Made by a program: the position numbers and the translations under genes. From contig NZ_JARRAG010000002.1 in assembly GCF_029589435.1 (NCBI RefSeq), forward strand, positions 1,798,001 to 1,862,000: 64,000 nucleotides of DNA, written 5' to 3'. Source of the DNA: Paludisphaera mucosa (GTDB lineage: Bacteria > Planctomycetota > Planctomycetia > Isosphaerales > Isosphaeraceae). Below, one piece after another: positions 1 to 64,000 of the stretch; position 1 is the first letter of the stretch; every line of letters starts with the position of its first letter. The notes under the pieces were generated by a model that worked only from the letters and a program-made list of their open reading frames with translations, ran no database searches and had not been told where the DNA came from.

Positions 1-299
1 GCGCCTCACCAACCTACGCTGTCTATCGGTTGGGATGCATCGCCGATCCCCGATTTGAAGCTTTTATCGGGGGAAGGTCCACCGGCGGTGAAAGGGTCTC
101 AACGAGAGACCTGAAGGGTTCGAAACGGGGTCCTGATCCCTTGCTCGACACGTCGGATCAACCGGAATACGGGATCGCCTAAAGGGCGCGAGCCCCATGG
201 CGACGGAGCCCCCATAGTAGCCAAACGCCCGGGGTAACGCCCGGGACACGACGAAGGGGGGCAGGTGTTGGGAGGACCGGAGATCAACCTCGATTAGGA

Positions 300-2114
300 G
301 TGCTGCGAATGCAGTCGATCCATAAGTTGATCGAAGTCCTCTCGGACCGAGGACGACGGGAGCTCTGTCTGGAGCGGGTGTACCGACACCTCAGCCGTGA
401 AGACCTCCTGATCGAGGCGTACGCCAAGATCGGGAAGAATGATGGTGCCCTGACCCGAGGGGTCGACGGCGAGACCGTCGACGGGATGAGCCTGGAGAAG
501 GTCCAAACGATCAGCCAGCTCCTGCGGGACGGTGATTGGATCTGGAAGCCCGTCCGGCGCATCCACATTCCCAAGAAGGACGGCAAGACGCGTCCCCTGG
601 GGATACCCACCTGGTCGGACAAACTGGTCCAGCAGGTGATCAAGTTCATCCTGGAGGCTTACTACGAGCCGCAGTTCAGCCCTTTCAGCTTCGGCTTCCG
701 AAGCGGACTCGGCTGCCATCACGCCCTCAAGGAGATCGTGGACCGTTGGCGAGGAGTCAAGTGGTTCATCGAGGGCGACATCTCGAAGTGCTTCGACGGC
801 ATCGACCATCAGGTCCTGCTCTCGATGCTGACCGAGAAGATCCACGACGACAGGTTCATCAAGCTTGTGCGGACGATGCTTGAGGCCGGATATCTGGAGG
901 ATTGGCGTTACGGCGAGACCCTCAGCGGCACGCCGCAGGGGGGGATCGCCTCACCCGTCCTCGCCAATATCTACCTCGACGCACTCGACAAGTTCGTCGA
1001 GACCACCCTGCTCCCACGGTACAACCGGGGGAGCAAGCATCGGGTCAACGAAGAATGGCAACGGTTGAACAACATGATCAACCACCACCGCTCCACGTTG
1101 ACGGCCGAGGAGTATCTCGGCCTGGTGAAGGAACGGAGGAGGCACCCGTCGAGGGACCCTCGCGACCCGAACTTCCGGCGCCTGCACTACGTCCGGTACG
1201 CCGATGACTTCCTGCTGGGGTTCGCCGGGCCGAAAGTGGAAGCCGATGAGATCAAGGCTCAAATCCGGGGCTTCCTCACCGAGAGGCTGAGGCTCTCGCT
1301 CTCGGAGGAGAAGACCTTGATCACGCACGCGACCACGGAAAAGGCCCGGTTCCTCGGCTATGAACTCCGCTCGATGCGCTCCGACACCAAGGTCAGCCCG
1401 TCGAAAGGCGGCGGATTGAGGCGGAGCGTCAACGGGCTGATCGGGCTGTACGTCCCCAAGGACGCGATCGAATCGCGCTGCAAGGCGTACATGGCGGACG
1501 GGCGACCGACCCAGAAGACGAACCTGCTCCACGCGAGCGATTACCAGATCGTCACGCGCTACCAGGGCGTATTCCGGGGGCTGGTCAACTACTACGCCAT
1601 GGCACACAACGCCTCGAAGCGGTTGGACCGGCTTCGATGGGTGCTCGAGACTTCGCTCGTGCACACCCTCGCGGGTAAACATCGTTGTTCCGCGGCCTCA
1701 CTCTGGCGCAAGCACAAGGTGAAGGTCCCGACCGAGCACGGCCACGTGAACGCCTTTCGGATGCTCTTCCCGAGGGACGGGAAACCGCCCCTCATCGCAC
1801 AATTCGGGGGCCTATCGCTCCGGCGACGCGAGTTCGCGACCGCCGAGGACTTTGGGATGGGGATGGTCTTCGCCAAGTCGACCGACCTCATCCAGCGGAT
1901 CGCCGCCCGGGAGTGCCAGGTATGCGGTGCGACCGGGGTTCCGATCCAGGTCCACCACATCAAGAGACTCGCCGACCTGAAAAAGGGAGGCAGGCGGAGG
2001 ATCGCTCGGTGGAAGGAAGTCATGATCGGGCTGAGACGAAAGACCATCGCGGTCTGCGTCACGTGTCATGGGGCCATCCACTCAGGACGATATGACGGCC
2101 CCGCTCTGTCTTGA
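300..2114 (+). CDS. ltrA: Group II intron reverse transcriptase/maturase with HNH-type C-terminus
   Basis: The multifunctional intron-encoded protein (604 aa) binds the intron RNA to help splicing and copies it into DNA during retrohoming. The reverse transcriptase domain spans about residues 50-350 with the catalytic YADD motif (VRYADDFLLGF) and the GTPQGG signature before it. The maturase/X domain lies at about 370-510. The C-terminal 70 residues carry CxxC, an HH pair and CxxCH spacing typical of the HNH/zinc endonuclease of intron proteins. The longest frame starts with GTG at 300; an ATG at 309 is equally possible. The frame is open throughout, so the intron may be active. It resembles chloroplast-like/IIB-associated maturases; the exact class needs a phylogeny. 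Confidence 0.93.
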   Translation: MLRMQSIHKLIEVLSDRGRRELCLERVYRHLSREDLLIEAYAKIGKNDGALTRGVDGETVDGMSLEKVQTISQLLRDGDWIWKPVRRIHIPKKDGKTRPLGIPTWSDKLVQQVIKFILEAYYEPQFSPFSFGFRSGLGCHHALKEIVDRWRGVKWFIEGDISKCFDGIDHQVLLSMLTEKIHDDRFIKLVRTMLEAGYLEDWRYGETLSGTPQGGIASPVLANIYLDALDKFVETTLLPRYNRGSKHRVNEEWQRLNNMINHHRSTLTAEEYLGLVKERRRHPSRDPRDPNFRRLHYVRYADDFLLGFAGPKVEADEIKAQIRGFLTERLRLSLSEEKTLITHATTEKARFLGYELRSMRSDTKVSPSKGGGLRRSVNGLIGLYVPKDAIESRCKAYMADGRPTQKTNLLHASDYQIVTRYQGVFRGLVNYYAMAHNASKRLDRLRWVLETSLVHTLAGKHRCSAASLWRKHKVKVPTEHGHVNAFRMLFPRDGKPPLIAQFGGLSLRRREFATAEDFGMGMVFAKSTDLIQRIAARECQVCGATGVPIQVHHIKRLADLKKGGRRRIARWKEVMIGLRRKTIAVCVTCHGAIHSGRYDGPALS

Positions 2115-2121
2115 CACTGGA

Positions 2122-2213
2122 GAGCCGGATGCAGCGATAAGTTGCAAGTCCGGTTCGGAGGGGGGCGGTTGGAAAAGTGGCCGCGAGGCCAACTCGCTGG
2201 CCGCCTACCCCAC
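2122..2213 (+). ncRNA. Group II intron domains V and VI
   Basis: Bases 2122-2156 form the compact domain V hairpin: a GAGCCGG start pairs with the CCGGTTC end, with an internal AGC-type triad region. Bases 2162-2213 fold as domain VI. An unpaired A at 2207, six bases before the 3' end, sits where the lariat branch point is expected. Together these fix the 3' splice site at 2213/2214. Confidence 0.8.
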
Positions 2214-2476
2214 TCGACGCGGTCTACTTCATCGACCTGCCCGACTCCCGCGAGCGGGAGCTGATCTGGCGGATGCACTCCGAGCGGTTCGGACTCGATC
2301 CCGCCCAGCGTCGGCCCAGCGACGCCGACTGGACGGGCGCCGAGATCCGGGCGTGCTGCAGGCTCGCGGCCCTGCTCGACGTCCCGCTGGTCGAGGCGGC
2401 TCTCAACGTCTTGCCCGTGGCCGTGACGGCCGGCGAGTCGGTCGAGCGGCTGCGGTCGTGGGCCTCGGGCCGCTGA
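2214..2476 (+). CDS. Ycf46-like AAA+ ATPase, 3' exon (copy A, partial)
   Basis: The last ~87 residues of an AAA+ ATPase. They are nearly identical to the C-terminus of the intact paralogue at 41671-43164 (DLP, ERELIWRMHSERFGLDP, WTGAEIRACCRLAALL). The stretch covers the end of the AAA core and the small helical lid with the GAEI sensor-2 region. The rest of the gene lies upstream of the intron and outside the window. An open frame starting at 2177 is only intron sequence fused to the exon and is not a real start. If the intron splices, a full protein would be made. The stop is TGA at 2474-2476; the intact copy reads on about 29 codons past the equivalent point, so this copy ends earlier. Confidence 0.85.
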
Positions 2477-2619
2477 CTGGCCGCCGACCGGCCCGGCGTC
2501 TACACGCGCGGCGGCTCGCCGCTCGACGGGCCCCGCCGCGAGGTCCGCCGGGGCGCGCCGTCGGACAACTGATCGGCGCCTTTGCATTCCTCCATTCCTT
2601 CTTCCTCACCGGAGCCACG

Positions 2620-3600
2620 ATGACCACCTTGCTCGACCGCATCGACGGGCCGCCCGCCGGCCCTCCTGACGACTTCGCCGACCCGGCCCGACGGCTGCGC
2701 GCCGAGACGGCCGCCGCCCGCGTCGCGTTCACCTGGCTGGGGACCCGCAAGGCCCTCACCGCCCCGCAGCGCGACCGGGCCGCCGAGGCCTTCGACGCCG
2801 AGGGCTCCTGCCTCAGCGCCGGCAAGCGGCTGCTCGACGTCGGCCACCCGGCCTTCCGCGCCGTCACCGCCGTCCGGGGCCGGATCCGGTCGTACTGGCG
2901 CGAGTCCTCGCTGCCCTTCCCCGAGCCCGGCGTGCGCCTCATCCGTAAAAACCAGGTCGACGACTTCGCCCGCCGGATCGTCGACTTCCAGCGGGAGCTG
3001 GACGACGCGGTCGCCGAGCTCGACCGCCGCTACGGTGACCTGCGGGGGGCCGCCGCCGATCGCCTGGGGAGCCTGTACGACCCGGCCGACTACCCGTCGA
3101 CGCTCGTCGGCCTGTTCGCGGTCTCGTGCGACTTCCCGTCGGTCGAGCCGCCAAAGTATCTGTCGCGGCTCAGCCCGGCCCTGTTCGAGCGCGAGCGGGC
3201 GCGGATGGAGTCGCGGTTCGAGGAGGCGGTCGAGCTGGCCGAGCGGGCGTTCGCCGAGGAGTTCGCCCGCCTGGTCGAGCGACTCGCCGAGCGGCTCGAC
3301 GGCGTCGGCGACGACGGCCGGCCCAAGGTCTTCCGCGACTCGGCGGTCGACAACTTGTGCGGGTTCTTCGACCGCTTCAAGGCCCTGAACGTCCGCGGCG
3401 ACGCCCAGCTCGACGAGCTGGTCGAGCGGGCGCGGGACGCGGTCCGGGGCGTGGCGGCCCGGGACCTGCGCGAGGGCCCGGACCTGCGGGCCCGCGTCGC
3501 CCGACAGCTGTCCCAGGTCCAGTCAGCCCTGGACGGCATGCTCGTGGATCGCCCCCGCCGCCGCATCCTCCGCCAGGCGGCCGCCCCGGGAGGCGCCTGA
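2620..3600 (+). CDS. DUF3150-like protein of the Ycf46 cassette (copy A)
   Basis: A 326-aa soluble protein with no signal peptide or membrane segment. Features seen: a TRKALTAPQRDRAAEAF stretch, a GKRLLD motif near residue 72, an SLPFPEPGVRLI segment, and then long charged helices (about residues 115-310) with coiled-coil character. This order (Lys/Leu-rich 'GKKLLD', a 'LP.P....L' segment, helical remainder) is like DUF3150 proteins, which often sit next to AAA ATPases on plasmids and phages; the assignment is from memory and moderate. It follows the ATPase by 143 bp and overlaps the next gene by ATGA at 3600, so it is co-translated. The copy at 43212 is over 95% identical. It may be an adaptor or substrate of the ATPase (inference). 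Confidence 0.85.
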   Translation: MTTLLDRIDGPPAGPPDDFADPARRLRAETAAARVAFTWLGTRKALTAPQRDRAAEAFDAEGSCLSAGKRLLDVGHPAFRAVTAVRGRIRSYWRESSLPFPEPGVRLIRKNQVDDFARRIVDFQRELDDAVAELDRRYGDLRGAAADRLGSLYDPADYPSTLVGLFAVSCDFPSVEPPKYLSRLSPALFERERARMESRFEEAVELAERAFAEEFARLVERLAERLDGVGDDGRPKVFRDSAVDNLCGFFDRFKALNVRGDAQLDELVERARDAVRGVAARDLREGPDLRARVARQLSQVQSALDGMLVDRPRRRILRQAAAPGGA

Positions 3601-3845
3601 TGCAGCTGGTCGTCGACCCCCGCGGCGTCGTGCGGGCCGTGTACTCCGAGACGATCGACCTGGCCTCCCTGGGCCGCCCCGCCATCCTTCGCGCCAGCCG
3701 CGTCGAGCCCGACGCCGAGGGCCGCTGGACGGCCGACCTCGCCCCCGTCGGCGGCCCCGCGCTCGGCCCGTTCGCCCGCCGCGGCGAGGCCCTGGAGGCC
3801 GAGGCGGCCTGGCTTGAGGTGCACCGCCTCGCGCCGTGTCCTTAG
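3600..3845 (+). CDS. Small conserved protein of the Ycf46 cassette (81 aa, copy A)
   Basis: An 81-aa protein starting MQLVVDPRGVVRAVY. The ATG overlaps the stop of the preceding gene (ATGA), which argues for translational coupling and for this start. It has a predicted beta-rich N-terminal half and a C-terminal helix (RRGEALEAEAAWLE). No Cys, signal or membrane segment. It is nearly identical to the copy at 44192-44437 and differs mostly at the C-terminus (LAPCP versus LTPGL). I do not recognise a function; strict conservation between the two copies and the coupling show it is a genuine gene. Confidence 0.8.
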   Translation: MQLVVDPRGVVRAVYSETIDLASLGRPAILRASRVEPDAEGRWTADLAPVGGPALGPFARRGEALEAEAAWLEVHRLAPCP

Positions 3846-3977
3846 TCCCCGCCCTCGACACGCCGCGCGAACTCGGCGCGGACCGTTACAACGCCCGCCC
3901 CCGTCGCCCTGAGCGGCTACGAGGCCGCCGGGCGTGCCGGACGGCCCCGGCCGCCCCACGCCCGAGAGGAGCATCCC

Positions 3978-4283
3978 GTGACCCCGTCCCGGCTCGAACG
4001 ATCCGTCGCCCGCCGCACCGGCGATCCGCTGTCCGTGATCCGCCGCCTCGGCTTCCAGGCCCGCCCCGGCCGTCGCGACGAGCTGGAGGCCGAGAACCTC
4101 CACCTGGCCGTCCGCTGCCCGTTTTGCGGCGCCGACGTCCCCCTGCCGTCCGCCCCCTGCGGCCCGCCCGCCCTGGCCGGCTGCGGCCGCTGCGACGTCG
4201 AGTTCGAATACGCGGCCGCCGAACTCTTCGCCGCGGGACCCGGACTCGGAACCCGGCCGCACCGCCGCGTCCACTCGGCATAG
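3978..4283 (+). CDS. Small zinc-ribbon protein of the Ycf46 cassette (101 aa, copy A)
   Basis: A 101-aa protein with GTG start at 3978, preceded by GAGAGGAGCATCCC as a good ribosome binding site. The middle carries CPFCG followed about 18 residues later by CGRCD, a four-cysteine zinc ribbon, with one extra Cys (APCGPP) between. The N-terminus is basic (RLERSVARRTGDPL). It could be a nucleic-acid or protein-binding zinc ribbon. It is repeated as 44563-44868 with about 85% identity, and all cysteines are kept in both copies. The function is not known. Confidence 0.82.
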   Translation: MTPSRLERSVARRTGDPLSVIRRLGFQARPGRRDELEAENLHLAVRCPFCGADVPLPSAPCGPPALAGCGRCDVEFEYAAAELFAAGPGLGTRPHRRVHSA

Positions 4284-4346
4284 ACGATCGCGGACGGCGC
4301 CTGCGGCGCGTCGTCGTGCCGCATCGATATCGAACCGACCCGAATT

Positions 4347-4505
4347 ATGGAGCCGCCCTTGATCGTCGTCATCCGTCTGCGGGCCGTTTACCGCAGGCGC
4401 CACCCCTGCGTCGAGCGCGGGGGGCCTCCGCCTCCCATCGTCTTTCAGGCCCGCCCTCTCGCAGAGACGCGAGCTAGATCCAATCCCGGAGGTGTCCGCC
4501 CTTGA
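4347..4505 (+). CDS. Tiny conserved ORF overlapping the next gene (52 aa, copy A)
   Basis: A 52-codon frame (MEPPLIVVIRLRAV...NPGGVRP). Its equivalent in the second cassette (44945-45091) keeps the reading frame, the VVIRxLR start, the VFQA centre and the NPGGxRP end despite many base changes. The stop TGA at 4503-4505 overlaps the TTG start at 4502 (TTGA), so translation of the next gene is probably coupled to it. The product is strongly basic. No family is recognised. The frame conservation between copies is the main evidence that it is translated. Confidence 0.6.
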   Translation: MEPPLIVVIRLRAVYRRRHPCVERGGPPPPIVFQARPLAETRARSNPGGVRP

Positions 4506-4672
4506 ACGCCAGGAACAAGCTGAACGTCGCCTACACCAACGGCTGCCTGCTCATGGCCGCGATCGCGGGCGGGGCGACCGGGAGCTGGGCCGTCTTCCTG
4601 CTGGCCGCCGCGGCCCTCGCGTCCGCCTGCGTCGCCAACGGGCAGATTCGGCATCGACCCACGCGCCGGTGA
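4502..4672 (+). CDS. Small membrane protein closing the Ycf46 cassette (56 aa, copy A)
   Basis: A 56-aa protein with a TTG start overlapping the previous stop (TTGA). A basic N-terminus (NARNKLNVAY) is followed by a single hydrophobic segment of about 30 residues (MAAIAGG...LLAAAALA) and a basic tail (RHRPTRR), a typical one-helix membrane peptide. The copy at 45088-45258 is almost the same and differs at N6K, T11A, G13D and around the second half of the helix. It is the last gene before a strong terminator. It could anchor the cassette's soluble proteins at the membrane (inference). Confidence 0.7.
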   Translation: MNARNKLNVAYTNGCLLMAAIAGGATGSWAVFLLAAAALASACVANGQIRHRPTRR

Positions 4673-4686
4673 GGCCAGGTGCTCAT

Positions 4687-4732
4687 CCCCGGCCACGGCT
4701 TCGGCCGTGGCCGGGGACGCCGACCTCCTTTT
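4687..4732 (+). terminator. Rho-independent-like terminator with perfect UUCG hairpin
   Basis: A perfect 13-bp GC stem closed by the stable TTCG tetraloop (4687-4716), then a short T run at 4729-4732. It lies 14 bp after the last cassette gene. The second cassette has the same stem with a CACG loop and a longer T run, so the structure is conserved. Confidence 0.8.
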
Positions 4733-5076
4733 AGCCGTCGACGCCGCTCGATCGCATTCCACGGCCGGCAGGGGTTGGAGTCCGTCGTGCCGATGACGGT
4801 CCTGGGGGCACGCGGCCCGTACGGCCCCTTGCATTTTCGCCCCGATGGCACCGGCCTGAAAGCACGGCGGGTCGCGACGGGCCCGGCGATCGCCTGGAAG
4901 TCCACGGTCGGCTTCGTCCATCGCATCGATCTCGGCCGGCCGACGCTCCGCGCCTCGCCCCTCGCGCGATGGAGGCCCTGGATCGAGCAGGGTGTAAGGC
5001 CGGGGCGGCTGCACCGTCGGTCGGCGCGTCGGGCTCGACGGCCCGAGGAGCCCGGTGCGGGGGCCGCCCGGCGCGC
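4733..5076. other. Spacer between convergent genes, part of the segmental duplication
   Basis: No gene is seen. The stretch lies between the cassette terminator and the converging 1740-aa kinase gene. Much of it can be matched to 45320-45460, including the shared string GAAAGCACGGCGGGTCGCG at about 4859, but copy B has lost roughly 200 bp. Reading frames here are unrelated to any protein I recognise. Confidence 0.6.
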
Positions 5077-8000
5077 CTACGGGCCGGGGCGAGCTCCGCG
5101 GCCCGGGGCGCAGGCCACCTGGTTGCGGCCACGGCCCTTGGCCTCGTAGAGAGCGAGGTCGGCGCGCCCCAGGCAGTCCTCGACGAACTCCCCGTCCGAG
5201 GGTGCGCCCGCGGCGACCCCGACGCTCGCCGTCACGATCCCGAGGCTCGCCGTCTCGTGGCGGATGTTTAAGGCGAGCACCGCGGCGCAGGCGCGACCGG
5301 CCACGTCGGCCGCCGTCTCGAGGGAGGCCCCCGGGAGGATGACCGCGAACTCCTCGCCGCCGTAACGCGCCACGAGGTCGACTCCCTGCCGGACGCTCCC
5401 ACGCAGCGCCGACGCGATGCTCCTGAGGCACTCGTCGCCCGCGAGGTGGCCGTAGCGGTCGTTGTAGAGCTTGAACCGGTCGACGTCGACCATCGCCATC
5501 GCGATCGGGCGCCCGGTCCGCACGGCCCGCAGCCACTCCGCTCCGAGAGCCTCGTCGAAGCGGCGGCGGTTGGCGAGCCCCGTGAGCGGGTCGGTGACGC
5601 TCAAGGCCTCCAACCGCCGGTTCGCCGCCGCCAGCTCCTCGGTCCGCGCGGCCACCCGACGCTCGAGCGAGGCGTAGAGCGACGCATTGTCCAGCGAGAT
5701 GGCGAGCTGGCCGCCCAGCAGGGCGACCGCGCCGATCCGCTCCGCCGAGAAGACGCCGCGGCTGTGCCGGTTCTCCAGGATCAGCACGGCGCGGAGGACG
5801 CCCCTGTCCAGGATCGGCGCGACCAGCAGCGAGCAGTGCTCGAGGCCGGCGAGGTAGGGGTCCTGCGCGAAGCGGTCGTCGCGACGCGCGTCCTCCACGA
5901 GGAGCGGCTCGCGGGTTCGTTCGGCATAGAGGAAGGCCGACAGGGGCATCAGGCCTCGCCGGCCGGCTTCCTCGACGGCGACCGGCGCGTCGGACCGCGC
6001 CGACGTCGCGGAGAGCCGCCAGCCTGGCGAGGCCCCGTCGCGGATCACGAGCAGCACCCTGGTCGCCCCCGTCATCGCGCCGAGCACGTCGCCGATGCGG
6101 GCTTCCAGACGCTCGAGGTCGGTCTCCGAGCTCAAGGCCTGGGACGCCCGCAGCACGGCCACCACGTCGATCGCCGAGGAGGTGAGGCCGCTGCTGCTCG
6201 GCGACGGCCTGGCGGCGACGGCGGCCCGCACGAAGGGATGATCGCGCTCGAGCTCCCGCACCTTGGCGGCCGCCCCCCAAGCCTCGTAGTGGCCCCGGGC
6301 CCGGGAGAGCAGCTCGCGGCCGGAGCGATGCAGCCCGTGCGCCAGGTGGAACCGCGCAGCCCGCTCGGCGATCAGGGCCCGGTGCCAGGGGCGTCGTCGC
6401 GCCTCGGCCTCGCGGAGGGCGGAGTCGAACGCGGTCGCCGCCCCCCACGAGTCGCCCACCGCCCACGCCCGCTCGGCCTCGACCAGCCCCCTCAAATGGG
6501 CGAAGTTCTCCGGCGCGTCCTGAGCCCGCAGGGAGATCCACGACAGGCCGGCGTCCAGCTCCAGGAGCGCCGCCCCACGCTCGAGCGGCGGCCCCGAGCG
6601 GACGCACTCCGCCAGGGCGAGCGAGCGCAGGAGGTGCGCCAGGGCCGTCGGGTAGAACCCCTGGATGTACGGGAGCAGGGGCATCGCGGCGGCCGAGTGG
6701 CGGAGCAGCGCCGGCGCGTCGTCGTGGACGGCCGCCGCCAGCGCGCGATGGATGTGATAGTAGGCGGCCGCCATCGGATTGTCGCCCCGGCCCGCCAGGA
6801 AGGCGTCGGCGTCGAAGTCGGCGTCCTCGAAGCCCCCGAGAGAGTCCGTCTCTCCGCGCAGGGCCCGCAGGAGCTGGCGGTAGACGAGGTAGGCGCCGTG
6901 TGCGTGCTCGTTGCCGGCCCGGAGCGCGAAGGCCAAGGCCTTGGCGACCTCGGCCTCGCAACCTTCGAGCGTGGGATCCAGCTCGAGCCGGGCCGCGAGG
7001 TCGACGTAGTGGGTGAAGCAGGCGAACTGCAGGTCGCCGCCCCGGATCAGCCCCTCGTACGCGAGTTCCGAGTGGCGGAGGCCGTTCTCGAGCGGCTCGA
7101 ACCAGTGCAGGGCGAAGAGGGCGAAGCAGTGGCGGACCAGCGAGGCCTCCGGCTCATACCCGCGGGCCTCGGCCACCGCGAGGGCGAACCGGGCCGCCTC
7201 GTAGCCGGTCCGGTAGTCCTGCCGCGACGGGATCGTGACCAGCGCCGTCGAGCCGAGGCAGGCCGCCAGCGGGGCGCAGGGGCCGTGCTCGATCCACAGG
7301 CCGTGGCATGCGAAGAACAGCTCGGCGAAGAGGGTCGGGTCGCTGAAGAAGGCCGGCGGCAGGAGCCGGTTCAGTATCAGGGCGGCACCCAGGACCCTCG
7401 GGTCGGCCGGCTCCGGTCGCAGCGCCTCGTCGCGCCGGGCCGCGTCGTCGATCCAACGTTTCAGCTCGTCGAGCCTTTCGTCCATGCGCGAGCCCGACGC
7501 CCGGACGGCCGTCGGCATTCCGAGCCGCCGCACGAACCGGAGCCCGAGCTCCAGGGCCTCGCGCTGCTTCCCCCGGGTGGACAGGCAGTCGATCTGGACG
7601 TGGACCGACCCGACGATCTCCAGCGGGTCTCGACTACGCCGCTCGATCGCGTCATAGACGCGGTCGGCCTCCTCGTGACGGCCGAGGGCGTACAGGACGG
7701 CGTGCAGCTCGACCTCGACGGCCGCCCCCAGGGGGTCGTCCGGCGAGCCCTCGCCGGTCGAGGCCGTCGCCGCGACGAGATAGCGCTCCGCCGTCGCGTC
7801 GTCCGCCGACCGGCGTGCGAGCGATGCGGCCTCGAGGAAGAGCCCGGCCGCCGCGCGTCGCTCCGCCGGGTCCGTCGTCGGCCCGACCGCGTGGAGGTAC
7901 TGTCCCGCCGCCTCGGCGCGCCGGCCCGGCAGGGCCGCCAGCCGACGGGCGAGCACGAGGTGCAGGCCCGCCCGGGCGTCCGGGTCCAGCAGGCCGCCGT

Positions 8001-10299
8001 AGGCGGCCTGCTGGACCCGGTCGTGTCGGAAGCGGTACGTCGACTCGCGCCCTGCGACCTCCGGACCCGACTGGACTCCTACCAGCAAGCCGTCGTCGAG
8101 GGCGGGCCGGAGCCGCTCCGCCAACGAAGCCGGGGAGGGCCCGCCGACGGCCTTCAGCAAGGAAGCTTCCACCTCGCCCCCGAGGCAGGCCATGATCCCC
8201 AGCAGGTCCCGGGACGCTCCGGGCAGCCTGGCGATGCGGGCGGCCAGCAGGTCCGCCACCTCGCCGCGGCCCACGAAGCGGCGAATCGTCGCCGGGTCCC
8301 AACTCCAGCCCGCCGGCCCCAGGGCGAGGGCCCCGTCCTGCCTGAGGGCGTCGACGAGCTCGACGGAATCGTAGGGGTTGCCCCCGGTGCGCCCGCCGAT
8401 CAAGGCCGCCAGCCGATCCGCCCGCGGGCGGCCCAGGTGGAGCATCTCGCCGAGTAAGGAGCCGAGCTCGCCGGTCGGCAGGCCGAGGAGGCGGATCCGC
8501 GCGGGGGCCATGTCGAGTCGGACCAGTCGCGACAGCATCAAGGAGAGGGGGTGGACTTCCTCCACCTCCGCATCGCGATAGGCGCCGACCAGCAACAGCC
8601 CGGGCAGCCCGCGGTCGGTCAGCAACGCGTCGAGGAACCCCATCGAGGAAGGCCCCGCCCACTGGAGGTCGTCGAGCACCAGGACCAGCGGCCGGGCCGG
8701 CGAGGCGACGGCCCGCAGCAGCTCCACCACCGTCAGGCGGAGGCGGGCCGCGGCCTCGACGGGGTCCACGGTCGTCGCCGGCGGCGTCGGGCCCAGCAGC
8801 ACCGCGAACTCGGGGACCAGGTCCGCGATCAGGCCGGCGTTAGGCCCCAGGGCGCGACGGAGGGCTTCCCGCTGGGGGACGAGGTCCGACTCCGGCTCGG
8901 CGAGGAGCAGGCGGCCCAGCGCCCCCAGCGCCTGGACGAGGGCCCCGGGGCTCGAATCGAGGCGATATTGGTCGTACTTCCCCGCCGCGAACCAGCCCCG
9001 CCGGCCGGTCACCATCGGCCTCAGCTCGTCGACGACCGCCGTCTTGCCGACGCCGGGCGCGCCCAGGACGAAGACGCCGCGGCCTCGGCCCTCGATCGCC
9101 TCCCCGAGGGCCGTCCGCAACGCGGCGACGGGCGCGTCGCGGCCGAACAGCCGCGAGGGGGGCGTGAGCCGCGACGGGAAGTCGCGCCCGCCCAGCTGGA
9201 AGGGCGTGCGATCCCCCCTCGCCTCCGCCTCGATCAGCCGGGACAGGTCGTGGGCCAGCCCTTCCGCGCTCTGATAGCGGTGGTCCGGCTCTTTCTCGAG
9301 CAGGCGCATGACGATCGCCGAGAAGGTCGGCGAGATCTCCAGGCGTCGCTCCGCCGGCGGGGTCGGGATCCGCGCCAGGTGGTCGTGGACCAGCGTGAGC
9401 GGGTCGTCGTCGTCGAAAGGGGGCCGGCCGACGGCCAGCTCGTAGAGCGTGGCGCCGAGGGAGTAGAGGTCGGCCCTCCTGTCCAACGGGCGGCCCGTCC
9501 GGCCGGTCTGCTCCGGGGCGATGTAGGCGAGGGTCCCGACGATCTCGCGATGGTGGCCGAACCCCGGCCTCTCCTCGACGCTGGTGGTGGCGAGCTCGAA
9601 GTCGATCAGGACCGGCTCGCCGTCCGCCCCCGGGGTGATGAGGATGTTGCTCGGGTTCACGTCCTTGTGGACCACGCCGCGGCGGTGGACCGCGGCCAGG
9701 ATCTCCGCCAGCCGGAAGGCGATCCGCAGCAGCCCGGGACCGGCCATCGGACCGCGACGCGGCGCATCGGAGAGCGACGTCCCGCCGACGTCGACCATGG
9801 CGATCGCGTGGGGGATCTCGACGGAAACGGCCAGCCGCGGCACCCCTTCGACGCCGGTCAGTCGATCGAGGATTTCCACTTCGTGGGAGCGTCTCGCCAT
9901 CGAACGCGGGCCCAGCGGCCGCTTGCAGATCAGGCTCGCCCCCCCGGCCGTCGGCCTCAGGCGGGCGACGCGGGTGCGGTCGCTCTCGTAGAGGATTTCG
10001 ACCTCGATGTAGTCTCCTTCGATCGACCTCGACGGGGCCGCCCCGGGGCCGGCGGCGGGCGCCTCGCCGGGCGGCTTCTCGGCAGGTCGATCGGTGCGGA
10101 GCCTGGACGCACCGGCTTGGACGCGCCCCGGGACCGAGAAGCCGCCCGTCTCCGAAGGCGCGACCCGAAAGCCGCCGCCCGGATCCGATCTCCCGCGAGG
10201 ACCGAGCCCAGGTACGTCGGGACGCCCCCTCGGCCGAGGAGGCGCATCGGTCCTCGGCGACGTGTCGGCCGGAGGCGCTGCAGGGTCGTTGATGCTCAT
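5077..10299 (-). CDS. Giant Ser/Thr kinase - AAA ATPase - GAF - GGDEF signalling protein
   Basis: A 1740-aa cytoplasmic protein predicted to make c-di-GMP under control of a kinase and ATPase module. After a Pro/Arg-rich 90-residue leader comes a protein kinase domain (about 95-355) with Lys126, HKD at 211-213 in place of HRD, DFE at 233-235 in place of DFG, and APE at 261-263. A predicted AAA/STAND ATPase follows, with GAPGVGKT at 413-420 and LVLDDLQW as Walker B, then a long helical TPR-like region. A GAF domain (about 1400-1560) leads into GGDEF with RYGGEEF (GGEEF at 1647-1651). The RxxD inhibitory site is degraded (QGVD). This is the family of large kinase-AAA-GAF proteins, usually ending in a histidine kinase; here a diguanylate cyclase replaces it. 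Its 3' end has a decayed duplicate at 45.46-46.03 kb. Confidence 0.93.
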   Translation of the reverse strand: MSINDPAAPPADTSPRTDAPPRPRGRPDVPGLGPRGRSDPGGGFRVAPSETGGFSVPGRVQAGASRLRTDRPAEKPPGEAPAAGPGAAPSRSIEGDYIEVEILYESDRTRVARLRPTAGGASLICKRPLGPRSMARRSHEVEILDRLTGVEGVPRLAVSVEIPHAIAMVDVGGTSLSDAPRRGPMAGPGLLRIAFRLAEILAAVHRRGVVHKDVNPSNILITPGADGEPVLIDFELATTSVEERPGFGHHREIVGTLAYIAPEQTGRTGRPLDRRADLYSLGATLYELAVGRPPFDDDDPLTLVHDHLARIPTPPAERRLEISPTFSAIVMRLLEKEPDHRYQSAEGLAHDLSRLIEAEARGDRTPFQLGGRDFPSRLTPPSRLFGRDAPVAALRTALGEAIEGRGRGVFVLGAPGVGKTAVVDELRPMVTGRRGWFAAGKYDQYRLDSSPGALVQALGALGRLLLAEPESDLVPQREALRRALGPNAGLIADLVPEFAVLLGPTPPATTVDPVEAAARLRLTVVELLRAVASPARPLVLVLDDLQWAGPSSMGFLDALLTDRGLPGLLLVGAYRDAEVEEVHPLSLMLSRLVRLDMAPARIRLLGLPTGELGSLLGEMLHLGRPRADRLAALIGGRTGGNPYDSVELVDALRQDGALALGPAGWSWDPATIRRFVGRGEVADLLAARIARLPGASRDLLGIMACLGGEVEASLLKAVGGPSPASLAERLRPALDDGLLVGVQSGPEVAGRESTYRFRHDRVQQAAYGGLLDPDARAGLHLVLARRLAALPGRRAEAAGQYLHAVGPTTDPAERRAAAGLFLEAASLARRSADDATAERYLVAATASTGEGSPDDPLGAAVEVELHAVLYALGRHEEADRVYDAIERRSRDPLEIVGSVHVQIDCLSTRGKQREALELGLRFVRRLGMPTAVRASGSRMDERLDELKRWIDDAARRDEALRPEPADPRVLGAALILNRLLPPAFFSDPTLFAELFFACHGLWIEHGPCAPLAACLGSTALVTIPSRQDYRTGYEAARFALAVAEARGYEPEASLVRHCFALFALHWFEPLENGLRHSELAYEGLIRGGDLQFACFTHYVDLAARLELDPTLEGCEAEVAKALAFALRAGNEHAHGAYLVYRQLLRALRGETDSLGGFEDADFDADAFLAGRGDNPMAAAYYHIHRALAAAVHDDAPALLRHSAAAMPLLPYIQGFYPTALAHLLRSLALAECVRSGPPLERGAALLELDAGLSWISLRAQDAPENFAHLRGLVEAERAWAVGDSWGAATAFDSALREAEARRRPWHRALIAERAARFHLAHGLHRSGRELLSRARGHYEAWGAAAKVRELERDHPFVRAAVAARPSPSSSGLTSSAIDVVAVLRASQALSSETDLERLEARIGDVLGAMTGATRVLLVIRDGASPGWRLSATSARSDAPVAVEEAGRRGLMPLSAFLYAERTREPLLVEDARRDDRFAQDPYLAGLEHCSLLVAPILDRGVLRAVLILENRHSRGVFSAERIGAVALLGGQLAISLDNASLYASLERRVAARTEELAAANRRLEALSVTDPLTGLANRRRFDEALGAEWLRAVRTGRPIAMAMVDVDRFKLYNDRYGHLAGDECLRSIASALRGSVRQGVDLVARYGGEEFAVILPGASLETAADVAGRACAAVLALNIRHETASLGIVTASVGVAAGAPSDGEFVEDCLGRADLALYEAKGRGRNQVACAPGRGARPGP

Positions 10300-10490
10300 A
10301 TCCCATCCATCCCGTAGGAAAAGCCGCCTCGTCCACCCTGGAGGTCGGAACTCGAACGACCACGCCTCGTGAAAACTCTAGGTCCGGCCCGACGGATAAT
10401 CGTCGGCGATCGCGGCGCCTCCCAGCTCCTCGCCGTCGACTTCGGCTCCCTGTTGATGCGAGAGGGCGCGCGGCCGCCGGCGATGACCTA

Positions 10491-13115
10491 GTGTTGATGA
10501 GGGAAGCAAGGATGTTCGCTTGGAACGCCCCTTTCGCCACCGACGGCCGCCCCGGGGCCGTGGAGCCAGGCCGCGGGAAGAGCCCAGTCGCGAAGGAGCG
10601 ATCCAAGCCGATGAACGTCCACCGTCGATCGAAGGATGCTCTTCGGCGGGGCCTCGGAGAGGGCGTGCGCGACGCAGTCCTCCCGATTCGGCCTCCGCCG
10701 GCCGAGGAGGGACGCCGGCCTTCGAGCGTCGCGGGGCCGATTCGAGGGCTTCCCCCTGCCGAGCCGACGGGCGCCGAACTCGCGAGCCGCTACGAGACGG
10801 CCATCCGGGCCACCGGCCAGGTCTTCTACTTCTGGGACGCGGAGATCGATCGGATCCTGAAGCTCGGCCCGAACTGCGAGGAGGTGCTCGGCTACCGCAC
10901 CGACGAATTGGTCGGGGGCCTCGGGTGCTGGGTCGGGCTGATCCATCCCGACGACCGGGCCGGGTTCATGGCCCGGGCCTTGTCGATCCCGACGACCGGC
11001 AAGCCCTACCGCCATCAATACCGGATGCTCCATAAGGACGGTCGCCGACTCGTCGTCCGGGACGAGGGCCGATGCATCAAGGATGGATCCGGGAAGGTCA
11101 CGCAGCTCGTCGGCTTCGTCACCGACATCACCGATCAGGTCCGGACCGAGGAGCTCTGGCGCGAGCGAGAGTCCACCCTGCTCAATTTCTTCGACGGCGC
11201 GCCGGCGTGCCTGTTCGTGACCGAGCTGCTCGACGACGACGTCAGGATCCTCTCGGCCAATCCGGCGGCGATCGTCCTCATGGGACGCCCCGAGGCGGAG
11301 ATCCTCGACCACACCATGGGCCAGCTGGGCTACCCGCGGGCGGAGATCGACCTCTGGATCGGTCGGTATCGCGAATGCCTGGAAACCGGCCGGCCGGCGA
11401 CCTACGAGCTCGCCCACGAGGCCCCGTCGGGCCCGAGATCCTTCAGCGCCACGCTCGCCCCGATCGCCGGCCTTCCGTCGGGGCGACCTCGGTTCGGCTT
11501 CATCGGCGAGGACGTCACCGCCCGCAAGCGGGTCGAGGAGGAGCTTCGAGCCGCCGCCCGCGAGCGCCAGCAGATGATGGACGCGATCCCCGACATCCTC
11601 TACGTCCTCGACCGCGACGGCCGACTCGCGAGCTGGAACCTCAGCCTGGAACGCGCCACCGGATGGACGCCGGAAGAGCTCCGGGGTCGACCGGCCGCCG
11701 ACTTCTTCCGGCATGACGTCGGCGCGAGGATCGCCGAGGGGATCGCGCTCGAGGGGTTGCAGGGCCGAGCGGCGGTCGATGCGACGCTGGTCGGTCGGAA
11801 TGAGGCGACGGCCCCCTATCATTTCGTCAGCGCCCCGCTGCGGGACGACGCGGGTCGCGTGGTCGGGCTGGCCGGCGTCGGCCGAGACATCAGGGAGCGG
11901 CTGGCGCTGGAAGCGGCCCTGCGCGAGCAGGCCGAGGCCGTCGACACGATCAATCGGTTGGGCCTCGCCCTGTTGGGAGAATACGATCCGGCGAGGCTCG
12001 CAGGGTCGATCTGCGACGCGGCGATCCTGCTTTCCGGGGCCCGATCAGGCTCCTTCGTCCCGTTGTTCGACGACGGGAACGATGCCGATCCGACCGCCTT
12101 ATGGCCGCCCTTCCACAGCGAAAATGCGCCCCCCCAGGCCCGCCGGCGTCCCGGGCCGTTGCACCCTGCGATGTGCGGGCCGGAGCCCATCCGCGTGGAC
12201 GACGTCGACGCCGACGCGCGATTCCGCGACCTGGCCGCGGGGCTCGATTTCCTCGGCGGCCCGCCGCCCGCCAGCCTCCTGGTGGTCCCGGTCAAGGCCC
12301 GCAGCGGCGCGGTCCTCGGGGAGATCGTCCTGGCCCACGACCTCCCCTCGGCGTTCGGCGAGCGGGCCGAACGCCTGGTCTGCGGCCTGGCCGCCCAGGC
12401 CGCGGTCGCCCTGGACAACGCCCGCCTGGTGGAGAGCCTGCAGCGGAGTCGCGACTGGGCGGAGTCGGCTTACGACCAGACGATCGTGGGATGGGCGCTC
12501 GCCCTGGACCTGCGCGACCACGAGACCGAAGGACACAGCCGTCGCGTCACCGAGCTGACCGTCCGACTGGCCCGGGCCCTCGGGATGTCGGACGAGGAGC
12601 TGGTCCACGTCCGCCGCGGGGCGCTGCTGCACGACATCGGCAAGATGGGCGTCCCCGACCGGATCCTCCTGAAGCCCGTCCCCCTGGACGAGGCCGAGTG
12701 GGAGATCATGAAGCGTCACCCGACCTACGCCTACGAGATGCTCCGGCCGATCGCGTTCCTGGGGCGGGCGCTCGACATCCCGTACGGCCACCACGAGCGT
12801 TGGGACGGCGCCGGTTACCCGCGGGGGCTCCGGGAGCTTCAGATCCCCCTGGCGGCGCGGATCTTCGCCGCCGTGGACGTCTACGACGCCCTGACCCACG
12901 ATCGTCCCTATCGAGAGGCCTGGCCGCCAGACCGCGCCCTCGGACACATCCGATCGCTCGCGGGGACGCACCTGGATCCCCAGGTCGTGGCGGCCTTCCC
13001 GCGCGTCGTCGGCGGGCGCGTCGACCCAGGCGAGCCGTCCGGGCGGGCCTCCGGGGACTCTCGCCCCCATAGTCGCTTCCAAACGTACCCGGCGGCGCCG
13101 GCGTCACGGGCTTGA
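10491..13115 (+). CDS. PAS-PAS-PAS-GAF-HD-GYP c-di-GMP phosphodiesterase
   Basis: An 874-aa soluble sensor enzyme expected to hydrolyse c-di-GMP. Three PAS domains (about 105-215, 225-350, 358-475) are followed by a GAF domain (about 490-650) and an HD-GYP domain (about 665-835). The HD pair is H714-D715 in LLHDIGKMGVPD; the GYP motif is at 775-777, preceded by HHERWDG, so the metal ligands and signature are intact. The frame opens with GTG at 10491, followed in frame by TTG and ATG; an ATG at 10611 with GAAGGAG upstream is also plausible and loses only a disordered leader. It is divergent from the giant kinase-GGDEF gene across about 190 bp, placing a c-di-GMP maker and breaker side by side. 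Confidence 0.92.
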   Translation: MLMREARMFAWNAPFATDGRPGAVEPGRGKSPVAKERSKPMNVHRRSKDALRRGLGEGVRDAVLPIRPPPAEEGRRPSSVAGPIRGLPPAEPTGAELASRYETAIRATGQVFYFWDAEIDRILKLGPNCEEVLGYRTDELVGGLGCWVGLIHPDDRAGFMARALSIPTTGKPYRHQYRMLHKDGRRLVVRDEGRCIKDGSGKVTQLVGFVTDITDQVRTEELWRERESTLLNFFDGAPACLFVTELLDDDVRILSANPAAIVLMGRPEAEILDHTMGQLGYPRAEIDLWIGRYRECLETGRPATYELAHEAPSGPRSFSATLAPIAGLPSGRPRFGFIGEDVTARKRVEEELRAAARERQQMMDAIPDILYVLDRDGRLASWNLSLERATGWTPEELRGRPAADFFRHDVGARIAEGIALEGLQGRAAVDATLVGRNEATAPYHFVSAPLRDDAGRVVGLAGVGRDIRERLALEAALREQAEAVDTINRLGLALLGEYDPARLAGSICDAAILLSGARSGSFVPLFDDGNDADPTALWPPFHSENAPPQARRRPGPLHPAMCGPEPIRVDDVDADARFRDLAAGLDFLGGPPPASLLVVPVKARSGAVLGEIVLAHDLPSAFGERAERLVCGLAAQAAVALDNARLVESLQRSRDWAESAYDQTIVGWALALDLRDHETEGHSRRVTELTVRLARALGMSDEELVHVRRGALLHDIGKMGVPDRILLKPVPLDEAEWEIMKRHPTYAYEMLRPIAFLGRALDIPYGHHERWDGAGYPRGLRELQIPLAARIFAAVDVYDALTHDRPYREAWPPDRALGHIRSLAGTHLDPQVVAAFPRVVGGRVDPGEPSGRASGDSRPHSRFQTYPAAPASRA

Positions 13116-13393
13116 GTCCGATTCGAGTCCAATCCTGACGCGACCTCGGCGGCGACGATCGGCCCGTCGACCCCGACCCGGATCGCGGGCCTGTCGTCGC
13201 GAGGCGCTGGGACGAGCGGGAGGAGATCCTCCCGAAGCCCGCCGACCGAGCCTGCACGCGATGTCGGTGAGGCGCCTCAGTACCGTCGATTCTTCACGCC
13301 GGCTCATTCTCCACACGATCTCACATCCCGTCGGGACGCCCTGAAAGAGTTCCTGGGCGTGCTGAATTCGAACTGGGAGTGGAGCTTCCTGTA

Positions 13394-13991
13394 CTACGGC
13401 GTGTTGACGGATTGGGCGAGCTTCCGGACGTGGATGAAGCCGAAAACGAGCCGGGCGACGCCGAGGTAGACGTCCTTCAGCCTCTCATACCTCGTGGCGA
13501 AGCGGCGGAACTGCTTCGCCTTCGAGAAGGCCCGCCCGACTCGGTTGCGCTGCTTGTAGATCTCGCGCATCTCGTCGTCCCAGGGCCAGGGCTCCTTGCG
13601 GTTGCTCCGGTTCGGGACCACCGGCAGGGCGTCGAGGTCGTCCAGGATCACGTCGCTGACCGCGTCGGAGTCGGACCCCTTGTCGCCCAGGACCTCGCGG
13701 ACGACGCCGACCGCGTCGCGGGCCCCGATCAGGACGGCCTCCGCCAGCGGGGCGTCGTTCCTCTGGCCCTCGGCGACGTCGAGGGCCACGACGCCGTCCT
13801 CGTCGCGGTTGACGGCGATCACCTTCGAGAAGCCGCCCCGCGACCGACCCGGGGCCCGGGGCCCGCGTCGCGGCGGCCCCTCTTCGCGCCGCGCCCCGGC
13901 GGCGCGCCGAGGGCCCGGACGACCGTCGAGTCGATCATCAGGCACCGGGCTTGGGGCGTCTCGCGGAGCCGACGCCCGGATGCATCGCCCA
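13394..13991 (-). pseudogene. IS5-family (IS427-like) transposase remnant
   Basis: The C-terminal half of a DDE transposase. One frame contains LMIDSTVVRA, the first catalytic Asp region. A second frame, entered by a shift at about 13870, contains GGFSKVIAVNRDEDG, VLGDKGSDSDAV (second Asp) and the terminal YKQRNRVGRAFSKAKQFRRFATRYERL with the expected DKG...R...K/E arrangement. The N-terminal ORF is missing, and the reading frame shift falls in a GC-rich run. I found no clear inverted ends. IS427-type elements can use programmed frameshifting, but the missing N-terminus makes this a dead fragment. Confidence 0.8.
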
Positions 13992-14203
13992 TGGATCCTC
14001 CTCGGACGCCCGGACTCATTCGAGCGCCCGTGCTACAGTGGCGCCTCTGGAAATCCGACCGGTCGTCGCCCCGATCCCGAGGCCGCGACGACGAGGACGG
14101 GCGACGACTCGCCTGCGTAACGCCGACGTCGCTCCCGCCCCCGTGGGTCATCTCGGCGGCGATCCGCTCCTCGAGGCCGTGTCATCCGCAAGGGAATCGT
14201 CCG

Positions 14204-15586
14204 ATGAAACAGCTGATCGCCTTCGTCGCACTCGGGCTCGCACTCGTCGGGCGGACATGGGCCGCGGAGGGCCCGGGGCCGGTCGTCGTCCGAGACTGCT
14301 CGGTCCTGGACGTCGCCAAGGGCATGATGCTCCCGCGGCGCACCGTGGTGCTCGCCGGCGGACTGATCCGAGCGATCGGCACGCCCGAGGCGCCGGTCGA
14401 GGAGCCGGCGGGGGCTTCGACGATCGAGGCCCGGGGGAAGTACCTGATCCCCGGCCTCATCGACGCCCACGTCCACCTGGTGCAGGTCCTGGCCTCGGCC
14501 CACGTCACGGGCGACGAGGTCCTGCCGCTGTTCCTGGCCGCGGGCGTGACGTCCGTCCGCGACGTCGGCGACGAGGTCGTGCCCGAGACCCTGGTCGCCC
14601 GGTTCGCGGCCGCGCATCCCGAGAGCTGCCCCCGCGTCTTCACCTGCAGCCCCCTGATCGACAAGGACCCTCCGTTCCACGACTACGAGTCGCCCGCGAT
14701 GATCTTCGGCCGGGCCTTGACCGACCCCGCGAAGGTGCCCGGGTTCGTCGAGGACGTGGCGGCGTGGGGCGTGACGTCGCTCAAGATCTACGTCGGGACG
14801 CCGAGGCCGATCGGCCGCCTCGTGATCGCCGAGGGCCACAGGCGCGGCCTGAAGGTCATCGGCCACCTGGGCGCGTATTCGGCGCAGGACGCCGTCGCCG
14901 ACGGGATCGACGGGCTCGAACACATCTGGGGGGTCTGGGACTTCATCATCCCGCCCGAGGAGCGGAGCCGGCCGGACTCCCGCTCGACCCTCGACCTCCA
15001 CAACCCGACGGCGAAGGCGCTGATCGCGGAGCTGGCCCGGCGCGGGACGACGGTCGACCCGACGCTCGTCGTGTTCCGCAACATGCTCCTGCTCAACGAC
15101 CGCCCGGAGGTCCGCGACCACCCCGACAACGCAGTCGCGCCGGCGCGACTGCTCCGGTTCTGGGAGGAGGACGTGAAGCGGATCGGCCTCCGCCCCGAGA
15201 CGCTCCTCGCACGCCGCGGGGAGTTCGCGAAGTACCGGGAGCTGACCGGCGTCCTGCATCGCGCCGGGGTCACGCTCCTGGCGGGGACCGACGCCCCCGA
15301 GCCGTACTGCCCGCCGGGCCGGTCGCTCCATCAGGAGCTGGAGCTGCTCGTCGAGTCGGGCCTCCCGCCCGCCGCGGCGATCCGCTGCGCCACGCTGAAC
15401 AACGCCGAGGCGCTGGGCCAGGCCCATCGACTCGGCTCCGTCGAGCCGGGCAAGGCCGCCGACCTGATCCTCCTGGACGCGGATCCGCTCGACCGGATCG
15501 CGAACACGCGGGCGATCGCGAAGGTCTTCCACGGCGGCGTCGCCGTCGATCGGGCCGCGATCCTGAAGCTCGTGCCGAAGGAGTGA
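14204..15586 (+). CDS. Secreted metal-dependent amidohydrolase
   Basis: A 460-aa imidazolonepropionase-like amidohydrolase with a clear signal peptide (MKQLIAFVALGLALVGRTWA, cleavage before AEG), so it is exported. The start at 14204 is chosen for that signal; the frame extends upstream without support. The metal-binding HxH is in PGLIDAHVHL at about residue 90. LKIYVG supplies the usual lysine position, HLGAYS and GLEHIWG supply His ligands, and LLAGTDAPEP holds the catalytic Asp. The C-terminal beta domain follows (GSVEPGKAADLILLDADPL). The substrate is unknown; relatives act on cyclic amides, dipeptides or organophosphates. It stands alone, flanked by a transposase remnant and an intergenic gap. 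Confidence 0.9.
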   Translation: MKQLIAFVALGLALVGRTWAAEGPGPVVVRDCSVLDVAKGMMLPRRTVVLAGGLIRAIGTPEAPVEEPAGASTIEARGKYLIPGLIDAHVHLVQVLASAHVTGDEVLPLFLAAGVTSVRDVGDEVVPETLVARFAAAHPESCPRVFTCSPLIDKDPPFHDYESPAMIFGRALTDPAKVPGFVEDVAAWGVTSLKIYVGTPRPIGRLVIAEGHRRGLKVIGHLGAYSAQDAVADGIDGLEHIWGVWDFIIPPEERSRPDSRSTLDLHNPTAKALIAELARRGTTVDPTLVVFRNMLLLNDRPEVRDHPDNAVAPARLLRFWEEDVKRIGLRPETLLARRGEFAKYRELTGVLHRAGVTLLAGTDAPEPYCPPGRSLHQELELLVESGLPPAAAIRCATLNNAEALGQAHRLGSVEPGKAADLILLDADPLDRIANTRAIAKVFHGGVAVDRAAILKLVPKE

Positions 15587-16373
15587 GGCGGACGGGGCGA
15601 TCTGAAGGGCGCGACGAGTCGCGCGAGTCCGGGTTGGTCCAAAGGGTCGACTCCCCTTGCCGAGGCGTGAACCTCCGGCGGACGGCCCGCGTGGATCGCC
15701 TCGGCATTCGATACCTTCAGAGGCCGGCGAGCCCTCGTCGCGGGCCCACGGAGGCGGGCCTGGGGCCGGCCCAGACGAGATCCCGAGACCCGCAGATTGG
15801 CTTTCTCCGTCGAAGCCCGAGATCGACGATGATGCGTTTCGGGTGAGCGAGCCTCCGAGGCGGACGGCCGGACTGCGAGATCAGCCCTCGTCGCAGGCCA
15901 GCCGTTCGGGCCTTCATTCAACGGTTATCGTATCGGGTGACATTCGTGCGGCTCGCTTGACAATTAGGCTTAATTCCACCAGAGTGCACGAACGTCAAGG
16001 TTGTTCCTTGGGCGAGGAAGCCCCCTGGTAGAGGAACTCTCGTTTGGAAGGGAACGCGGATTTCCACGGAGCTCGTCCATGGCGACCAATTGAGCGCGCA
16101 GGCGGAGAATCGCTGGGCGCAGCCGCCGGCAACGAGCTAGGGGAGCTGGTGGACGGAGAGGGTGCAGAGCCGGTTCCTGCCAGGAGCCGGCTGACGGAGC
16201 TTGTAGGCGTCCCGGATACGGCGTTGATGGTCAAGGGCTTGAAGAAGTCGCCTGATGAATAATCAGCGTCGTGCCCGGCTCGGCGAGAACGCCGGAGGTC
16301 AAGGAGTGAATCTACGGGCAAGAGTCGGCAGGCCGGCTGCAGGGGCCTGATCGCGGCACCTAGAGTCCGATGT
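15587..16373. other. Long intergenic region without a convincing gene
   Basis: About 790 bp between the amidohydrolase and a histidine kinase. The part at about 15900-16050 is less GC-rich than its surroundings. It contains TTGACA at 15957, but no well-placed -10 box follows. A 72-codon frame (16044-16262) has no recognisable features. I see no RNA gene. Confidence 0.5.
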
Positions 16374-18167
16374 GTGAAGGATGGAGGGATGGGCGCACCT
16401 TTTCATGACGACGACGTCGCAGGAGCTGAGTCGCTCTTGCGGGCTATGAGCGAGATAGGGCCGCCGATCATCGACGTGCGTGAGGCGTTGACCGCGTCGC
16501 TCCTGAGCGGCGTCGCCGGCGAGCCGATGGCTAGGCTCACGCCGCGGAACGCCGAACTCCGCTATCGGACGCTGGTCGAGCAAATCCCGGCCGTGACTTT
16601 CATGGCATCGCTCGACGGCAGCGACAACGAACTCTACGTAAGCCCACAGATCGAGTCGATGCTGGGTTTCACGCAGCAGGAATGGCTTGCGAATCCGGTC
16701 CTCTGGTACCAGCAACTCCATCCAGACGATCGCGACCGATGGCAGGAGGGCTTCGCGCTCACTTGTTCCACGGGCCAGCCGTTCCGCGCGGAATATCGCT
16801 TCCTCTCGCGGACAGGCGCCATCGTATGGGTGGCGGGCGAGGCCAGGGTGGTGCGAGACGAGGAGGGACGGCCGCTCTTCCTTCACGGTATCGCCTTCGA
16901 CATCACCACGCATAAGAAGGCCGAGGCAACGCTGGTCCAGTCGCATGAGGCGCTGGAAGAGAGCGTCCGCGAGCGGACGGCTCAATTGGTGCGGATCAAC
17001 GACTCGCTCCGGGCCGAGATGGCCGAGCGTGCGCGTGCCGAGGCTCAAGTCAGGGAGCAAGCGACCCTGATCGACGAGGCGTCCGACGCCATCTTGGTCC
17101 ACGACCTAGAGGGCCGGATCCTCTTCTGGAATCGCGGGGCCGAGGTCTTGTTCCTGCGACCACGAGCGGAGGCCGTCGGGCGAGACTTTCGCGAAGTCCT
17201 CTTTCCGAACGTCGAGGCGGGTGTCGACGAGGCGGCGCGATCGGTGGCCGATCACGGCGAGTGGGCCGGCGAGCTCTCCGTCACGGATCGAGTCGGCCGA
17301 CGATTGATCATCGCCAGTCGCTGGACCATGGTCCGCGACGATCGGGGGGCGCCCAAGTCGGTCCTGATCATCAGCACGGACGTCACCGAGCAGAAGGAGC
17401 TCCAGGCGCGCCTCCTCCGCTCGCAGCGGATGGAGAGCATCGGAACCCTCGCTGGGGGGATCGCCCACGACCTGAACAATCTTCTGACACCCCTCCTGAT
17501 CGCGGTGGACCTGCTCAGGTTGCCCCTGGCCGACGATCGTCGCGATGCGGTGCTCGAAATGCTTCGGTCGAACGTCGAACGAGGCGCCGACCTGGTGAGG
17601 CAGGTGCTCACCTTCGCCCGCGGCGTGGAAGGGGAGCGGGTCCCGGTCTCGATCGGCGACCTGATCCGCGACCTCGGCAGGCTGCTCAATTCGACGGTCC
17701 CGAAGTCGATAGTCGTGGTCGTCTCGATGCCCGAAGAACCCTGGATCGTGCTGGGCGACGCGACCAAGATCCATCAAGTATTAATGAACCTCTGCGTGAA
17801 CGCTTCGGACGCGATGGCCGATGGAGGGATTCTCGCGATCGATGCGGAGAACGTGGTCCTGGCCCCCGGGTCTCCGACCAGCCGGACCGACGTCCGTCTC
17901 GGCCCTCACGTGGTCGTGCGGGTCGCTGACGACGGATCAGGTATCCCGCCCGAGATACTCGAGAAGATCTTCGACCCGTTTTTCACCACCAAAGAAGTCG
18001 GAAAGGGAACAGGCCTGGGGCTCTCCACGTCGGCCGGCATCGTCAAGGCTTTGGGAGGGTTCATGGAGGTCCGTTCCGAAGTCGGCAAGGGGACTCAGTT
18101 CACGATCTATCTACCGACCTGCGGGGCTCAGGTATCGCCGCTCGCGGAGTCGACGACGCCATCGTGA
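16374..18167 (+). CDS. PAS-PAS sensor histidine kinase
   Basis: A 597-aa cytoplasmic histidine kinase. PAS1 (about 63-185) is very like the first PAS of the kinase at 32361 ([31 protein letters not shown] shared). A coiled-coil linker with RERT leads to PAS2 (about 220-340). The dimerisation domain has the phospho-acceptor H365 in [10 protein letters not shown], then HATPase_c with NASDAM (N box), DDGSGIP (G1), [15 protein letters not shown] (F/G2). There is no receiver domain, so a partner is needed; the REC-HD-GYP gene 107 bp downstream is the obvious candidate. GTG at 16374 is the longest start; ATG at 16389 is an alternative. Its location upstream of the hydrogenase operon is notable. Confidence 0.92.
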
Positions 18168-18274
18168 CCTAGGATTAAGGTTGGAGGGGGCGCATCTCTC
18201 GCCCATCACCGGGCGACGCCGCCTGGTTCCCTTCGGCCAAAGTAACCGCCACCGCGAAGCAGCGAGGTTCTGAC

Positions 18275-19501
18275 ATGGATTCCGCCTCCGAGGGACCGCC
18301 CCGAACGCGCTGCTCTCCACCCGAGGATTGGACCGATGCGCGTGTCCTCATCACCGACGATGAGCCTAACGTCCGGACGGCGTGTCGATTCCTCCTGGAG
18401 GCCGACGGGATCGCCTGCGACGAGGCCGTAGACGGGTTGCAGGCCTTGAAGGCCGCCACGACCTGTTCCTACGACGCGGTGATCCTCGACGTCGACATGC
18501 CGCGATTGAAGGGGCCGGAGGTCTGCCGCCGTCTGCGCGTCGCCGATCCGTCGTCCCATTTGAAGATCATCATGGTGTCCGGTCGTGCGACGCCCGACGA
18601 GATGGCCCTGATGCTCTCCGCCGGCGCCGACGATTACCTCGGCAAGCCGTTCACCGCGATCCAACTTCAGCAGCGGGTGAAGGCCGCCCTGCGTCGCAAG
18701 GGACAGCAGGATTGCGCCGATCGCCTTAATTCCGAACTCCAATTGGTCAATCGCGGCCTCGAGCAGGCGGCGGGGGGTCGCGCGAGGAATCTGAACGTCG
18801 ACGAGGCCCGCGAAACGCTGGTCCGAGGGCTGGCAAAGCTGGCCGAATGTCGCGACCTCGAAACGGGCTCTCACCTCCTCCGCCTACGCCACTACAGCGT
18901 CTGCCTGGCCGAAGAACTGGCCGAGACGCCGGGGGTCGGCGACGGCCCGATCGACCAGGCCTTCATCGACCTCCTGGGATGCTGCGCCCCGTTGCACGAC
19001 ATCGGAAAGGTCGGGCTTCCCGACCACATCCTGCGGAATCCGGGCCGGCTCGACCAGGACGAACGGCGCGTTATGGAAACCCACACGCTCATCGGATACG
19101 AGGCCCTGAAAAGCTTGCTCGACCGAAGCGGGTTCGCGGTGGATCTCTTGGCGATGGGGATGGACATCGCCCGGCACCATCACGAACGGTTCGACGGCAG
19201 CGGGTATCCCGACCGTTTAGCGGCGGGGCAGATCCCGTTGGCCGCACGCGTCGTCGCGATTTGCGACGTGTACGACGCCCTCCGTTCGCGACGGGTGTAC
19301 AAGGCCGCGATGCCGCACGACGAGGTGGTCCGGGCCATGTCCAACCCGGCCGACGGCAGCTTCGACCCCCACCTCCTCCGCCTCTTCCTGCGCAGCTCCC
19401 ATCGCTTCGAACGGATCTTCGCCGACTTCGAGAACGACGCAGATTGCTCCGCTGGGGATCTCGGTCGTGGGGGCGGCGATCAGCGAATCGGGGCGGCTTG
19501 A
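18275..19501 (+). CDS. rpfG: REC-HD-GYP response regulator (c-di-GMP phosphodiesterase)
   Basis: A 408-aa response regulator of RpfG type. The receiver domain (about 20-140) has the phospho-acceptor D72 in VILDVDMPRLKGPE and Lys in YLGKPF. The HD-GYP domain (about 185-365) has H241-D242 (LHDIGKVGLPD) and HHHERFDGSGYP. Phosphorylation by the upstream kinase would be expected to tune c-di-GMP breakdown. The ATG at 18275 has a weak AGGTT-like site before it. The symbol denotes family resemblance only. Confidence 0.92.
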   Translation: MDSASEGPPRTRCSPPEDWTDARVLITDDEPNVRTACRFLLEADGIACDEAVDGLQALKAATTCSYDAVILDVDMPRLKGPEVCRRLRVADPSSHLKIIMVSGRATPDEMALMLSAGADDYLGKPFTAIQLQQRVKAALRRKGQQDCADRLNSELQLVNRGLEQAAGGRARNLNVDEARETLVRGLAKLAECRDLETGSHLLRLRHYSVCLAEELAETPGVGDGPIDQAFIDLLGCCAPLHDIGKVGLPDHILRNPGRLDQDERRVMETHTLIGYEALKSLLDRSGFAVDLLAMGMDIARHHHERFDGSGYPDRLAAGQIPLAARVVAICDVYDALRSRRVYKAAMPHDEVVRAMSNPADGSFDPHLLRLFLRSSHRFERIFADFENDADCSAGDLGRGGGDQRIGAA

Positions 19502-19529
19502 GCCGCCGCGAATTCACTATTATAGAATC

Positions 19530-19830
19530 CACACGTCGGCATAATTAGACATTGCACCAGGGCCGCCCGGCCATGCTTCGGCTTGAGCAGCGATCCGGGC
19601 GCGCGCCCTATGGAACTTGCGATCGTCGATGGTCGGGGCCGCCGCCTCGGCGATGGGGGGACTCGACCGCCTCGACGATCGACCGGGCGTCGTATCCCTC
19701 GCCGTGGGACGCCGGCAGCCGTCGATCAGCGCGTCGGCCCGGAGGGCCGCCGTCGGCTGGGCGTTGATGAGGGTGAGATCGATGGCCGGCCGCACCGGAT
19801 CCTCGTACTGAGTCGCGGCCGGGGGCCGGG
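19530..19830 (-). pseudogene. Decayed IS5-type transposase fragment
   Basis: On the minus strand, short pieces in different frames line up with the middle of an IS5/IS427 transposase: LINAQPTAALRADALIDG, then HGEGYDARSIVEAVES (the usual DKGYDS...I region), then PTIDDRKFHRA (the usual IPxxxNRK). The frame shifts between pieces and no ends are visible, so this is an old remnant. Confidence 0.5.
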
Positions 19831-20274
19831 CCCGTCGAAGCACGGGACTTGAGCCGAGTCCAGGCGCAGTACCAGCGGCCGAGTCGCTCCGTCTTGTCGC
19901 GCCGCGGCTCGCCGAGTTTCGCGATCCATCTCGCGGCGTCCACCAGATGGCGACCATCGTCGGGTGCGCCACCACGCGGACCGGAATGCCTGGCAGGACG
20001 ACCTCGATTCGTTGTAGCTCAGGGTCCGAGGCTCCTCGGCGGCGAACGGCGGGACATCCTTGGTGGCGGTGATCGGCCGACATCAGCACAAATCGTCTAT
20101 TTGATTTCCGTGATATCAATCGGGATCGCCGAGGAATCCGGATTCGCGGCGAGAAGTATCAGCACGACCGGGGTGGGACATCGTAGAGTACAGCGAGTCG
20201 ATCGCCAGGGAGGGCGAACGCGTCCGCCGTCCGGCATCGACGCTTGGTCTCCAGGGAAAGAAGGGAGAGGCACC
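19831..20274. other. Region upstream of the hydrogenase operon
   Basis: No gene is supported. It must contain the operon promoter, but I cannot point to a sigma-54 GG-N10-GC box or a clear -35/-10 pair. The DNA at 20090-20160 is locally AT-richer (ATTTGATTTCCGTGATATCA, which includes TGATATCA), a plausible promoter or operator stretch. The hypF frame runs open into this region, but its N-terminal homology starts only at 20275. Confidence 0.4.
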
Positions 20275-22563
20275 GTGACCGGCCGCTATTCGGTCCAGGT
20301 TCGTGGGGTCGTGCAAGGGGTGGGCTTCCGCCCCTTCGTGCACGGGCTCGCCGGTCGACTGGGCCTGACGGGTTCCGTCCGCAACTCCGCGAGCGACGTC
20401 TTGATCGACGTCGAGGGAGACGATCGCTCGCTTGGGCGATTCTTCCGCCGGCTTTCGACCGACTCCCCACCACTGTCGCGGATCGACGAGATCCGGAGGG
20501 AGGCCACGACTCCGCGACGCGACGGCGTCGGCACGTTCGTCATCGAAGCCAGCGAGAGGGGGGGGGGCGACGCGATGGAATTCCCCCCGGACGTCGCCAC
20601 CTGCATGGACTGCCTGGCCGAGTTGTTCGACCCGGACGACCGCCGACACCTCCACCCTTTCATCAACTGCACGAGCTGCGGCCCTCGATGGACGGTCATC
20701 GAGGCCGCGCCTTACGATCGCGCATCGACCACGATGGCTCGATTCGCGATGTGTTCGGCGTGCCGCGCCGAATACGACGATCCGCGAGACCGCCGCTTCC
20801 ACGCACAGCCTAACTGCTGCCCTGGCTGCGGGCCCCGACTCCGATGGGAGGGCGAAGGGGCCGGTTCGGGCGATCCGCTCGACGACGCCGTCGCCGCATT
20901 CCTGGCCGGCCGGATCGGCGCGGTGAAGGGCGTCGGCGGATACCACCTGGCCTGCGACGCGCGGGCTCGCTCGGCCGTGGAGGAGTTGCGTCGCCGCAAA
21001 ATGAGGGACGAGAAGCCGATGGCGATCCTGGTCGCGGACCTCGACGCCGCGTCGCTGTGGTGCGAAGTCTCGAGCGATGAAGCCGCCCTCCTCGCCTCGC
21101 CGGGGCGGCCGATCGTCCTCCTACGCAGGCGTCGCGACGACGACCTGGCCTATGGGGTCGCGGCCGGCGCGCCGACGTTGGGCGTGATGCTACCCTACAC
21201 GCCCCTCCATCACCTCCTGATCCGGGGCATGGGGGGGTCGCCGCTCGTCCTGACCAGCGGGAACCTCGCCGACGAGCCGATCGCCTTCGATGATGAGGAT
21301 GCGAGACGCCGCCTGACGGGCATCGCCGACTTCATCCTGTCCCACGATCGGCCGATCGCCGTTCGTTGCGACGATTCGGTCTCCCGCATCGTGGCCGGAG
21401 GCGAGGTCCTCCTGAGAAGGTCGCGAGGACATGTTCCGGGATCGGTGCGGCTGCCCCACGACTGCCCGGTCCCAATCCTCGCGTTGGGAGGGCAGCAGAA
21501 GGCGGTATTCGCGCTCGCGAAGGGTCGCCGAGCCGTGCTGAGCCACCACCTGGGAGGACTTGACGACTTCGCATCCTATCGCTCGTTCGAGGCGGCCGTC
21601 GGACACTTCGAACGCTTGTTTGAGATCGAGCCGGAGCTGATGGTCCGCGACCTCCACCCGGATTACGCGTCGAATCTCTACGCCGATCGCCGGGGTCTCC
21701 CCACCCTCGCGGTCCAGCATCACCACGCCCACGTGGCGAGCTGCATGGCCGAGAACGGACTGGACGGGCCGGTCCTCGGCGTGGCCTTCGACGGCTCCGG
21801 CCTCGGCCCCGACGGCGCGATCTGGGGCGGTGAGTTCCTCGAGTCGACCTACGAAGGGTTCCGCCGCGCCGCGCATCTCCGCTACGTGCCGATGCCCGGG
21901 GGGAGCCGCGCGATCCGCGAGCCATGGCGCATGGCCCTGGCGCATCTCGAGGACGCGGGAGAGGGCCCGGGCCTGATCTCGAGTCGCGTCGAGCTCGAGG
22001 AACGCGGGATCGTCGCGGCCATGCTCGAAAGAAGGATCAATTCCCCGCTCACGTCGAGCGCCGGCCGACTCTTCGACGCGGTCGCGGCCCTGGCCGGCCT
22101 GCGACAACGCGTCCGCCACGAGGGGCAGGCGGCGATGGAGCTGGAGTGGGCCTCGGCGGAGCTCACGGTCGACGATTTCTATCCCTTCGAGGTCGTCGGT
22201 GATTCGCCGCTGACGATCGATACGAGGCCTCTGATCTCCGCAGTCGCCTCGGACGTTCGACGAGACGTCGAGCCGGGCCGCATCGGCAGGCGATTCCATA
22301 CGACCATGGTCGAGATGATCGCCGAGGTCTGCGGCCGGATCCGGGCGAATAGGGGCCTGGAAGTGGTCGCCCTGAGCGGCGGCGTCTTCATGAACAGCCT
22401 CCTCCTGGACGAGACGATCGGCCGCCTCGAGCGCGAGGGTTTCGTCGTCCATCGGCACCGGCGGGTCCCCCCCAACGACGGAGGCCTATGCCTCGGCCAG
22501 TTGGCGATCGCCGCGACCACACGAGCGAAGGGGGGAGGCGATGTGCCTGGCGATACCCGGTAG
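20275..22563 (+). CDS. hypF: Carbamoyltransferase HypF
   Basis: HypF (762 aa, normal size) turns carbamoyl phosphate into the carbamoyl-AMP used to make the CN ligands of the [NiFe] site. The order is acylphosphatase domain (1-92, VQGVGFRPF), two zinc fingers (CMDC...CTSCGP and CSAC...CCPGCGP), a YrdC-like domain (KGVGGYHLACDA, TSGNLADEPI) and a Kae1-like carbamoyltransferase domain (VQHHHAHVASCM, GVAFDGSGLGPDG, LSGGVFMN). GTG at 20275 is chosen because GGGAGAGG precedes it and the acylphosphatase motif begins right after; the open frame to 19849 is not homologous. First gene of the hydrogenase operon, overlapping hypC by 23 bp. Confidence 0.96.
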   Translation: MTGRYSVQVRGVVQGVGFRPFVHGLAGRLGLTGSVRNSASDVLIDVEGDDRSLGRFFRRLSTDSPPLSRIDEIRREATTPRRDGVGTFVIEASERGGGDAMEFPPDVATCMDCLAELFDPDDRRHLHPFINCTSCGPRWTVIEAAPYDRASTTMARFAMCSACRAEYDDPRDRRFHAQPNCCPGCGPRLRWEGEGAGSGDPLDDAVAAFLAGRIGAVKGVGGYHLACDARARSAVEELRRRKMRDEKPMAILVADLDAASLWCEVSSDEAALLASPGRPIVLLRRRRDDDLAYGVAAGAPTLGVMLPYTPLHHLLIRGMGGSPLVLTSGNLADEPIAFDDEDARRRLTGIADFILSHDRPIAVRCDDSVSRIVAGGEVLLRRSRGHVPGSVRLPHDCPVPILALGGQQKAVFALAKGRRAVLSHHLGGLDDFASYRSFEAAVGHFERLFEIEPELMVRDLHPDYASNLYADRRGLPTLAVQHHHAHVASCMAENGLDGPVLGVAFDGSGLGPDGAIWGGEFLESTYEGFRRAAHLRYVPMPGGSRAIREPWRMALAHLEDAGEGPGLISSRVELEERGIVAAMLERRINSPLTSSAGRLFDAVAALAGLRQRVRHEGQAAMELEWASAELTVDDFYPFEVVGDSPLTIDTRPLISAVASDVRRDVEPGRIGRRFHTTMVEMIAEVCGRIRANRGLEVVALSGGVFMNSLLLDETIGRLEREGFVVHRHRRVPPNDGGLCLGQLAIAATTRAKGGGDVPGDTR

Positions 22564-22783
22564 GGTCACGAGCATTTACCGCGAACACGACGTGTTGATG
22601 GGCAAGGTCGACTTCGGGGGCGTGAGCAAGCGCGTCTGCCTGGAACACATCCCGGAGGTCGCGGTGGGGGAGTACGCGCTCGTCCACGTCGGCTACGCCC
22701 TGACGCGGATCGACGAGGCCGAGGCTCGTCGCGTGTTCGAGTTCCTCGCCTCGATGGACGACCTCGACGAGTTGAGGCACTGA
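22541..22783 (+). CDS. hypC: Hydrogenase maturation chaperone HypC
   Basis: HypC (80 aa) carries the Fe(CN)2CO unit together with HypD and delivers it to the large subunit. It starts MCLAIPGRV, with the essential Cys2, and has a short OB-type beta fold and a C-terminal helix ([15 protein letters not shown]). The start lies inside the hypF end, and the stop overlaps the hypD ATG by one base, so the three genes are coupled. Confidence 0.96.
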
Positions 22784-23883
22784 TGCGCCACCTCGACGAA
22801 TACCGCGATCCCTCCGCGGCGAAATCGTTGCTGCGTTCGATCCGCAGGGCCACCACCCGGGCCTGGACGCTGATGGAGATCTGCGGGGGGCAGACGCACA
22901 GCATCTTGAAGTACGGGATCGACGAGCTGCTCCCGCCCGAGATCACGCTGGTCCACGGGCCGGGCTGCCCGGTCTGCGTGACGCCGGTGGAGCTGATCGA
23001 CAAGGCCGTCGAGATCGCGTCCCGGACGGGCGTGATCTTCTGCTCGTTCGGCGACATGCTGCGCGTGCCCGGGAGCCATGGGGACCTGCTGGCGGTCAAG
23101 GCGTCCGGCGGAGACGTGCGGCTCGTGTACTCGCCGCTCGACTGCCTGTCCCTGGCCGAGCGGAACCCCGAAAAGACGGTGGTCTTCTTCGCGGTCGGAT
23201 TCGAGACGACTGCGCCGGCGAACGCGATGGCTGTGCGACAGGCCTCGAGGCGCGGGATCGACAACTTCGCGGTCCTCGTTTCGCACGTCACGGTCCCCCC
23301 GGCGATGTCGGCGATACTGGAATCCCCGGACAACCACGTGCAAGGTTTTTTGGCCGCCGGCCACGTCTGCTCGGTGATGGGATGCGCGGAATACGAGACG
23401 CTGGCCGAGCGGTTCCGGATCCCGATCGTGGTCGCCGGCTTCGAACCGCTCGACCTGCTCGACGGTATTCATCACTGCATCTGCATGCTCGAGGAAGGGC
23501 GCATCGGCGTCGAAAACCGCTACGCCCGGGCCGTACGCCCAGGCGGGAACGAGCGGGCGAAGGAGCTGATGGCCGAAGTCTTCGAGGTCACGGACCGGAA
23601 ATGGCGAGGCATCGGGACCATCCTCCGGAGCGGATACCGCTTGCGATCCGAGTTCGCCCGGTTCGACGCCGAGGCGCGATTCGACCTGGGGGCGTTGCGC
23701 GCGGAGGAGTCGCGATCATGCCTCAGCGGCCTGATCCTGCAGGGCCTCAAGAAGCCCCACGAGTGCCCCGAATTCGGCGGGAGATGTACGCCGACGTCGC
23801 CGCTCGGGGCGACCATGGTCTCGTCCGAAGGGGCCTGCGCCGCCTATTACCAATACGGAAGGATGAAGGTGGCGGCCGGATGA
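22783..23883 (+). CDS. hypD: Hydrogenase formation protein HypD
   Basis: HypD (366 aa) is the iron-sulfur scaffold on which the Fe(CN)2CO group is built. Conserved signatures are visible: MEICGGQTH (active Cys), [32 protein letters not shown], and the C-terminal cluster ligands in [12 protein letters not shown] and [12 protein letters not shown]. Length and order match the family. It overlaps hypC by one base and hypE by four. Confidence 0.97.
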
Positions 23884-24977
23884 GCCGGAACCCGTCGACG
23901 ATTTTAAAGGCCTCGCCGACCGCCGCGATCGACCCGACCGCGAGCGGATGCCCGACTCCCCGCGAGGAGACCGAGCAGATCCTGCTCGGTCACGGCAGCG
24001 GCGGGATGATGTCCGCCGACCTCATGCGCCGCGTATTCCTGCCGGCCTTCGACAACGAGGTGCTCGCGGCGATGGAGGACCAGGCGACCGTCGCGTTCCC
24101 AAGCGGACGGCGCCTCGCCTTCACGACGGATTCCTACGTGGTCCGGCCCATCTTCTTCCCGGGCGGCGACATCGGCCGTCTGGCGGTCAACGGCACCGTC
24201 AACGACCTGGCCGTCGGTGGGGCGCGCCCCCTCTACCTCTCGGCGGCGTTCATACTGGAAGAGGGCCTGGCGATCGCCGACCTGAAACGCGTCGTCCGGT
24301 CGATGCGCGAGGCGTGCGACGAATCGGGCGTCGCCATGGTGACGGGCGACACCAAGGTGGTGGACCGTGGCAAAGGGGATCGGATCTTCATCACGACCTC
24401 GGGCGTCGGCGTCGTGCCGGCCGGGCGATCCCTCTCGATCCGCAACGCCCGGCCCGGTGACCGCATCCTCGTCTCGGGAACGATGGGCGACCACGGCATC
24501 GCCATCCTCTCGGTGCGCGAAGGGATCGAGTTCGAGACCGTCCTCGAGAGCGACACCGCCCCCCTGAACGGACTGGCCGACGTGCTCCTGGAGGCATGCC
24601 CGGACGTACGTTGCTTGCGCGACCCGACGCGGGGCGGCCTCTCGAGCGCCCTCAACGAGCTGGCCAAAGGCTCGGGCGTCGGGGTGGAGCTGGAAGAATC
24701 GGCGATTCCCGTGCGCCCGGAGGTCCGGGCCGCCTGCGAGCTGTTCGGCCTCGATCCGATGTACGTGGCCAACGAGGGGAAGCTGATCGCCGTCGTCCCG
24801 CGCGAGACGGCCGGGCGCGCGCTCGCCGCGATGCGATCGCATCCACTGGGCCGAGACTCGGCGGTGGTCGGCGAGGTCGTCTCCTCCCATCGAGGCCTGG
24901 TGGTCATGACGTCCCCCTTCGGCGGCCAGAGGATGGTCGCAATGATCGCGGGCGAGCACCTCCCGAGGATTTGCTGA
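23880..24977 (+). CDS. hypE: Hydrogenase maturation protein HypE
   Basis: HypE (365 aa) dehydrates the thiocarboxamide formed by HypF to thiocyanate on its C-terminal Cys. The terminal PRIC motif with that Cys is present. AIR-synthase-like features are seen: [48 protein letters not shown]. It has a slightly longer N-terminus than E. coli HypE. The start (ATGA overlap with hypD) is well supported. Its stop overlaps the next ATG by one base. Confidence 0.97.
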
Positions 24978-26050
24978 TGGATCCCGACGCCGGACCTCGG
25001 AGCCTGGAGGAGATCGACGTCCTCTGGCTCACCGCCGGACTGAGCTGCGACGGCGACACCGTGTCGATCACGGCCGCCACCCAGCCGAGCCTGGAAGACC
25101 TGATCGGGGGTGCGATCCCCGGCATCCCGCGCCTTCGGCTCCACAACCCCGTCCTCTCATACGAGAACGGCGACGAGTTCCTGAAGATCTGGCGTGACGC
25201 GGCGGAGGGAAGGCTGAATCCCTTCGTGCTCGTCGTGGAGGGATCGATCCCCAACGAGTCGATCAACGTCGAAGGCTCCTGGGCCGCCTTCGGCACGGAC
25301 CCCGCCACCGGCCAGCCGATCCCGACCTGTGCGTGGATCGACCGCCTCGCGCCGAGGGCCTGGGCCGTCGTCGCGGCCGGCACCTGTGCCGCATACGGGG
25401 GCATCCACGCCATGGCCGGGAACCCCACCGGGGCAATGGGCCTGCCCGATTACCTGGGGTGGGGATGGCGGTCCTCGGGCGGCCTGCCGGTGATCTGCGT
25501 CCCCGGATGTCCTGTGCAGCCGGACAATTTCATGGAGACGCTGCTCTATCTGCTGTATCAGGCTTCAGGGCTCGCGCCCGCCATCCCCCTCGACGACCAG
25601 TTGAGACCGCGCTGGTTGTTCAGCCAGACGGTGCACGAGGGCTGCGATCGGGCGGGCTACTACGAGCAGGCCGACTTCGCCTCGTCCTACGGCACGCCGC
25701 AGTGCATCGTGAAGCTCGGCTGCTGGGGACCGGTGGTGCATTGCAACGTGGGCAAGCGAGGCTGGATGTCGGGCATCGGCGGCTGCCCGAACGTGGGAGG
25801 CATCTGCATCGGCTGCACCATGCCCGGCTTCCCCGACAAGTTCATGCCGTTCATGGACGAGCCGCCGGGGGCGAAGCTCTCGACCACCGCCGTCGCCATG
25901 TACGGGCGGACGATCCGCGCCCTCCGAGGTTTCACGAAGGCCTCGATGAGCCAGGAGCCGGAATGGCGGCATCGGCGGCCCGAGCTGACGACCGGCTACC
26001 AGCCGAATCCCGACCCCGCGAACGACGGAAAGAGCCCGGATCATGCCTGA
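24977..26050 (+). CDS. hhyS: Group 1h [NiFe]-hydrogenase small subunit
   Basis: The 357-aa electron-transfer subunit with three iron-sulfur clusters. The N-terminus lacks a Tat signal, as in group 1h (formerly group 5) enzymes. In the proximal-cluster motif the second Cys is replaced: WLTAGLSCDGD has C24 and D27 where other groups have CxxC. This matches the 3Cys-1Asp cluster known from the oxygen-insensitive actinobacterial-type enzyme of Ralstonia. Further cluster ligands: VAAGTCAAYGG, CVPGCPVQPDN, HEGCDR, CIVKLGCWG, CNVGKRGW, GGCPNVGGICIGCTMPGFPD. It overlaps hypE by one base and the large subunit by eight. Confidence 0.96.
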   Translation: MDPDAGPRSLEEIDVLWLTAGLSCDGDTVSITAATQPSLEDLIGGAIPGIPRLRLHNPVLSYENGDEFLKIWRDAAEGRLNPFVLVVEGSIPNESINVEGSWAAFGTDPATGQPIPTCAWIDRLAPRAWAVVAAGTCAAYGGIHAMAGNPTGAMGLPDYLGWGWRSSGGLPVICVPGCPVQPDNFMETLLYLLYQASGLAPAIPLDDQLRPRWLFSQTVHEGCDRAGYYEQADFASSYGTPQCIVKLGCWGPVVHCNVGKRGWMSGIGGCPNVGGICIGCTMPGFPDKFMPFMDEPPGAKLSTTAVAMYGRTIRALRGFTKASMSQEPEWRHRRPELTTGYQPNPDPANDGKSPDHA

Positions 26051-27827
26051 GCCCGCCTCGAAACTCGTCGAGATGTCCTGGGATCCGATCACCCGGATCG
26101 TGGGGAGCCTGGGCGTCCACACCAAGATCGACTTCGCCGAGAGGCGCGTCGCCGAGTGCCACAGCACTTCGTCGATCTTCCGAGGGTACAGCGTCTTCAT
26201 GAAAGGCAAGGACCCGCGCGACGCCCACTTCATCACCAGCCGGATCTGCGGCATCTGCGGCGACAACCACGCGACCTGCGCCGTCTACGCCCAGAATATG
26301 GCCTTCGGGGTGAGGCCGCCTGCGCTCGCCGAGTGGATCATCAACCTCGGCGAGGCGGCCGAGTATATGTTCGATCACAACCTCTATCAGGATAATCTCG
26401 TAGGCGTGGACTACTGCGAGCGGATGGTCAAGGAGACCAACCCTTCGGTGCTGGCGAAGGCCGAGCGCACCGAAGCCCCGAACGCTCGCATCCACGGCTT
26501 CCGCACGATCGCCGACATCATGCGATCGCTGAACCCCTTCAGCGGCTCGTTCTATCGAGAGGCTCTGCAGATGAGCCGCCTCACGCGCGAGATGTTCTGC
26601 CTGATGGAGGGGCGGCACGTCCATCCGTCGACGCTCTATCCGGGCGGCGTGGGCACGGTGGCGACGGTCCAGCTCTTCACCGATTACCTCGTCCGGCTGA
26701 TGAAGTACGTCGACTTCATGAAGCGGGTCGTTCCCTTCCACGACGACCTGTTCGACTTCTTCTACGACGCGCTGCCGGGCTATGAAGAGGTCGGACGTCG
26801 GCGCGTGCTGCTGGGCTGCTGGGGATCCTTCAACGACCCCGACGCATGTGATTACACCTACAAGAACATGTCGCGCTGGGGCCGCAAGATGTACGTCACC
26901 CCGGGCGTGGTCGTCGACGGCGAACTCGTGACGACCGACCTCGTCGAGATCAACCTAGGCCTGCGCATCCTTCTCGGATCGTCGTTCTACGACGACTGGC
27001 AAGATGGCGAGACGTTCGTCAAGCACGATCCTCTGGGCAACCCGATCCATCAGATGCATCCCTGGAACCAGACCACCACGCCCCGCCCTCAACGGCGCGA
27101 TTTCGCCGGCAAGTACACCTGGGTGATGTCGCCGCGATGGCTCGACGGGCGGACGGGCGAGCACTTGGCCATCGACACCGGAGGCGGCCCTCTCGCGCGT
27201 CTGTGGACCACGGCCCTGGCGGGCCTGGTGAACTTCGGCGGCGTCCGATCGACCGGGAAAAGCGTGAAAATCGCCCTGCCCCGATCCGCGTCGCTGCCGG
27301 CGGTGGAGTTCGAGTGGAAGATCCCCCGATGGAGCAACACGCTGGAGCGCAATCGCGCCCGCAGCTATTTCCAGGCCTACGCCGCGGCCGCTGCGCTGCA
27401 CTTCGTCGAGCGGGGTCTCGCCGAGGTCCACGCGGGCCGGACCGACACCTGGACCGACTTCAAGGTGCCCGACGAGGCGATCGGCTGCGGCTTCCACGAG
27501 GCCGTCCGCGGGGTCCTGTCGCACCACATGGTGATCCGCGACGGCAAGATCGCAAACTACCACCCTTATCCACCGACCCCCTGGAACGCCAGCCCGCGCG
27601 ACTCCTGCGGCACGCCCGGGCCCTACGAGGACGCCGTCCAGGGGACCCCGCTGTTCGAGGAGAACGGTCCGGAGGACTTCAAGGGGATCGACATCATGAG
27701 GACGGTGCGGAGCTTCGACCCGTGCATGCCGTGCGGGGTCCACATGTACCTCGGCGGGGGCAAGGAGATCCAGGTCCGCCACGCGCCGGCGTTCGGAGCC
27801 CAGTCCGTCCTGGGAATGGGGGGATGA
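26043..27827 (+). CDS. hhyL: Group 1h [NiFe]-hydrogenase large subunit
   Basis: The 594-aa catalytic subunit that oxidises H2, probably at atmospheric level. The N-terminal nickel motif is RICGICGDNH (C69, C72, H76). The C-terminal motif is DPCMPCGVH (C561, C564, H567), followed by a 27-residue tail (MYLGGG...GMGG) that should be removed by the endopeptidase encoded at 30794. Typical group 1h sequence: WDPITRIVGSLGVHTKIDF, DHNLYQDNLVGVDYCE. No membrane segment. Group 1h enzymes feed the respiratory chain during starvation; the electron acceptor is not encoded nearby. Confidence 0.97.
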   Translation: MPEPASKLVEMSWDPITRIVGSLGVHTKIDFAERRVAECHSTSSIFRGYSVFMKGKDPRDAHFITSRICGICGDNHATCAVYAQNMAFGVRPPALAEWIINLGEAAEYMFDHNLYQDNLVGVDYCERMVKETNPSVLAKAERTEAPNARIHGFRTIADIMRSLNPFSGSFYREALQMSRLTREMFCLMEGRHVHPSTLYPGGVGTVATVQLFTDYLVRLMKYVDFMKRVVPFHDDLFDFFYDALPGYEEVGRRRVLLGCWGSFNDPDACDYTYKNMSRWGRKMYVTPGVVVDGELVTTDLVEINLGLRILLGSSFYDDWQDGETFVKHDPLGNPIHQMHPWNQTTTPRPQRRDFAGKYTWVMSPRWLDGRTGEHLAIDTGGGPLARLWTTALAGLVNFGGVRSTGKSVKIALPRSASLPAVEFEWKIPRWSNTLERNRARSYFQAYAAAAALHFVERGLAEVHAGRTDTWTDFKVPDEAIGCGFHEAVRGVLSHHMVIRDGKIANYHPYPPTPWNASPRDSCGTPGPYEDAVQGTPLFEENGPEDFKGIDIMRTVRSFDPCMPCGVHMYLGGGKEIQVRHAPAFGAQSVLGMGG

Positions 27828-28363
27828 CGATGCCCGATCGCCGCGAGTTCGAGGCGAGCATGGCCCGCATCGAGGTGCTGACCGGCGTCCTGGAGCGATG
27901 CCCCGACCTCGCGGCGCGATCCGCATCGAGAGAACTCGTCGGGGCCCTCCTCGAGCTTCATGGGGCTGGCCTGGCTCGAATCCTCGAGCTGATCGCCGGA
28001 TCCGGCGACGCCGGCGACGAACTCGTCTCCACGCTCGCTCGCGACGGCCTGGTCGCCAGCGTGCTCCTGCTGCACGACCTCCATCCGATCGACCTGAAGT
28101 CTCGGGTGGGGATCGCGCTCGACGGCGTCCGGGCGCGGCTCGGCCCCCACGCCGACCTTGATCTCGTGGGCATCGAGGGGGGGACGTTGAGGCTCCGCCT
28201 CGCGGGAGGAGGATGCGGCGGCTGCCCATCCACCTCGGCGGCGATGAAGAAGTCCGTCGAGGACGCGATTCTCGAGGCCGCGCCCGACCTCGCGAGCATC
28301 GAGTTCGTCGAGCCGTTGGAACCCCCGCAGGGGGCCTTCTCCCTGCCAGTGATCACCCTCTGA
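27824..28363 (+). CDS. NifU-like (Fe-S scaffold domain) protein in the hydrogenase operon
   Basis: A 179-aa protein with a helical N-terminal half and a C-terminal NifU-type domain containing GGCGGCPSTSAAMKKSVEDA (the CxxC pair is C-G-G-C). Such proteins carry or donate iron-sulfur clusters. Related genes accompany group 1h hydrogenases elsewhere, so a role in loading clusters of the small subunit or an electron-carrier role is likely (inference). ATG at 27824 overlaps the hhyL stop by four bases; an ATG at 27830 is possible. Confidence 0.9.
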   Translation: MTMPDRREFEASMARIEVLTGVLERCPDLAARSASRELVGALLELHGAGLARILELIAGSGDAGDELVSTLARDGLVASVLLLHDLHPIDLKSRVGIALDGVRARLGPHADLDLVGIEGGTLRLRLAGGGCGGCPSTSAAMKKSVEDAILEAAPDLASIEFVEPLEPPQGAFSLPVITL

Positions 28364-28380
28364 CTCGAGGCCGGACGGCC

Positions 28381-29013
28381 ATGACCACCGCATCATCGAC
28401 CTCGCGCACCGCGTTCGCCGCGCTCCGACGTTTCGCCGAGGTTCGGCCCGCCGGCGAACGCTGCGATTTGTGCGCGAAACCCGTCGCCCCCGGTCATCGT
28501 CATCTCATGGAAGCGGTCACACGACGCTTCGTCTGCGCCTGCGACCCTTGCGCATTGCTGTTCGCGGAACAACCCACGGCGCGTTACCGGGCCTTGCCGA
28601 GGACGCCACTCCGCCTCGACCACTTTCGGATGACCGAGGCCCAGTGGACCGCCCTCGGGATTCCGATCAACATGGTCTTCTTCACGAAGGACGGCCATGA
28701 CGGCAGGGTGATCGCCCAGTTTCCCGGCCCTGCCGGAGCGACCGAGGCGTTCCTCGATCCCGAGGCCTGGAACCCGCTCGTGGAGGCGAACCCGATCCTC
28801 CATCGGCTACGGCACGACGTGGAGGCGATACTCGTCAACAGGGTGGGCGCGTCGCGCGATTATTACCTCGTCCCTATAGACTTCGGCTTCGGGCTCGCGG
28901 GCCTGATCCGCCTCCACTGGCGAGGCCTAGAGGGAGGCGCCGAGGTGTGGGCGGAGATCGGGCGGTTCTTCGATCGGCTGCGATCCATGTCGGCCGGAGC
29001 GACCCATGCCTGA
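28381..29013 (+). CDS. DUF5947 family protein of the group 1h hydrogenase operon
   Basis: A 210-aa soluble protein. Near the N-terminus is a four-cysteine zinc-type motif: ERCDLC (CxxC) and, 24 residues later, CACDPC. The rest is alpha/beta with MTEAQWTALGIPINMVFF and VNRVGASRDYYLVPID. I recognise it as DUF5947, which co-occurs with group 1h hydrogenase genes in actinobacteria; its function is unknown. It starts 17 bp after the NifU-like gene with GAGGCCGG upstream and overlaps the next gene by eight bases. Confidence 0.85.
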   Translation: MTTASSTSRTAFAALRRFAEVRPAGERCDLCAKPVAPGHRHLMEAVTRRFVCACDPCALLFAEQPTARYRALPRTPLRLDHFRMTEAQWTALGIPINMVFFTKDGHDGRVIAQFPGPAGATEAFLDPEAWNPLVEANPILHRLRHDVEAILVNRVGASRDYYLVPIDFGFGLAGLIRLHWRGLEGGAEVWAEIGRFFDRLRSMSAGATHA

Positions 29014-29650
29014 CCTGTCCTTCCACATCGAGGGCGTCGAACCCGTCCTCTTCGCCGCGTCGCCGCTGCTGGCCTTCAAAACCCGTGTGACGAATCGGAT
29101 CGCCGGCGAGCGGGTCCGCTCGGGGATGCTCCGCTGCCGCGTGGACATCGACCCGGCGAGGCGCGTCCACGACGCCGACGAGCGGGATCGCCTGCACGAC
29201 CTCTTCGACCGACCCGAGCGATGGGGTCGAACCTTGCGCGCCCTGCCTTGGGCGGAGGTCGTCCTCTACCTCCCCTCGTTCCAAGACAGCGTCGTCGTCG
29301 ACGTCCTCGTCCCCTGCTCGGGCGACCTCGAACTCTCCACGACGCGATATCTTTTCGGACTGCGGGGGGGCGACGTGAACGTCGGCCTCTCGTTCCGAGG
29401 CACGGTGCTGCACGATTCCAACGATCGCGGCCTTCAGGTCGCCCTGACCGTCCAGGACGAGGCCTCGCGCGTGCGGCTCCCCCTCAACACCTGGCGAGAG
29501 ATGATGGACCACTACTATCCGAACAGCGGTTGGCTGCGGCTGCGATCTGACCTCTACGAACGTCTGTCCCGACACAAGACGCTCGGCGGCCATGCGACGC
29601 TGGAGCAGGCGCTCGACAGCCTCCTGACCGGTGCCGAGGGAGGCCCTTGA
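29006..29650 (+). CDS. DUF6084 family protein of the group 1h hydrogenase operon
   Basis: A 214-aa soluble, beta-rich protein (MPDLSFHIEGVEPV, LLAFKTRVTN, VVDVLVPCSGDLEL, WREMMDHYYPNSGWLRL). No cofactor motif stands out. It matches my memory of DUF6084, another hypothetical kept next to DUF5947 in hhy operons. Its ATG lies within the end of the preceding gene (8-bp overlap) and the next gene starts one base after its stop, so it is translated with its neighbours. Probably a hydrogenase assembly or stability factor (inference). Confidence 0.85.
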   Translation: MPDLSFHIEGVEPVLFAASPLLAFKTRVTNRIAGERVRSGMLRCRVDIDPARRVHDADERDRLHDLFDRPERWGRTLRALPWAEVVLYLPSFQDSVVVDVLVPCSGDLELSTTRYLFGLRGGDVNVGLSFRGTVLHDSNDRGLQVALTVQDEASRVRLPLNTWREMMDHYYPNSGWLRLRSDLYERLSRHKTLGGHATLEQALDSLLTGAEGGP

Positions 29651-29651
29651 G

Positions 29652-30797
29652 ATGTCGATTTCGCCCATCCATCAGGTGGCCCGCGCCATCCTTTACGAGG
29701 GGTACGTCCTCTATCCGTACCGGCCCTCTTCGGTGAAAAACCGCCAGAGGTGGGCGTTCGGCGCGGTTTACCCCGAATCGTTCTGCGAGGCCCGAGGCGG
29801 GTCCGACGCCTGCATGATCCGGGCGGATTGCCTCCTCGAAGGCGACGAGTCGTCGATCGTGGATGTGAGGGTCGGGTTCTTGCAATTGATCGCCGATGGA
29901 GGTCGCGACCATGACTGGCGGGAGGCGACCGAGCGGGAGATCATCGCGCGCCCGTTGGCCTTGGGAGATCTCGTTCCGCATCCCCTATCCCTCCCATTCG
30001 CCTTCACGTCGCCCGGCGGAGAAGGCGTCGAAGGCTCGGTCACGATCTCTGCGTGCCAGGCGAGCGACGGGCTCTTACGCGTCGCGGTGAGCCTCGCCAA
30101 CACCACGCCGGTCTCCGCCTCGCCCATATCGACCCATGCCGAGGTCCAGCCGCATTCTCTCACCTCGGCCCATGTGATCCTCGAACTCCGAGGGGGGAGT
30201 TTCGTCTCATCGATCGACCCGCAGGGTCCATTCCTCGCAGCGGCAGCTGGATGTTGCAACGTCGGGCTGTGGCCCGTGCTCGTCGGCCAGGAGGGTTCTC
30301 GGTCGGCGATGCTCGCCGCGCCCATCATCCTCTACGATTACCCTCGAATCGCCCCCGAAAGCCATGGAGACCTGTTCGACGCGACCGAAATCGACGAGAT
30401 CCTGACCTTGCGAATCCTGACCCTGACCGAACCCGAGAAGCGTGAAATGGCCGCCTTCGATCCTCGGGCCCGCACCTTGCTCTACCGGACCGAGGCGCTG
30501 GGCGAAGACCAGATCCTCAAGCTTCACGGCTCGATGCGTCGCTCGGATCCGTCGCCCGGCGACCGCGTGATCCTGCGGCCGAAGCGGCGGGCGGACGCAT
30601 TCGACATCATGCTGGCGGGCCGGTCGGCGACGATCTCCACGATCGAGCGGGACTTCGAAGATCAGGTCTATGTAACCGTGCTCGTCGATGACGATCCTGG
30701 CAAGGACCTGGGCGAGCAGGGCAAACCCGGCCATCGGTTCTTCTTCCACGTCGACGAGGTCGAGCCCCTCGGCCAAGTCGTGGTGAGTCCGCCATGA
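29652..30797 (+). CDS. Unknown 381-aa protein of the hydrogenase operon
   Basis: A soluble 381-aa protein (MSISPIHQVARAILYEGYVLYPYRPSSVKNRQRW...). The start ATG 29652 has GGGAGG ten bases upstream; a GTG at 29631 would add seven residues. Two halves are visible: an alpha/beta N-terminal region rich in charged loops, and a C-terminal beta segment (SPGDRVILRPKRRADAFDIMLAGRSATI...QVYVTVLVDDDPGKD...HRFFFHVDEVE). Similar hypotheticals occur in actinobacterial group 1h operons. No enzymatic motif is seen. It overlaps the endopeptidase gene by ATGA, which ties it to maturation. Confidence 0.85.
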   Translation: MSISPIHQVARAILYEGYVLYPYRPSSVKNRQRWAFGAVYPESFCEARGGSDACMIRADCLLEGDESSIVDVRVGFLQLIADGGRDHDWREATEREIIARPLALGDLVPHPLSLPFAFTSPGGEGVEGSVTISACQASDGLLRVAVSLANTTPVSASPISTHAEVQPHSLTSAHVILELRGGSFVSSIDPQGPFLAAAAGCCNVGLWPVLVGQEGSRSAMLAAPIILYDYPRIAPESHGDLFDATEIDEILTLRILTLTEPEKREMAAFDPRARTLLYRTEALGEDQILKLHGSMRRSDPSPGDRVILRPKRRADAFDIMLAGRSATISTIERDFEDQVYVTVLVDDDPGKDLGEQGKPGHRFFFHVDEVEPLGQVVVSPP

Positions 30798-31303
30798 CCC
30801 CCCCTCGCATCCTGGTCGCCGGCCTCGGCAACATCTTCCACGGAGACGACGGGTTCGGGTCGGAGGTGGCGCGAAGGCTCGCCCGTCGTCGGCAGCCGGA
30901 TGGGGTGCGCGTCGTCGATTTCGGGATTCGCGGACGAGACCTCGCCTACGAACTGCTGAATGAACCCGGCGGCTTGCTGCTGATCGATGCGGCGCCCCGA
31001 GGCGGCCCTCCGGGATCGCTCTACGTCCTTGAGCCGGAGGCGGGCTCGTTCGGCACCGACGCCATCTCGGCCGCGCAGGCGCACGGAATGGGCCCGGTGG
31101 AGATTTTCCGCCTCGTCGGCGCGATGGGGGCGACGCTCCCCCGGACCTTCGTGGTCGGATGCGAGCCCGGCTCCATCGACCCGGAGTTCGAGGAGGCGAT
31201 GGGCCTGAGCGCGGCCGTCGCCAGGGCCGTGGAGGAGGCCGTCCCGCTCGTCGAGTCGCTGATCGACGAGATGCTGCAAGCCGACGGGGGACGCCATGCA
31301 TGA
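30794..31303 (+). CDS. Hydrogenase maturation endopeptidase (HyaD/HupD family)
   Basis: A 169-aa protease that removes the C-terminal tail of the large subunit after nickel insertion. Family features: VAGLGNIFHGDDGFG with the nickel-sensing Asp/Glu position in GDDGFG, LLLIDAAPRGGPPG with the second Asp, and the His in AHGMGPVEIF. Its presence agrees with the 27-residue tail seen on the large subunit. It overlaps the upstream gene by four bases and hypA by eight. Confidence 0.93.
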   Translation: MTPPRILVAGLGNIFHGDDGFGSEVARRLARRRQPDGVRVVDFGIRGRDLAYELLNEPGGLLLIDAAPRGGPPGSLYVLEPEAGSFGTDAISAAQAHGMGPVEIFRLVGAMGATLPRTFVVGCEPGSIDPEFEEAMGLSAAVARAVEEAVPLVESLIDEMLQADGGRHA

Positions 31304-31625
31304 GTTGGGCATCACGCAGGAGATCGTGGAGATCGTCATTGCGAGGGCCGGGGGTGCCCGCATCGCGCGCATCGTGCTCGAAGTCGGCAAGCTCTCGGCG
31401 GTCCTGCCGGACGCCATCCGCTTCTGCTTCGACCTTTGCAGTGAGGGCACCTCCGCAGAGGGCGCCGTGCTGGAGATCCTCGAGCCGCCGGGGCGGGTCC
31501 GATGTCGAGGCTGTGCGGTCGAATTCAGTCTCGACCGCCCTTTCGGCCGCTGCGTGTGCGGGGGGACCGACCTGGATTGGCTGGGCGGCGAAGAACTTTC
31601 GATCAAGGCCATGGAGCTCGCCTGA
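31296..31625 (+). CDS. hypA: Nickel metallochaperone HypA
   Basis: HypA (109 aa) delivers nickel to the large subunit with HypB. The N-terminal MHELGITQEIVEI holds the nickel-binding His2. The zinc site uses CRGC and CVCG (about residues 70-90). Size and order match the family. The hypB ATG lies one base after its stop. Confidence 0.96.
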   Translation: MHELGITQEIVEIVIARAGGARIARIVLEVGKLSAVLPDAIRFCFDLCSEGTSAEGAVLEILEPPGRVRCRGCAVEFSLDRPFGRCVCGGTDLDWLGGEELSIKAMELA

Positions 31626-31626
31626 T

Positions 31627-32364
31627 ATGTGCAAAGATTCCGCGGCGACGGCCGCCCCCCCCGTGCGGACGATCCACCTCGACCACCCCATCCTCGACAA
31701 GAATGCGCGACTCGCAGAGCGCAACCGCGGTTGGCTGGAGGCTCGCCGCATCGTGGCTTTCAACCTGCTCAGCTCGCCTGGGTCTGGCAAGACGACCCTG
31801 CTGGAACGGACGATCCGCGACCTCGGCCGTGAGCTTTCGATACACGTGATCGAAGGCGACCAGGCGACGGACAACGATGCGCGCAGGATCGAGGCCGCCG
31901 GCGCGCCGGCCGTGCAGATCAACACCGGCGCGGGCTGCCATCTGGACGCCTCGATGGTCTCCAAGGCGCTCCAGACTCTGGATCCGAAGCCGGGCTCGGT
32001 CGTCTTCGTCGAGAACGTCGGCAATCTGGTCTGTCCCGCGATGTTCGACCTCGGCGAGGCCGAGAAAGTCCTCGTTTGCTCGGTGACCGAAGGTGAGGAC
32101 AAGCCCTTGAAATACCCCCACATGTTCCGGGCGTGCACGGTCTTGCTGCTCAATAAGATCGACCTGCTCCCCTACGTCGCCTTCGAGGTCGATCGCTTCA
32201 TCGATAACGCGCTCCTCGTCAATCCCGCGCTGGAGGTGTTCCTGGTCTCCGCCTCGCGAGGCGACGGGCTGGGGGGTTGGTACGACCGGATCCGCAGGCT
32301 CGCGGTTCCGGACTCTGCGAGCCGATGGGGGGAGGTTGAATCGTCGCGGGAAAGCCCTCCATGA
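31627..32364 (+). CDS. hypB: Nickel-insertion GTPase HypB
   Basis: HypB (245 aa) hydrolyses GTP to drive nickel transfer. Walker A is SSPGSGKTTLLE, switch regions include IEGDQATDNDARR, the metal/dimer region is NTGAGCHLD, and ENVGNLVCPAMFDLGE, NKIDLL and SASRGDG complete the G domain. Neither the His-rich N-terminus nor the CxxCGC nickel motif of some HypB proteins is present; the N-terminus has only one Cys (MCKD). The last four bases overlap the start of the kinase gene (ATGA), so the operon continues into a sensor. Confidence 0.95.
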   Translation: MCKDSAATAAPPVRTIHLDHPILDKNARLAERNRGWLEARRIVAFNLLSSPGSGKTTLLERTIRDLGRELSIHVIEGDQATDNDARRIEAAGAPAVQINTGAGCHLDASMVSKALQTLDPKPGSVVFVENVGNLVCPAMFDLGEAEKVLVCSVTEGEDKPLKYPHMFRACTVLLLNKIDLLPYVAFEVDRFIDNALLVNPALEVFLVSASRGDGLGGWYDRIRRLAVPDSASRWGEVESSRESPP

Positions 32365-35300
32365 TGGGGATGGGCGGCGGATCGCCGATCGAAGGGCCTC
32401 CTCCCGCTACCGAAGAAGAGGCGGAGGCGATCTTGCGCGCGCTGGTCGGTGGGGCTCAGCAGGACCCCGCCGGCCCCGCCGTCGCCCCGGAGCCGACCGC
32501 GGGCGCAGGGCGAGAACGGGGGCCGGTCGACGAGAACGGCATGGCCGAGATCCGCTATCGGGCGTTGGTCGAGCAGATCCCGGCCGTGACTTTCATGTCC
32601 AGGCTGGACCGAGGGATGCAGGAGTTGTACGTAAGCCCCCAGATCGAGATCATGCTCGGCTTCTCGCAGAAGGAATGGCTGGAGAACCCGATCCTCTGGT
32701 ACCAGCAACTGCACCCCGACGACCGCGACCGCTGGCAGTCCGAGTTCGCCCGCACGATCGTCGGCGGCGTCCCGTTCCGCGCGGAGTACCGCTTCCTGGC
32801 GAAGAGCGGCCGCGTGATATGGGTCCGCGGCGAGGCCCAGATCATCCGCGACGCCGGGGGAGCGCCCCTCTTCCTCCAGGGGATCGCGTTCGACATCACC
32901 GATCAGAAAGAAGCCGAGGCGATCCTCCACCGAAGCCGCGAGCAGCTCGAAGGCGTAGTCCGCGAGCGGACTTCCGAGCTGGGCGAGGCGAACCGGGCGC
33001 TCCAGGCCGAGATCGCCGAAAGGACGCGGACCGAGCTCGCACTCCGCGATCGCGAGGCCAGGCTCGGATCGATCGTCGAGAGCGCCGTCGACGGCATTCT
33101 CGTGATCGATCATCGAGGCGTCGTCGAGTCGTTCAACCCGGCCGCCCAGCGGATCTTCGGCTACTCCTCCGACGAGGTCCTGGGGCGCAATATCAAGATG
33201 CTCATGCCCGCCCCCTACCGCGAGGAGCACGACGGCTACCTGGCCAACTATCTAGAAACCGGGATTCCCAAGATCATCGGGATCGGCCGGGACGTGACCG
33301 GGCGGAGAAAGGACGGCGGCACGTTCCCGATGGAACTGGCCGTGAGCAAGACGCCGACATCGGACGGGATCAAATTCACAGGCATCGTCCGGGACGTGAC
33401 CCAGCGCAAACGCGACGAGTCGGACCTGACCGAGGCCAAGCTCGCCGCCGAGTCCGCCAGCAAGCTCAAGAGCGAGTTCCTCGCCAACATGAGCCATGAA
33501 ATCCGCACGCCGATGAACGGGATCATCGGCATGACTGAGCTCGCGTTGGACACCGACCTCGACCCGATCCAACGGGAGTATCTGGGTGCCGTGAAGATCT
33601 CCGCCGACGCCCTGCTCACGCTGATAAACGACATCCTCGACTTCTCGAAGATCGAGGCCGGCAAGCTCGACCTGGACGCGACCGACTTCGACGTGCGTGA
33701 AATGGTGGGCGAGGCGTTGAAGCCCATGGCCGTTCGCGCGAGCGAGAAGGGGCTTGAGCTGGCCTGCGAGATCGAGGCGGACGTGCCCGACGTCCTGGTC
33801 GGCGATCCGGGGCGGCTCCGCCAGATCATGATCAACCTCGTCGGCAACGCGATCAAGTTCACCATGGAAGGAGAGGTCGTCGTGAAGGTCGGCCGCGAGG
33901 CGGGGAGCGGCGACGCGGACCTGAGCCTGCACATCTCGATCACAGATACCGGGATAGGCGTCCCCGAGGACAAGCAGCAGCGGATTTTCGAGTCCTTCAC
34001 CCAGGCCGACGGCTCGACGACCAGGAAGTTCGGCGGTACCGGCCTGGGCTTGGCGATCAGCCGTCGGCTCGTCGAGCTGATGGGCGGCCGGATCTGGCTG
34101 GAGAGCCGCCCCGGCGTGGGGACCACCTTCCATTTCACGGCGAAATTGCCCCGGTGCCTTGTGGCTTCCCACGCGGCCGCCGACGCCTCGGCAGATTTCC
34201 GTGGCATGCGTACGCTGATCATCGACGACAACGCCACGAATCGGACGATCCTGGAGCGGGTCGTGATCGGGTGGGGCATGACGCCCACGCTTTGCGATTC
34301 CGGCCTCACCGGCCTGGAGGCCATGTCGAGGGCGGTCGACGAGGGTCGGCCCTATTCCTTGGTGCTCCTCGACGCCATGATGCCGGAGGTGGACGGCTTC
34401 GAGGTGATCCGACGGATCAACGCGGACCCATACGTGGTGGGTGCGACCATCCTGATGCTGTCGTCGGCCGCTCAACTCTATGACGCCGTCTCGTACCGGG
34501 AGATGGGCCTCAGCCGCTTCCTGATCAAGCCGGTCCGCCCGTCCGACCTGCTGGCGGCCATCCGTCAAGGGCTGGGCGGCAGGTCCGTCCCGCGCCACGA
34601 TCCATCAACCCCCGACACGACTCCGGGACCGTCGGCGAACGAACCGCTCCGCATCCTGCTGGCGGATGACAACGCCGTGAACCAGAGGCTCGGCGCCCGG
34701 CTGCTGGAGAAGCAAGGCCACGCCGTCGTCGTCGCCGGCGACGGCCGCCAAACCCTCGAGCTCCTGGCCGGAGGCCATTTCGACATGGTGCTCATGGACA
34801 TCCAGATGCCCGTGATGAACGGATTCGAGGCCGCTGCGGCCATCCGTTCACGAGAAGTCCTGTATGGGGGGCACATCCCCATCATCGCCCTGACCGCCAA
34901 CGCGATGAAGGGGGACAAGGAGCAATGCCTCCAGTCCGGCTTCGACGCCTACGTCACCAAGCCGATCCGATGGCCCCAGTTGGCTTCGGCGATCGAGGGC
35001 CTTTCGCGCGACAGGCCTCGGGTGGACACGGCTGGGCAGGGTCCCTCGCCGCCACCGTCGATCCTGGATGAAGCCGCGTCCCTGGAGCGGCTCGGCGGCG
35101 ACGTCGACCTGCTGAAGGAGATCGCGACGATATTCATCGGCGACTGCCCGCGGATGGTCGATCAGATCGCCGACGCGGTCGCGCGCGGCGACGCGGGGGC
35201 CTTGAAGCTCGCCGCCCACACGCTCAGGGGATCGGCGTCGAATTTCGCCTCGCCGGCCGTCGAGGACGCCGCATCGCGTCTCGAAAAAATGGGATCGCTG

Positions 35301-35423
35301 GGCGACGTCGTCGGGGCCCCTGAAGCGTTCGCCGAACTCCTCCCCCTCGTCGATCGGCTCGCGTCGGCCCTCGGTCAGCTCGTCGCCGCTGGAGGCGGGT
35401 CGCCGATCTTTCCCTCCCTCTGA
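32361..35423 (+). CDS. Hybrid histidine kinase with FixL-like heme PAS, coupled to hypB
   Basis: A 1020-aa cytoplasmic hybrid kinase. PAS1 (about 65-190) is a near-twin of PAS1 in the kinase at 16374. PAS2 (about 225-350) has the FixL pattern: EEHDGYL with H290 at the proximal heme position and, exactly 20 residues on, IIGIGR with R310 at the oxygen-binding distal position, then VTGRRKDGG.FPMEL. HisKA follows (H379 in NMSHEIRTP), then HATPase_c ([24 protein letters not shown]), two receivers (D671, D813) and an HPt domain (H953 in AAHTLRGSA). Translation is coupled to hypB, so an O2/redox-sensing role for the hydrogenase is likely (inference). FixL Arg206 is Asn here. Confidence 0.93.
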   Translation: MMGMGGGSPIEGPPPATEEEAEAILRALVGGAQQDPAGPAVAPEPTAGAGRERGPVDENGMAEIRYRALVEQIPAVTFMSRLDRGMQELYVSPQIEIMLGFSQKEWLENPILWYQQLHPDDRDRWQSEFARTIVGGVPFRAEYRFLAKSGRVIWVRGEAQIIRDAGGAPLFLQGIAFDITDQKEAEAILHRSREQLEGVVRERTSELGEANRALQAEIAERTRTELALRDREARLGSIVESAVDGILVIDHRGVVESFNPAAQRIFGYSSDEVLGRNIKMLMPAPYREEHDGYLANYLETGIPKIIGIGRDVTGRRKDGGTFPMELAVSKTPTSDGIKFTGIVRDVTQRKRDESDLTEAKLAAESASKLKSEFLANMSHEIRTPMNGIIGMTELALDTDLDPIQREYLGAVKISADALLTLINDILDFSKIEAGKLDLDATDFDVREMVGEALKPMAVRASEKGLELACEIEADVPDVLVGDPGRLRQIMINLVGNAIKFTMEGEVVVKVGREAGSGDADLSLHISITDTGIGVPEDKQQRIFESFTQADGSTTRKFGGTGLGLAISRRLVELMGGRIWLESRPGVGTTFHFTAKLPRCLVASHAAADASADFRGMRTLIIDDNATNRTILERVVIGWGMTPTLCDSGLTGLEAMSRAVDEGRPYSLVLLDAMMPEVDGFEVIRRINADPYVVGATILMLSSAAQLYDAVSYREMGLSRFLIKPVRPSDLLAAIRQGLGGRSVPRHDPSTPDTTPGPSANEPLRILLADDNAVNQRLGARLLEKQGHAVVVAGDGRQTLELLAGGHFDMVLMDIQMPVMNGFEAAAAIRSREVLYGGHIPIIALTANAMKGDKEQCLQSGFDAYVTKPIRWPQLASAIEGLSRDRPRVDTAGQGPSPPPSILDEAASLERLGGDVDLLKEIATIFIGDCPRMVDQIADAVARGDAGALKLAAHTLRGSASNFASPAVEDAASRLEKMGSLGDVVGAPEAFAELLPLVDRLASALGQLVAAGGGSPIFPSL

Positions 35424-35597
35424 CCGAACGGGACCGGATCGACGTGGTCAGCCCCGAACTGGGAGCGTTTTACCACCGCGGCCGATCGCGGCGACCTTCG
35501 CCGGCCGACCGGCTCCAATCCCGGCGCCTCGACCGGCCACAGGCCGAAGTCGCGGCCTCACCTGAGGCCGAGCCGAAGGAAACACGCCCCAAATCCT

Positions 35598-36512
35598 TCA
35601 GGACCTCGAAAACGCCCCCAGGTCCGAGCCGAGCGCAACCTCGACCCGGTTCCTCCCCCCTCGTTTCGCCCGGTAGAGGGCCTCGTCCGCGAGCCGGATC
35701 AGCCCCTCGGCGTCGCGACCCGCCCCATGTACGATCGCCATCCCCATGCTGGCCGTGACGGGGGTCATCCCCGACGGTGTGGCCACGTGGGCCTCGGCGA
35801 GGGTGTGACGGATCCGCTCCGCGGCCGCCCAGGCGCACGGCATTTCGCATCCCGGCAGGACGACGAGAAACTCCTCCCCGCCATACCGCCCGTGCGCGTC
35901 ATACGGTCGCAGCGCGAGCTCGATCCTCCGCGACGCTTCGCGCAGGACCGCGTCGCCGGCCTGATGGCCGAGCGTGTCGTTGATCCGCTTGAAGTGGTCG
36001 AGGTCCGCCATGATCACCCCGACCGACGTCCCCTCTCGTCCCGCGCGTACGGCCTCTCGCTCGAGGATATCGAAGATCGCCCGCCGGTTCCAAGCCCCCG
36101 TCAGGGCGTCTCGGGTGGCCTGGATCCGCAGCGCGTCGTGCAGTTCCACGATCCGCCGCCCGGCGCGCATGCGGACCTTCAATTCCTGCTCGTCGAAGGG
36201 CTTGCCCACATAGTCGTCGGCCCCCGACTCCATGCCCCGGACGACGTCCTCGGTCCTGGCCTTCCCGGTCAGCAGGATGAGGTAGACGTAGGGCGCCTCG
36301 CCCTCCTGGCGGACCTTGCGGCAGACGTCGACGCCGTCGAGGCCCGGCATCATCCAGTCGAGGATGGCCAGCGATGGTGCGTCCGCCCGGCGGAGCAGGT
36401 CCCAGGCCTCGGAGCCGTCCCGCGCCGTCACAACCTCGTAGCCCCATTCCGTCAGCGTGCCCTCCAGCAGGAGACGCGCGGCGGGATCGTCGTCGGCGAT
36501 CAGGACCCTCAT
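35598..36512 (-). CDS. REC-GGDEF diguanylate cyclase
   Basis: A 304-aa PleD-like response regulator. The receiver has D52 (LAILDWMMPGLDG) and the KPF lysine. The GGDEF domain has RYGGEEF (211-215) and a canonical inhibitory site RPYD (202-205) five residues before it, so activity and product inhibition are expected. The ATG at 36512 overlaps the stop of the upstream gene (ATGA). That coupling and the receiver start decide against the longer frame to 36584. It would make c-di-GMP in response to phosphorylation, perhaps through the neighbouring REC-HPt protein. Confidence 0.93.
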   Translation of the reverse strand: MRVLIADDDPAARLLLEGTLTEWGYEVVTARDGSEAWDLLRRADAPSLAILDWMMPGLDGVDVCRKVRQEGEAPYVYLILLTGKARTEDVVRGMESGADDYVGKPFDEQELKVRMRAGRRIVELHDALRIQATRDALTGAWNRRAIFDILEREAVRAGREGTSVGVIMADLDHFKRINDTLGHQAGDAVLREASRRIELALRPYDAHGRYGGEEFLVVLPGCEMPCAWAAAERIRHTLAEAHVATPSGMTPVTASMGMAIVHGAGRDAEGLIRLADEALYRAKRGGRNRVEVALGSDLGAFSRS

Positions 36513-37576
36513 GCGGTGCCTGCTTCCTTGAGGATTTCCAGGGCGAATTCGAGGCGGACGACCTCGTCCTCCAGCTCCTTGCACGCGGCCCCGGCTTCCG
36601 AGAGCACTCCCTCGGATCCCATCCCTTCAAGGCGCCCGGCGACCTCGACGACCCTAGGGGCGCTGAGGTAGGCCGCCGACCCCCTGATCCTGTGGGCCGC
36701 ACGTTCCAGCGCCGAGCCGTCTCCCGCGGCCAGGGCCGCGCGGACTTGATCGAGCAGACCGGGACAGTCGGCCAGGAACAGTTCGGACATCTTTTGCAGC
36801 AGCTCCGGCCTGCCGAGAGCCCGTGCCAGAGCGTCCGGAAGGTCGAACACCTGTTCGGCGACCTCGAGACGGGTCTCCCCGCTCTCCCCCGTCTCCGCCA
36901 TCGCCGCCGGGACGGCATGCCCCCCGACGATCGCGAGGAACTGCTGGGCGCGGATCGGCTTGGAGATGTAGCCGTCCATCCCGGCGCCCAAGCACCGCTC
37001 GCGGTCTCCGTCCATCGCATGCGCCGTCATGGCGAGGATCGTCAGGTGGCGGCCCGTGTCGACCTCGCCTCGGCGGATGGCGGCGGTGGCCTCGAACCCA
37101 TCCATTCGGGGCATCTGCACGTCCATGAGGACCAGGTCGAACGTCTCCCGGTCGAGGATCTCGAGCGCCTCTCGGCCGTCGCCGGCCACGGCCACCTCGT
37201 AGCCTCGGCTCTCAAGGAGAGTCACCGCCAGTCGCTGATTTACGGGGGCGTCCTCCGCAAGCAACACCCGGAGCCGACGCGAAGGCGCGATCGGGGAATT
37301 CGGCGCCGGCGCTGCCTGCTCGACCATCGCAGCCGGCGAGTCACCCGGGACGGGCCGGATCGGGTCGGGCAGGTCCGATCCCTCGATGGGCTTGCGGCCA
37401 TAGACGTCGCCGCCCAGTGCCCTGCAGCGTTCGACGTCGCCATGAATGTCGGAAGACGATGGTGTCATAATGGCCGTACCGGCCAGATGGGCGTCCCGGA
37501 GGCTCGGCCCGGCGATCTGTTTCTCGAAGGGGATTCCGATGCGTATATCGCGGACTGCGACGAGCAAAGAGCCCAT
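36509..37576 (-). CDS. REC-HPt phosphorelay protein, tail of a broken hybrid kinase
   Basis: A frame of 355 aa. The well-kept part is a receiver (LRVLLAEDAPVNQRLA, phospho-acceptor in [21 protein letters not shown]) and an HPt domain (RAAHRIRGSAAYLS). The first ~40 residues (VRDIRIGIPFEKQ) are the eroded G1 box of a HATPase, so the gene was once a complete hybrid kinase like those at 32361 and 47679; its true start today is uncertain (ATG at 37468 is possible). It may still act as a phosphorelay shuttle for the co-translated diguanylate cyclase. Confidence 0.75.
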   Translation of the reverse strand: MGSLLVAVRDIRIGIPFEKQIAGPSLRDAHLAGTAIMTPSSSDIHGDVERCRALGGDVYGRKPIEGSDLPDPIRPVPGDSPAAMVEQAAPAPNSPIAPSRRLRVLLAEDAPVNQRLAVTLLESRGYEVAVAGDGREALEILDRETFDLVLMDVQMPRMDGFEATAAIRRGEVDTGRHLTILAMTAHAMDGDRERCLGAGMDGYISKPIRAQQFLAIVGGHAVPAAMAETGESGETRLEVAEQVFDLPDALARALGRPELLQKMSELFLADCPGLLDQVRAALAAGDGSALERAAHRIRGSAAYLSAPRVVEVAGRLEGMGSEGVLSEAGAACKELEDEVVRLEFALEILKEAGTA

Positions 37577-37914
37577 GCGTCGCCCCGCGACTCAAAATCG
37601 ACGCACACGGCGGGCCCACCCCGCTCGCCGAACTCGCGGAAGTGGCCCACGAGGACCTGACTAAGTCCTCTCGGGCCTCCCATCGGGGCGAGGTGCATGT
37701 GGCTGGCGGTCGCGCAGGTCGGCTCCAGTCCCATCTCCTCCACCTCCATCGCGAGGGGCTTGATCGTGTCCCCGAGGGCCCGCAGAACCTGAAGCGGGTG
37801 AAATCCAGCTCGAGCTCGCCGGCCTCGAGCCTGGTGAAGTCGAGATCGTCCTTCAGGAGCCGCAGGAGGATCTCGGCGGCGAAGCGGGCCGGGCCGAAAT
37901 CCTCGTCGTGCCCC
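37577..37914 (-). pseudogene. Decayed histidine kinase core
   Basis: Pieces of a HisKA/HATPase region remain in shifting frames on the minus strand: LLRLLKDDLDFTRLEAGELELDF matches the [19 protein letters not shown] helix of the intact kinases, then LGDTIKPLAMEVEEMGLE, and LSQVLVGHF for the N box. The phospho-acceptor His is not found. The sequence is cut at 37914 by the ISAs1 element and seems to resume beyond 39222. Confidence 0.7.
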
Positions 37915-37933
37915 CAGGGCCAGCGCGCACTTA
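37905..37933 (+). repeat. ISAs1 left end: target duplication plus inverted repeat
   Basis: 10-bp target duplication GTCGTGCCCC (37905-37914), then the left inverted repeat (37915-37933). Confidence 0.85.
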
Positions 37934-39211
37934 TAGGTAGATTCGGCGGAGTCTGGCGGCTTGCGCCGGATCGAGTCATCGGTTAGACCATCTCCAGGCG
38001 GCGTCACGGCGCGGGGGACGGGGGTCGGTCGATGGCGGATGCGAGCCGGTTCGGTATGGACGAGGTGGCGGCGTTCTTCCAGGACCTGGATGACCCGCGG
38101 TCGGAGATCAATCGCAAGCATCCGCTGGCCTCGGTGGTGGTGATCGCCCTGGTCGCGGTCCTGGCGGGGGCCTCCGGGCCGGACGGCGATCGCGCGGTGG
38201 GCGGCGTTCAAGCGGGGTCTGCTCGAGTCGATCCTGCCGCTGCCGAACGGGGTGCCGTGCAAGGACGTCTTCCGGCGCGTGTTGATGGCCCTGCGGCCCG
38301 AGGCGTTCCAGCCGTGCTTCGCCGCCTGGCTGCGGTCGCTGCGCGACGAGGCCGCGGCCGAGACGGGCGTCGAGCGGCCCACGCTGGCGATCGACGGCAA
38401 GACCCTGCGTCGCAGCCACGACCGCAAGAACGGCCTGGGGCGTTGCACTCGGTGACCGCCTGGGCGAGCGAGTACGGCCTGTCGCTGGGCCAGGTCGCTT
38501 GCGATGAGAAGTCGAACGAGATCGCTGCGATCCCGAGTTGCTGAAGCTGATCGACGTCTCCGGCGGCGTCGTGACGATCGACGCGATGGGCTGCCAGAGG
38601 GAGGTCGCCGGGGCGGTCGTCGCCGCCGGCGGCGACTACGTGCTGGGCGCTGAAGGGGAACCAGGGACGCTGCATCGGGCGGCCGTCGCCCACGTCCTGG
38701 GGCGTTGGGACGAAGGGTTCGCGGGGGAGCCGGTCGGCCGCCTCCAGGTCGATGAGGCGGCCCACGGCCGTCGCGAGTCGCGGACGTACATCCAGCTCGA
38801 GGCCCCGAAGGACCTCCCCGGCTTCGAGGCGTGGCGGGGCTGAGGTCGATCGGCGTGGCGATCTCCGAGGTCGTCCGCGAGGGAAAGACGGCGGAGGACG
38901 TCCGCTACTACATCAGCAGCCTGCCGGTCGAGCCCGACGCTAAGGCGTTCGCCCACGCGGTCCGCTCGCACTGGGGGATCGAGAACGGCTGCCACTGGAC
39001 CCTCGACGTGACCTTCCGCGAGGACGAGTCGCGAATCCGAGAGGAGCACCTGCGCCAGAACATGGCCTGGCTGAATCGCTTCTGCCTGTCCCTGCTCAAG
39101 CGGCACCCCGGGCGGGACAGCGTCGCCATGAAGCGACGCGGATGCGGATGGAGCGACGACTACTTGATGGAAGTCGTTAGAGGATCGACATGTTAGTGAG
39201 CGCTGGCCCTG
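37915..39211 (+). mobile_element. ISAs1-family insertion sequence
   Basis: A complete 1297-bp element bounded by imperfect 19-bp inverted ends (CAGGGCCAGCGC..CACT at 37915 and its complement ending at 39211; 17 of 19 match). It is flanked by an exact 10-bp direct repeat GTCGTGCCCC (37905-37914 and 39212-39221). The transposase inside is frameshifted, so it cannot move by itself. It sits in the remains of a hybrid kinase. Confidence 0.87.
38032..39196 (+). pseudogene. ISAs1 transposase, frameshifted
   Basis: The transposase can be read only by joining several frames: FFQDLDDPRSEINRKHPLASVVVIALVAVLAGASG, then VPCKDVFRRVLMALRPEAF and PTLAIDGKTLRRS (first catalytic Asp), then HSVTAWASEYGLSLGQ, then VVTIDAMGCQREVA (second Asp), and lastly HWGIENGCHWTLDVTFREDESRIR with the terminal Glu and the family-typical end. 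At least three or four shifts are required (near 38170, 38440, 38535 and 38840). Catalytic residues survive, so decay is fairly recent. Confidence 0.85.
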
Positions 39212-39221
39212 GTCGTGCCCC
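39193..39221 (-). repeat. ISAs1 right end: inverted repeat plus target duplication
   Basis: Right inverted repeat (39193-39211), then the second copy of GTCGTGCCCC (39212-39221). The match to the left end is what fixes the element's borders. Confidence 0.85.
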
Positions 39222-39668
39222 CGCTCTCCCAAGCTCTTGATTTGCACGTTGAAGGAGCCCCCGACTTCCGTCAAAGGGACATACATGTGGAACTCGTTCG
39301 GCCCCGACTCGACGTCGGCTCGCTTCACCGCGGAGAGCCTCGCGAGGACTCCGAAGGGCCGAAAGCTTGGACGCCGCGGGCGCCGACGTTCGGCAGCAGA
39401 CGCGGTGAGTGATCGGAGCCGAGCCTCCTCGCCTGTTCCGAGGCGGCGCCGAGATGTCTCCAACAGAGTCGATTCGGCCGGCGTGCAAGATCGATCCTCC
39501 GCTCCGCCGCTTGGTGCAGCACTCAGACTGGGGGCGAGCCTCGAAGCGAGAATCCCGGCGATGCGCACCGCCGTTTGAGGTCCCTCTAGAATCTAGGTCA
39601 TCAAACCTCTCGGGAAGGAGCAATTACGCGTCGGCCGGGGGGCCCTGAGGTCCTCGTGGCCGCCCGGG

Positions 39669-39810
39669 TTCGACGATCGACCCCGCTCGCCCGCGGCGAG
39701 GCGGACTGGATCCGGTGAGCATATACCGGATAGGCGTCGGCGGGCTTTCTGGGGGTTTTGAAGGCGGTCGTCCCGGTTTCCGTCGCCTCGAATCATGAAC
39801 TCGACGACCC
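39669..39810. repeat. Diverged ~140-bp repeat, copy 1
   Basis: Aligns with 40091-40230 nearly end to end with few gaps. Shared blocks include TTCGAnGATCGA, CGCGGCGAGGCGG, CTGGATC and TTCTGGGGGTTTTGA. On the minus strand both copies read ...R(A/D)D..QNPQKA, so the pair may descend from a coding sequence. Confidence 0.65.
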
Positions 39811-40090
39811 GCGGACGAGGACTACGGCCACGGCGGGACCACTACATGAGAGGCCGTCCCGCCAGGTCGTCCCTTGCAAGAACGACCCCGGGATCAGACG
39901 GGTTGATCGTGTCCGAGCCTCACCGGTCGCCTGGGTGTGCATGACCGCGTCCGAAGCAACCTCTCGTCCCCGACGAACCGCAGGACCCACGGCTGGCGAA
40001 AGTGTCCGACCCGGCACCTGCATATTTACCGAAAGCTCCGCGGGCCTCGACTCATCGGGGCGATCGAGGGGGCGGGCGCGGACACCCAAA

Positions 40091-40230
40091 TTCGATGATC
40101 GAGCCCTCGCTCGCGGCGAGGCGGGCTGGATCGCCCAATCTAGCCCGGGGGGGCGTAAGCGGCGGCCTTCTGGGGGTTTTGAGGGTGGTCGGCCCGGCTG
40201 CCGTCGACTAGGATCACGATATCGACGACC
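40091..40230. repeat. Diverged ~140-bp repeat, copy 2
   Basis: Partner of the copy at 39669. The minus strand reads VVDIVILVDGSRADHPQNPQKA; the equivalent in copy 1 is VVEFMIRGDGNRDDRLQNPQKA. No family is recognised. Confidence 0.65.
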
Positions 40231-40673
40231 ATCGGCCGAGTGCCACGACCCCACGCCGACGCCTTCCCTCGGCCGCGGCATGTCCAGCGCGGGGGGGGCG
40301 CCTGTCCAAATCGTCATTGATCGGATCCCCCCGCAGATCGTACGGATCGAGCGCGCTCGCCGATCGCCCAGCGTCGGGTGTCCTTGGTCACGACCGGAGC
40401 TTCCTCCCTCGCCCCGACCAACCGCACGCCGGGCATGAGACGGACACGTCCAGGCCGGGGGCCTGCATGACCTTCAAAAGCCACGCGGACCTCGCCCCCT
40501 CCCGAGCGTCCCAGGAGGGCGAGCGGCGTCTCGCGGCGGGCCGGGCGGCGACCGACCTCCTCCGCTTAATTCCCGCGGATATCGCGTCATAGACGCATGC
40601 CGAAGCTCCTAGCCCTCGCCCGACGGGCGAGGCGAGCCGACGGCTTCCTTCACCGACTTCGAGAGGAAAACCT

Positions 40674-40973
40674 GTGAGCCACATCGTGACGATCGAGACC
40701 CAGCTCCGCGACCCGGCGGCGGTCGCGGCCGCCTGCCGCCGGCTCGGCCTGCCCGGGCCGGTGCAAGGCGTCGCCAAGCTATACTCCGGCCAGGCCGTCG
40801 GGCTGCTGGTCCGGCTGCCGGGCTGGCGCTATCCGGTGGTGGTCGACGCGGCCGCCGGCCGGGTCCGCTACGACAACTTCGACGGGGCCTGGGGCGCGCC
40901 GGAGCACCCGGGCCGCCTGGCGCAGGCGTACGCGGTGGAGAACTCGACTGCGCCACGAGGCACCCCCTGTTAG
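40674..40973 (+). CDS. DUF1257 (Ycf35-like) protein, first copy, short
   Basis: A 99-aa protein starting with GTG after GAGAGGAAAACCT. It has the DUF1257 pattern SHIVTIETQLRDPAAVAAACRRLGL, then LLVRLPGWRYPVVVDAAAGRVRYDN. DUF1257 is the Ycf35 family of cyanobacteria and red-algal plastids; its function is not established. Compared with the next gene it ends early: after QAYAVE the equivalent C-terminal ~33 residues are replaced by NSTAPRGTPC, so the C-terminal helix and strand are missing. It may still fold as a partial paralogue of its neighbour. Confidence 0.85.
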   Translation: MSHIVTIETQLRDPAAVAAACRRLGLPGPVQGVAKLYSGQAVGLLVRLPGWRYPVVVDAAAGRVRYDNFDGAWGAPEHPGRLAQAYAVENSTAPRGTPC

Positions 40974-41054
40974 GGTTCTAGGTCAGGGCTGCGGGGCCAC
41001 GTCGGCCCCGGCGTCCATTTTCATCTCCGTCCCCTTGGAAAGGCGACCACCCCC

Positions 41055-41423
41055 GTGTCACACATCGTTCAGATCGAGACCAGGATGCACGACCTGCAGG
41101 CCATCGCCGCCGCCTGCCGTCGTCTCGACCTCGAGGGGCCCGTGGAGGGCACCGCCCGGCTGTTCAGCGAGAGCGTCGCCGGGCTGCTCGTCGAACTCCC
41201 CGGCTGGCGCTATCCGGTCGTCATCGACGCGACCGGCGGGACGGTCCGCTACGACAACTACGGCGGCCGCTGGGGAGAGCAGCGGCACCTGGAGCGGCTC
41301 ACCCAGATCTACGCGGTGGAGAAGGCCGAGATCGAGGCGCGGAAGCGGGGCTGCTCGGTCGTCGAGCACGCGCTGGCCGACGGCTCGATCAAGCTGACCA
41401 TCAGCGTCGGGGGTGCGTCTTGA
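41055..41423 (+). CDS. ycf35: DUF1257 (Ycf35-like) protein, second copy
   Basis: A complete DUF1257 protein of 122 aa: SHIVQIETRMHDLQAIAAACRRLDL, LLVELPGWRYPVVIDATGGTVRYDNYGGRWG, then LTQIYAVEKAEIEARKRG and a C-terminal strand KLTISV. GTG start at 41055. The stop overlaps the TTG start of the DUF2997 gene. Ycf35, DUF2997 and Ycf46 are conserved together in cyanobacteria, so this order links the planctomycete cassette to that set. The symbol reflects family membership only. Confidence 0.88.
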   Translation: MSHIVQIETRMHDLQAIAAACRRLDLEGPVEGTARLFSESVAGLLVELPGWRYPVVIDATGGTVRYDNYGGRWGEQRHLERLTQIYAVEKAEIEARKRGCSVVEHALADGSIKLTISVGGAS

Positions 41424-41614
41424 GCAAGTCCATCGAGATCGTCGTCGACCCCAAGGGCGGGACGACCGTGCGGACGACGGGCTTCGCCGGGGCGGCCTGC
41501 CGCGAGGCCAGCCGGTTCGTCGAGCAGGCCCTGGGCCTCAGGACGGCCGAGACCCTCACGGCCGAGTTCCACCAGGGCGTGCAGGCTGCCCCGCGGCTCG
41601 AGCAGTCCACCTGA
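41420..41614 (+). CDS. DUF2997 protein
   Basis: A 64-aa protein with TTG start overlapping the previous stop (TTGA). It reads KSIEIVVDPKGGTTVRTTGFAGAACREASRFVEQALG, the characteristic DUF2997 pattern (a short strand-turn-strand with a G(A)xC, then a helix with E/L repeats). In cyanobacteria this small protein usually sits next to Ycf35. A regulatory or binding peptide is plausible; no biochemical role is known to me. Confidence 0.85.
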   Translation: MSKSIEIVVDPKGGTTVRTTGFAGAACREASRFVEQALGLRTAETLTAEFHQGVQAAPRLEQST

Positions 41615-41670
41615 CGCCGCCCCTCCGCACTTCCCCAACACACTTCGTCTTAACCATCGAGGAGCATCCG

Positions 41671-43164
41671 ATGACGCTCGCCGAGCGCCTCGCGGAGCAC
41701 GTGCGCGCCTGCTTCACCGGCCTGTGGATCCGGTCGGCCGAGCACCAGGACGCCCTGGCCGAGATCGCCGACCTCTGCCGCTCCGAGGGCTGGTCGCTCG
41801 CCGCCTGGGACGTCGACGGCGGGCTGCGGGCCCTCGCCGGCGCGGCCGCCTCCGGCGTCGACGCCGCCGACCCGCTGGCGGCGGTCCGGTCGCTGGACGC
41901 CATGGCCGCGCCCGACGGCGCGGCGCTGCTGGTCCTGGTCAACTTCCACCGCTTCCTCGCGAGCCCCGAGGTCGTCCAGGCCCTCGACGCGCGGATCCAT
42001 TCGGGCAAGCAGGCCCGGACCTTCGTGGTCGTGCTGTCGCCGGTGGTGCAGATCCCGGTCGAGCTGGAGAAGCAGTTCGTCGTGATCGAGCACGAGCTGC
42101 CCGGCCGCGGCCAGCTCGAGGCGATCGCCCGCTCGATCGCCGTCGAGCCGGACGAGATGCCCGAGGGCGACGAGCTGGGCCGGGTGCTGGACGCCGCCGC
42201 CGGGCTCACGCGGTTCGAGGCCGAGGGGGCGGTCAGCCTCTCGCTGGTGCGCCACGGCCGGGTCGCGGCCGGGCCGCTCTGGGAGCTGAAGAGCGGAATG
42301 CTCAAGAAGTCTGGCCTGCTGACGCTGCACCGCGGCGGCGGGACGTTCGCCGACCTGGGCGGCCTGGGCGCCCTCAAGGCGTTCTGCACGAAGGCCCTGC
42401 GGCCGGGTCGCGAGGCCGGCGTCCACGCCCGCGGGATCCTGCTCTTGGGCGTGCCGGGCACGGGCAAGTCGCAGTTCGCCAAGGCGCTGGGCGCCGAGAC
42501 GGGGCGGCCCACGCTCGCGCTCGACGTCGGGGCGCTGCTGGGCTCGCTCGTGGGCGAGACCGAGCGGAACGTGCGGCAGGCGCTGCGGATCGCCGACGCG
42601 ATGGCGCCTTGCGTCCTGTTCTGCGACGAGGTCGAGAAGGCCTTAGGCGGCGCGGCCTCGGGCTCCCACGGCGACTCGGGTGTCGGTGCCCGGCTGTTCG
42701 GCTCGCTGCTGACTTGGCTGTCGGACCACGAGTCGGACGTCTTCTTCGTCGGCACCTGCAACGACGTCACGAGGCTGCCGCCGGAGTTCAGTCGGGCCGA
42801 GAGGTTCGACGCAATTTACTTCATCGACCTGCCCGACCCCCGCGAGCGCGAGCTGATCTGGCGGATGCACTCGGAGCGGTTCGGGCTCGACCCCGCCCAG
42901 CGCCGGCCCCGCGACCAGGACTGGACGGGCGCCGAGATCCGGGCCTGCTGCCGGCTGGCGGCCCTGCTCGACGTGCCGCTCGTCGAGGCGGCGCTCAACG
43001 TCGTGCCGGTGGCCGTGACGGCCGGCGAGTCGGTCGAGCGGCTGCGGTCGTGGGCCTCGGGCCGCTGCCTGGCCGCCGACCGGCCCGGCGTCTACACGCG
43101 CGGCGGGTGGCCGCTCGACGGGCCCCGCCGCGAGGTCCGCCGGGGCGCGCCTTCGGACAACTGA
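41671..43164 (+). CDS. ycf46: Ycf46-like AAA+ ATPase (copy B, intact)
   Basis: A 497-aa soluble AAA+ ATPase. The N-terminal domain (1-220, LWIRSAEHQDALAEIADLC, LLVLVNFHRFL, QIPVELEKQFVVIEHELP) is typical of Ycf46. The AAA core (about 225-430) has Walker A GVPGTGKS, Walker B CVLFCDEVEKA, sensor-1 GTCND and an RFDAIYFIDLP region. The lid contains WTGAEIRACCRLA. Start ATG 41671 has GAGGAG nine bases before. Ycf46 has been connected with inorganic-carbon acclimation in a cyanobacterium (from memory); in a planctomycete the role is open. A remodelling ATPase acting on the flanking small proteins is a fair working model (inference). Confidence 0.93.
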   Translation: MTLAERLAEHVRACFTGLWIRSAEHQDALAEIADLCRSEGWSLAAWDVDGGLRALAGAAASGVDAADPLAAVRSLDAMAAPDGAALLVLVNFHRFLASPEVVQALDARIHSGKQARTFVVVLSPVVQIPVELEKQFVVIEHELPGRGQLEAIARSIAVEPDEMPEGDELGRVLDAAAGLTRFEAEGAVSLSLVRHGRVAAGPLWELKSGMLKKSGLLTLHRGGGTFADLGGLGALKAFCTKALRPGREAGVHARGILLLGVPGTGKSQFAKALGAETGRPTLALDVGALLGSLVGETERNVRQALRIADAMAPCVLFCDEVEKALGGAASGSHGDSGVGARLFGSLLTWLSDHESDVFFVGTCNDVTRLPPEFSRAERFDAIYFIDLPDPRERELIWRMHSERFGLDPAQRRPRDQDWTGAEIRACCRLAALLDVPLVEAALNVVPVAVTAGESVERLRSWASGRCLAADRPGVYTRGGWPLDGPRREVRRGAPSDN

Positions 43165-43211
43165 TCGTCGCTTTCGCACCCCTCCATTTCTCCATCACCA
43201 CCGGAGCCGCC

Positions 43212-44192
43212 ATGACCACCTTGCTCGACCGCATCGACGGGCCGCCCGCCGGCCCTCCCGACGACCTCGCCGACCCGGCCCGCCGGCTGCGCGACGAGAC
43301 GGCCGCCGCCCGCGTCTCGTTCACCTGGCTGGGGACTCGCAAGGCGCTCACCGCCCCGCAGCGCGACCGGGCCGCCGAGGCCTTCGACGCCGAGGGCTCC
43401 TGCCTCAGCGCCGGCAAGCGGCTGCTCGACGTCGGCCACCCCGCCTTCCGCGCCGTCACGGCCGTCCGCGGCCGGATCCGGTCCTACTGGCGCGAGACGT
43501 CGCTGCCCTTCCCCGAGCCCGGCGTGCGGCTCATCCGCAAAAACCAGGTCGACGACTTCGCCCGCCGGATCGTCGACTTCCAGGCCGAGCTGGACGACGC
43601 CGTCGCCGAGCTCGACCGCCGCTACGGCGAGCTGCGGCGGGCCGCCGCCGAGCGCCTGGGGAGTCTGTACGACCCGGCCGATTATCCCTCGACCCTGGTC
43701 GGCCTGTTCGCGGTCTCGTGCGACTTCCCATCGGTCGAGCCCCCCGAGTACCTGTCGCGGCTCAGCCCGGCCCTGTTCGAGCGCGAGCGGGCGCGGATGG
43801 AGTCGCGGTTCGAGGAGGCGGTCGAGCTGGCCGAGCGGGCGTTCGCCGAGGAGTTCGCCAGCCTGGTCGAGCGCCTCGCCGAGCGGCTCGACGGCGTCGG
43901 CGACGACGGCCGGCCCAAGGTGTTCCGCGACTCGGCGGTCGAGAACCTGTGCGGGTTCTTCGACCGCTTCAAGGCCCTGAACGTCCGCGGTGACGCCCAG
44001 CTCGACGAGCTGGTGGAGCGGGCGCGGGAAGCGGTCCGGGGCGTGGCGGCCCGGGACCTGCGCGAGGGCCCGGACCTGCGGGCCCGCGTCGCCCGCCAGC
44101 TGAGCCAGGTCCAGTCGGCCCTGGACGGCATGCTGGTGGACCGCCCCCGCCGCCGCATCCTTCGCCAGGCGGCCGCGACGGGAGGCGCCTGA
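43212..44192 (+). CDS. DUF3150-like protein of the Ycf46 cassette (copy B)
   Basis: A 326-aa paralogue of 2620-3600 with the same length. Nearly all differences are conservative (for example DDLADP for DDFADP, RETSLPF for RESSLPF). The extended charged helices are kept, indicating purifying selection on both copies. It overlaps the 81-aa gene by ATGA, and the ATG follows CCGGAGCC. Confidence 0.87.
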   Translation: MTTLLDRIDGPPAGPPDDLADPARRLRDETAAARVSFTWLGTRKALTAPQRDRAAEAFDAEGSCLSAGKRLLDVGHPAFRAVTAVRGRIRSYWRETSLPFPEPGVRLIRKNQVDDFARRIVDFQAELDDAVAELDRRYGELRRAAAERLGSLYDPADYPSTLVGLFAVSCDFPSVEPPEYLSRLSPALFERERARMESRFEEAVELAERAFAEEFASLVERLAERLDGVGDDGRPKVFRDSAVENLCGFFDRFKALNVRGDAQLDELVERAREAVRGVAARDLREGPDLRARVARQLSQVQSALDGMLVDRPRRRILRQAAATGGA

Positions 44193-44437
44193 TGCAGCTG
44201 GTCGTCGACCCCCGCGGCGTCGTGCGGGCCGTGTACTCCGAGACGATCGACCTGGCCTCCCTGGGCCGCCCCGCCATCCTTCGCGCCAGCCGCGTCGAGC
44301 CCGACGCCGAGGGCCGCTGGACGGCCGACCTCGCCCGCGTCGGCGGCCCCGCGCTCGGCCCCTTCGCTTTTCGCAGAGAGGCCCTGGAGGCCGAGGTCGC
44401 CTGGCTCGAGGCCCACCGGCTCACGCCCGGGCTCTGA
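44192..44437 (+). CDS. Small conserved protein of the Ycf46 cassette (81 aa, copy B)
   Basis: Paralogue of 3600-3845. Identical through DLASLGRPAILRASRVEPDAEG-like positions, with a changed loop (FAFRREALEAEVAWLEAH). ATGA overlap with the upstream gene as in copy A. No function recognised. Confidence 0.8.
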   Translation: MQLVVDPRGVVRAVYSETIDLASLGRPAILRASRVEPDAEGRWTADLARVGGPALGPFAFRREALEAEVAWLEAHRLTPGL

Positions 44438-44562
44438 CTCTCCAGCGTCCGCCTTCTACGCGCCGCCCCGCATTCCCGTCCCGCCCTATCGCCCCGCGCG
44501 ACCCCGAGGCCGCCGGGCGTGCCGGACGGCCCCGGCCGCCCCACGCCCGAGAGGAGCATCCC

Positions 44563-44868
44563 GTGACCCCGTCCCGGCTCGAACGCTCCGTCGCCCGCCG
44601 CACCGGCGACCCGCTCGCCGTGATCCGTCGCCTCGGCTTCCAGCCCCGCCCCGGCCGGCCCGAAGACCTGGAGGCCGAGGACCTCCACTTGGCCGTCGCC
44701 TGCCCGTTCTGCGGCGCCGACGTCCCCGTGCCGTCCGCCCCCTGCGGCCCGCCTGCGCTGGCCGGCTGCGGCCGCTGCGACGTCGAGTTCGAATACGCCC
44801 CCGCCGAACTCTTCGCCGTCGGACCGGGATTCGGGGCCCGGCCGCACCGCCGCGTCTACGCGGAGTAA
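44563..44868 (+). CDS. Small zinc-ribbon protein of the Ycf46 cassette (101 aa, copy B)
   Basis: Paralogue of 3978-4283 with the CPFCG and CGRCD pairs intact and the same GTG start behind GAGAGGAGCATCCC. The 36 bp before the start are almost unchanged between copies, so the translation signal is conserved. No function recognised beyond probable zinc binding. Confidence 0.82.
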   Translation: MTPSRLERSVARRTGDPLAVIRRLGFQPRPGRPEDLEAEDLHLAVACPFCGADVPVPSAPCGPPALAGCGRCDVEFEYAPAELFAVGPGFGARPHRRVYAE

Positions 44869-44944
44869 TCGAATGCTGGCCGTGCTTGCGCGGCTTCCTT
44901 TGACCGTGTCGAATCCGAACCGACCCGAATCACGGAGGACCCTG

Positions 44945-45091
44945 ATGGTCGTCATCCGCCGCCTGCGGGTCGTCACCCGCGGGCACGCCCCGAGCGTGGA
45001 GCGCCGGGGAGCTACTCTTCCCCTCGTCTTCCAGGCCGACCCGACAGCCGAGAAGCAGCCAACGCCCAATCCCGGAGGCAGTCGCCCTTGA
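44945..45091 (+). CDS. Tiny conserved ORF overlapping the next gene (48 aa, copy B)
   Basis: MVVIRRLRVVTRG...LVFQADP...NPGGSRP, the counterpart of 4347-4505. The stop overlaps the TTG of the membrane-peptide gene exactly as in copy A. A longer frame from 44873 exists but its extra N-terminus is not shared with copy A. Confidence 0.6.
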   Translation: MVVIRRLRVVTRGHAPSVERRGATLPLVFQADPTAEKQPTPNPGGSRP

Positions 45092-45258
45092 ACGCCAGGA
45101 AGAAGCTGAACGTCGCCTACGCTAACGACTGCCTGCTCATGGCCGCGATCGCGGGCGGGGCGACCGGGAGCTGGGTCGTCTTCCTGCTGGCCGCCGCGGC
45201 CCTCGCGGCGGCCAGCGTCGCCAACGGGCAGATTCGGCACCGACCCACGCGCCGGTGA
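45088..45258 (+). CDS. Small membrane protein closing the Ycf46 cassette (56 aa, copy B)
   Basis: A 56-aa single-helix protein matching 4502-4672 (NARKKLNVAYAND, hydrophobic core, RHRPTRR tail) with the TTG start in a TTGA overlap. Last gene before the terminator. Confidence 0.7.
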   Translation: MNARKKLNVAYANDCLLMAAIAGGATGSWVVFLLAAAALAAASVANGQIRHRPTRR

Positions 45259-45272
45259 GGTCCGGTGCACAT

Positions 45273-45319
45273 CCCCGGCCACGGCCACGGCCGTGGCCGG
45301 GGACGCCGAGCTCCTTTTT
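45273..45319 (+). terminator. Terminator after cassette copy B
   Basis: A perfect 13-bp stem identical to that of copy A, loop CACG instead of TTCG (45273-45302), then five Ts at 45315-45319. Confidence 0.8.
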
Positions 45320-45464
45320 AGCCGTGGACCATTCGCGCGTTCGCCCCCCATGGCCGGCCAAGAGTGGAGCCCGCCGCGCCGATGATGGCCCCGGGAGCAT
45401 GCACCCCGAACGGCCCGTGGATTCTCGTCCCGCGAAGGCTCTGGCCAGAAAGCACGGCGGGTCG

Positions 45465-46029
45465 CGGCGGCGGCCACGGCCCTTGGCCTCGTAGAGCGCG
45501 AGGTCGGCGCGCCCCAGGCAGTCCTCGGCGTGCTCCCCGTCCGAGGGTACGCCTGCGACGACTCCGACGCTCGTGGTCACGATCCCGAGGCTCGCCGCCT
45601 CGTGGCGGAAGTTCAACGCGAGCACCGCGGCGCAGGCTCGACCGACCACCTCGGACGCCGCATCGAGGCCGGCCCCCGGGAGGATGACCGTGAACTACTC
45701 GCCGCCGTAACGCGCCACGAGGTCGACGCCCTGCCGGACGCTCCCGGCCAACGCCGACGCGACGCTCCTGAGGCACTCGTCGCCCGCGAGGTGCCCGTAG
45801 CGGTCGTTGTAGAGCTTGAACCGGTCGACGTCGACCATCGCGATCGCGATCAGGCGCCCGGTCCGCGCGGCCCGCAGCCACTCTCGGCTCCCAGAGCCTC
45901 ATCGAAGCGGCGGCGGTTGGCCAGCCCCGTGGGCGGGTCGGTGACGCTCAAAGCCTCCAGCCGCCGGTTCGCCGCCGCCAGCTCCTCGGTCCGCGCGGCC
46001 ACCCGACGCTCGAGCGAGGCGTAGAGCGT
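45465..46029 (-). pseudogene. Decayed GGDEF domain, duplicate of the giant kinase gene's 3' end
   Basis: The minus strand matches the last ~200 codons of the 1740-aa protein (RACAAVLALN.RHE.ASLGIVT.SVGV, CLGRADLALYEAKGRGR). It cannot work: the GGEEF signature reads GGE-stop-F (TAG at 45695-45697), a 2-bp insertion near 45890 shifts the frame, and the kinase, AAA and GAF parts are absent because the duplication ended at 46029. Confidence 0.88.
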
Positions 46030-46507
46030 CAGGAAGAGCTTGCAGGGCGATCGCCGAGCCGGGGCGGCGTAGGAATCCGGTGCGGTGCGCGTCGTCGATC
46101 GACGACTTTGCGGCGGCCGCCGTCCGCCCCCAGCATCGATCTACCGGCTGGCCGCGGACCTGGGCCGCACGTGATTCGGCGGACGCAGGGCCACGACGTC
46201 TGGACGCTCGACGACCCGGAGTCCCCGCACGCCCATCGGGGGGGCCCGCTCAATTCCTCTTCTGATCGGGGCCTCACCGAGAATCGAAGCCGCGTCCATG
46301 TACTAGGCTCAAGGAAGGGGACGTCCGCGACGCCTCCGTGCGAGCCGGGATTCGATCGGATCCCGAGCGGAGGAATCGCGTCGATGCCGGCGAGGTCGGG
46401 ACGAACTGGAGTCCACCGACGATTCGGATCCGCTCGGACATCGATCGCCGCGCTCGTCTCCAGGCGTCTCGGCCAGCCGCGATCGACCCTGGAAAGCCCC
46501 GGCGGAT
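46030..46507. other. Stretch without a recognisable gene
   Basis: Lies between the duplication break and a phosphatase fragment. Reading frames on both strands are short and show no family features. No repeats or RNA structures stood out. Confidence 0.5.
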
Positions 46508-46838
46508 GTGAGGAGAGGCGCCTCGGATGGAGACCGGCAACCCGATGTATACACTTCCGGCCCCTGGAAGGCGCGGCTCGAGGCCTCGCAGCGCCGGGAT
46601 CGCGTGCTGCGGGCCCGCGCCATGGAGCTGCGCCGCGAACGAGATGGGTTGATCAATGACTTGCGGCCTGCCGAGAAGGTCCAGCGCGGCCTGCAGCCGC
46701 GTCCCCTGCCGGACGCGCCGGGCCTCGAGCTCGGCGCGGTCGTCCGGCCCTCGCTGCATGTCGCGGGCGACTTCTACGGCGTGGCGCGCCTCAATCGAGA
46801 GCGGCTCGGGGCCTTCATGGGCGACGTGATGGGCCGTC
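46508..46838 (+). pseudogene. Fragment of a SpoIIE/RsbU-type phosphatase
   Basis: The frame reads LRPAEKVQRGLQPRPLPDAPGLELGAVVRPSLHVAGDFYGVARLNRERLGAFMGDVMG, the start of a PP2C SpoIIE domain (the AxxVQxxLxP helix, then GGDFYD and GDVMGKG in family members). After GDVMG the homology stops and the frame runs as a shadow under the next gene. Only about 70 residues of the domain remain, and the first metal-ligand Asp (GDFY) is present, but the catalytic core is missing. Confidence 0.65.
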
Positions 46839-46880
46839 CTCGAAGCCGAGTGTTTGCGTCCCCTGCGAGGGAGGAATGGT

Positions 46881-47663
46881 ATGAAGATGTCGCTCGGGAT
46901 GGTCGCGGCGGTTTCCTGGGGCGTCGCGGTGGCATCGGGGTTCGGCCTGCTATGCCGTTACGAGTCCGCCCCCGGGTCCGCCGGGCCGCCGCCGGACGCC
47001 TGGCCGGCCGGAAACGGGCTGGCGAGGGACGGCTCGCGGCCCAACGTGCTGATGTTCGCGCACCCGCGATGCCCGTGCACCATGGCGAGCCTGATCGAGC
47101 TGGAACGCCTCGCGGACGGATGCAAAGGGGCGGCGTCGATTCGGGTGCTCTTCTTCCGGCCGGAAGGGGCGGCCGAGGGCTGGGCGAGGTCCGCGGCCTG
47201 GTCGAAGGCGGAATCGATGCCGGGCGTCACGGTGCAACTCGACCCCGGAGGGGCCGAGGCCCGTCGCTTCGGCGCGGCGACGTCGGGCCACGTCCTCGTC
47301 TTCGACGTGAACGGCCGGCTCGCCTTCAGCGGGGGGATCACGCGGGGGCGAGGCGTCGAAGGGCCCAACGACTGGTCCGCGGGGGCGGCCGAGGCGGCGA
47401 TCGGCGTCGGGGCCCGGCGCCGGGCCTGCGCGGTCTTCGGCTGCCCGCTGGGCGACCGTCGTCGGACCGAGGAGGGTCGAGGATCGCCGACGCCGCGAGA
47501 TGGAACCGACCCGACGCGGCTCGGCGAGGCCTCCGATCCGCCGCGTCGGGGCCGGGATCCGCAAGACCGCCCCGCGGGAATCCGGATCCCGCCGCCTTCC
47601 TCGCATCGATCGTCGCCCCATCCTCGGCGGCCCCGCCGCCCAACCACGCGGAGCCAGGCGTGA
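46881..47663 (+). CDS. Membrane-anchored thioredoxin-like (RedB-type) protein
   Basis: A 260-aa protein starting MKMSLGMVAAVSWGVAVASGF, an N-terminal membrane anchor or signal. A periplasmic domain follows with NVLMFAHPRCPCTMASLIELERL, where CPC sits at the position of a thioredoxin active-site loop, and VQLDPGGAEARRFGAATSGHVLVFD. It resembles proteins annotated RedB in planctomycetes and proteobacteria; the function is unknown. The last ~80 residues are Pro/Arg-rich and may be non-homologous extension. The ATG at 46881 has GGGAGG upstream. It ends 15 bp before the hybrid kinase gene. Confidence 0.75.
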   Translation: MKMSLGMVAAVSWGVAVASGFGLLCRYESAPGSAGPPPDAWPAGNGLARDGSRPNVLMFAHPRCPCTMASLIELERLADGCKGAASIRVLFFRPEGAAEGWARSAAWSKAESMPGVTVQLDPGGAEARRFGAATSGHVLVFDVNGRLAFSGGITRGRGVEGPNDWSAGAAEAAIGVGARRRACAVFGCPLGDRRRTEEGRGSPTPRDGTDPTRLGEASDPPRRGRDPQDRPAGIRIPPPSSHRSSPHPRRPRRPTTRSQA

Positions 47664-47678
47664 GAATCGAGCGATTCC

Positions 47679-50806
<3,128 letters not shown>

Positions 50807-50816
<10 letters not shown>

Positions 50817-51769
50817 TCGAAGCCCCGCAGCCTCCAGCCCTTTCGACGATCGAGACGCCGGCGGATCCCGACGCCCGCGTCCCGACGGTCCTGATCGTGG
50901 ACGACTCGCCCGTCGACCGCCGCCTGGTGGCCGCGATCGTCGCCAGGAACCCCGGGCTCCGGCCCGTCGTCGCGAACGACGGCGGGGAGGCGTTGGAGAT
51001 GATCGCAGGCTCCAAGCCCAGCGTCGTGGTCACCGACATCCAGATGCCGGGGATAGACGGGCTCGAGCTCGTCAAGGCGATCCGCCGCGTCCATCCCGAC
51101 CTGCCGGTCATCCTGATGACGGCCTACGGCAGCGAGGACGTCGCGTTCCAGGCCCTCCGGGCGGGGGCGACCCACTACGTGCCCAAGAAGTCGCTCGCGA
51201 CCGAGCTCGCCGGCACGATCGATGCGGTGCTCGCGGCGGCGGCCCGCGGCGATCGGGGCTCGCAGCTGCTGCGCTGCGTGGAGCGGAGCGTCACCTCGTG
51301 GCGGCTCGCGAACGACGGGCCCCTGATCGCCGCGCTGATCGCCTCGCTCCAGGAGGAGCTGGCCGGCATGGGGGTGTGCGACGGCGGCGTGCGGACGCGG
51401 GTCGGCGTCGCGCTCGGGGAGGCCCTCGCCAACGCCATGTTCCACGGCAACCTCGAGGTCTCGTCGGACCTGCGTCAGGAGGACGAGCGGATCTTCCACG
51501 CCCTGGCGGACGCCAGGCGCGAGACCTCGCCGTATCGGGACCGTCGGATCGACGTCTCCGCGGAGATCGATCGGGATTCCGCGACGTTCCGGATCCGCGA
51601 CGAGGGCCCCGGGTTCGACACTTCGGGCCTCGACGCCCCGTTCGACCCCGAGAGCCTGACCCGGATCGGCGGACGCGGGATGATCCTGATCCGGGCGTTC
51701 GTCGACGAGGTCCGCCACAACGCCAGCGGCAACGAGATCACGCTGGTCGTGCGCAGGAAGTCGGCCTGA
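50807..51769 (+). CDS. Response regulator fused to an RsbW-like anti-sigma kinase domain
   Basis: A 320-aa protein. The receiver (about 25-150) has D77 in [12 protein letters not shown] and a KK pair at the end. The C-terminal part is a HATPase_c of RsbW/SpoIIAB type ([11 protein letters not shown] as N box, IRDEGPGFD as G1, [14 protein letters not shown]). Such proteins normally bind an anti-sigma antagonist or sigma factor; here phosphorylation by the upstream hybrid kinase would gate that switch (inference). The ATG follows GAGGAG and lies within the end of the kinase gene. A SpoIIE-type phosphatase fragment 4 kb upstream suggests a once fuller partner-switch set. Confidence 0.9.
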
Positions 51770-52123
51770 AGGGGCGGTCGTCTGCAAAACGGGAGTCGGA
51801 GCTTGAGGAGCGTCGCCCGGGCCGAACGCCGACATCCGCACGCGACCGTCGAGGCCTCGGACCTGGATCTTGCATGGTGATGATTCTGTGATGATTCTTG
51901 CCTTGCACGCCGGCCGCGGGCCTGGGAAGGCGCCGTCCATCCCGCCGTATTCCCGGCCCTCGGCCCCGGCGTCGAACCGCCCCGCGCCCGGCGAGGGGGA
52001 GGGGGGGGGTCGTTTTGACGAGGTCGATCCCATGGCCTATGGCTTTCGTGGGCGATCGGTCCTCCGGTGAGATCCGGCGTCCATCGGCCTGGCGGGACGA
52101 AGAAGCCGGCTCCGGAGTGGCAC
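51770..52123. other. Intergenic region upstream of the GGDEF-EAL gene
   Basis: About 350 bp. A frame from GTG 52067 would extend the next gene by 19 residues. A near-direct repeat TGATGATTCT-TGATGATTCT lies at about 51877-51898. A run of Gs (GAGGGGGAGGGGGGGG at 51997-52012) is notable. No gene is seen. Confidence 0.4.
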
Positions 52124-54340
52124 ATGGTCGACGCTTCTCGCCGATCCGGGGGCTCGTCCCGGCCGTTGATCGGGCGTCGGCCCGCCGCGCCCGCGACGCT
52201 GCACACGCCCGCATTCGACCGGCTGGCCCGGCTCGCCGCCGCCCTGCTGAAGTCTTCGACGGTGCTGATCTGGCTGGTCGAGGGCGACCGGCTCCTCCGC
52301 AAGGGCCCGCGGCGGACGTCGTGGGCCGAGGCCGGCCGAGGGCGCTTCGATCGCGGCCTCTGCCGGCGGATCTTCAGGGCCGGCGCGCCCTCGATCATCG
52401 ACGCCGCCCGGCTCGATCCGCGGCCGGCCGGGGGGCCGCCCGGGCCCGGGCCGACCCGCGTCGCCTGCGTAGGCGTCCCCCTGGTCGACGGCCGAGGCCG
52501 CCGCCTCGGCGTCTTGTGCACGGTCGACGGGCCTCGCGGATCCCGGGACGGATGCCGGCTGGCCGTCCTGGTGGACCTGGCCGAGTCCGCGACGAAGGAG
52601 ATCGACCTCCTGTCGCTCGAGGAGCGGCTGGCGCGGGCGGAGAAGGCCCTGCTCCTGAGCGAGCAGTGCTACAGGCTCCAGTCGGAGAACGCGACCGACA
52701 TGATCTCGAGGTTCGACGCCCTCGGGGTCTTCCTCGACGTCACCCCCGCCTGCCGCCACCTGCTGGGCTATTCGCCCGAGGAGTTGATCGGCCGGCCGAT
52801 CTACGAGCTGATCCATCCCGACGACCTCGCCGCGGTCGCCCGCTCGGGCGAGGCGCTCCGGGCCTCGCCCGGGGCCCAGCTCCAATCGTGCCGGCTCCGG
52901 CACAAGGACGGCCGATACCTCTGGATCGAGGGCTCCACCCAGGCGATCCTCGACCCGGACACCGGCGCCTTCCTGGAAGTCCGCTGCTCCTCTCGGGACG
53001 TGACCGAGCGGGTGCGGGCCGAGGAGAAACTCGCCCATCAGGCCTCGCACGACGCCCTGACGGGCCTGCCCAACCGGACCTTGCTCCGCGACGAGCTGGA
53101 GCGCCACATCGGCCTCCCCGGCGAGGGGATGAGCCCGTTCTCCCTGCTCCTGCTCGACCTGGACCGATTCAAGGAGATCAACGACACGTTCGGGCACCAT
53201 TGCGGGGACGCCGTCCTCGAGCGGTTCAGCCTTCGGCTGGCGGAGGTGGTCCGAGGCTCCGACGTGCTGGCCCGCCTGGGGGGCGACGAGTTCGGGATCC
53301 TCCTGCCCGGGGCGGACGAGAGGAGGGCGCGCGAGGCCGCCGCCGGGATCCAGGGGGTGCTGGCGAGGCCGATCGTCGTGGAGGGACGGCCCTTCGACGT
53401 GCGGGCCAGCATCGGGATCGCCATCCACCCCGAGCACGGCCTGGACGCCGAGACGCTCCTGAAGCACGCGGACGTGGCGATGTATTCGGCGAAGCGGGCC
53501 GGGGCCGGAAGCTCCGTCTACTCGAGCGGCCGGGACCATCACTGCCCCAGGCGCCTTGGGCTCGTCGTCGAGCTTCGCCGCGCGATCGACGACGGCCAGC
53601 TCCGCCTCCACTATCAGCCGACCTTCGACCTCGGGACGATGCGGCCGGTGGGGATGGAGGCGCTCGTACGGTGGCAGCACCCGCGCGACGGCCTGCTCGG
53701 CCCCGGCGAATTCATCCCGATGGCCGAACAGACAGGCCTGATCCGCCCGCTGGGGCTCTGGGCGTTGCGCGAGGCCCTGCACCAGCGCCGCGCCTGGTCC
53801 CTCGGGGGGATCGACCTGGGCGTGTCGGTGAACCTGTCGCCCGAGAACCTCCAGGACGACCTGCTGGTCGGGACGATCGACCGCCTGATGGACGAGGCGG
53901 AGGTCCCGCCGCGACGCCTGACCGTCGAGGTGACCGAGGGGGCTATGATGGCCGACCCGGCCCGCGCGAAGTCGACCCTGGCCCGGCTCCACCGGGCGGG
54001 CGTGCTCGTCTCGATCGACGACTTCGGCACGGGATATTCCTCGCTGGGCTACCTGAAGGAGCTGCCGGTGGACGAGGTGAAGGTGGACCGCTCGTTCGTG
54101 CGGGACATGGCGGCCAACGAGCGGGACGCCTGCATCGTGCGATCGGTGATCGAGCTGGGGCACAACCTCGGGCATCGCGTCGTGGCCGAGGGGGTCGAGA
54201 GCCGGGAAACCCTGGACCTGCTGACGTCGTGGGGCTGCGACCTGGCCCAGGGGTTCCTCCTGGGGCGTCCGCTCCCCGCGTGCGAGGTCCCCGCCTGGCT
54301 GGCCCGAACGGGCGGCGCCCCGCCCATGCGATCCGGGTAG
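52124..54340 (+). CDS. GAF-PAS-GGDEF-EAL c-di-GMP turnover protein
   Basis: A soluble protein of 738 aa. A GAF-like domain (about 30-180) and PAS (about 195-320) precede GGDEF (RLGGDEF, with an RGSD inhibitory site five residues before) and EAL (GMEALVRWQHP; IDDFGTGYSSL; DRSFVRD; AEGVES), so both cyclase and phosphodiesterase residues are present. Net activity cannot be predicted. The ATG at 52124 has GGAGTGG upstream; GTG 52067 is the longer alternative. An IS701-type element is inserted about 50 bp after its stop. Confidence 0.92.
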   Translation: MVDASRRSGGSSRPLIGRRPAAPATLHTPAFDRLARLAAALLKSSTVLIWLVEGDRLLRKGPRRTSWAEAGRGRFDRGLCRRIFRAGAPSIIDAARLDPRPAGGPPGPGPTRVACVGVPLVDGRGRRLGVLCTVDGPRGSRDGCRLAVLVDLAESATKEIDLLSLEERLARAEKALLLSEQCYRLQSENATDMISRFDALGVFLDVTPACRHLLGYSPEELIGRPIYELIHPDDLAAVARSGEALRASPGAQLQSCRLRHKDGRYLWIEGSTQAILDPDTGAFLEVRCSSRDVTERVRAEEKLAHQASHDALTGLPNRTLLRDELERHIGLPGEGMSPFSLLLLDLDRFKEINDTFGHHCGDAVLERFSLRLAEVVRGSDVLARLGGDEFGILLPGADERRAREAAAGIQGVLARPIVVEGRPFDVRASIGIAIHPEHGLDAETLLKHADVAMYSAKRAGAGSSVYSSGRDHHCPRRLGLVVELRRAIDDGQLRLHYQPTFDLGTMRPVGMEALVRWQHPRDGLLGPGEFIPMAEQTGLIRPLGLWALREALHQRRAWSLGGIDLGVSVNLSPENLQDDLLVGTIDRLMDEAEVPPRRLTVEVTEGAMMADPARAKSTLARLHRAGVLVSIDDFGTGYSSLGYLKELPVDEVKVDRSFVRDMAANERDACIVRSVIELGHNLGHRVVAEGVESRETLDLLTSWGCDLAQGFLLGRPLPACEVPAWLARTGGAPPMRSG

Positions 54341-54386
54341 GACGGGGCCGCGTCGCGATTCTCGCGCGACGAAGACTTTCCGCGTC

Positions 54387-54407
54387 CTAGTTCTACTGTT
54401 ACCGTTC
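54387..54407 (+). repeat. IS701 left end with CTAG target duplication
   Basis: CTAG, then the inverted repeat TTCTACTGTTACCGTTC. Confidence 0.8.
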
Positions 54408-54527
54408 AAGGCCACCGTATTTTGCGAAGCTCCGTCCGACAGAGCCGAGCGACCAAGATCAGCAGACACCGGCCGTCACCGACCTGCCCACGACCTGTAA
54501 CGCGGCGGGGTTCGCTGCACCACCCAA

Positions 54528-54938
54528 TCAGGTGTCGGCCTCTGCCGCGAGACGATCTGCGACAAATGTGGCGATGTCCGGCGACGCCTCGGGAAGTGGC
54601 CCATGACGGTGGTCATCGACCCCTACCAGACTCCAACCGGCACGTGAATCCATGCCGAGGCACCAGCCGGCGAAGTCGTCTCCAACGAGCCAGACTCCAC
54701 TCAACGCCGGGGCTGGGCCGAAGACCTCCTCGGCGGCAACCGGGCCGCTGTAGAACATGAAGGCCCCGGGACCCAGACTCCCCCAACCGATGAGCCGCAG
54801 GAAGGCCGTATAGTGCTCGGGAATGCCGAGGTGCTCACGCCCGATCGACGCCACTTCTTCGGCAGACAGAGTCTCCAAGGCGGTGTCGGGCCAGACTCGG
54901 TGGATGGCATCCCGCAGATCGGAGAAGTCGGTGGACAT
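54528..54938 (-). CDS. SMI1/KNR4 (SUKH) family protein carried by the IS701 element
   Basis: A 136-aa soluble protein with the SUKH fold pattern: IGREHLGIPEHYTAFLRLIGWGSLG at the N-terminus, and GVWLVGDDFAGWCLGMD and a final helix in the C-terminus. SUKH proteins often serve as immunity proteins against contact-dependent or polymorphic toxins, but many have unknown roles. It lies within the element, on the same strand as the transposase and 11 bp beyond it, so it may be expressed from the element. No toxin gene is nearby. Its codon use is less GC-extreme than the flanking kinases, suggesting foreign origin. Confidence 0.85.
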   Translation of the reverse strand: MSTDFSDLRDAIHRVWPDTALETLSAEEVASIGREHLGIPEHYTAFLRLIGWGSLGPGAFMFYSGPVAAEEVFGPAPALSGVWLVGDDFAGWCLGMDSRAGWSLVGVDDHRHGPLPEASPDIATFVADRLAAEADT

Positions 54939-54949
54939 GCCACTTGCCT

Positions 54950-56354
54950 CTAACTTGTGTTGGACACCAGACGTCGCGGGGGAAATCCCCCGGTGGCCTT
55001 GTGCCAGTGGTAGATCCTCGTCTCCTCGTTACGCCGCAGCACGCGGCTGACCTCCGCCGCGACCTCCTCCGGACTGGGTGGCCGGCTGCCGAGCAGCCGG
55101 GTCAGGATGTGCCGCGTCTGCCGCACGGTCATCGCTGGGGTTTCCCCCCCCCACCTGCCGTCGCTCCAAGCACAGAAACCAGAGCGCCACCAGCGACAGC
55201 GTCATGTGATGGTGCCAGCCCACCCAACTCCGCATCTCGTAGTGATCCAGCCCGACCTCCCCCTTGCCGGCGCCGAACACCTCCTCGATCCGGTGCCGTT
55301 GCCGCTGGGCTCGCACCACCTCGGCCAGAGGAATCTCGGGGCCGGCGTTGCTCAGGGCATAGTCGATCCGCGACTCGCCGACCGGGCGGATCACCACCAG
55401 GCGCTCCTCCGGTCCAACACGTCCGTCCTGCTTGGTTCGCACCCGCACGCTCAGCGCATCGACTTTCAGCGGTCCCTTCTCGCCGTCGCGGACCGTGATC
55501 CGCTCCCAGCGTGATACCGACTGTCGTGCCGCCCAGGCATCGGCCCGTACGAACGGCACCTCGCGTCGGCGGCCGACGCCGGCCTTCTTGCGGGGCGGGC
55601 GTCGCCGCTGGAGGTCGCGCACCGAGGTGTTGCACGGCACGTCCAAAACATAGCGTTCACCACGCTGACGTAACGCGGCCCGGAACTCGGAGGCCCGACC
55701 CAATTCGTCATCGCCTGTGATCCAGGCGTGGGGCAGACCGGGCAGGCTCCGGTCGAGCAGGTCCAGGGCGATCCGCCAGGTTTCCTGGAACTTGATCTCC
55801 TCGGGGACGTGGCACTTCTCGCGTCGGGCCTCGTCGTCGGCCCACTCTCGGGGCAGATAGAGCCGGCGATCGAGCGGGGCGTAGCCGGCATCTGTGGTGT
55901 AAGCCAGGAAGACACCGACCTGGCAGTTGTCTACCTTGCCGAGTCGGCCGCACCACTGGCGATCGACGCCGCAGGACTCTGCCCCTTTCTTGGGGAAGGC
56001 ACTGGGGTCGACGATCACGACGCCGTCGGGGTCGGCCAATTCCTCGCGGACGTGCTGACGCAGTTCGGCCATGACAGCCTCATCATCCCACTTGCCGGCG
56101 CCAACAAAGAACTGGATCGGCTTGCGGGGCAGGCCGGCCTGGATGGCGATGGGCTCGGAGGTCTTGCGTTCGAGGCCGCCGAGCCGGGCACGGATGACCA
56201 GGGCGGCGGTGGCCCGCTGCTCGACGCGGTAGAACCGGGGCAAGTAGCGCTGGAGAAAGGCCGTCAGGCGGTCGGTCTGACCCGTGATGGCCTCGGCAGT
56301 GACTACGGCGTCGGCCAGCAGAGCCTTCGCGTCCGGATGATCCAGGAGTGACAT
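54950..56354 (-). pseudogene. IS701-family transposase, frameshifted in a G9 run
   Basis: A DDE transposase starting MSLLDHPDAKALLADAV at 56354. The catalytic region includes VIVDPSAFPKKGAESCGVDRQWCGRLGKVDNCQVGVFLAY (first Asp), WITGDDELG (second) and HRIEEVFGAGKGEVGLDHYEMRSW (Glu). At 55144-55152 a run of nine Gs on the coding strand breaks the frame. The true C-terminus continues in another frame (TRHILTRLLGSRPPSPEEVAAEVSRVLRRNEETRIYHWHK) and ends at 54950. The run could be a real disabling indel, a slippage site that makes two products, or a sequencing error. Confidence 0.8.
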
Positions 56355-56429
56355 CGGGGTCCCCCAAGCGTGCCGCAGATTCGCCACGGCGTTCGATCGT
56401 AGTGGAGGCCGAGCCAAGAGTCACGAGGG

Positions 56430-56450
56430 AATCGGTTACAGTAGAACTAG
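56430..56450 (-). repeat. IS701 right end with CTAG target duplication
   Basis: The complement of the left end: GAATCGGTTACAGTAGAA followed by CTAG (56447-56450). Confidence 0.8.
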
Positions 56451-56493
56451 GCTCTCTGAGAGATCCTCTGCCGAGTAAAGAGAGCCCCTTCGC

Positions 56494-57603
56494 ATGCACC
56501 GCTTCGCCCAGGGCATCGTCGAGACCGTCCGACACCCGCTCCTCGTCCTGGACCGAGACCTGCAGATCCGCAAGGCCAACGCCGCGTTCTACCGCACTTT
56601 CGGCGTGACCAGGGACGAGACGGAAGGCCGGCTCTTGCATGAATTGGGGGGCGGCCGGTGGGGCGACTCGTGCCTGAGGGCCTTGCTGGACGCGGTCGAC
56701 CGGGCCGGCGAAGCCTTCCAGGACTACGAGGTCGAACTCGAATTCTCGCACGTCGGCGTCAAGGTCGTGCTGCTCGACGCCCACCGCGTCCACGACGACG
56801 GCACGCCGTGGGTCTTGCTGGCGATCGAGGACGTGACCGCCCGCGCCCGCGAGGAGCTGCAACGGCTCAACAGGGAGCTGGAGGACCGCGTCGGGGAGCG
56901 GACGGAGCAGCTTCAGGCGGCCAATCGGGAGCTGGAGGCGTTCTCCTACTCGGTGAGCCACGACCTGCGCGCCCCGCTGCGCGCCCTCGACGGCTTCAGC
57001 GACGAGCTGCTGAGGAGCTATGCCGACCGGCTCGACGACCGCGGGCGGCACTACCTCCGGCGGCTGAGGTCGGGCACCCAGCGGATGGGGCAGTTGATCG
57101 ACGACATGCTGCAGCTGTCCCGGCTCAACCGCGGCGAGATGAAGCGAGAGCGGGTGGACCTGACGGCCCTGGCGGAGGCGGTGGCGGCCGAGCTGCAGGG
57201 CCGAGAACCCGACCGGCGCGTCGCCCTCGTCATCGAGGCGGGCCTGTCCGCCGTGGGCGACGGCTCGCTGCTGCGGGTCGCCCTGGAGAACCTGCTGGGC
57301 AACGCCTGGAAGTTCACCTCCAAGAACGAGTCCGCGGCCGTCACGGTCGGCCGGGAGGAGCACCAGGGGGCCCCCGCGTTCTTCGTGCGGGACGACGGGG
57401 CCGGCTTCGACATGGCCCACGCCCCCAAGCTGTTCGGGGCCTTCCAGCGGCTGCACGGGGAGAAGGAGTTCCCCGGGAACGGCATCGGCCTGGCCACCGT
57501 CCAGCGGGTCGTCCACCGCCACTGCGGGCAGGTCTGGGCCGAGGGCCGGCCGGGGCGAGGGGCGACCTTTCACTTCACCCTGCCCCTGGAGGAGACGCCG
57601 TGA
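56494..57603 (+). CDS. PAS histidine kinase of phytochrome-like core
   Basis: A 369-aa kinase. A short PAS domain (about 5-115, VRHPLLVLDRDLQIRKANAAFYRTFG...ETEGRLLHELG) is of the kind found between CheR and kinase in CheB-CheR-PAS hybrids. A coiled coil (LNRELEDRVGERTEQLQAANREL) and a HisKA with H156 (YSVSHDLRAPLRALDGFSDEL) follow, then HATPase_c (LLGNAWKFTSK, DDGAGFD, GNGIGLATVQRVV). The core is like that of cyanobacterial phytochromes, but no GAF/PHY is present. It overlaps the Rcp1-like regulator by four bases. The IS701 element ends 43 bp before the ATG and an in-frame stop precedes it, so its original promoter may have been displaced. Confidence 0.92.
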   Translation: MHRFAQGIVETVRHPLLVLDRDLQIRKANAAFYRTFGVTRDETEGRLLHELGGGRWGDSCLRALLDAVDRAGEAFQDYEVELEFSHVGVKVVLLDAHRVHDDGTPWVLLAIEDVTARAREELQRLNRELEDRVGERTEQLQAANRELEAFSYSVSHDLRAPLRALDGFSDELLRSYADRLDDRGRHYLRRLRSGTQRMGQLIDDMLQLSRLNRGEMKRERVDLTALAEAVAAELQGREPDRRVALVIEAGLSAVGDGSLLRVALENLLGNAWKFTSKNESAAVTVGREEHQGAPAFFVRDDGAGFDMAHAPKLFGAFQRLHGEKEFPGNGIGLATVQRVVHRHCGQVWAEGRPGRGATFHFTLPLEETP

Positions 57604-58052
57604 ACGGGAAGATCATCCTGCTGGTGGAGGACAACCAGGACGACGAGGAGCTGGCCGTGCTCGCCTTCGAGCGGAGCCGCATCGCCAGCGCGATGGTCGT
57701 CGTCCGCGACGGCCAGGAGGCCCTGGACTACTTCTTCGGCACCGCAGCCCACGAGGGCAAGGACGCGAAGGAGTTGCCCCAGGTGGTCCTGCTGGACCTG
57801 AAGCTGCCGAAGGTGGACGGCCTGGAAGTCCTCAGGCGCCTGCGCGCCGACCCGAGGACTCGGAGGCTTCCCGTGGTCGTGCTGACCTCCTCGAAGGAGG
57901 AGCAGGACCTGCTCGCCAGCTACGACCGGGGGGCCAATAGCTACGTCCGCAAGCCGGTGGACTTCCCCCGCTTCGCCGAGACCGTCCATCAACTCCAGAT
58001 GTACTGGCTCGTCCTAAACGAGGTGCCGACCGCCGGCGGCGAAGGCCCATGA
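57600..58052 (+). CDS. Rcp1-like single-domain response regulator
   Basis: A 150-aa receiver-only protein (ILLVEDNQDDEELAVLAFE, D66 in VVLLDLKLPKVDGLEVLRRL, K in YVRKPVDFPRF, final YWLVLNEVP). Length and ending match the phytochrome partner Rcp1. GTG start at 57600 in a GTGA overlap with the kinase stop. Its phosphorylation by the kinase at 56494 is the standard arrangement for this pair. Confidence 0.93.
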   Translation: MNGKIILLVEDNQDDEELAVLAFERSRIASAMVVVRDGQEALDYFFGTAAHEGKDAKELPQVVLLDLKLPKVDGLEVLRRLRADPRTRRLPVVVLTSSKEEQDLLASYDRGANSYVRKPVDFPRFAETVHQLQMYWLVLNEVPTAGGEGP

Positions 58053-61000
58053 CCGCCGCCCCGCGGATCCTGATCGTCGAGGACTCGGCGGACGACGCCG
58101 AGGTGATGATGCACGAGCTCTCCCGAGGCGAGATCGCCCCGGTGTGGATGCGGGTGGAGTCGGCCGGCGAGATGGGAGCCGCGCTGGCGACGGCGCCGTG
58201 GGACGTGGTCCTCTCGGACTATTCCCTGCCCGGCTTCGGGGCGGTCGAGGCCCTGGCCCTCTGCCGGGAGGCGGATCCGGACCTTCCTTTCGTCGTGGTT
58301 TCGGGGACCATCGGCGAGCAGAGGGCGGTCGAGATGATGCGGGCGGGGGCCGCCGACTACCTGCTCAAGGGCAACCTCGTCCGGCTCTCCGCGACGATCG
58401 ACCGGGAGGTGCGCGAGGTCGAGAACCGCCGGGCGCGCCGACGGGCGGAGCGGGCCGCCTCGCTCCTGGCCAGCGTCGTGGAGTCCTCCGGCGACGCCAT
58501 CCTCTCCAAGTCGATCGACGGCCTCATCACGTCGTGGAACCCGGCCGCCGAACGGCTCTACGGGTGGACGGCGGCGGAGGCGGTCGGCCGCCACATCTCC
58601 CTCATCGTCCCCCCCGAGGGACGGGAGGAGGCTTCCCAGATCATGGATCGGCTGCAGAAAGGCGAACGGCTCGAGCACTTCGAGACGGTGCGGCTCCGCA
58701 AGGACGGCACGCGGGTCGAGGTGGCGGTCACCGGTTCCCACCTCCGGGACCTCGACGGCCGACCGCTCGGGTACTCGTGGATCGCTCAAGACGTCACGGC
58801 GAGGAAGGCGGCCGAGGCGGCGATGCGGGCGAGCGAGGCCCGATTCCGCGCGGTCGTCGATTCGGGCATGCTGGCCACCTTCTTCTGGGAGGAGGGGGGC
58901 CGGGTGTACGACGCCAACGACGCCTTCCTGAAACTCGTCGGCTATACACGCGACGAGATGCGCGCGGGCCTCCTGTCCTGGGTCGAGATGAGCCCGCCGG
59001 AGGCTCGCGACGGGGACCTGAACGCCCTCGCCGAGATCGCCATGACGGGCCGGTGCGTCCCTTACGAGAAGGAATACATCCGCAAGGACGGCGGTCGGGT
59101 GCCGATCCTGCTCGGGGCCGCCGGCCTCGACGGGGCGGCCCGGGGGGTCGCGTTCGCGATCGATCAGACGGTGCGCAAGCGGGCCGAGGAACGGCAGGCG
59201 CGCGACGCCCAGATCCTGGCCGGCGTCCGCGACTCGGTCGTCGTGACCGACTCGGACGGCCTCGTGACCTACTGGAACGACGGGGCGACGCGGCTGTACG
59301 GGTGGACCGCCGGGGAATTGGTCGGGAGATCGGTGCTCGACCGCGTCCCCGAGGGGCCGCCCCGCGAGTCCGCCCGCGATCGCCTCCGGGCCGTGGGACT
59401 TCAAGGCGAGTTCCAGGGAGAATACGAGGACTACCGCAAGGACGGCTCGCGGATCTGGGTCGAGTATCGAAGCAGCCTGATCGCCGACGGCGGCCTCGAG
59501 TCGATGAGCCACCTGGGCGTGGCTCGCGAGATCACCACGCGGAAGGACGCCGAGACGGCGCTCCAGGCGAGCGAAAGCCGATACCGGACGTTGATCGCGG
59601 CCACCACCGCCATCGTCTGGAACACCCCGGCGTCCGGGGAGATCGAGACGGAGCAGGCGTGGGGGGATTTTACAGGGCAAGCATTCGCAGAATACCGGGG
59701 CTGGGGGTGGCTGGACGCCGTCCACGCGGACGACCGGGAGGCGACCGCCCACGCTTGGAGCACGGCGGTTGCGGAACGGACCGTATATCAGGTCGCGCAC
59801 CGACTCCGCCGGGCCGACGGCGTGTATCGCCAGATGAACGTCCGCGGGGTGCCGATCATGGACCCCGGCGGGGGGATCCGGGAATGGGTCGGCATCCACA
59901 CCGACGTGACCGACCAGCAGCGAGCCGAGGCGGACCTCCGGCTGAGGGACCGGGCGATCAGGGCGGTCGGCCAGGGGATCGTGATCGCCGACGCCGACCG
60001 GCCCGACGACCCGATCATCTACGTCAGCCCCGGATTCGAGCGCCTGACGGGGTACGACTCGGAGGAGGTCCTCGGCCGCAACTGCCGGTTCCTCCAGGGC
60101 GAGGACACCGATCCGGCCGCGGTCGACCGGCTCCGGGAAGCGATCCGCGGCGGCGAGCCCTGCACCGTCGAGCTGTTGAACTATCGCAAGGACGGCTCAT
60201 CCTTCTGGAACGAGCTGTCAATATCCCCGGTCCGGGACGCGGCCGGCCGTTTGATCCACTTCGTCGGGGTCTCGGTGGAAGTGACGACTCGGCGCGTCCT
60301 GGAGGAGCGGTTCCGACGGGCGACGCAACGGCTGGAGCACGTCGTGGCCTCCAGCCCCGCCATCCTCTTCACCTCGTCGGTCGCCGGCGACCGAATCCAG
60401 GAGTTCACGTGGATCAGCGAGAGCCTGCTGGAGGTGCTCGGCTATCGACCGGACGCCGCCATGAGGCCGGGCTGGTGGGCGGAGAACATCCACCCGGAAG
60501 ATCGGGGGAGGATCCTCGCCGATCTGCACGGCGAGTTGTTCTTGCGGGGGCGGAACGACCAGGAATACCGCTTCCGGCACGGCGACGGGGGTTACCGGTG
60601 GATGCGCGCCGACTTGCGGCTCGTCCGCGACGCGACCGGACGCCCCCTGGAAGTCGTCGGCTCCTGGGCGGACGTCACCGAACGCAAGAGCCTGGAGGAG
60701 CAGTTCCAGCAGGCCCAGAAGATGGACGCGTTCGGGCAGCTCGCCGCGGGCGTCGCCCACGACTTCAACAACCTCCTCACCATCATCAACGGCTACAGCG
60801 ACCTCCTCCTGCAGAGCCTCCCCCAAGGCGACCCGTCCCGGAACCTGGTCGCCGAGATCTACAAGGCCGGGGAGCGATCGGCCGGCCTCACCCGCCAGCT
60901 GCTGGCGTTCAGCCGCCAGCAGGTCCTGGCCACGCGGGTGATCGACCTGAACGAGGTGGTGACGGACACCGAAAAGATGCTCCGGCGGCTGATCGGCGAG

Positions 61001-61882
61001 GACGTCCGGCTGACGGCCGCCTTGGGCTCCGAGCCCCGGCCGGTCCGCGCCGACCCGGGGCAGGTCGAGCAGGTGCTCTTGAACCTGGCGGTGAACGCGC
61101 GGGACGCGATGCCCGAGGGCGGCCGGCTGACGATCGAGACCCGGAACGTCGAGCTGGACGAGGCGTACGTCCGCACGCACGGGGCCGCCCGCGCCGGCCC
61201 TCACGTCCTCCTGAGCGTGGCGGACACGGGGAGCGGGATCCCGCCGGAGCTGATGGCGAAGGTCTTCGAGCCGTTCTTCACGACCAAGGAGCCTGGCAAG
61301 GGGACCGGGCTCGGGCTGGCCACCGTGTACGGGATCGTCAAGCAGAGCGGCGGCCACGTCGCGGTGTACAGCGAGGTCGGGGTCGGCACGACGTTCAAGG
61401 TCTATCTCCCCCGGGTCGAGCCGGCGTCCACTGGCCCGAAATCACCATCCCCGATCCTGCCTCCTCCGCCCGGGACGGAGACGGTCTTGCTCGCCGAGGA
61501 CGAGGCCGCCGTGCGGTCCCTGACCCGCTACGTCCTTGCGCAATGCGGCTACCGCGTGCTGGAGGCGAGCGACGGCGACGACGCCGTGCGGGTGGCCGCC
61601 GGATACGACGGGCCGATCGATCTCCTGGTCACCGACGTCGTCATGCCCGGATCGGGAGGGCGGGCCGTCGCCGAGCGGATGGCCGAGCGACGTCCCGGGA
61701 TCCGGGTGCTATACGTATCCGGGTACACAGACGATGCGGTGATCCGCCACGGGGTGCTGCGGGAGGGGGCGGATTTCCTCCAGAAGCCGTTCACCCCGAT
61801 CGCCCTGGCGTTCAAGGTCCGCGCGGTGCTCGACCGGGACGGCGCAGAGGGTGCGCGATCCGTGGGAGGAGACGGCGGATGA
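58049..61882 (+). CDS. LOV-domain hybrid histidine kinase (REC-PAS4-LOV-PAS-HisKA-HATPase-REC)
   Basis: A 1277-aa cytoplasmic kinase. N-terminal receiver (D57 in VLSDYSLPGFG), then a series of PAS domains. The fifth (about 630-755) has GRNCRFLQGEDTDP, the flavin-binding LOV signature with photoactive C679, plus NYRKDGSSFWNEL, so it should sense blue light. A last PAS with a bacterial PAS_3 look precedes HisKA (H904 in VAHDFNNLL), HATPase_c (NARDAM, DTGSGIP, GTGLGLATVYGIV) and a C-terminal receiver (D1196). It overlaps both neighbours by four bases, making it part of a four-gene unit ending in a REC-HD-GYP enzyme. Confidence 0.93.
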   Translation: MTAAPRILIVEDSADDAEVMMHELSRGEIAPVWMRVESAGEMGAALATAPWDVVLSDYSLPGFGAVEALALCREADPDLPFVVVSGTIGEQRAVEMMRAGAADYLLKGNLVRLSATIDREVREVENRRARRRAERAASLLASVVESSGDAILSKSIDGLITSWNPAAERLYGWTAAEAVGRHISLIVPPEGREEASQIMDRLQKGERLEHFETVRLRKDGTRVEVAVTGSHLRDLDGRPLGYSWIAQDVTARKAAEAAMRASEARFRAVVDSGMLATFFWEEGGRVYDANDAFLKLVGYTRDEMRAGLLSWVEMSPPEARDGDLNALAEIAMTGRCVPYEKEYIRKDGGRVPILLGAAGLDGAARGVAFAIDQTVRKRAEERQARDAQILAGVRDSVVVTDSDGLVTYWNDGATRLYGWTAGELVGRSVLDRVPEGPPRESARDRLRAVGLQGEFQGEYEDYRKDGSRIWVEYRSSLIADGGLESMSHLGVAREITTRKDAETALQASESRYRTLIAATTAIVWNTPASGEIETEQAWGDFTGQAFAEYRGWGWLDAVHADDREATAHAWSTAVAERTVYQVAHRLRRADGVYRQMNVRGVPIMDPGGGIREWVGIHTDVTDQQRAEADLRLRDRAIRAVGQGIVIADADRPDDPIIYVSPGFERLTGYDSEEVLGRNCRFLQGEDTDPAAVDRLREAIRGGEPCTVELLNYRKDGSSFWNELSISPVRDAAGRLIHFVGVSVEVTTRRVLEERFRRATQRLEHVVASSPAILFTSSVAGDRIQEFTWISESLLEVLGYRPDAAMRPGWWAENIHPEDRGRILADLHGELFLRGRNDQEYRFRHGDGGYRWMRADLRLVRDATGRPLEVVGSWADVTERKSLEEQFQQAQKMDAFGQLAAGVAHDFNNLLTIINGYSDLLLQSLPQGDPSRNLVAEIYKAGERSAGLTRQLLAFSRQQVLATRVIDLNEVVTDTEKMLRRLIGEDVRLTAALGSEPRPVRADPGQVEQVLLNLAVNARDAMPEGGRLTIETRNVELDEAYVRTHGAARAGPHVLLSVADTGSGIPPELMAKVFEPFFTTKEPGKGTGLGLATVYGIVKQSGGHVAVYSEVGVGTTFKVYLPRVEPASTGPKSPSPILPPPPGTETVLLAEDEAAVRSLTRYVLAQCGYRVLEASDGDDAVRVAAGYDGPIDLLVTDVVMPGSGGRAVAERMAERRPGIRVLYVSGYTDDAVIRHGVLREGADFLQKPFTPIALAFKVRAVLDRDGAEGARSVGGDGG

Positions 61883-62922
61883 ACGGAAGTGGACCGGGAC
61901 TCGGGCTCATCTTGATCGTGGACGACGAGCCCGCGATCACCCAGCTCCTCCGTCTGGTGCTGGAGGCGAAGGGCCAACGGGTCGTCGTGGCCGGCGACGG
62001 CCAGGCGGCGATGGATCGCGTGGCCGAACGCCGACCCGACCTGGTGATCCTGGACGTCAACCTGCCTCGGGTGGGCGGATTCGAGGTCTGCGAGCGGCTC
62101 AAGAGCAGCCCGGAGACTCGCCTGATCCCAATCCTGATGTTGACCGGCTCCGCGATCGACGACCGCATGCGGGCCTGGGACCTCGGGGCCGACGAGTTCT
62201 TGACCAAGCCGTTCCAGTCCCTGGAAGTCGTCGCCCGCTGCCGCTCCCTGCTGCGCCAGAAGGACCTGGTGGACGCGCTGGACTCGGCCGAATCCGTCGT
62301 GTTCGCCCTGGCCCGCGCGATCGAGGCGAAATCCCCGTTCACCCATGGGCATTCGGGCCGAGTGACCCGGCACGCCCTCTCGCTCGCGGCGAAGCTGGCG
62401 CTGGGCGAGCCCGAGATCGACGTGCTCCGTCGCGGCGCGGCCCTGCACGACATCGGCAAGCTCAGCATGCCCGACTCCATCCTCAACAAGCCCGAGCCTC
62501 TGACGCCCGAAGAGTTCGAGGTCGCCAGGCGGCATCCCGAAGACGGCGCGAAGATCGTCGAGCCCCTCCGCTCCGCCCGGGACGTCATCTCCTTGATCCG
62601 CTGGCACCACGAACGGATGGACGGCGGGGGCTATCCGGACGGCATCGCCGGCGGCGCGATCCCCTTGCTGGTCCGCATCCTGTCGGTGGCCGACGTGTAC
62701 GACGCGCTGGCGAGCGAGCGGCCGTACCGGCCGGCCATGCCCCACGAACAGTGCCGGGCGGTGATGACGGAGAACGCCGCCGCCGGCGGGCTCGACCCCG
62801 AACTCGTCCGAGTCTTCTTCGACCCCACCTTCGGGTCGAGGGTCGCGACGCCGCCGGGAGGGCCGGCGAGCCCGCCGGGGAGCAATCCTTCGAGAGTCGG
62901 GGTTCGACCCGGATCGGGCTGA
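61879..62922 (+). CDS. REC-HD-GYP response regulator downstream of the LOV kinase
   Basis: A 347-aa regulator with receiver (D59 in VILDVNLPRVGG, K in LTKPFQS) and HD-GYP domain (H190-D191 in ALHDIGKLSMPD, HHERMDGGGYPDG). It should lower c-di-GMP when phosphorylated. ATG at 61879 overlaps the kinase stop, which makes the LOV kinase its likely input: light would control c-di-GMP (inference). The tail is Pro/Gly-rich. Confidence 0.93.
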   Translation: MNGSGPGLGLILIVDDEPAITQLLRLVLEAKGQRVVVAGDGQAAMDRVAERRPDLVILDVNLPRVGGFEVCERLKSSPETRLIPILMLTGSAIDDRMRAWDLGADEFLTKPFQSLEVVARCRSLLRQKDLVDALDSAESVVFALARAIEAKSPFTHGHSGRVTRHALSLAAKLALGEPEIDVLRRGAALHDIGKLSMPDSILNKPEPLTPEEFEVARRHPEDGAKIVEPLRSARDVISLIRWHHERMDGGGYPDGIAGGAIPLLVRILSVADVYDALASERPYRPAMPHEQCRAVMTENAAAGGLDPELVRVFFDPTFGSRVATPPGGPASPPGSNPSRVGVRPGSG

Positions 62923-62935
62923 GGATCATCGAATC

Positions 62936-63166
62936 ATGAGGCGGCAGGGGAGCATTCAGGAGGTGACCTCGTCGGAGGTCCAGGTCGTCCCGACTGCGAT
63001 CGCCGCCCAGGAGTCACGGATCGCGGGAGTGGACGCCCTCATCGCCGAGCTGGTGGCGAGGTTGAATCAGATCTCCTGGAATTCGTCGCGGCCGCGGTCG
63101 AGCGACCCGTCGCACCTGAGGCCGGCTTCGCCGGCGCGGCCGACGACCGGGGCATCTGCGGGGTGA
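62936..63166 (+). pseudogene. IS66 transposase N-terminal fragment
   Basis: About 60 codons contain IAGVDALIAELVARLNQISWNSSRPRSSDPSHLRPA, which is the classic N-terminal zipper and NSSRPPSSD motif of IS66 TnpC with changes. The frame ends at 63166, and the zinc finger and DDE core are not found downstream. Confidence 0.65.
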
Positions 63167-64000
63167 ACTCGTTCGGCTCGAGCCCGCCGAAGCCTTCGAC
63201 GCCGGTGCGGACATCGCCCGGGGCCGCGGCGAGCCCCTCGGGTGCGGCGACCCGAGCCGCTGATCAGTCAGGTCTTCGCGGCTCCCATCGTCCGGCCCGA
63301 CGTGGTCGGGCACCGCCTGCGCCCTCTCGCCCGCGCACGGTATGGAATGTCGACCTGCGGTGTTGCGTCGGTCAACGCCCTCGGCGCGGTCGACGCGGAG
63401 GCGCCCGTGAACGTCCGTCGGCGCTCCGGCGAAGTCGACGAGACGGGCCGGCGAGAGGCCCGCCTCCGAACGGGGCATGCGATTCGATCACGTACTCGTC
63501 GTCGTCGAGACGAAGAGCGTCTGCGATGTCCCGGCAGAAAGCCGAGTCGAGTTCGACAACTCCGAGACAGGCCGGTCCACCTCGCCATCGCTCACGGGGT
63601 GGGGAGCGTGCGGCTCGCCGCCTGGACGAGACTTGCGGTCGGCTGGGGGCGATCCGTCCAATAGCCAGGTAGCGGCCGGGAGGGCTCGCAAGCAGGAGCG
63701 GGCGTCTCGACCGGCGTCGGGGCGGCACGGATCATTCTTCGAATAGCGGACGCGAGACGACCGAATCGACGGCGGCGACGCAGCCGTCCCTGCGCCGTCC
63801 GGACCACCGCGAGCGACTCACGGCGGCCGATGGCTAGCTGCTGGAACTCCTCGAGCAAGCCCTCCGAGTCGACTGCGGAATCGGGCGGCGCGTGCGCGTC
63901 GATCGGCAAGGCCCACTCAGACTCGTCGATCCCTTGTCGCCGCTTCCTTGAATCCCGGAGGCCGAGATTTCTTGCGAGTACGTCCCGTCCCTTGCCCTAC
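63167..64000. other. Region without a supported gene
   Basis: Frames on both strands are short and Arg/Pro-rich. A minus-strand stretch at about 63430-63600 (LGVVELDSAFCRDIADALRLDDDEYVIESHAPFGG) reads like real protein but is short and unplaced. The region may hold decayed mobile-element DNA. No RNA genes are seen. Confidence 0.4.

Follow-up and report, generated by a model that had tools for sequence, protein, structure and literature searches.

A Ycf46-like AAA ATPase cassette of Paludisphaera mucosa and its alternative 3' modules in planctomycetes

Ycf46, Ycf35 (DUF1257), and DUF2997 are protein families of cyanobacteria and plastids. In cyanobacteria, DUF2997, ycf35, and fed7 form a conserved cluster, according to the available part of PMC4284462. 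The literature examined, some of it accessible only in part, holds no settled mechanism for Ycf46, Ycf35, or DUF2997. The window, a 64,000-nucleotide stretch of Paludisphaera mucosa DNA, encodes members of these families beside several small genes. The question is what these genes form together and on what their ATPase would act.

The window cassette spans 40674-45303 (Table 1) and is larger than first described. An earlier note on this DNA had placed a DUF2997 gene, an AAA ATPase, and a perfect closing hairpin here, and all three are present. The DUF2997 protein matches PF11211 at 48.9 bits (cut-off 24.1), and the ATPase matches PF00004 at 91.9 bits. The hairpin stem has no mismatch, and the 64-nt hairpin stretch has a folding energy of -41.9 kcal/mol (z -5.4).

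Table 1. Features of the two cassette copies in the window.
Feature	Position	Strand	Basis or remark
Reverse transcriptase/maturase-like ORF of group II intron in first copy's ATPase gene	300..2114	+	RT read by eye; intron end 2213
ATPase 3' exon, first copy, up to premature TGA	2214..2476	+	copy comparison
DUF3150-family protein, first copy	2620..3600	+	profile match
S81, first copy	3600..3845	+	profile match
ZnL/zinc-ribbon protein, first copy	3978..4283	+	profile match
Clamp-like gene remnant, first copy	4347..4505	+	tblastn to third copy
TM56, first copy	4502..4672	+	profile match
DUF1257a	40674..40973	+	native gene cut off after about codon 91; nucleotide comparison with own copies
DUF1257b (Ycf35 family)	41055..41423	+	chimera of divergent N-terminal part and native C-terminal part
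DUF2997 protein	41420..41614	+	PF11211; 4-base overlap with DUF1257b
Two-domain AAA ATPase (Ycf46-like), 497 aa	41671..43164	+	Pfam and predicted model
DUF3150-family helical protein, 326 aa	43212..44192	+	homologue Pfam matches and fold match
S81, 81 aa, conserved core partner	44192..44437	+	recurrence in sister loci; without Pfam family
ZnL protein, C-terminal zinc ribbon	44563..44868	+	N-terminal part recurs in sister loci
Scar of deleted clamp-like gene	44869..45070		contains most of tiny basic ORF 44945-45091
TM56, small membrane protein	45088..45258	+	membrane helix judged by eye; recurs
Hairpin, terminator-like	45272..45303	+	perfect 14-bp stem

The two DUF1257 genes reported previously are not two intact genes. 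Nucleotide comparison with the intron-split copy described below identifies DUF1257a as a truncated native gene and DUF1257b as a chimera. Codons 1-90 of DUF1257a are identical at 245 of 270 nt, and its break point is the place of a recombinase insertion in locus L070, or lies within one codon of it. In DUF1257b, the first 90 codons share 189 of 270 nt and the last 32 codons 91 of 96 nt. DUF1257b scores 20.8 bits against PF06868, just short of the 22.2 cut-off, and DUF1257a has no Pfam match. Profiles seeded with DUF1257b match genes annotated DUF1257 that adjoin the same ATPase family on one phage and on plasmids, and this profile linkage argues for its membership in DUF1257.

The ATPase chain contains two AAA folds according to its predicted model (pLDDT 70, pTM 0.53). 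Residues 1 to about 215 are modeled as an AAA fold without a P-loop, and residues of about 250-440 as the active AAA domain. The Walker A motif is found only at residues 260-267, and residues 1-230 have no P-loop. By E-value, p97 D1D2 leads the Foldseek rows, in which NVL, Rix7, and 55LCC are also present. Taken alone, residues 1-143 match an AAA domain of NVL (Z 13.1, 3.2 A over 129 residues) and dynein (Z 12.8). Whole-chain p97 matches reach a TM-score of only 0.26-0.30 with an rmsd near 20 A; in the model, the domain order agrees with p97 but the packing does not. The protein scores 83.2 bits against the CDC48 model (cut-off 802.65) and is thus not a Cdc48/p97 proper. Its best Pfam family is classical AAA, with AAA_5 under cut-off. 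Similarity to plasmid ATPases of Geminocystis, Planktothrix, and Nostoc covers 42-80% of the query.

The 326-aa protein (P0005) has no Pfam DUF3150 match by itself, but the proposed DUF3150 assignment holds through its relatives. Two homologues pass the DUF3150 (PF11348) cut-off of 24.9 bits, with 42.6 and 37.7 bits, and in Foldseek the model of the 326-aa protein pairs with a viral protein that bears the DUF3150 name (E 1.1e-13). The protein is therefore a DUF3150 family member. Compared with the PDB, the model retrieved nothing beyond common helical bundles (Z up to 9.2). Direct search detects the zinc ribbon at the ZnL C-terminus in the genome's own copies and Paludisphaera soli alone, whereas the N-terminal part of ZnL recurs in sister loci, as does TM56. 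Early zinc-ribbon and 48-aa ORF profiles strayed into reading frames that overlap the DUF3150 and zinc-ribbon genes. Those hits were discarded, and a fresh ZnL seed was used for the later counts. Membrane tethering of the system is possible, given the membrane peptide and a lipoprotein-like gene upstream in sister loci, both labeled by eye; the latter has no Pfam match. A TOPRIM-like protein was also labeled by eye, for which neither Pfam nor NCBIfam returned a useful match.

The genome carries three copies of the cassette, two in the window and a third 0.69 Mb away (contig C2, about 2.52 Mb). The earlier note saw the 3' half repeated at 2.2-4.7 kb. Homologous genes do lie there, comprising the 3' exon of the ATPase and the downstream genes of a longer cassette, but this first copy is not a bare 3'-half duplication. 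A group II intron of 2435 bases interrupts its ATPase gene and parts the 3' exon from the 5' part, which lies upstream of the window. The gene also stops early, at a TGA in codon 466 of 497. The third copy is of type B (see below) and keeps a clamp gene that both window copies lack. In tblastn (2.4e-6), the clamp remnant of the first copy aligns with the N-terminal region of the clamp-like ORF in the third copy (residues 29-71). In the cassette at 40674-45303, about 1.8 kb is missing at the scar relative to the third copy, and the corresponding tblastn match of the scar is not significant. The tiny basic ORF, once proposed as a partner, is non-conserved and is a remnant of the deleted clamp-like gene. 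The ATPase and the DUF3150 protein are under constraint, with dN/dS of 0.16-0.23 among the three copies; in ATPase comparisons involving the first copy the exon border is a few bases off, which touches only a few codons. For ZnL, dN/dS is 0.41-1.0. The 48-aa ORF is left out of these values, as its row was computed in a wrong frame.

The cassette recurs across the phylum. The survey covered 294 genomes, with at most five ATPase candidates scored per genome. A listed ATPase match stands no more than 6 kb from 49 of 62 DUF2997 matches, 25 of 35 DUF3150-like matches, and 26 of 35 S81 matches, and 30 of 35 S81 matches are beside a DUF3150-like match. The small genes had been expected to recur with the ATPase. 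This holds for DUF2997, the DUF3150-like protein, S81, the N-terminal part of ZnL, and TM56, but not for the tiny basic ORF.

In planctomycetes, the core order is DUF1257-DUF2997-AAA-DUF3150-S81, followed by one of two modules. Among 37 mapped planctomycete loci, window copies included, 13 carry type A; one of the 13 lies at the end of its contig and has just a piece of the ATPase. Type A is composed of a ubiquitin-like protein (UBL), an E2-like/cysteine-rich protein, a JAB protein, and a ThiF/E1 protein. Type B, a divergent beta sliding clamp, is carried by nine loci. No locus of the 37 has both; in the genomes G238, G181, and G024, type A and type B stand at different loci. All 22 module-bearing ATPase loci contain ZnL. 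Eight loci have core genes without either module, including the two window copies, and modules without the ATPase are seen at L246-L250. Within 8 kb of a DUF3150-like match are 9 of 11 strong clamp matches and 12 of 15 E2 matches in the 294 genomes; the clamp count excludes 13 weak rows (E 5e-13 to 8e-7) that may be ordinary DnaN.

The type A proteins match ThiS (UBL, 25.1 bits, cut-off 22.5), Prok-JAB (JAB, 26.3 bits, cut-off 25), and ThiF (E1, 101.8 bits, cut-off 28.1). The E2-like protein has no Pfam or NCBIfam match, and only the motif HPH[VI]-x5-C is conserved. This motif is present in 16 of 17 matches; the remaining match covers just the C-terminal part of a protein that is split in two. 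The JAB motif HTHP...D is found in 16/16 matches. A loose motif search for the E1 catalytic cysteine gives hits in 13/16, which is no proof of that residue. The UBL has no GG at its C-terminus, where it ends in IEGA (VQGA in one case) followed by a short tail. The cysteine-rich tail resembles RING domains only weakly (Midline-1, E 0.0076).

The type B protein belongs to the beta sliding clamp superfamily as judged by profile similarity to DnaN. The profile hits 28 PDB sequences at E up to 1 (best E 1.1e-5), and every one of them is a chain of a beta clamp. A single clamp protein gave no PDB hit, and two members scanned had no Pfam or TIGR00663 match. Direct profile comparison with the phage DnaN of L158 gave no support (hhalign, E 0.089).

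Phage and plasmid contigs also carry parts of the core, with the genes in differing order. In 87 sampled viral loci (the best 80 of at least 344 confirmed loci kept), all five core families are present in eight, in several orders. ATPase, DUF1257, and DUF2997 co-occur in 35 of these 87, and the ATPase has no partner in 37. In the phylum, 90 of 140 ATPase matches are without a DUF2997 match within 6 kb. The ATPase family is thus broader than the cassette. Neither DUF1257 nor DUF2997 is annotated or found at a Treponema plasmid locus. DNA-metabolism genes near some loci encode a PD-(D/E)XK nuclease, phage DnaN, DnaB-like helicase, UvrD, and ThyX.

The general AAA+ remodeling system first suggested is still the best reading of the cassette, whose function would be that of a p97/Cdc48-like remodeler with interchangeable targeting modules, probably in mobile-element DNA metabolism. 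This is favored tentatively, at slightly less than an even chance. The ATPase is presumably a hexamer, in which the first, degenerate AAA domain would be an adaptor or scaffold and the second, active domain the motor. DUF1257, DUF2997, DUF3150, and S81 would be dedicated adaptors. The swappable 3' module, joined through ZnL, would set the substrate of the motor. In type A, this may be proteins bearing a UBL that the neighboring E1, E2-like, and JAB proteins make and take off again. In type B, the motor may strip or reload complexes held by the divergent clamp. The likely setting is replication, recombination, or maintenance of mobile-element DNA. In its favor are the two AAA folds, the recurring core, the alternative modules with their clamp, UBL, JAB, and E1 matches and conserved motifs, the constraint among the three copies, and the DNA-metabolism neighbors. 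Against it are the partnerless ATPase loci, the Treponema plasmid locus, the disagreement with p97 in domain packing, the UBL without GG, the failed comparison with the L158 DnaN, and the modules that lack the ATPase. Against a DNA role, Synechocystis Ycf46 is reported to affect CO2 use, not DNA, in the available part of PMC7496141.

A conflict (anti-phage or anti-plasmid) system with a conserved ATPase core and exchangeable effectors, multicopy and phage-carried, is possible but rather unlikely. The modular 3' ends, seven cassettes in G238, carriage on plasmids and phages, and decay and insertions in several copies are in keeping with it, and the E1 and JAB proteins are similar to PADLOC E1-E2 and JAB models. 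However, PADLOC gives single-protein similarities only and assigns no system, and the match of the ATPase to IetA covers the AAA domain only, at 62 bits where NCBIfam sets the cut-off at 510. Pfam names no nuclease, toxin, or pore-forming family among the core proteins, and in Rhizobium phage RHph_I4 the core adjoins the phage's own lysis and DnaB-like genes.

MoxR/CbbQ-type ATPases are activators of enzymes. A similar maturation chaperone, in which the ATPase and adaptors insert or repair the cofactor of a metal or radical enzyme, is improbable here. The ATPase has a radical SAM or 4Fe-4S gene in its vicinity in L084, L112, L113, L115, L158, L159, L176, L191, L212, and L217, the L115 gene scoring 84.2 bits against NrdG (under the 126.1 cut-off), and the ferredoxin gene fed7 adjoins cyanobacterial DUF2997 and ycf35 (PMC4284462, available part). 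Nevertheless, the profile of that Fe-S gene matches in none of the 37 mapped loci, and the ATPase matches classical AAA best, with AAA_5 under cut-off. A general quality-control unfoldase with hitch-hiking neighbors on mobile islands and no dedicated DNA role would accord with the listing of Ycf46 in many plastid genomes and with the eight module-free loci, but is improbable given the linkage in conserved order and the clamp and E2 counts beside DUF3150-like genes.

The favored remodeler reading makes Ycf46/Ycf35/DUF2997 the core of a modular machine with testable partners and substrates. It would mean that planctomycetes and the mobile elements they harbor plausibly have a bacterial equivalent of the Cdc48 pathway. 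More broadly, bacteria and mobile elements might share a p97-UBL machine acting on substrates tagged by UBL-E1-E2(RING-like)-JAB or held by clamps. Such a machine would independently parallel the action of eukaryotic Cdc48 on ubiquitylated and PCNA-bound proteins in DNA replication and repair, with plastid Ycf46/Ycf35 as relics; this extension is doubtful.

Burroughs et al. reportedly described prokaryotic RING/E2 operons in 2011, and their account could already list the type A enzymes. No published description of the whole gene set was found in the literature on DUF1257/DUF2997, Ycf46, DUF3150, and PRTRC, singly or in combination, as far as its accessible parts extend. The IetAS anti-phage system has a similar AAA domain (PADLOC IetA, 5.3e-18), but the score is far under the NCBIfam cut-off and the ATPase is not an IetA. 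The partner gene of IetAS is a subtilisin. Type B resembles DnaN in that its profile matches only beta clamps in the PDB, but the protein is about 460-475 aa long and has an extra C-terminal stretch. Ubl operons 6d/6e of Iyer et al. 2006 (PMC1779556, available part) and PRTRC likewise bring UBL, E2-like, JAB, and E1-like genes together. Here, in contrast, the E2-like protein carries a fused cysteine-rich domain, and the module usually lies behind an AAA/DUF1257/DUF2997/DUF3150 core; the terms AAA and DUF1257 are absent from the accessible main text of that paper. Against PRTRC_ThiF, L228 scores 38.4 bits and L212 63.5 bits (cut-off 144.75), which does not make them PRTRC members. Like p97, Cdc48, and NVL, its leading structural matches, the ATPase has two AAA domains in series, but the first lacks a P-loop and the packing is not superposable. 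The cyanobacterial and plastid set has the same Ycf46, Ycf35, and DUF2997 families. The difference is that here, with no Fe-S gene found in the 37 mapped loci, they share a single unit with DUF3150, S81, and ZnL, to which sister loci add a type A or type B module.

The window cassette encodes a core of five families: DUF1257, DUF2997, a two-domain AAA ATPase (497 aa), a 326-aa protein and S81 (81 aa). The closing hairpin was confirmed as genuine. Translation and scanning of its nine ORFs gave clear matches for DUF2997 and for the AAA domain of the ATPase, as the earlier note had proposed. The DUF1257 family is represented by two ORFs; DUF1257b scores slightly below the Pfam family cut-off, and DUF1257a has no Pfam match. 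The 326-aa protein itself has no DUF3150 match in the Pfam scan, and its proposed membership in that family is upheld by two homologues and the predicted fold. The closest relatives of the ATPase are in Paludisphaera soli (83-89% identity).

With at most five candidates scored per genome, ATPase matches (E 1e-40 or better) are found in 91 of 294 phylum genomes. DUF2997 is matched in 44 of these 294 genomes, and DUF3150-like proteins and S81 in 15 each. A listed ATPase match lies no more than 6 kb from 49/62 DUF2997, 25/35 DUF3150-like and 26/35 S81 matches. Some of the apparent absences of a nearby ATPase are artefacts of the five-candidate scoring or of contig ends; two such loci, L235 and L237, do carry the ATPase. 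In the reverse direction, DUF2997 lies within 6 kb of only 50 of the 140 listed ATPase matches. At loci L253 and L254, S81 follows DUF2997 and a DUF3150 match is absent; S81 is thus linked to the core independently.

The core also occurs, whole or in part, at viral loci. Among 87 viral loci (the best 80 of 344 from the ATPase search and seven from the DUF3150 search, some of them duplicates), all five families occur together in 8, ATPase, DUF1257 and DUF2997 in 35, and the ATPase alone in 37. Gene order varies among these loci, which argues for linkage through function rather than mere common descent of the block. In eight annotated plasmid or phage regions, DUF2997 is annotated near the ATPase in seven and DUF1257 in five; the Treponema region has neither annotated there. 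On the Manganitrophus plasmid, a DUF3150 gene is annotated as well, and S81 has a homologue there. A radical SAM or 4Fe-4S gene is seen near the ATPase at ten loci spanning phage, plasmid and planctomycete (L084, L112, L113, L115, L158, L159, L176, L191, L212, L217). Viral contigs L212 and L217 combine the ATPase with DUF2997, DUF1257 and the radical SAM gene, and have a ThiF/E1 gene a few kb away.

Across 37 mapped loci, the order is (lipoprotein-like), DUF1257, DUF2997, (TOPRIM-like), AAA, DUF3150, S81 and ZnL (the zinc-ribbon protein of the window cassette and its counterparts), followed by one of two modules. Type A (13/37) continues with UBL, (TM56, a small membrane protein), E2-like/cysteine-rich protein, JAB and E1, and includes viral contig L228 and L243, whose contig holds only the end of the ATPase. 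Type B (9/37) continues with a clamp-like gene and (TM56). Both modules are never found at one mapped locus (0/37), and ZnL is present at all 22 loci with either. Genomes G238, G181 and G024 carry both types at separate loci, and G238 has seven cassettes. The core stands without either module at eight loci (L078, L081, L244, L245, L253, L254 and both window copies); at L251 and L252, where a contig ends, DUF3150, S81 and ZnL are seen, again without either. In L246-L250 the mapped stretch contains a module and lacks the ATPase, with ZnL in four of five. At L247 and L249, the clamp or UBL module accompanies a DUF932 gene without the ATPase core. Five further clamp loci are L088, L089, L090 (clamp in pieces), L095 and L100, and the clamp gene is on the opposite strand at L093, L096 and L102. 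In the phylum searches, a DUF3150-like match lies within 8 kb of 9/11 strong clamp and 12/15 E2 matches.

UBL, JAB and E1 each score above the Pfam cut-off. The E2-like protein is named by no family model. Its putative E2 label is based on an HPH[VI]-x5-C pattern, present in 16/17 matches, which resembles the classical E2 active-site motif. The type B protein is a candidate clamp, labelled from a family profile whose PDB matches are all beta clamps (28/28); one direct comparison, with the phage DnaN of L158, gave no support. The L158 gene lies near the ATPase and scores as an ordinary DnaN (183.1 bits against a cut-off of 137.65). A PD-(D/E)XK nuclease gene lies 3' of the clamp-like gene at L071 (Pfam) and, by eye, at L246 and L247.

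The P. mucosa genome (8.2 Mb, nine contigs) has three copies of the window ATPase. The third copy (L009) is 0.69 Mb distant and 95% identical. The first had been read as a bare 3' half at 2.2-4.7 kb; its ATPase 5' part, approximately 378 codons, was found upstream of the window, beyond a 2435-base intron with canonical-looking ends (GTGCG...AC) and an Rfam group II match (RF00029, 54.2 bits, cut-off 40). The 3' part starts at 2214. Joining the exons keeps the frame, with a TGA at codon 466 of 497. The window cassette and first copy are 89% identical over 2.7 kb, 92% over another 0.56 kb and 83-90% upstream, and therefore derive from one duplicated segment. A GGDEF-like fragment follows the window cassette and a long ORF with a GGDEF-like end follows the first copy, so the segment included the end of this ORF. 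A partial S81 match that stands alone may be what is left of a fourth cassette.

Features located in the cassettes and related loci
Feature	Location	Description
Group II intron	window 1-2213 (L008:9780-12214)	maturase-like ORF; in first copy's ATPase gene
Long ORF	window 5077-10299	1740 aa; kinase-like start, GGDEF-like end (by eye)
GGDEF-like gene fragment	window 45318-46028	3' of window cassette
Recombinase-bearing insert	L070:1059-4453	in DUF1257
Recombinase-bearing insert	L102:1643-5173	in DUF1257
PD-(D/E)XK nuclease	L071:11904-12776	
Partial S81 match	G000:C1:858897-859040	own genome

The other two copies each have a single DUF1257 gene. In the window cassette, DUF1257a has native codons 1-90 (245/270 nt identical to the first copy) and then breaks off; in DUF1257b the beginning has diverged (189/270) and the end is native (91/96). 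Planctomycete loci L070 and L102 have DUF1257 interrupted by a gene for a large serine recombinase (Resolvase, Recombinase and zinc-ribbon domains), and an additional, complete DUF1257 gene adjoins. The native DUF1257 of L070 is broken at, or within one codon of, the window breakpoint. The window pair is probably the scar of such an insertion.

Among the three copies, the ATPase and DUF3150 genes are constrained (dN/dS 0.16-0.23), S81 more weakly (0.36-0.59) and the zinc-ribbon gene hardly (0.41-1.0). The window cassette lacks the clamp gene, with approximately 0.2 kb left versus approximately 2 kb in the third copy. The tiny basic ORF, previously counted as a partner gene, sits in this site and is a clamp-gene remnant.

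The predicted ATPase model (pLDDT 70, 14 sequences) has two AAA folds. Residues 1-143 match the NVL AAA domain (Z 13.1) and dynein (12.8), and the chain from residue ~215 matches FtsH, Vps4 and proteasomal ATPases. The sole Walker A motif is at residues 260-267; the second domain has two arginines that do not vary, even across the distant 14-sequence alignment. In whole-chain Foldseek, p97 leads (E 1.5e-13) with TM-scores of 0.26-0.30 and rmsd ~20 A, so domain order alone is supported.

No published description of the whole set was found in the literature searched. The nuclease, clamp and phage replication genes nearby suggest a role in DNA metabolism, and the type A cascade suggests that the substrates are modified. 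A two-domain AAA protein whose first domain would be unable to bind ATP through a P-loop, its putative dedicated adaptors and the exchangeable genes beside it together appear to make a p97-like remodeller a better match than either an activator of the MoxR type or a known system of defence.
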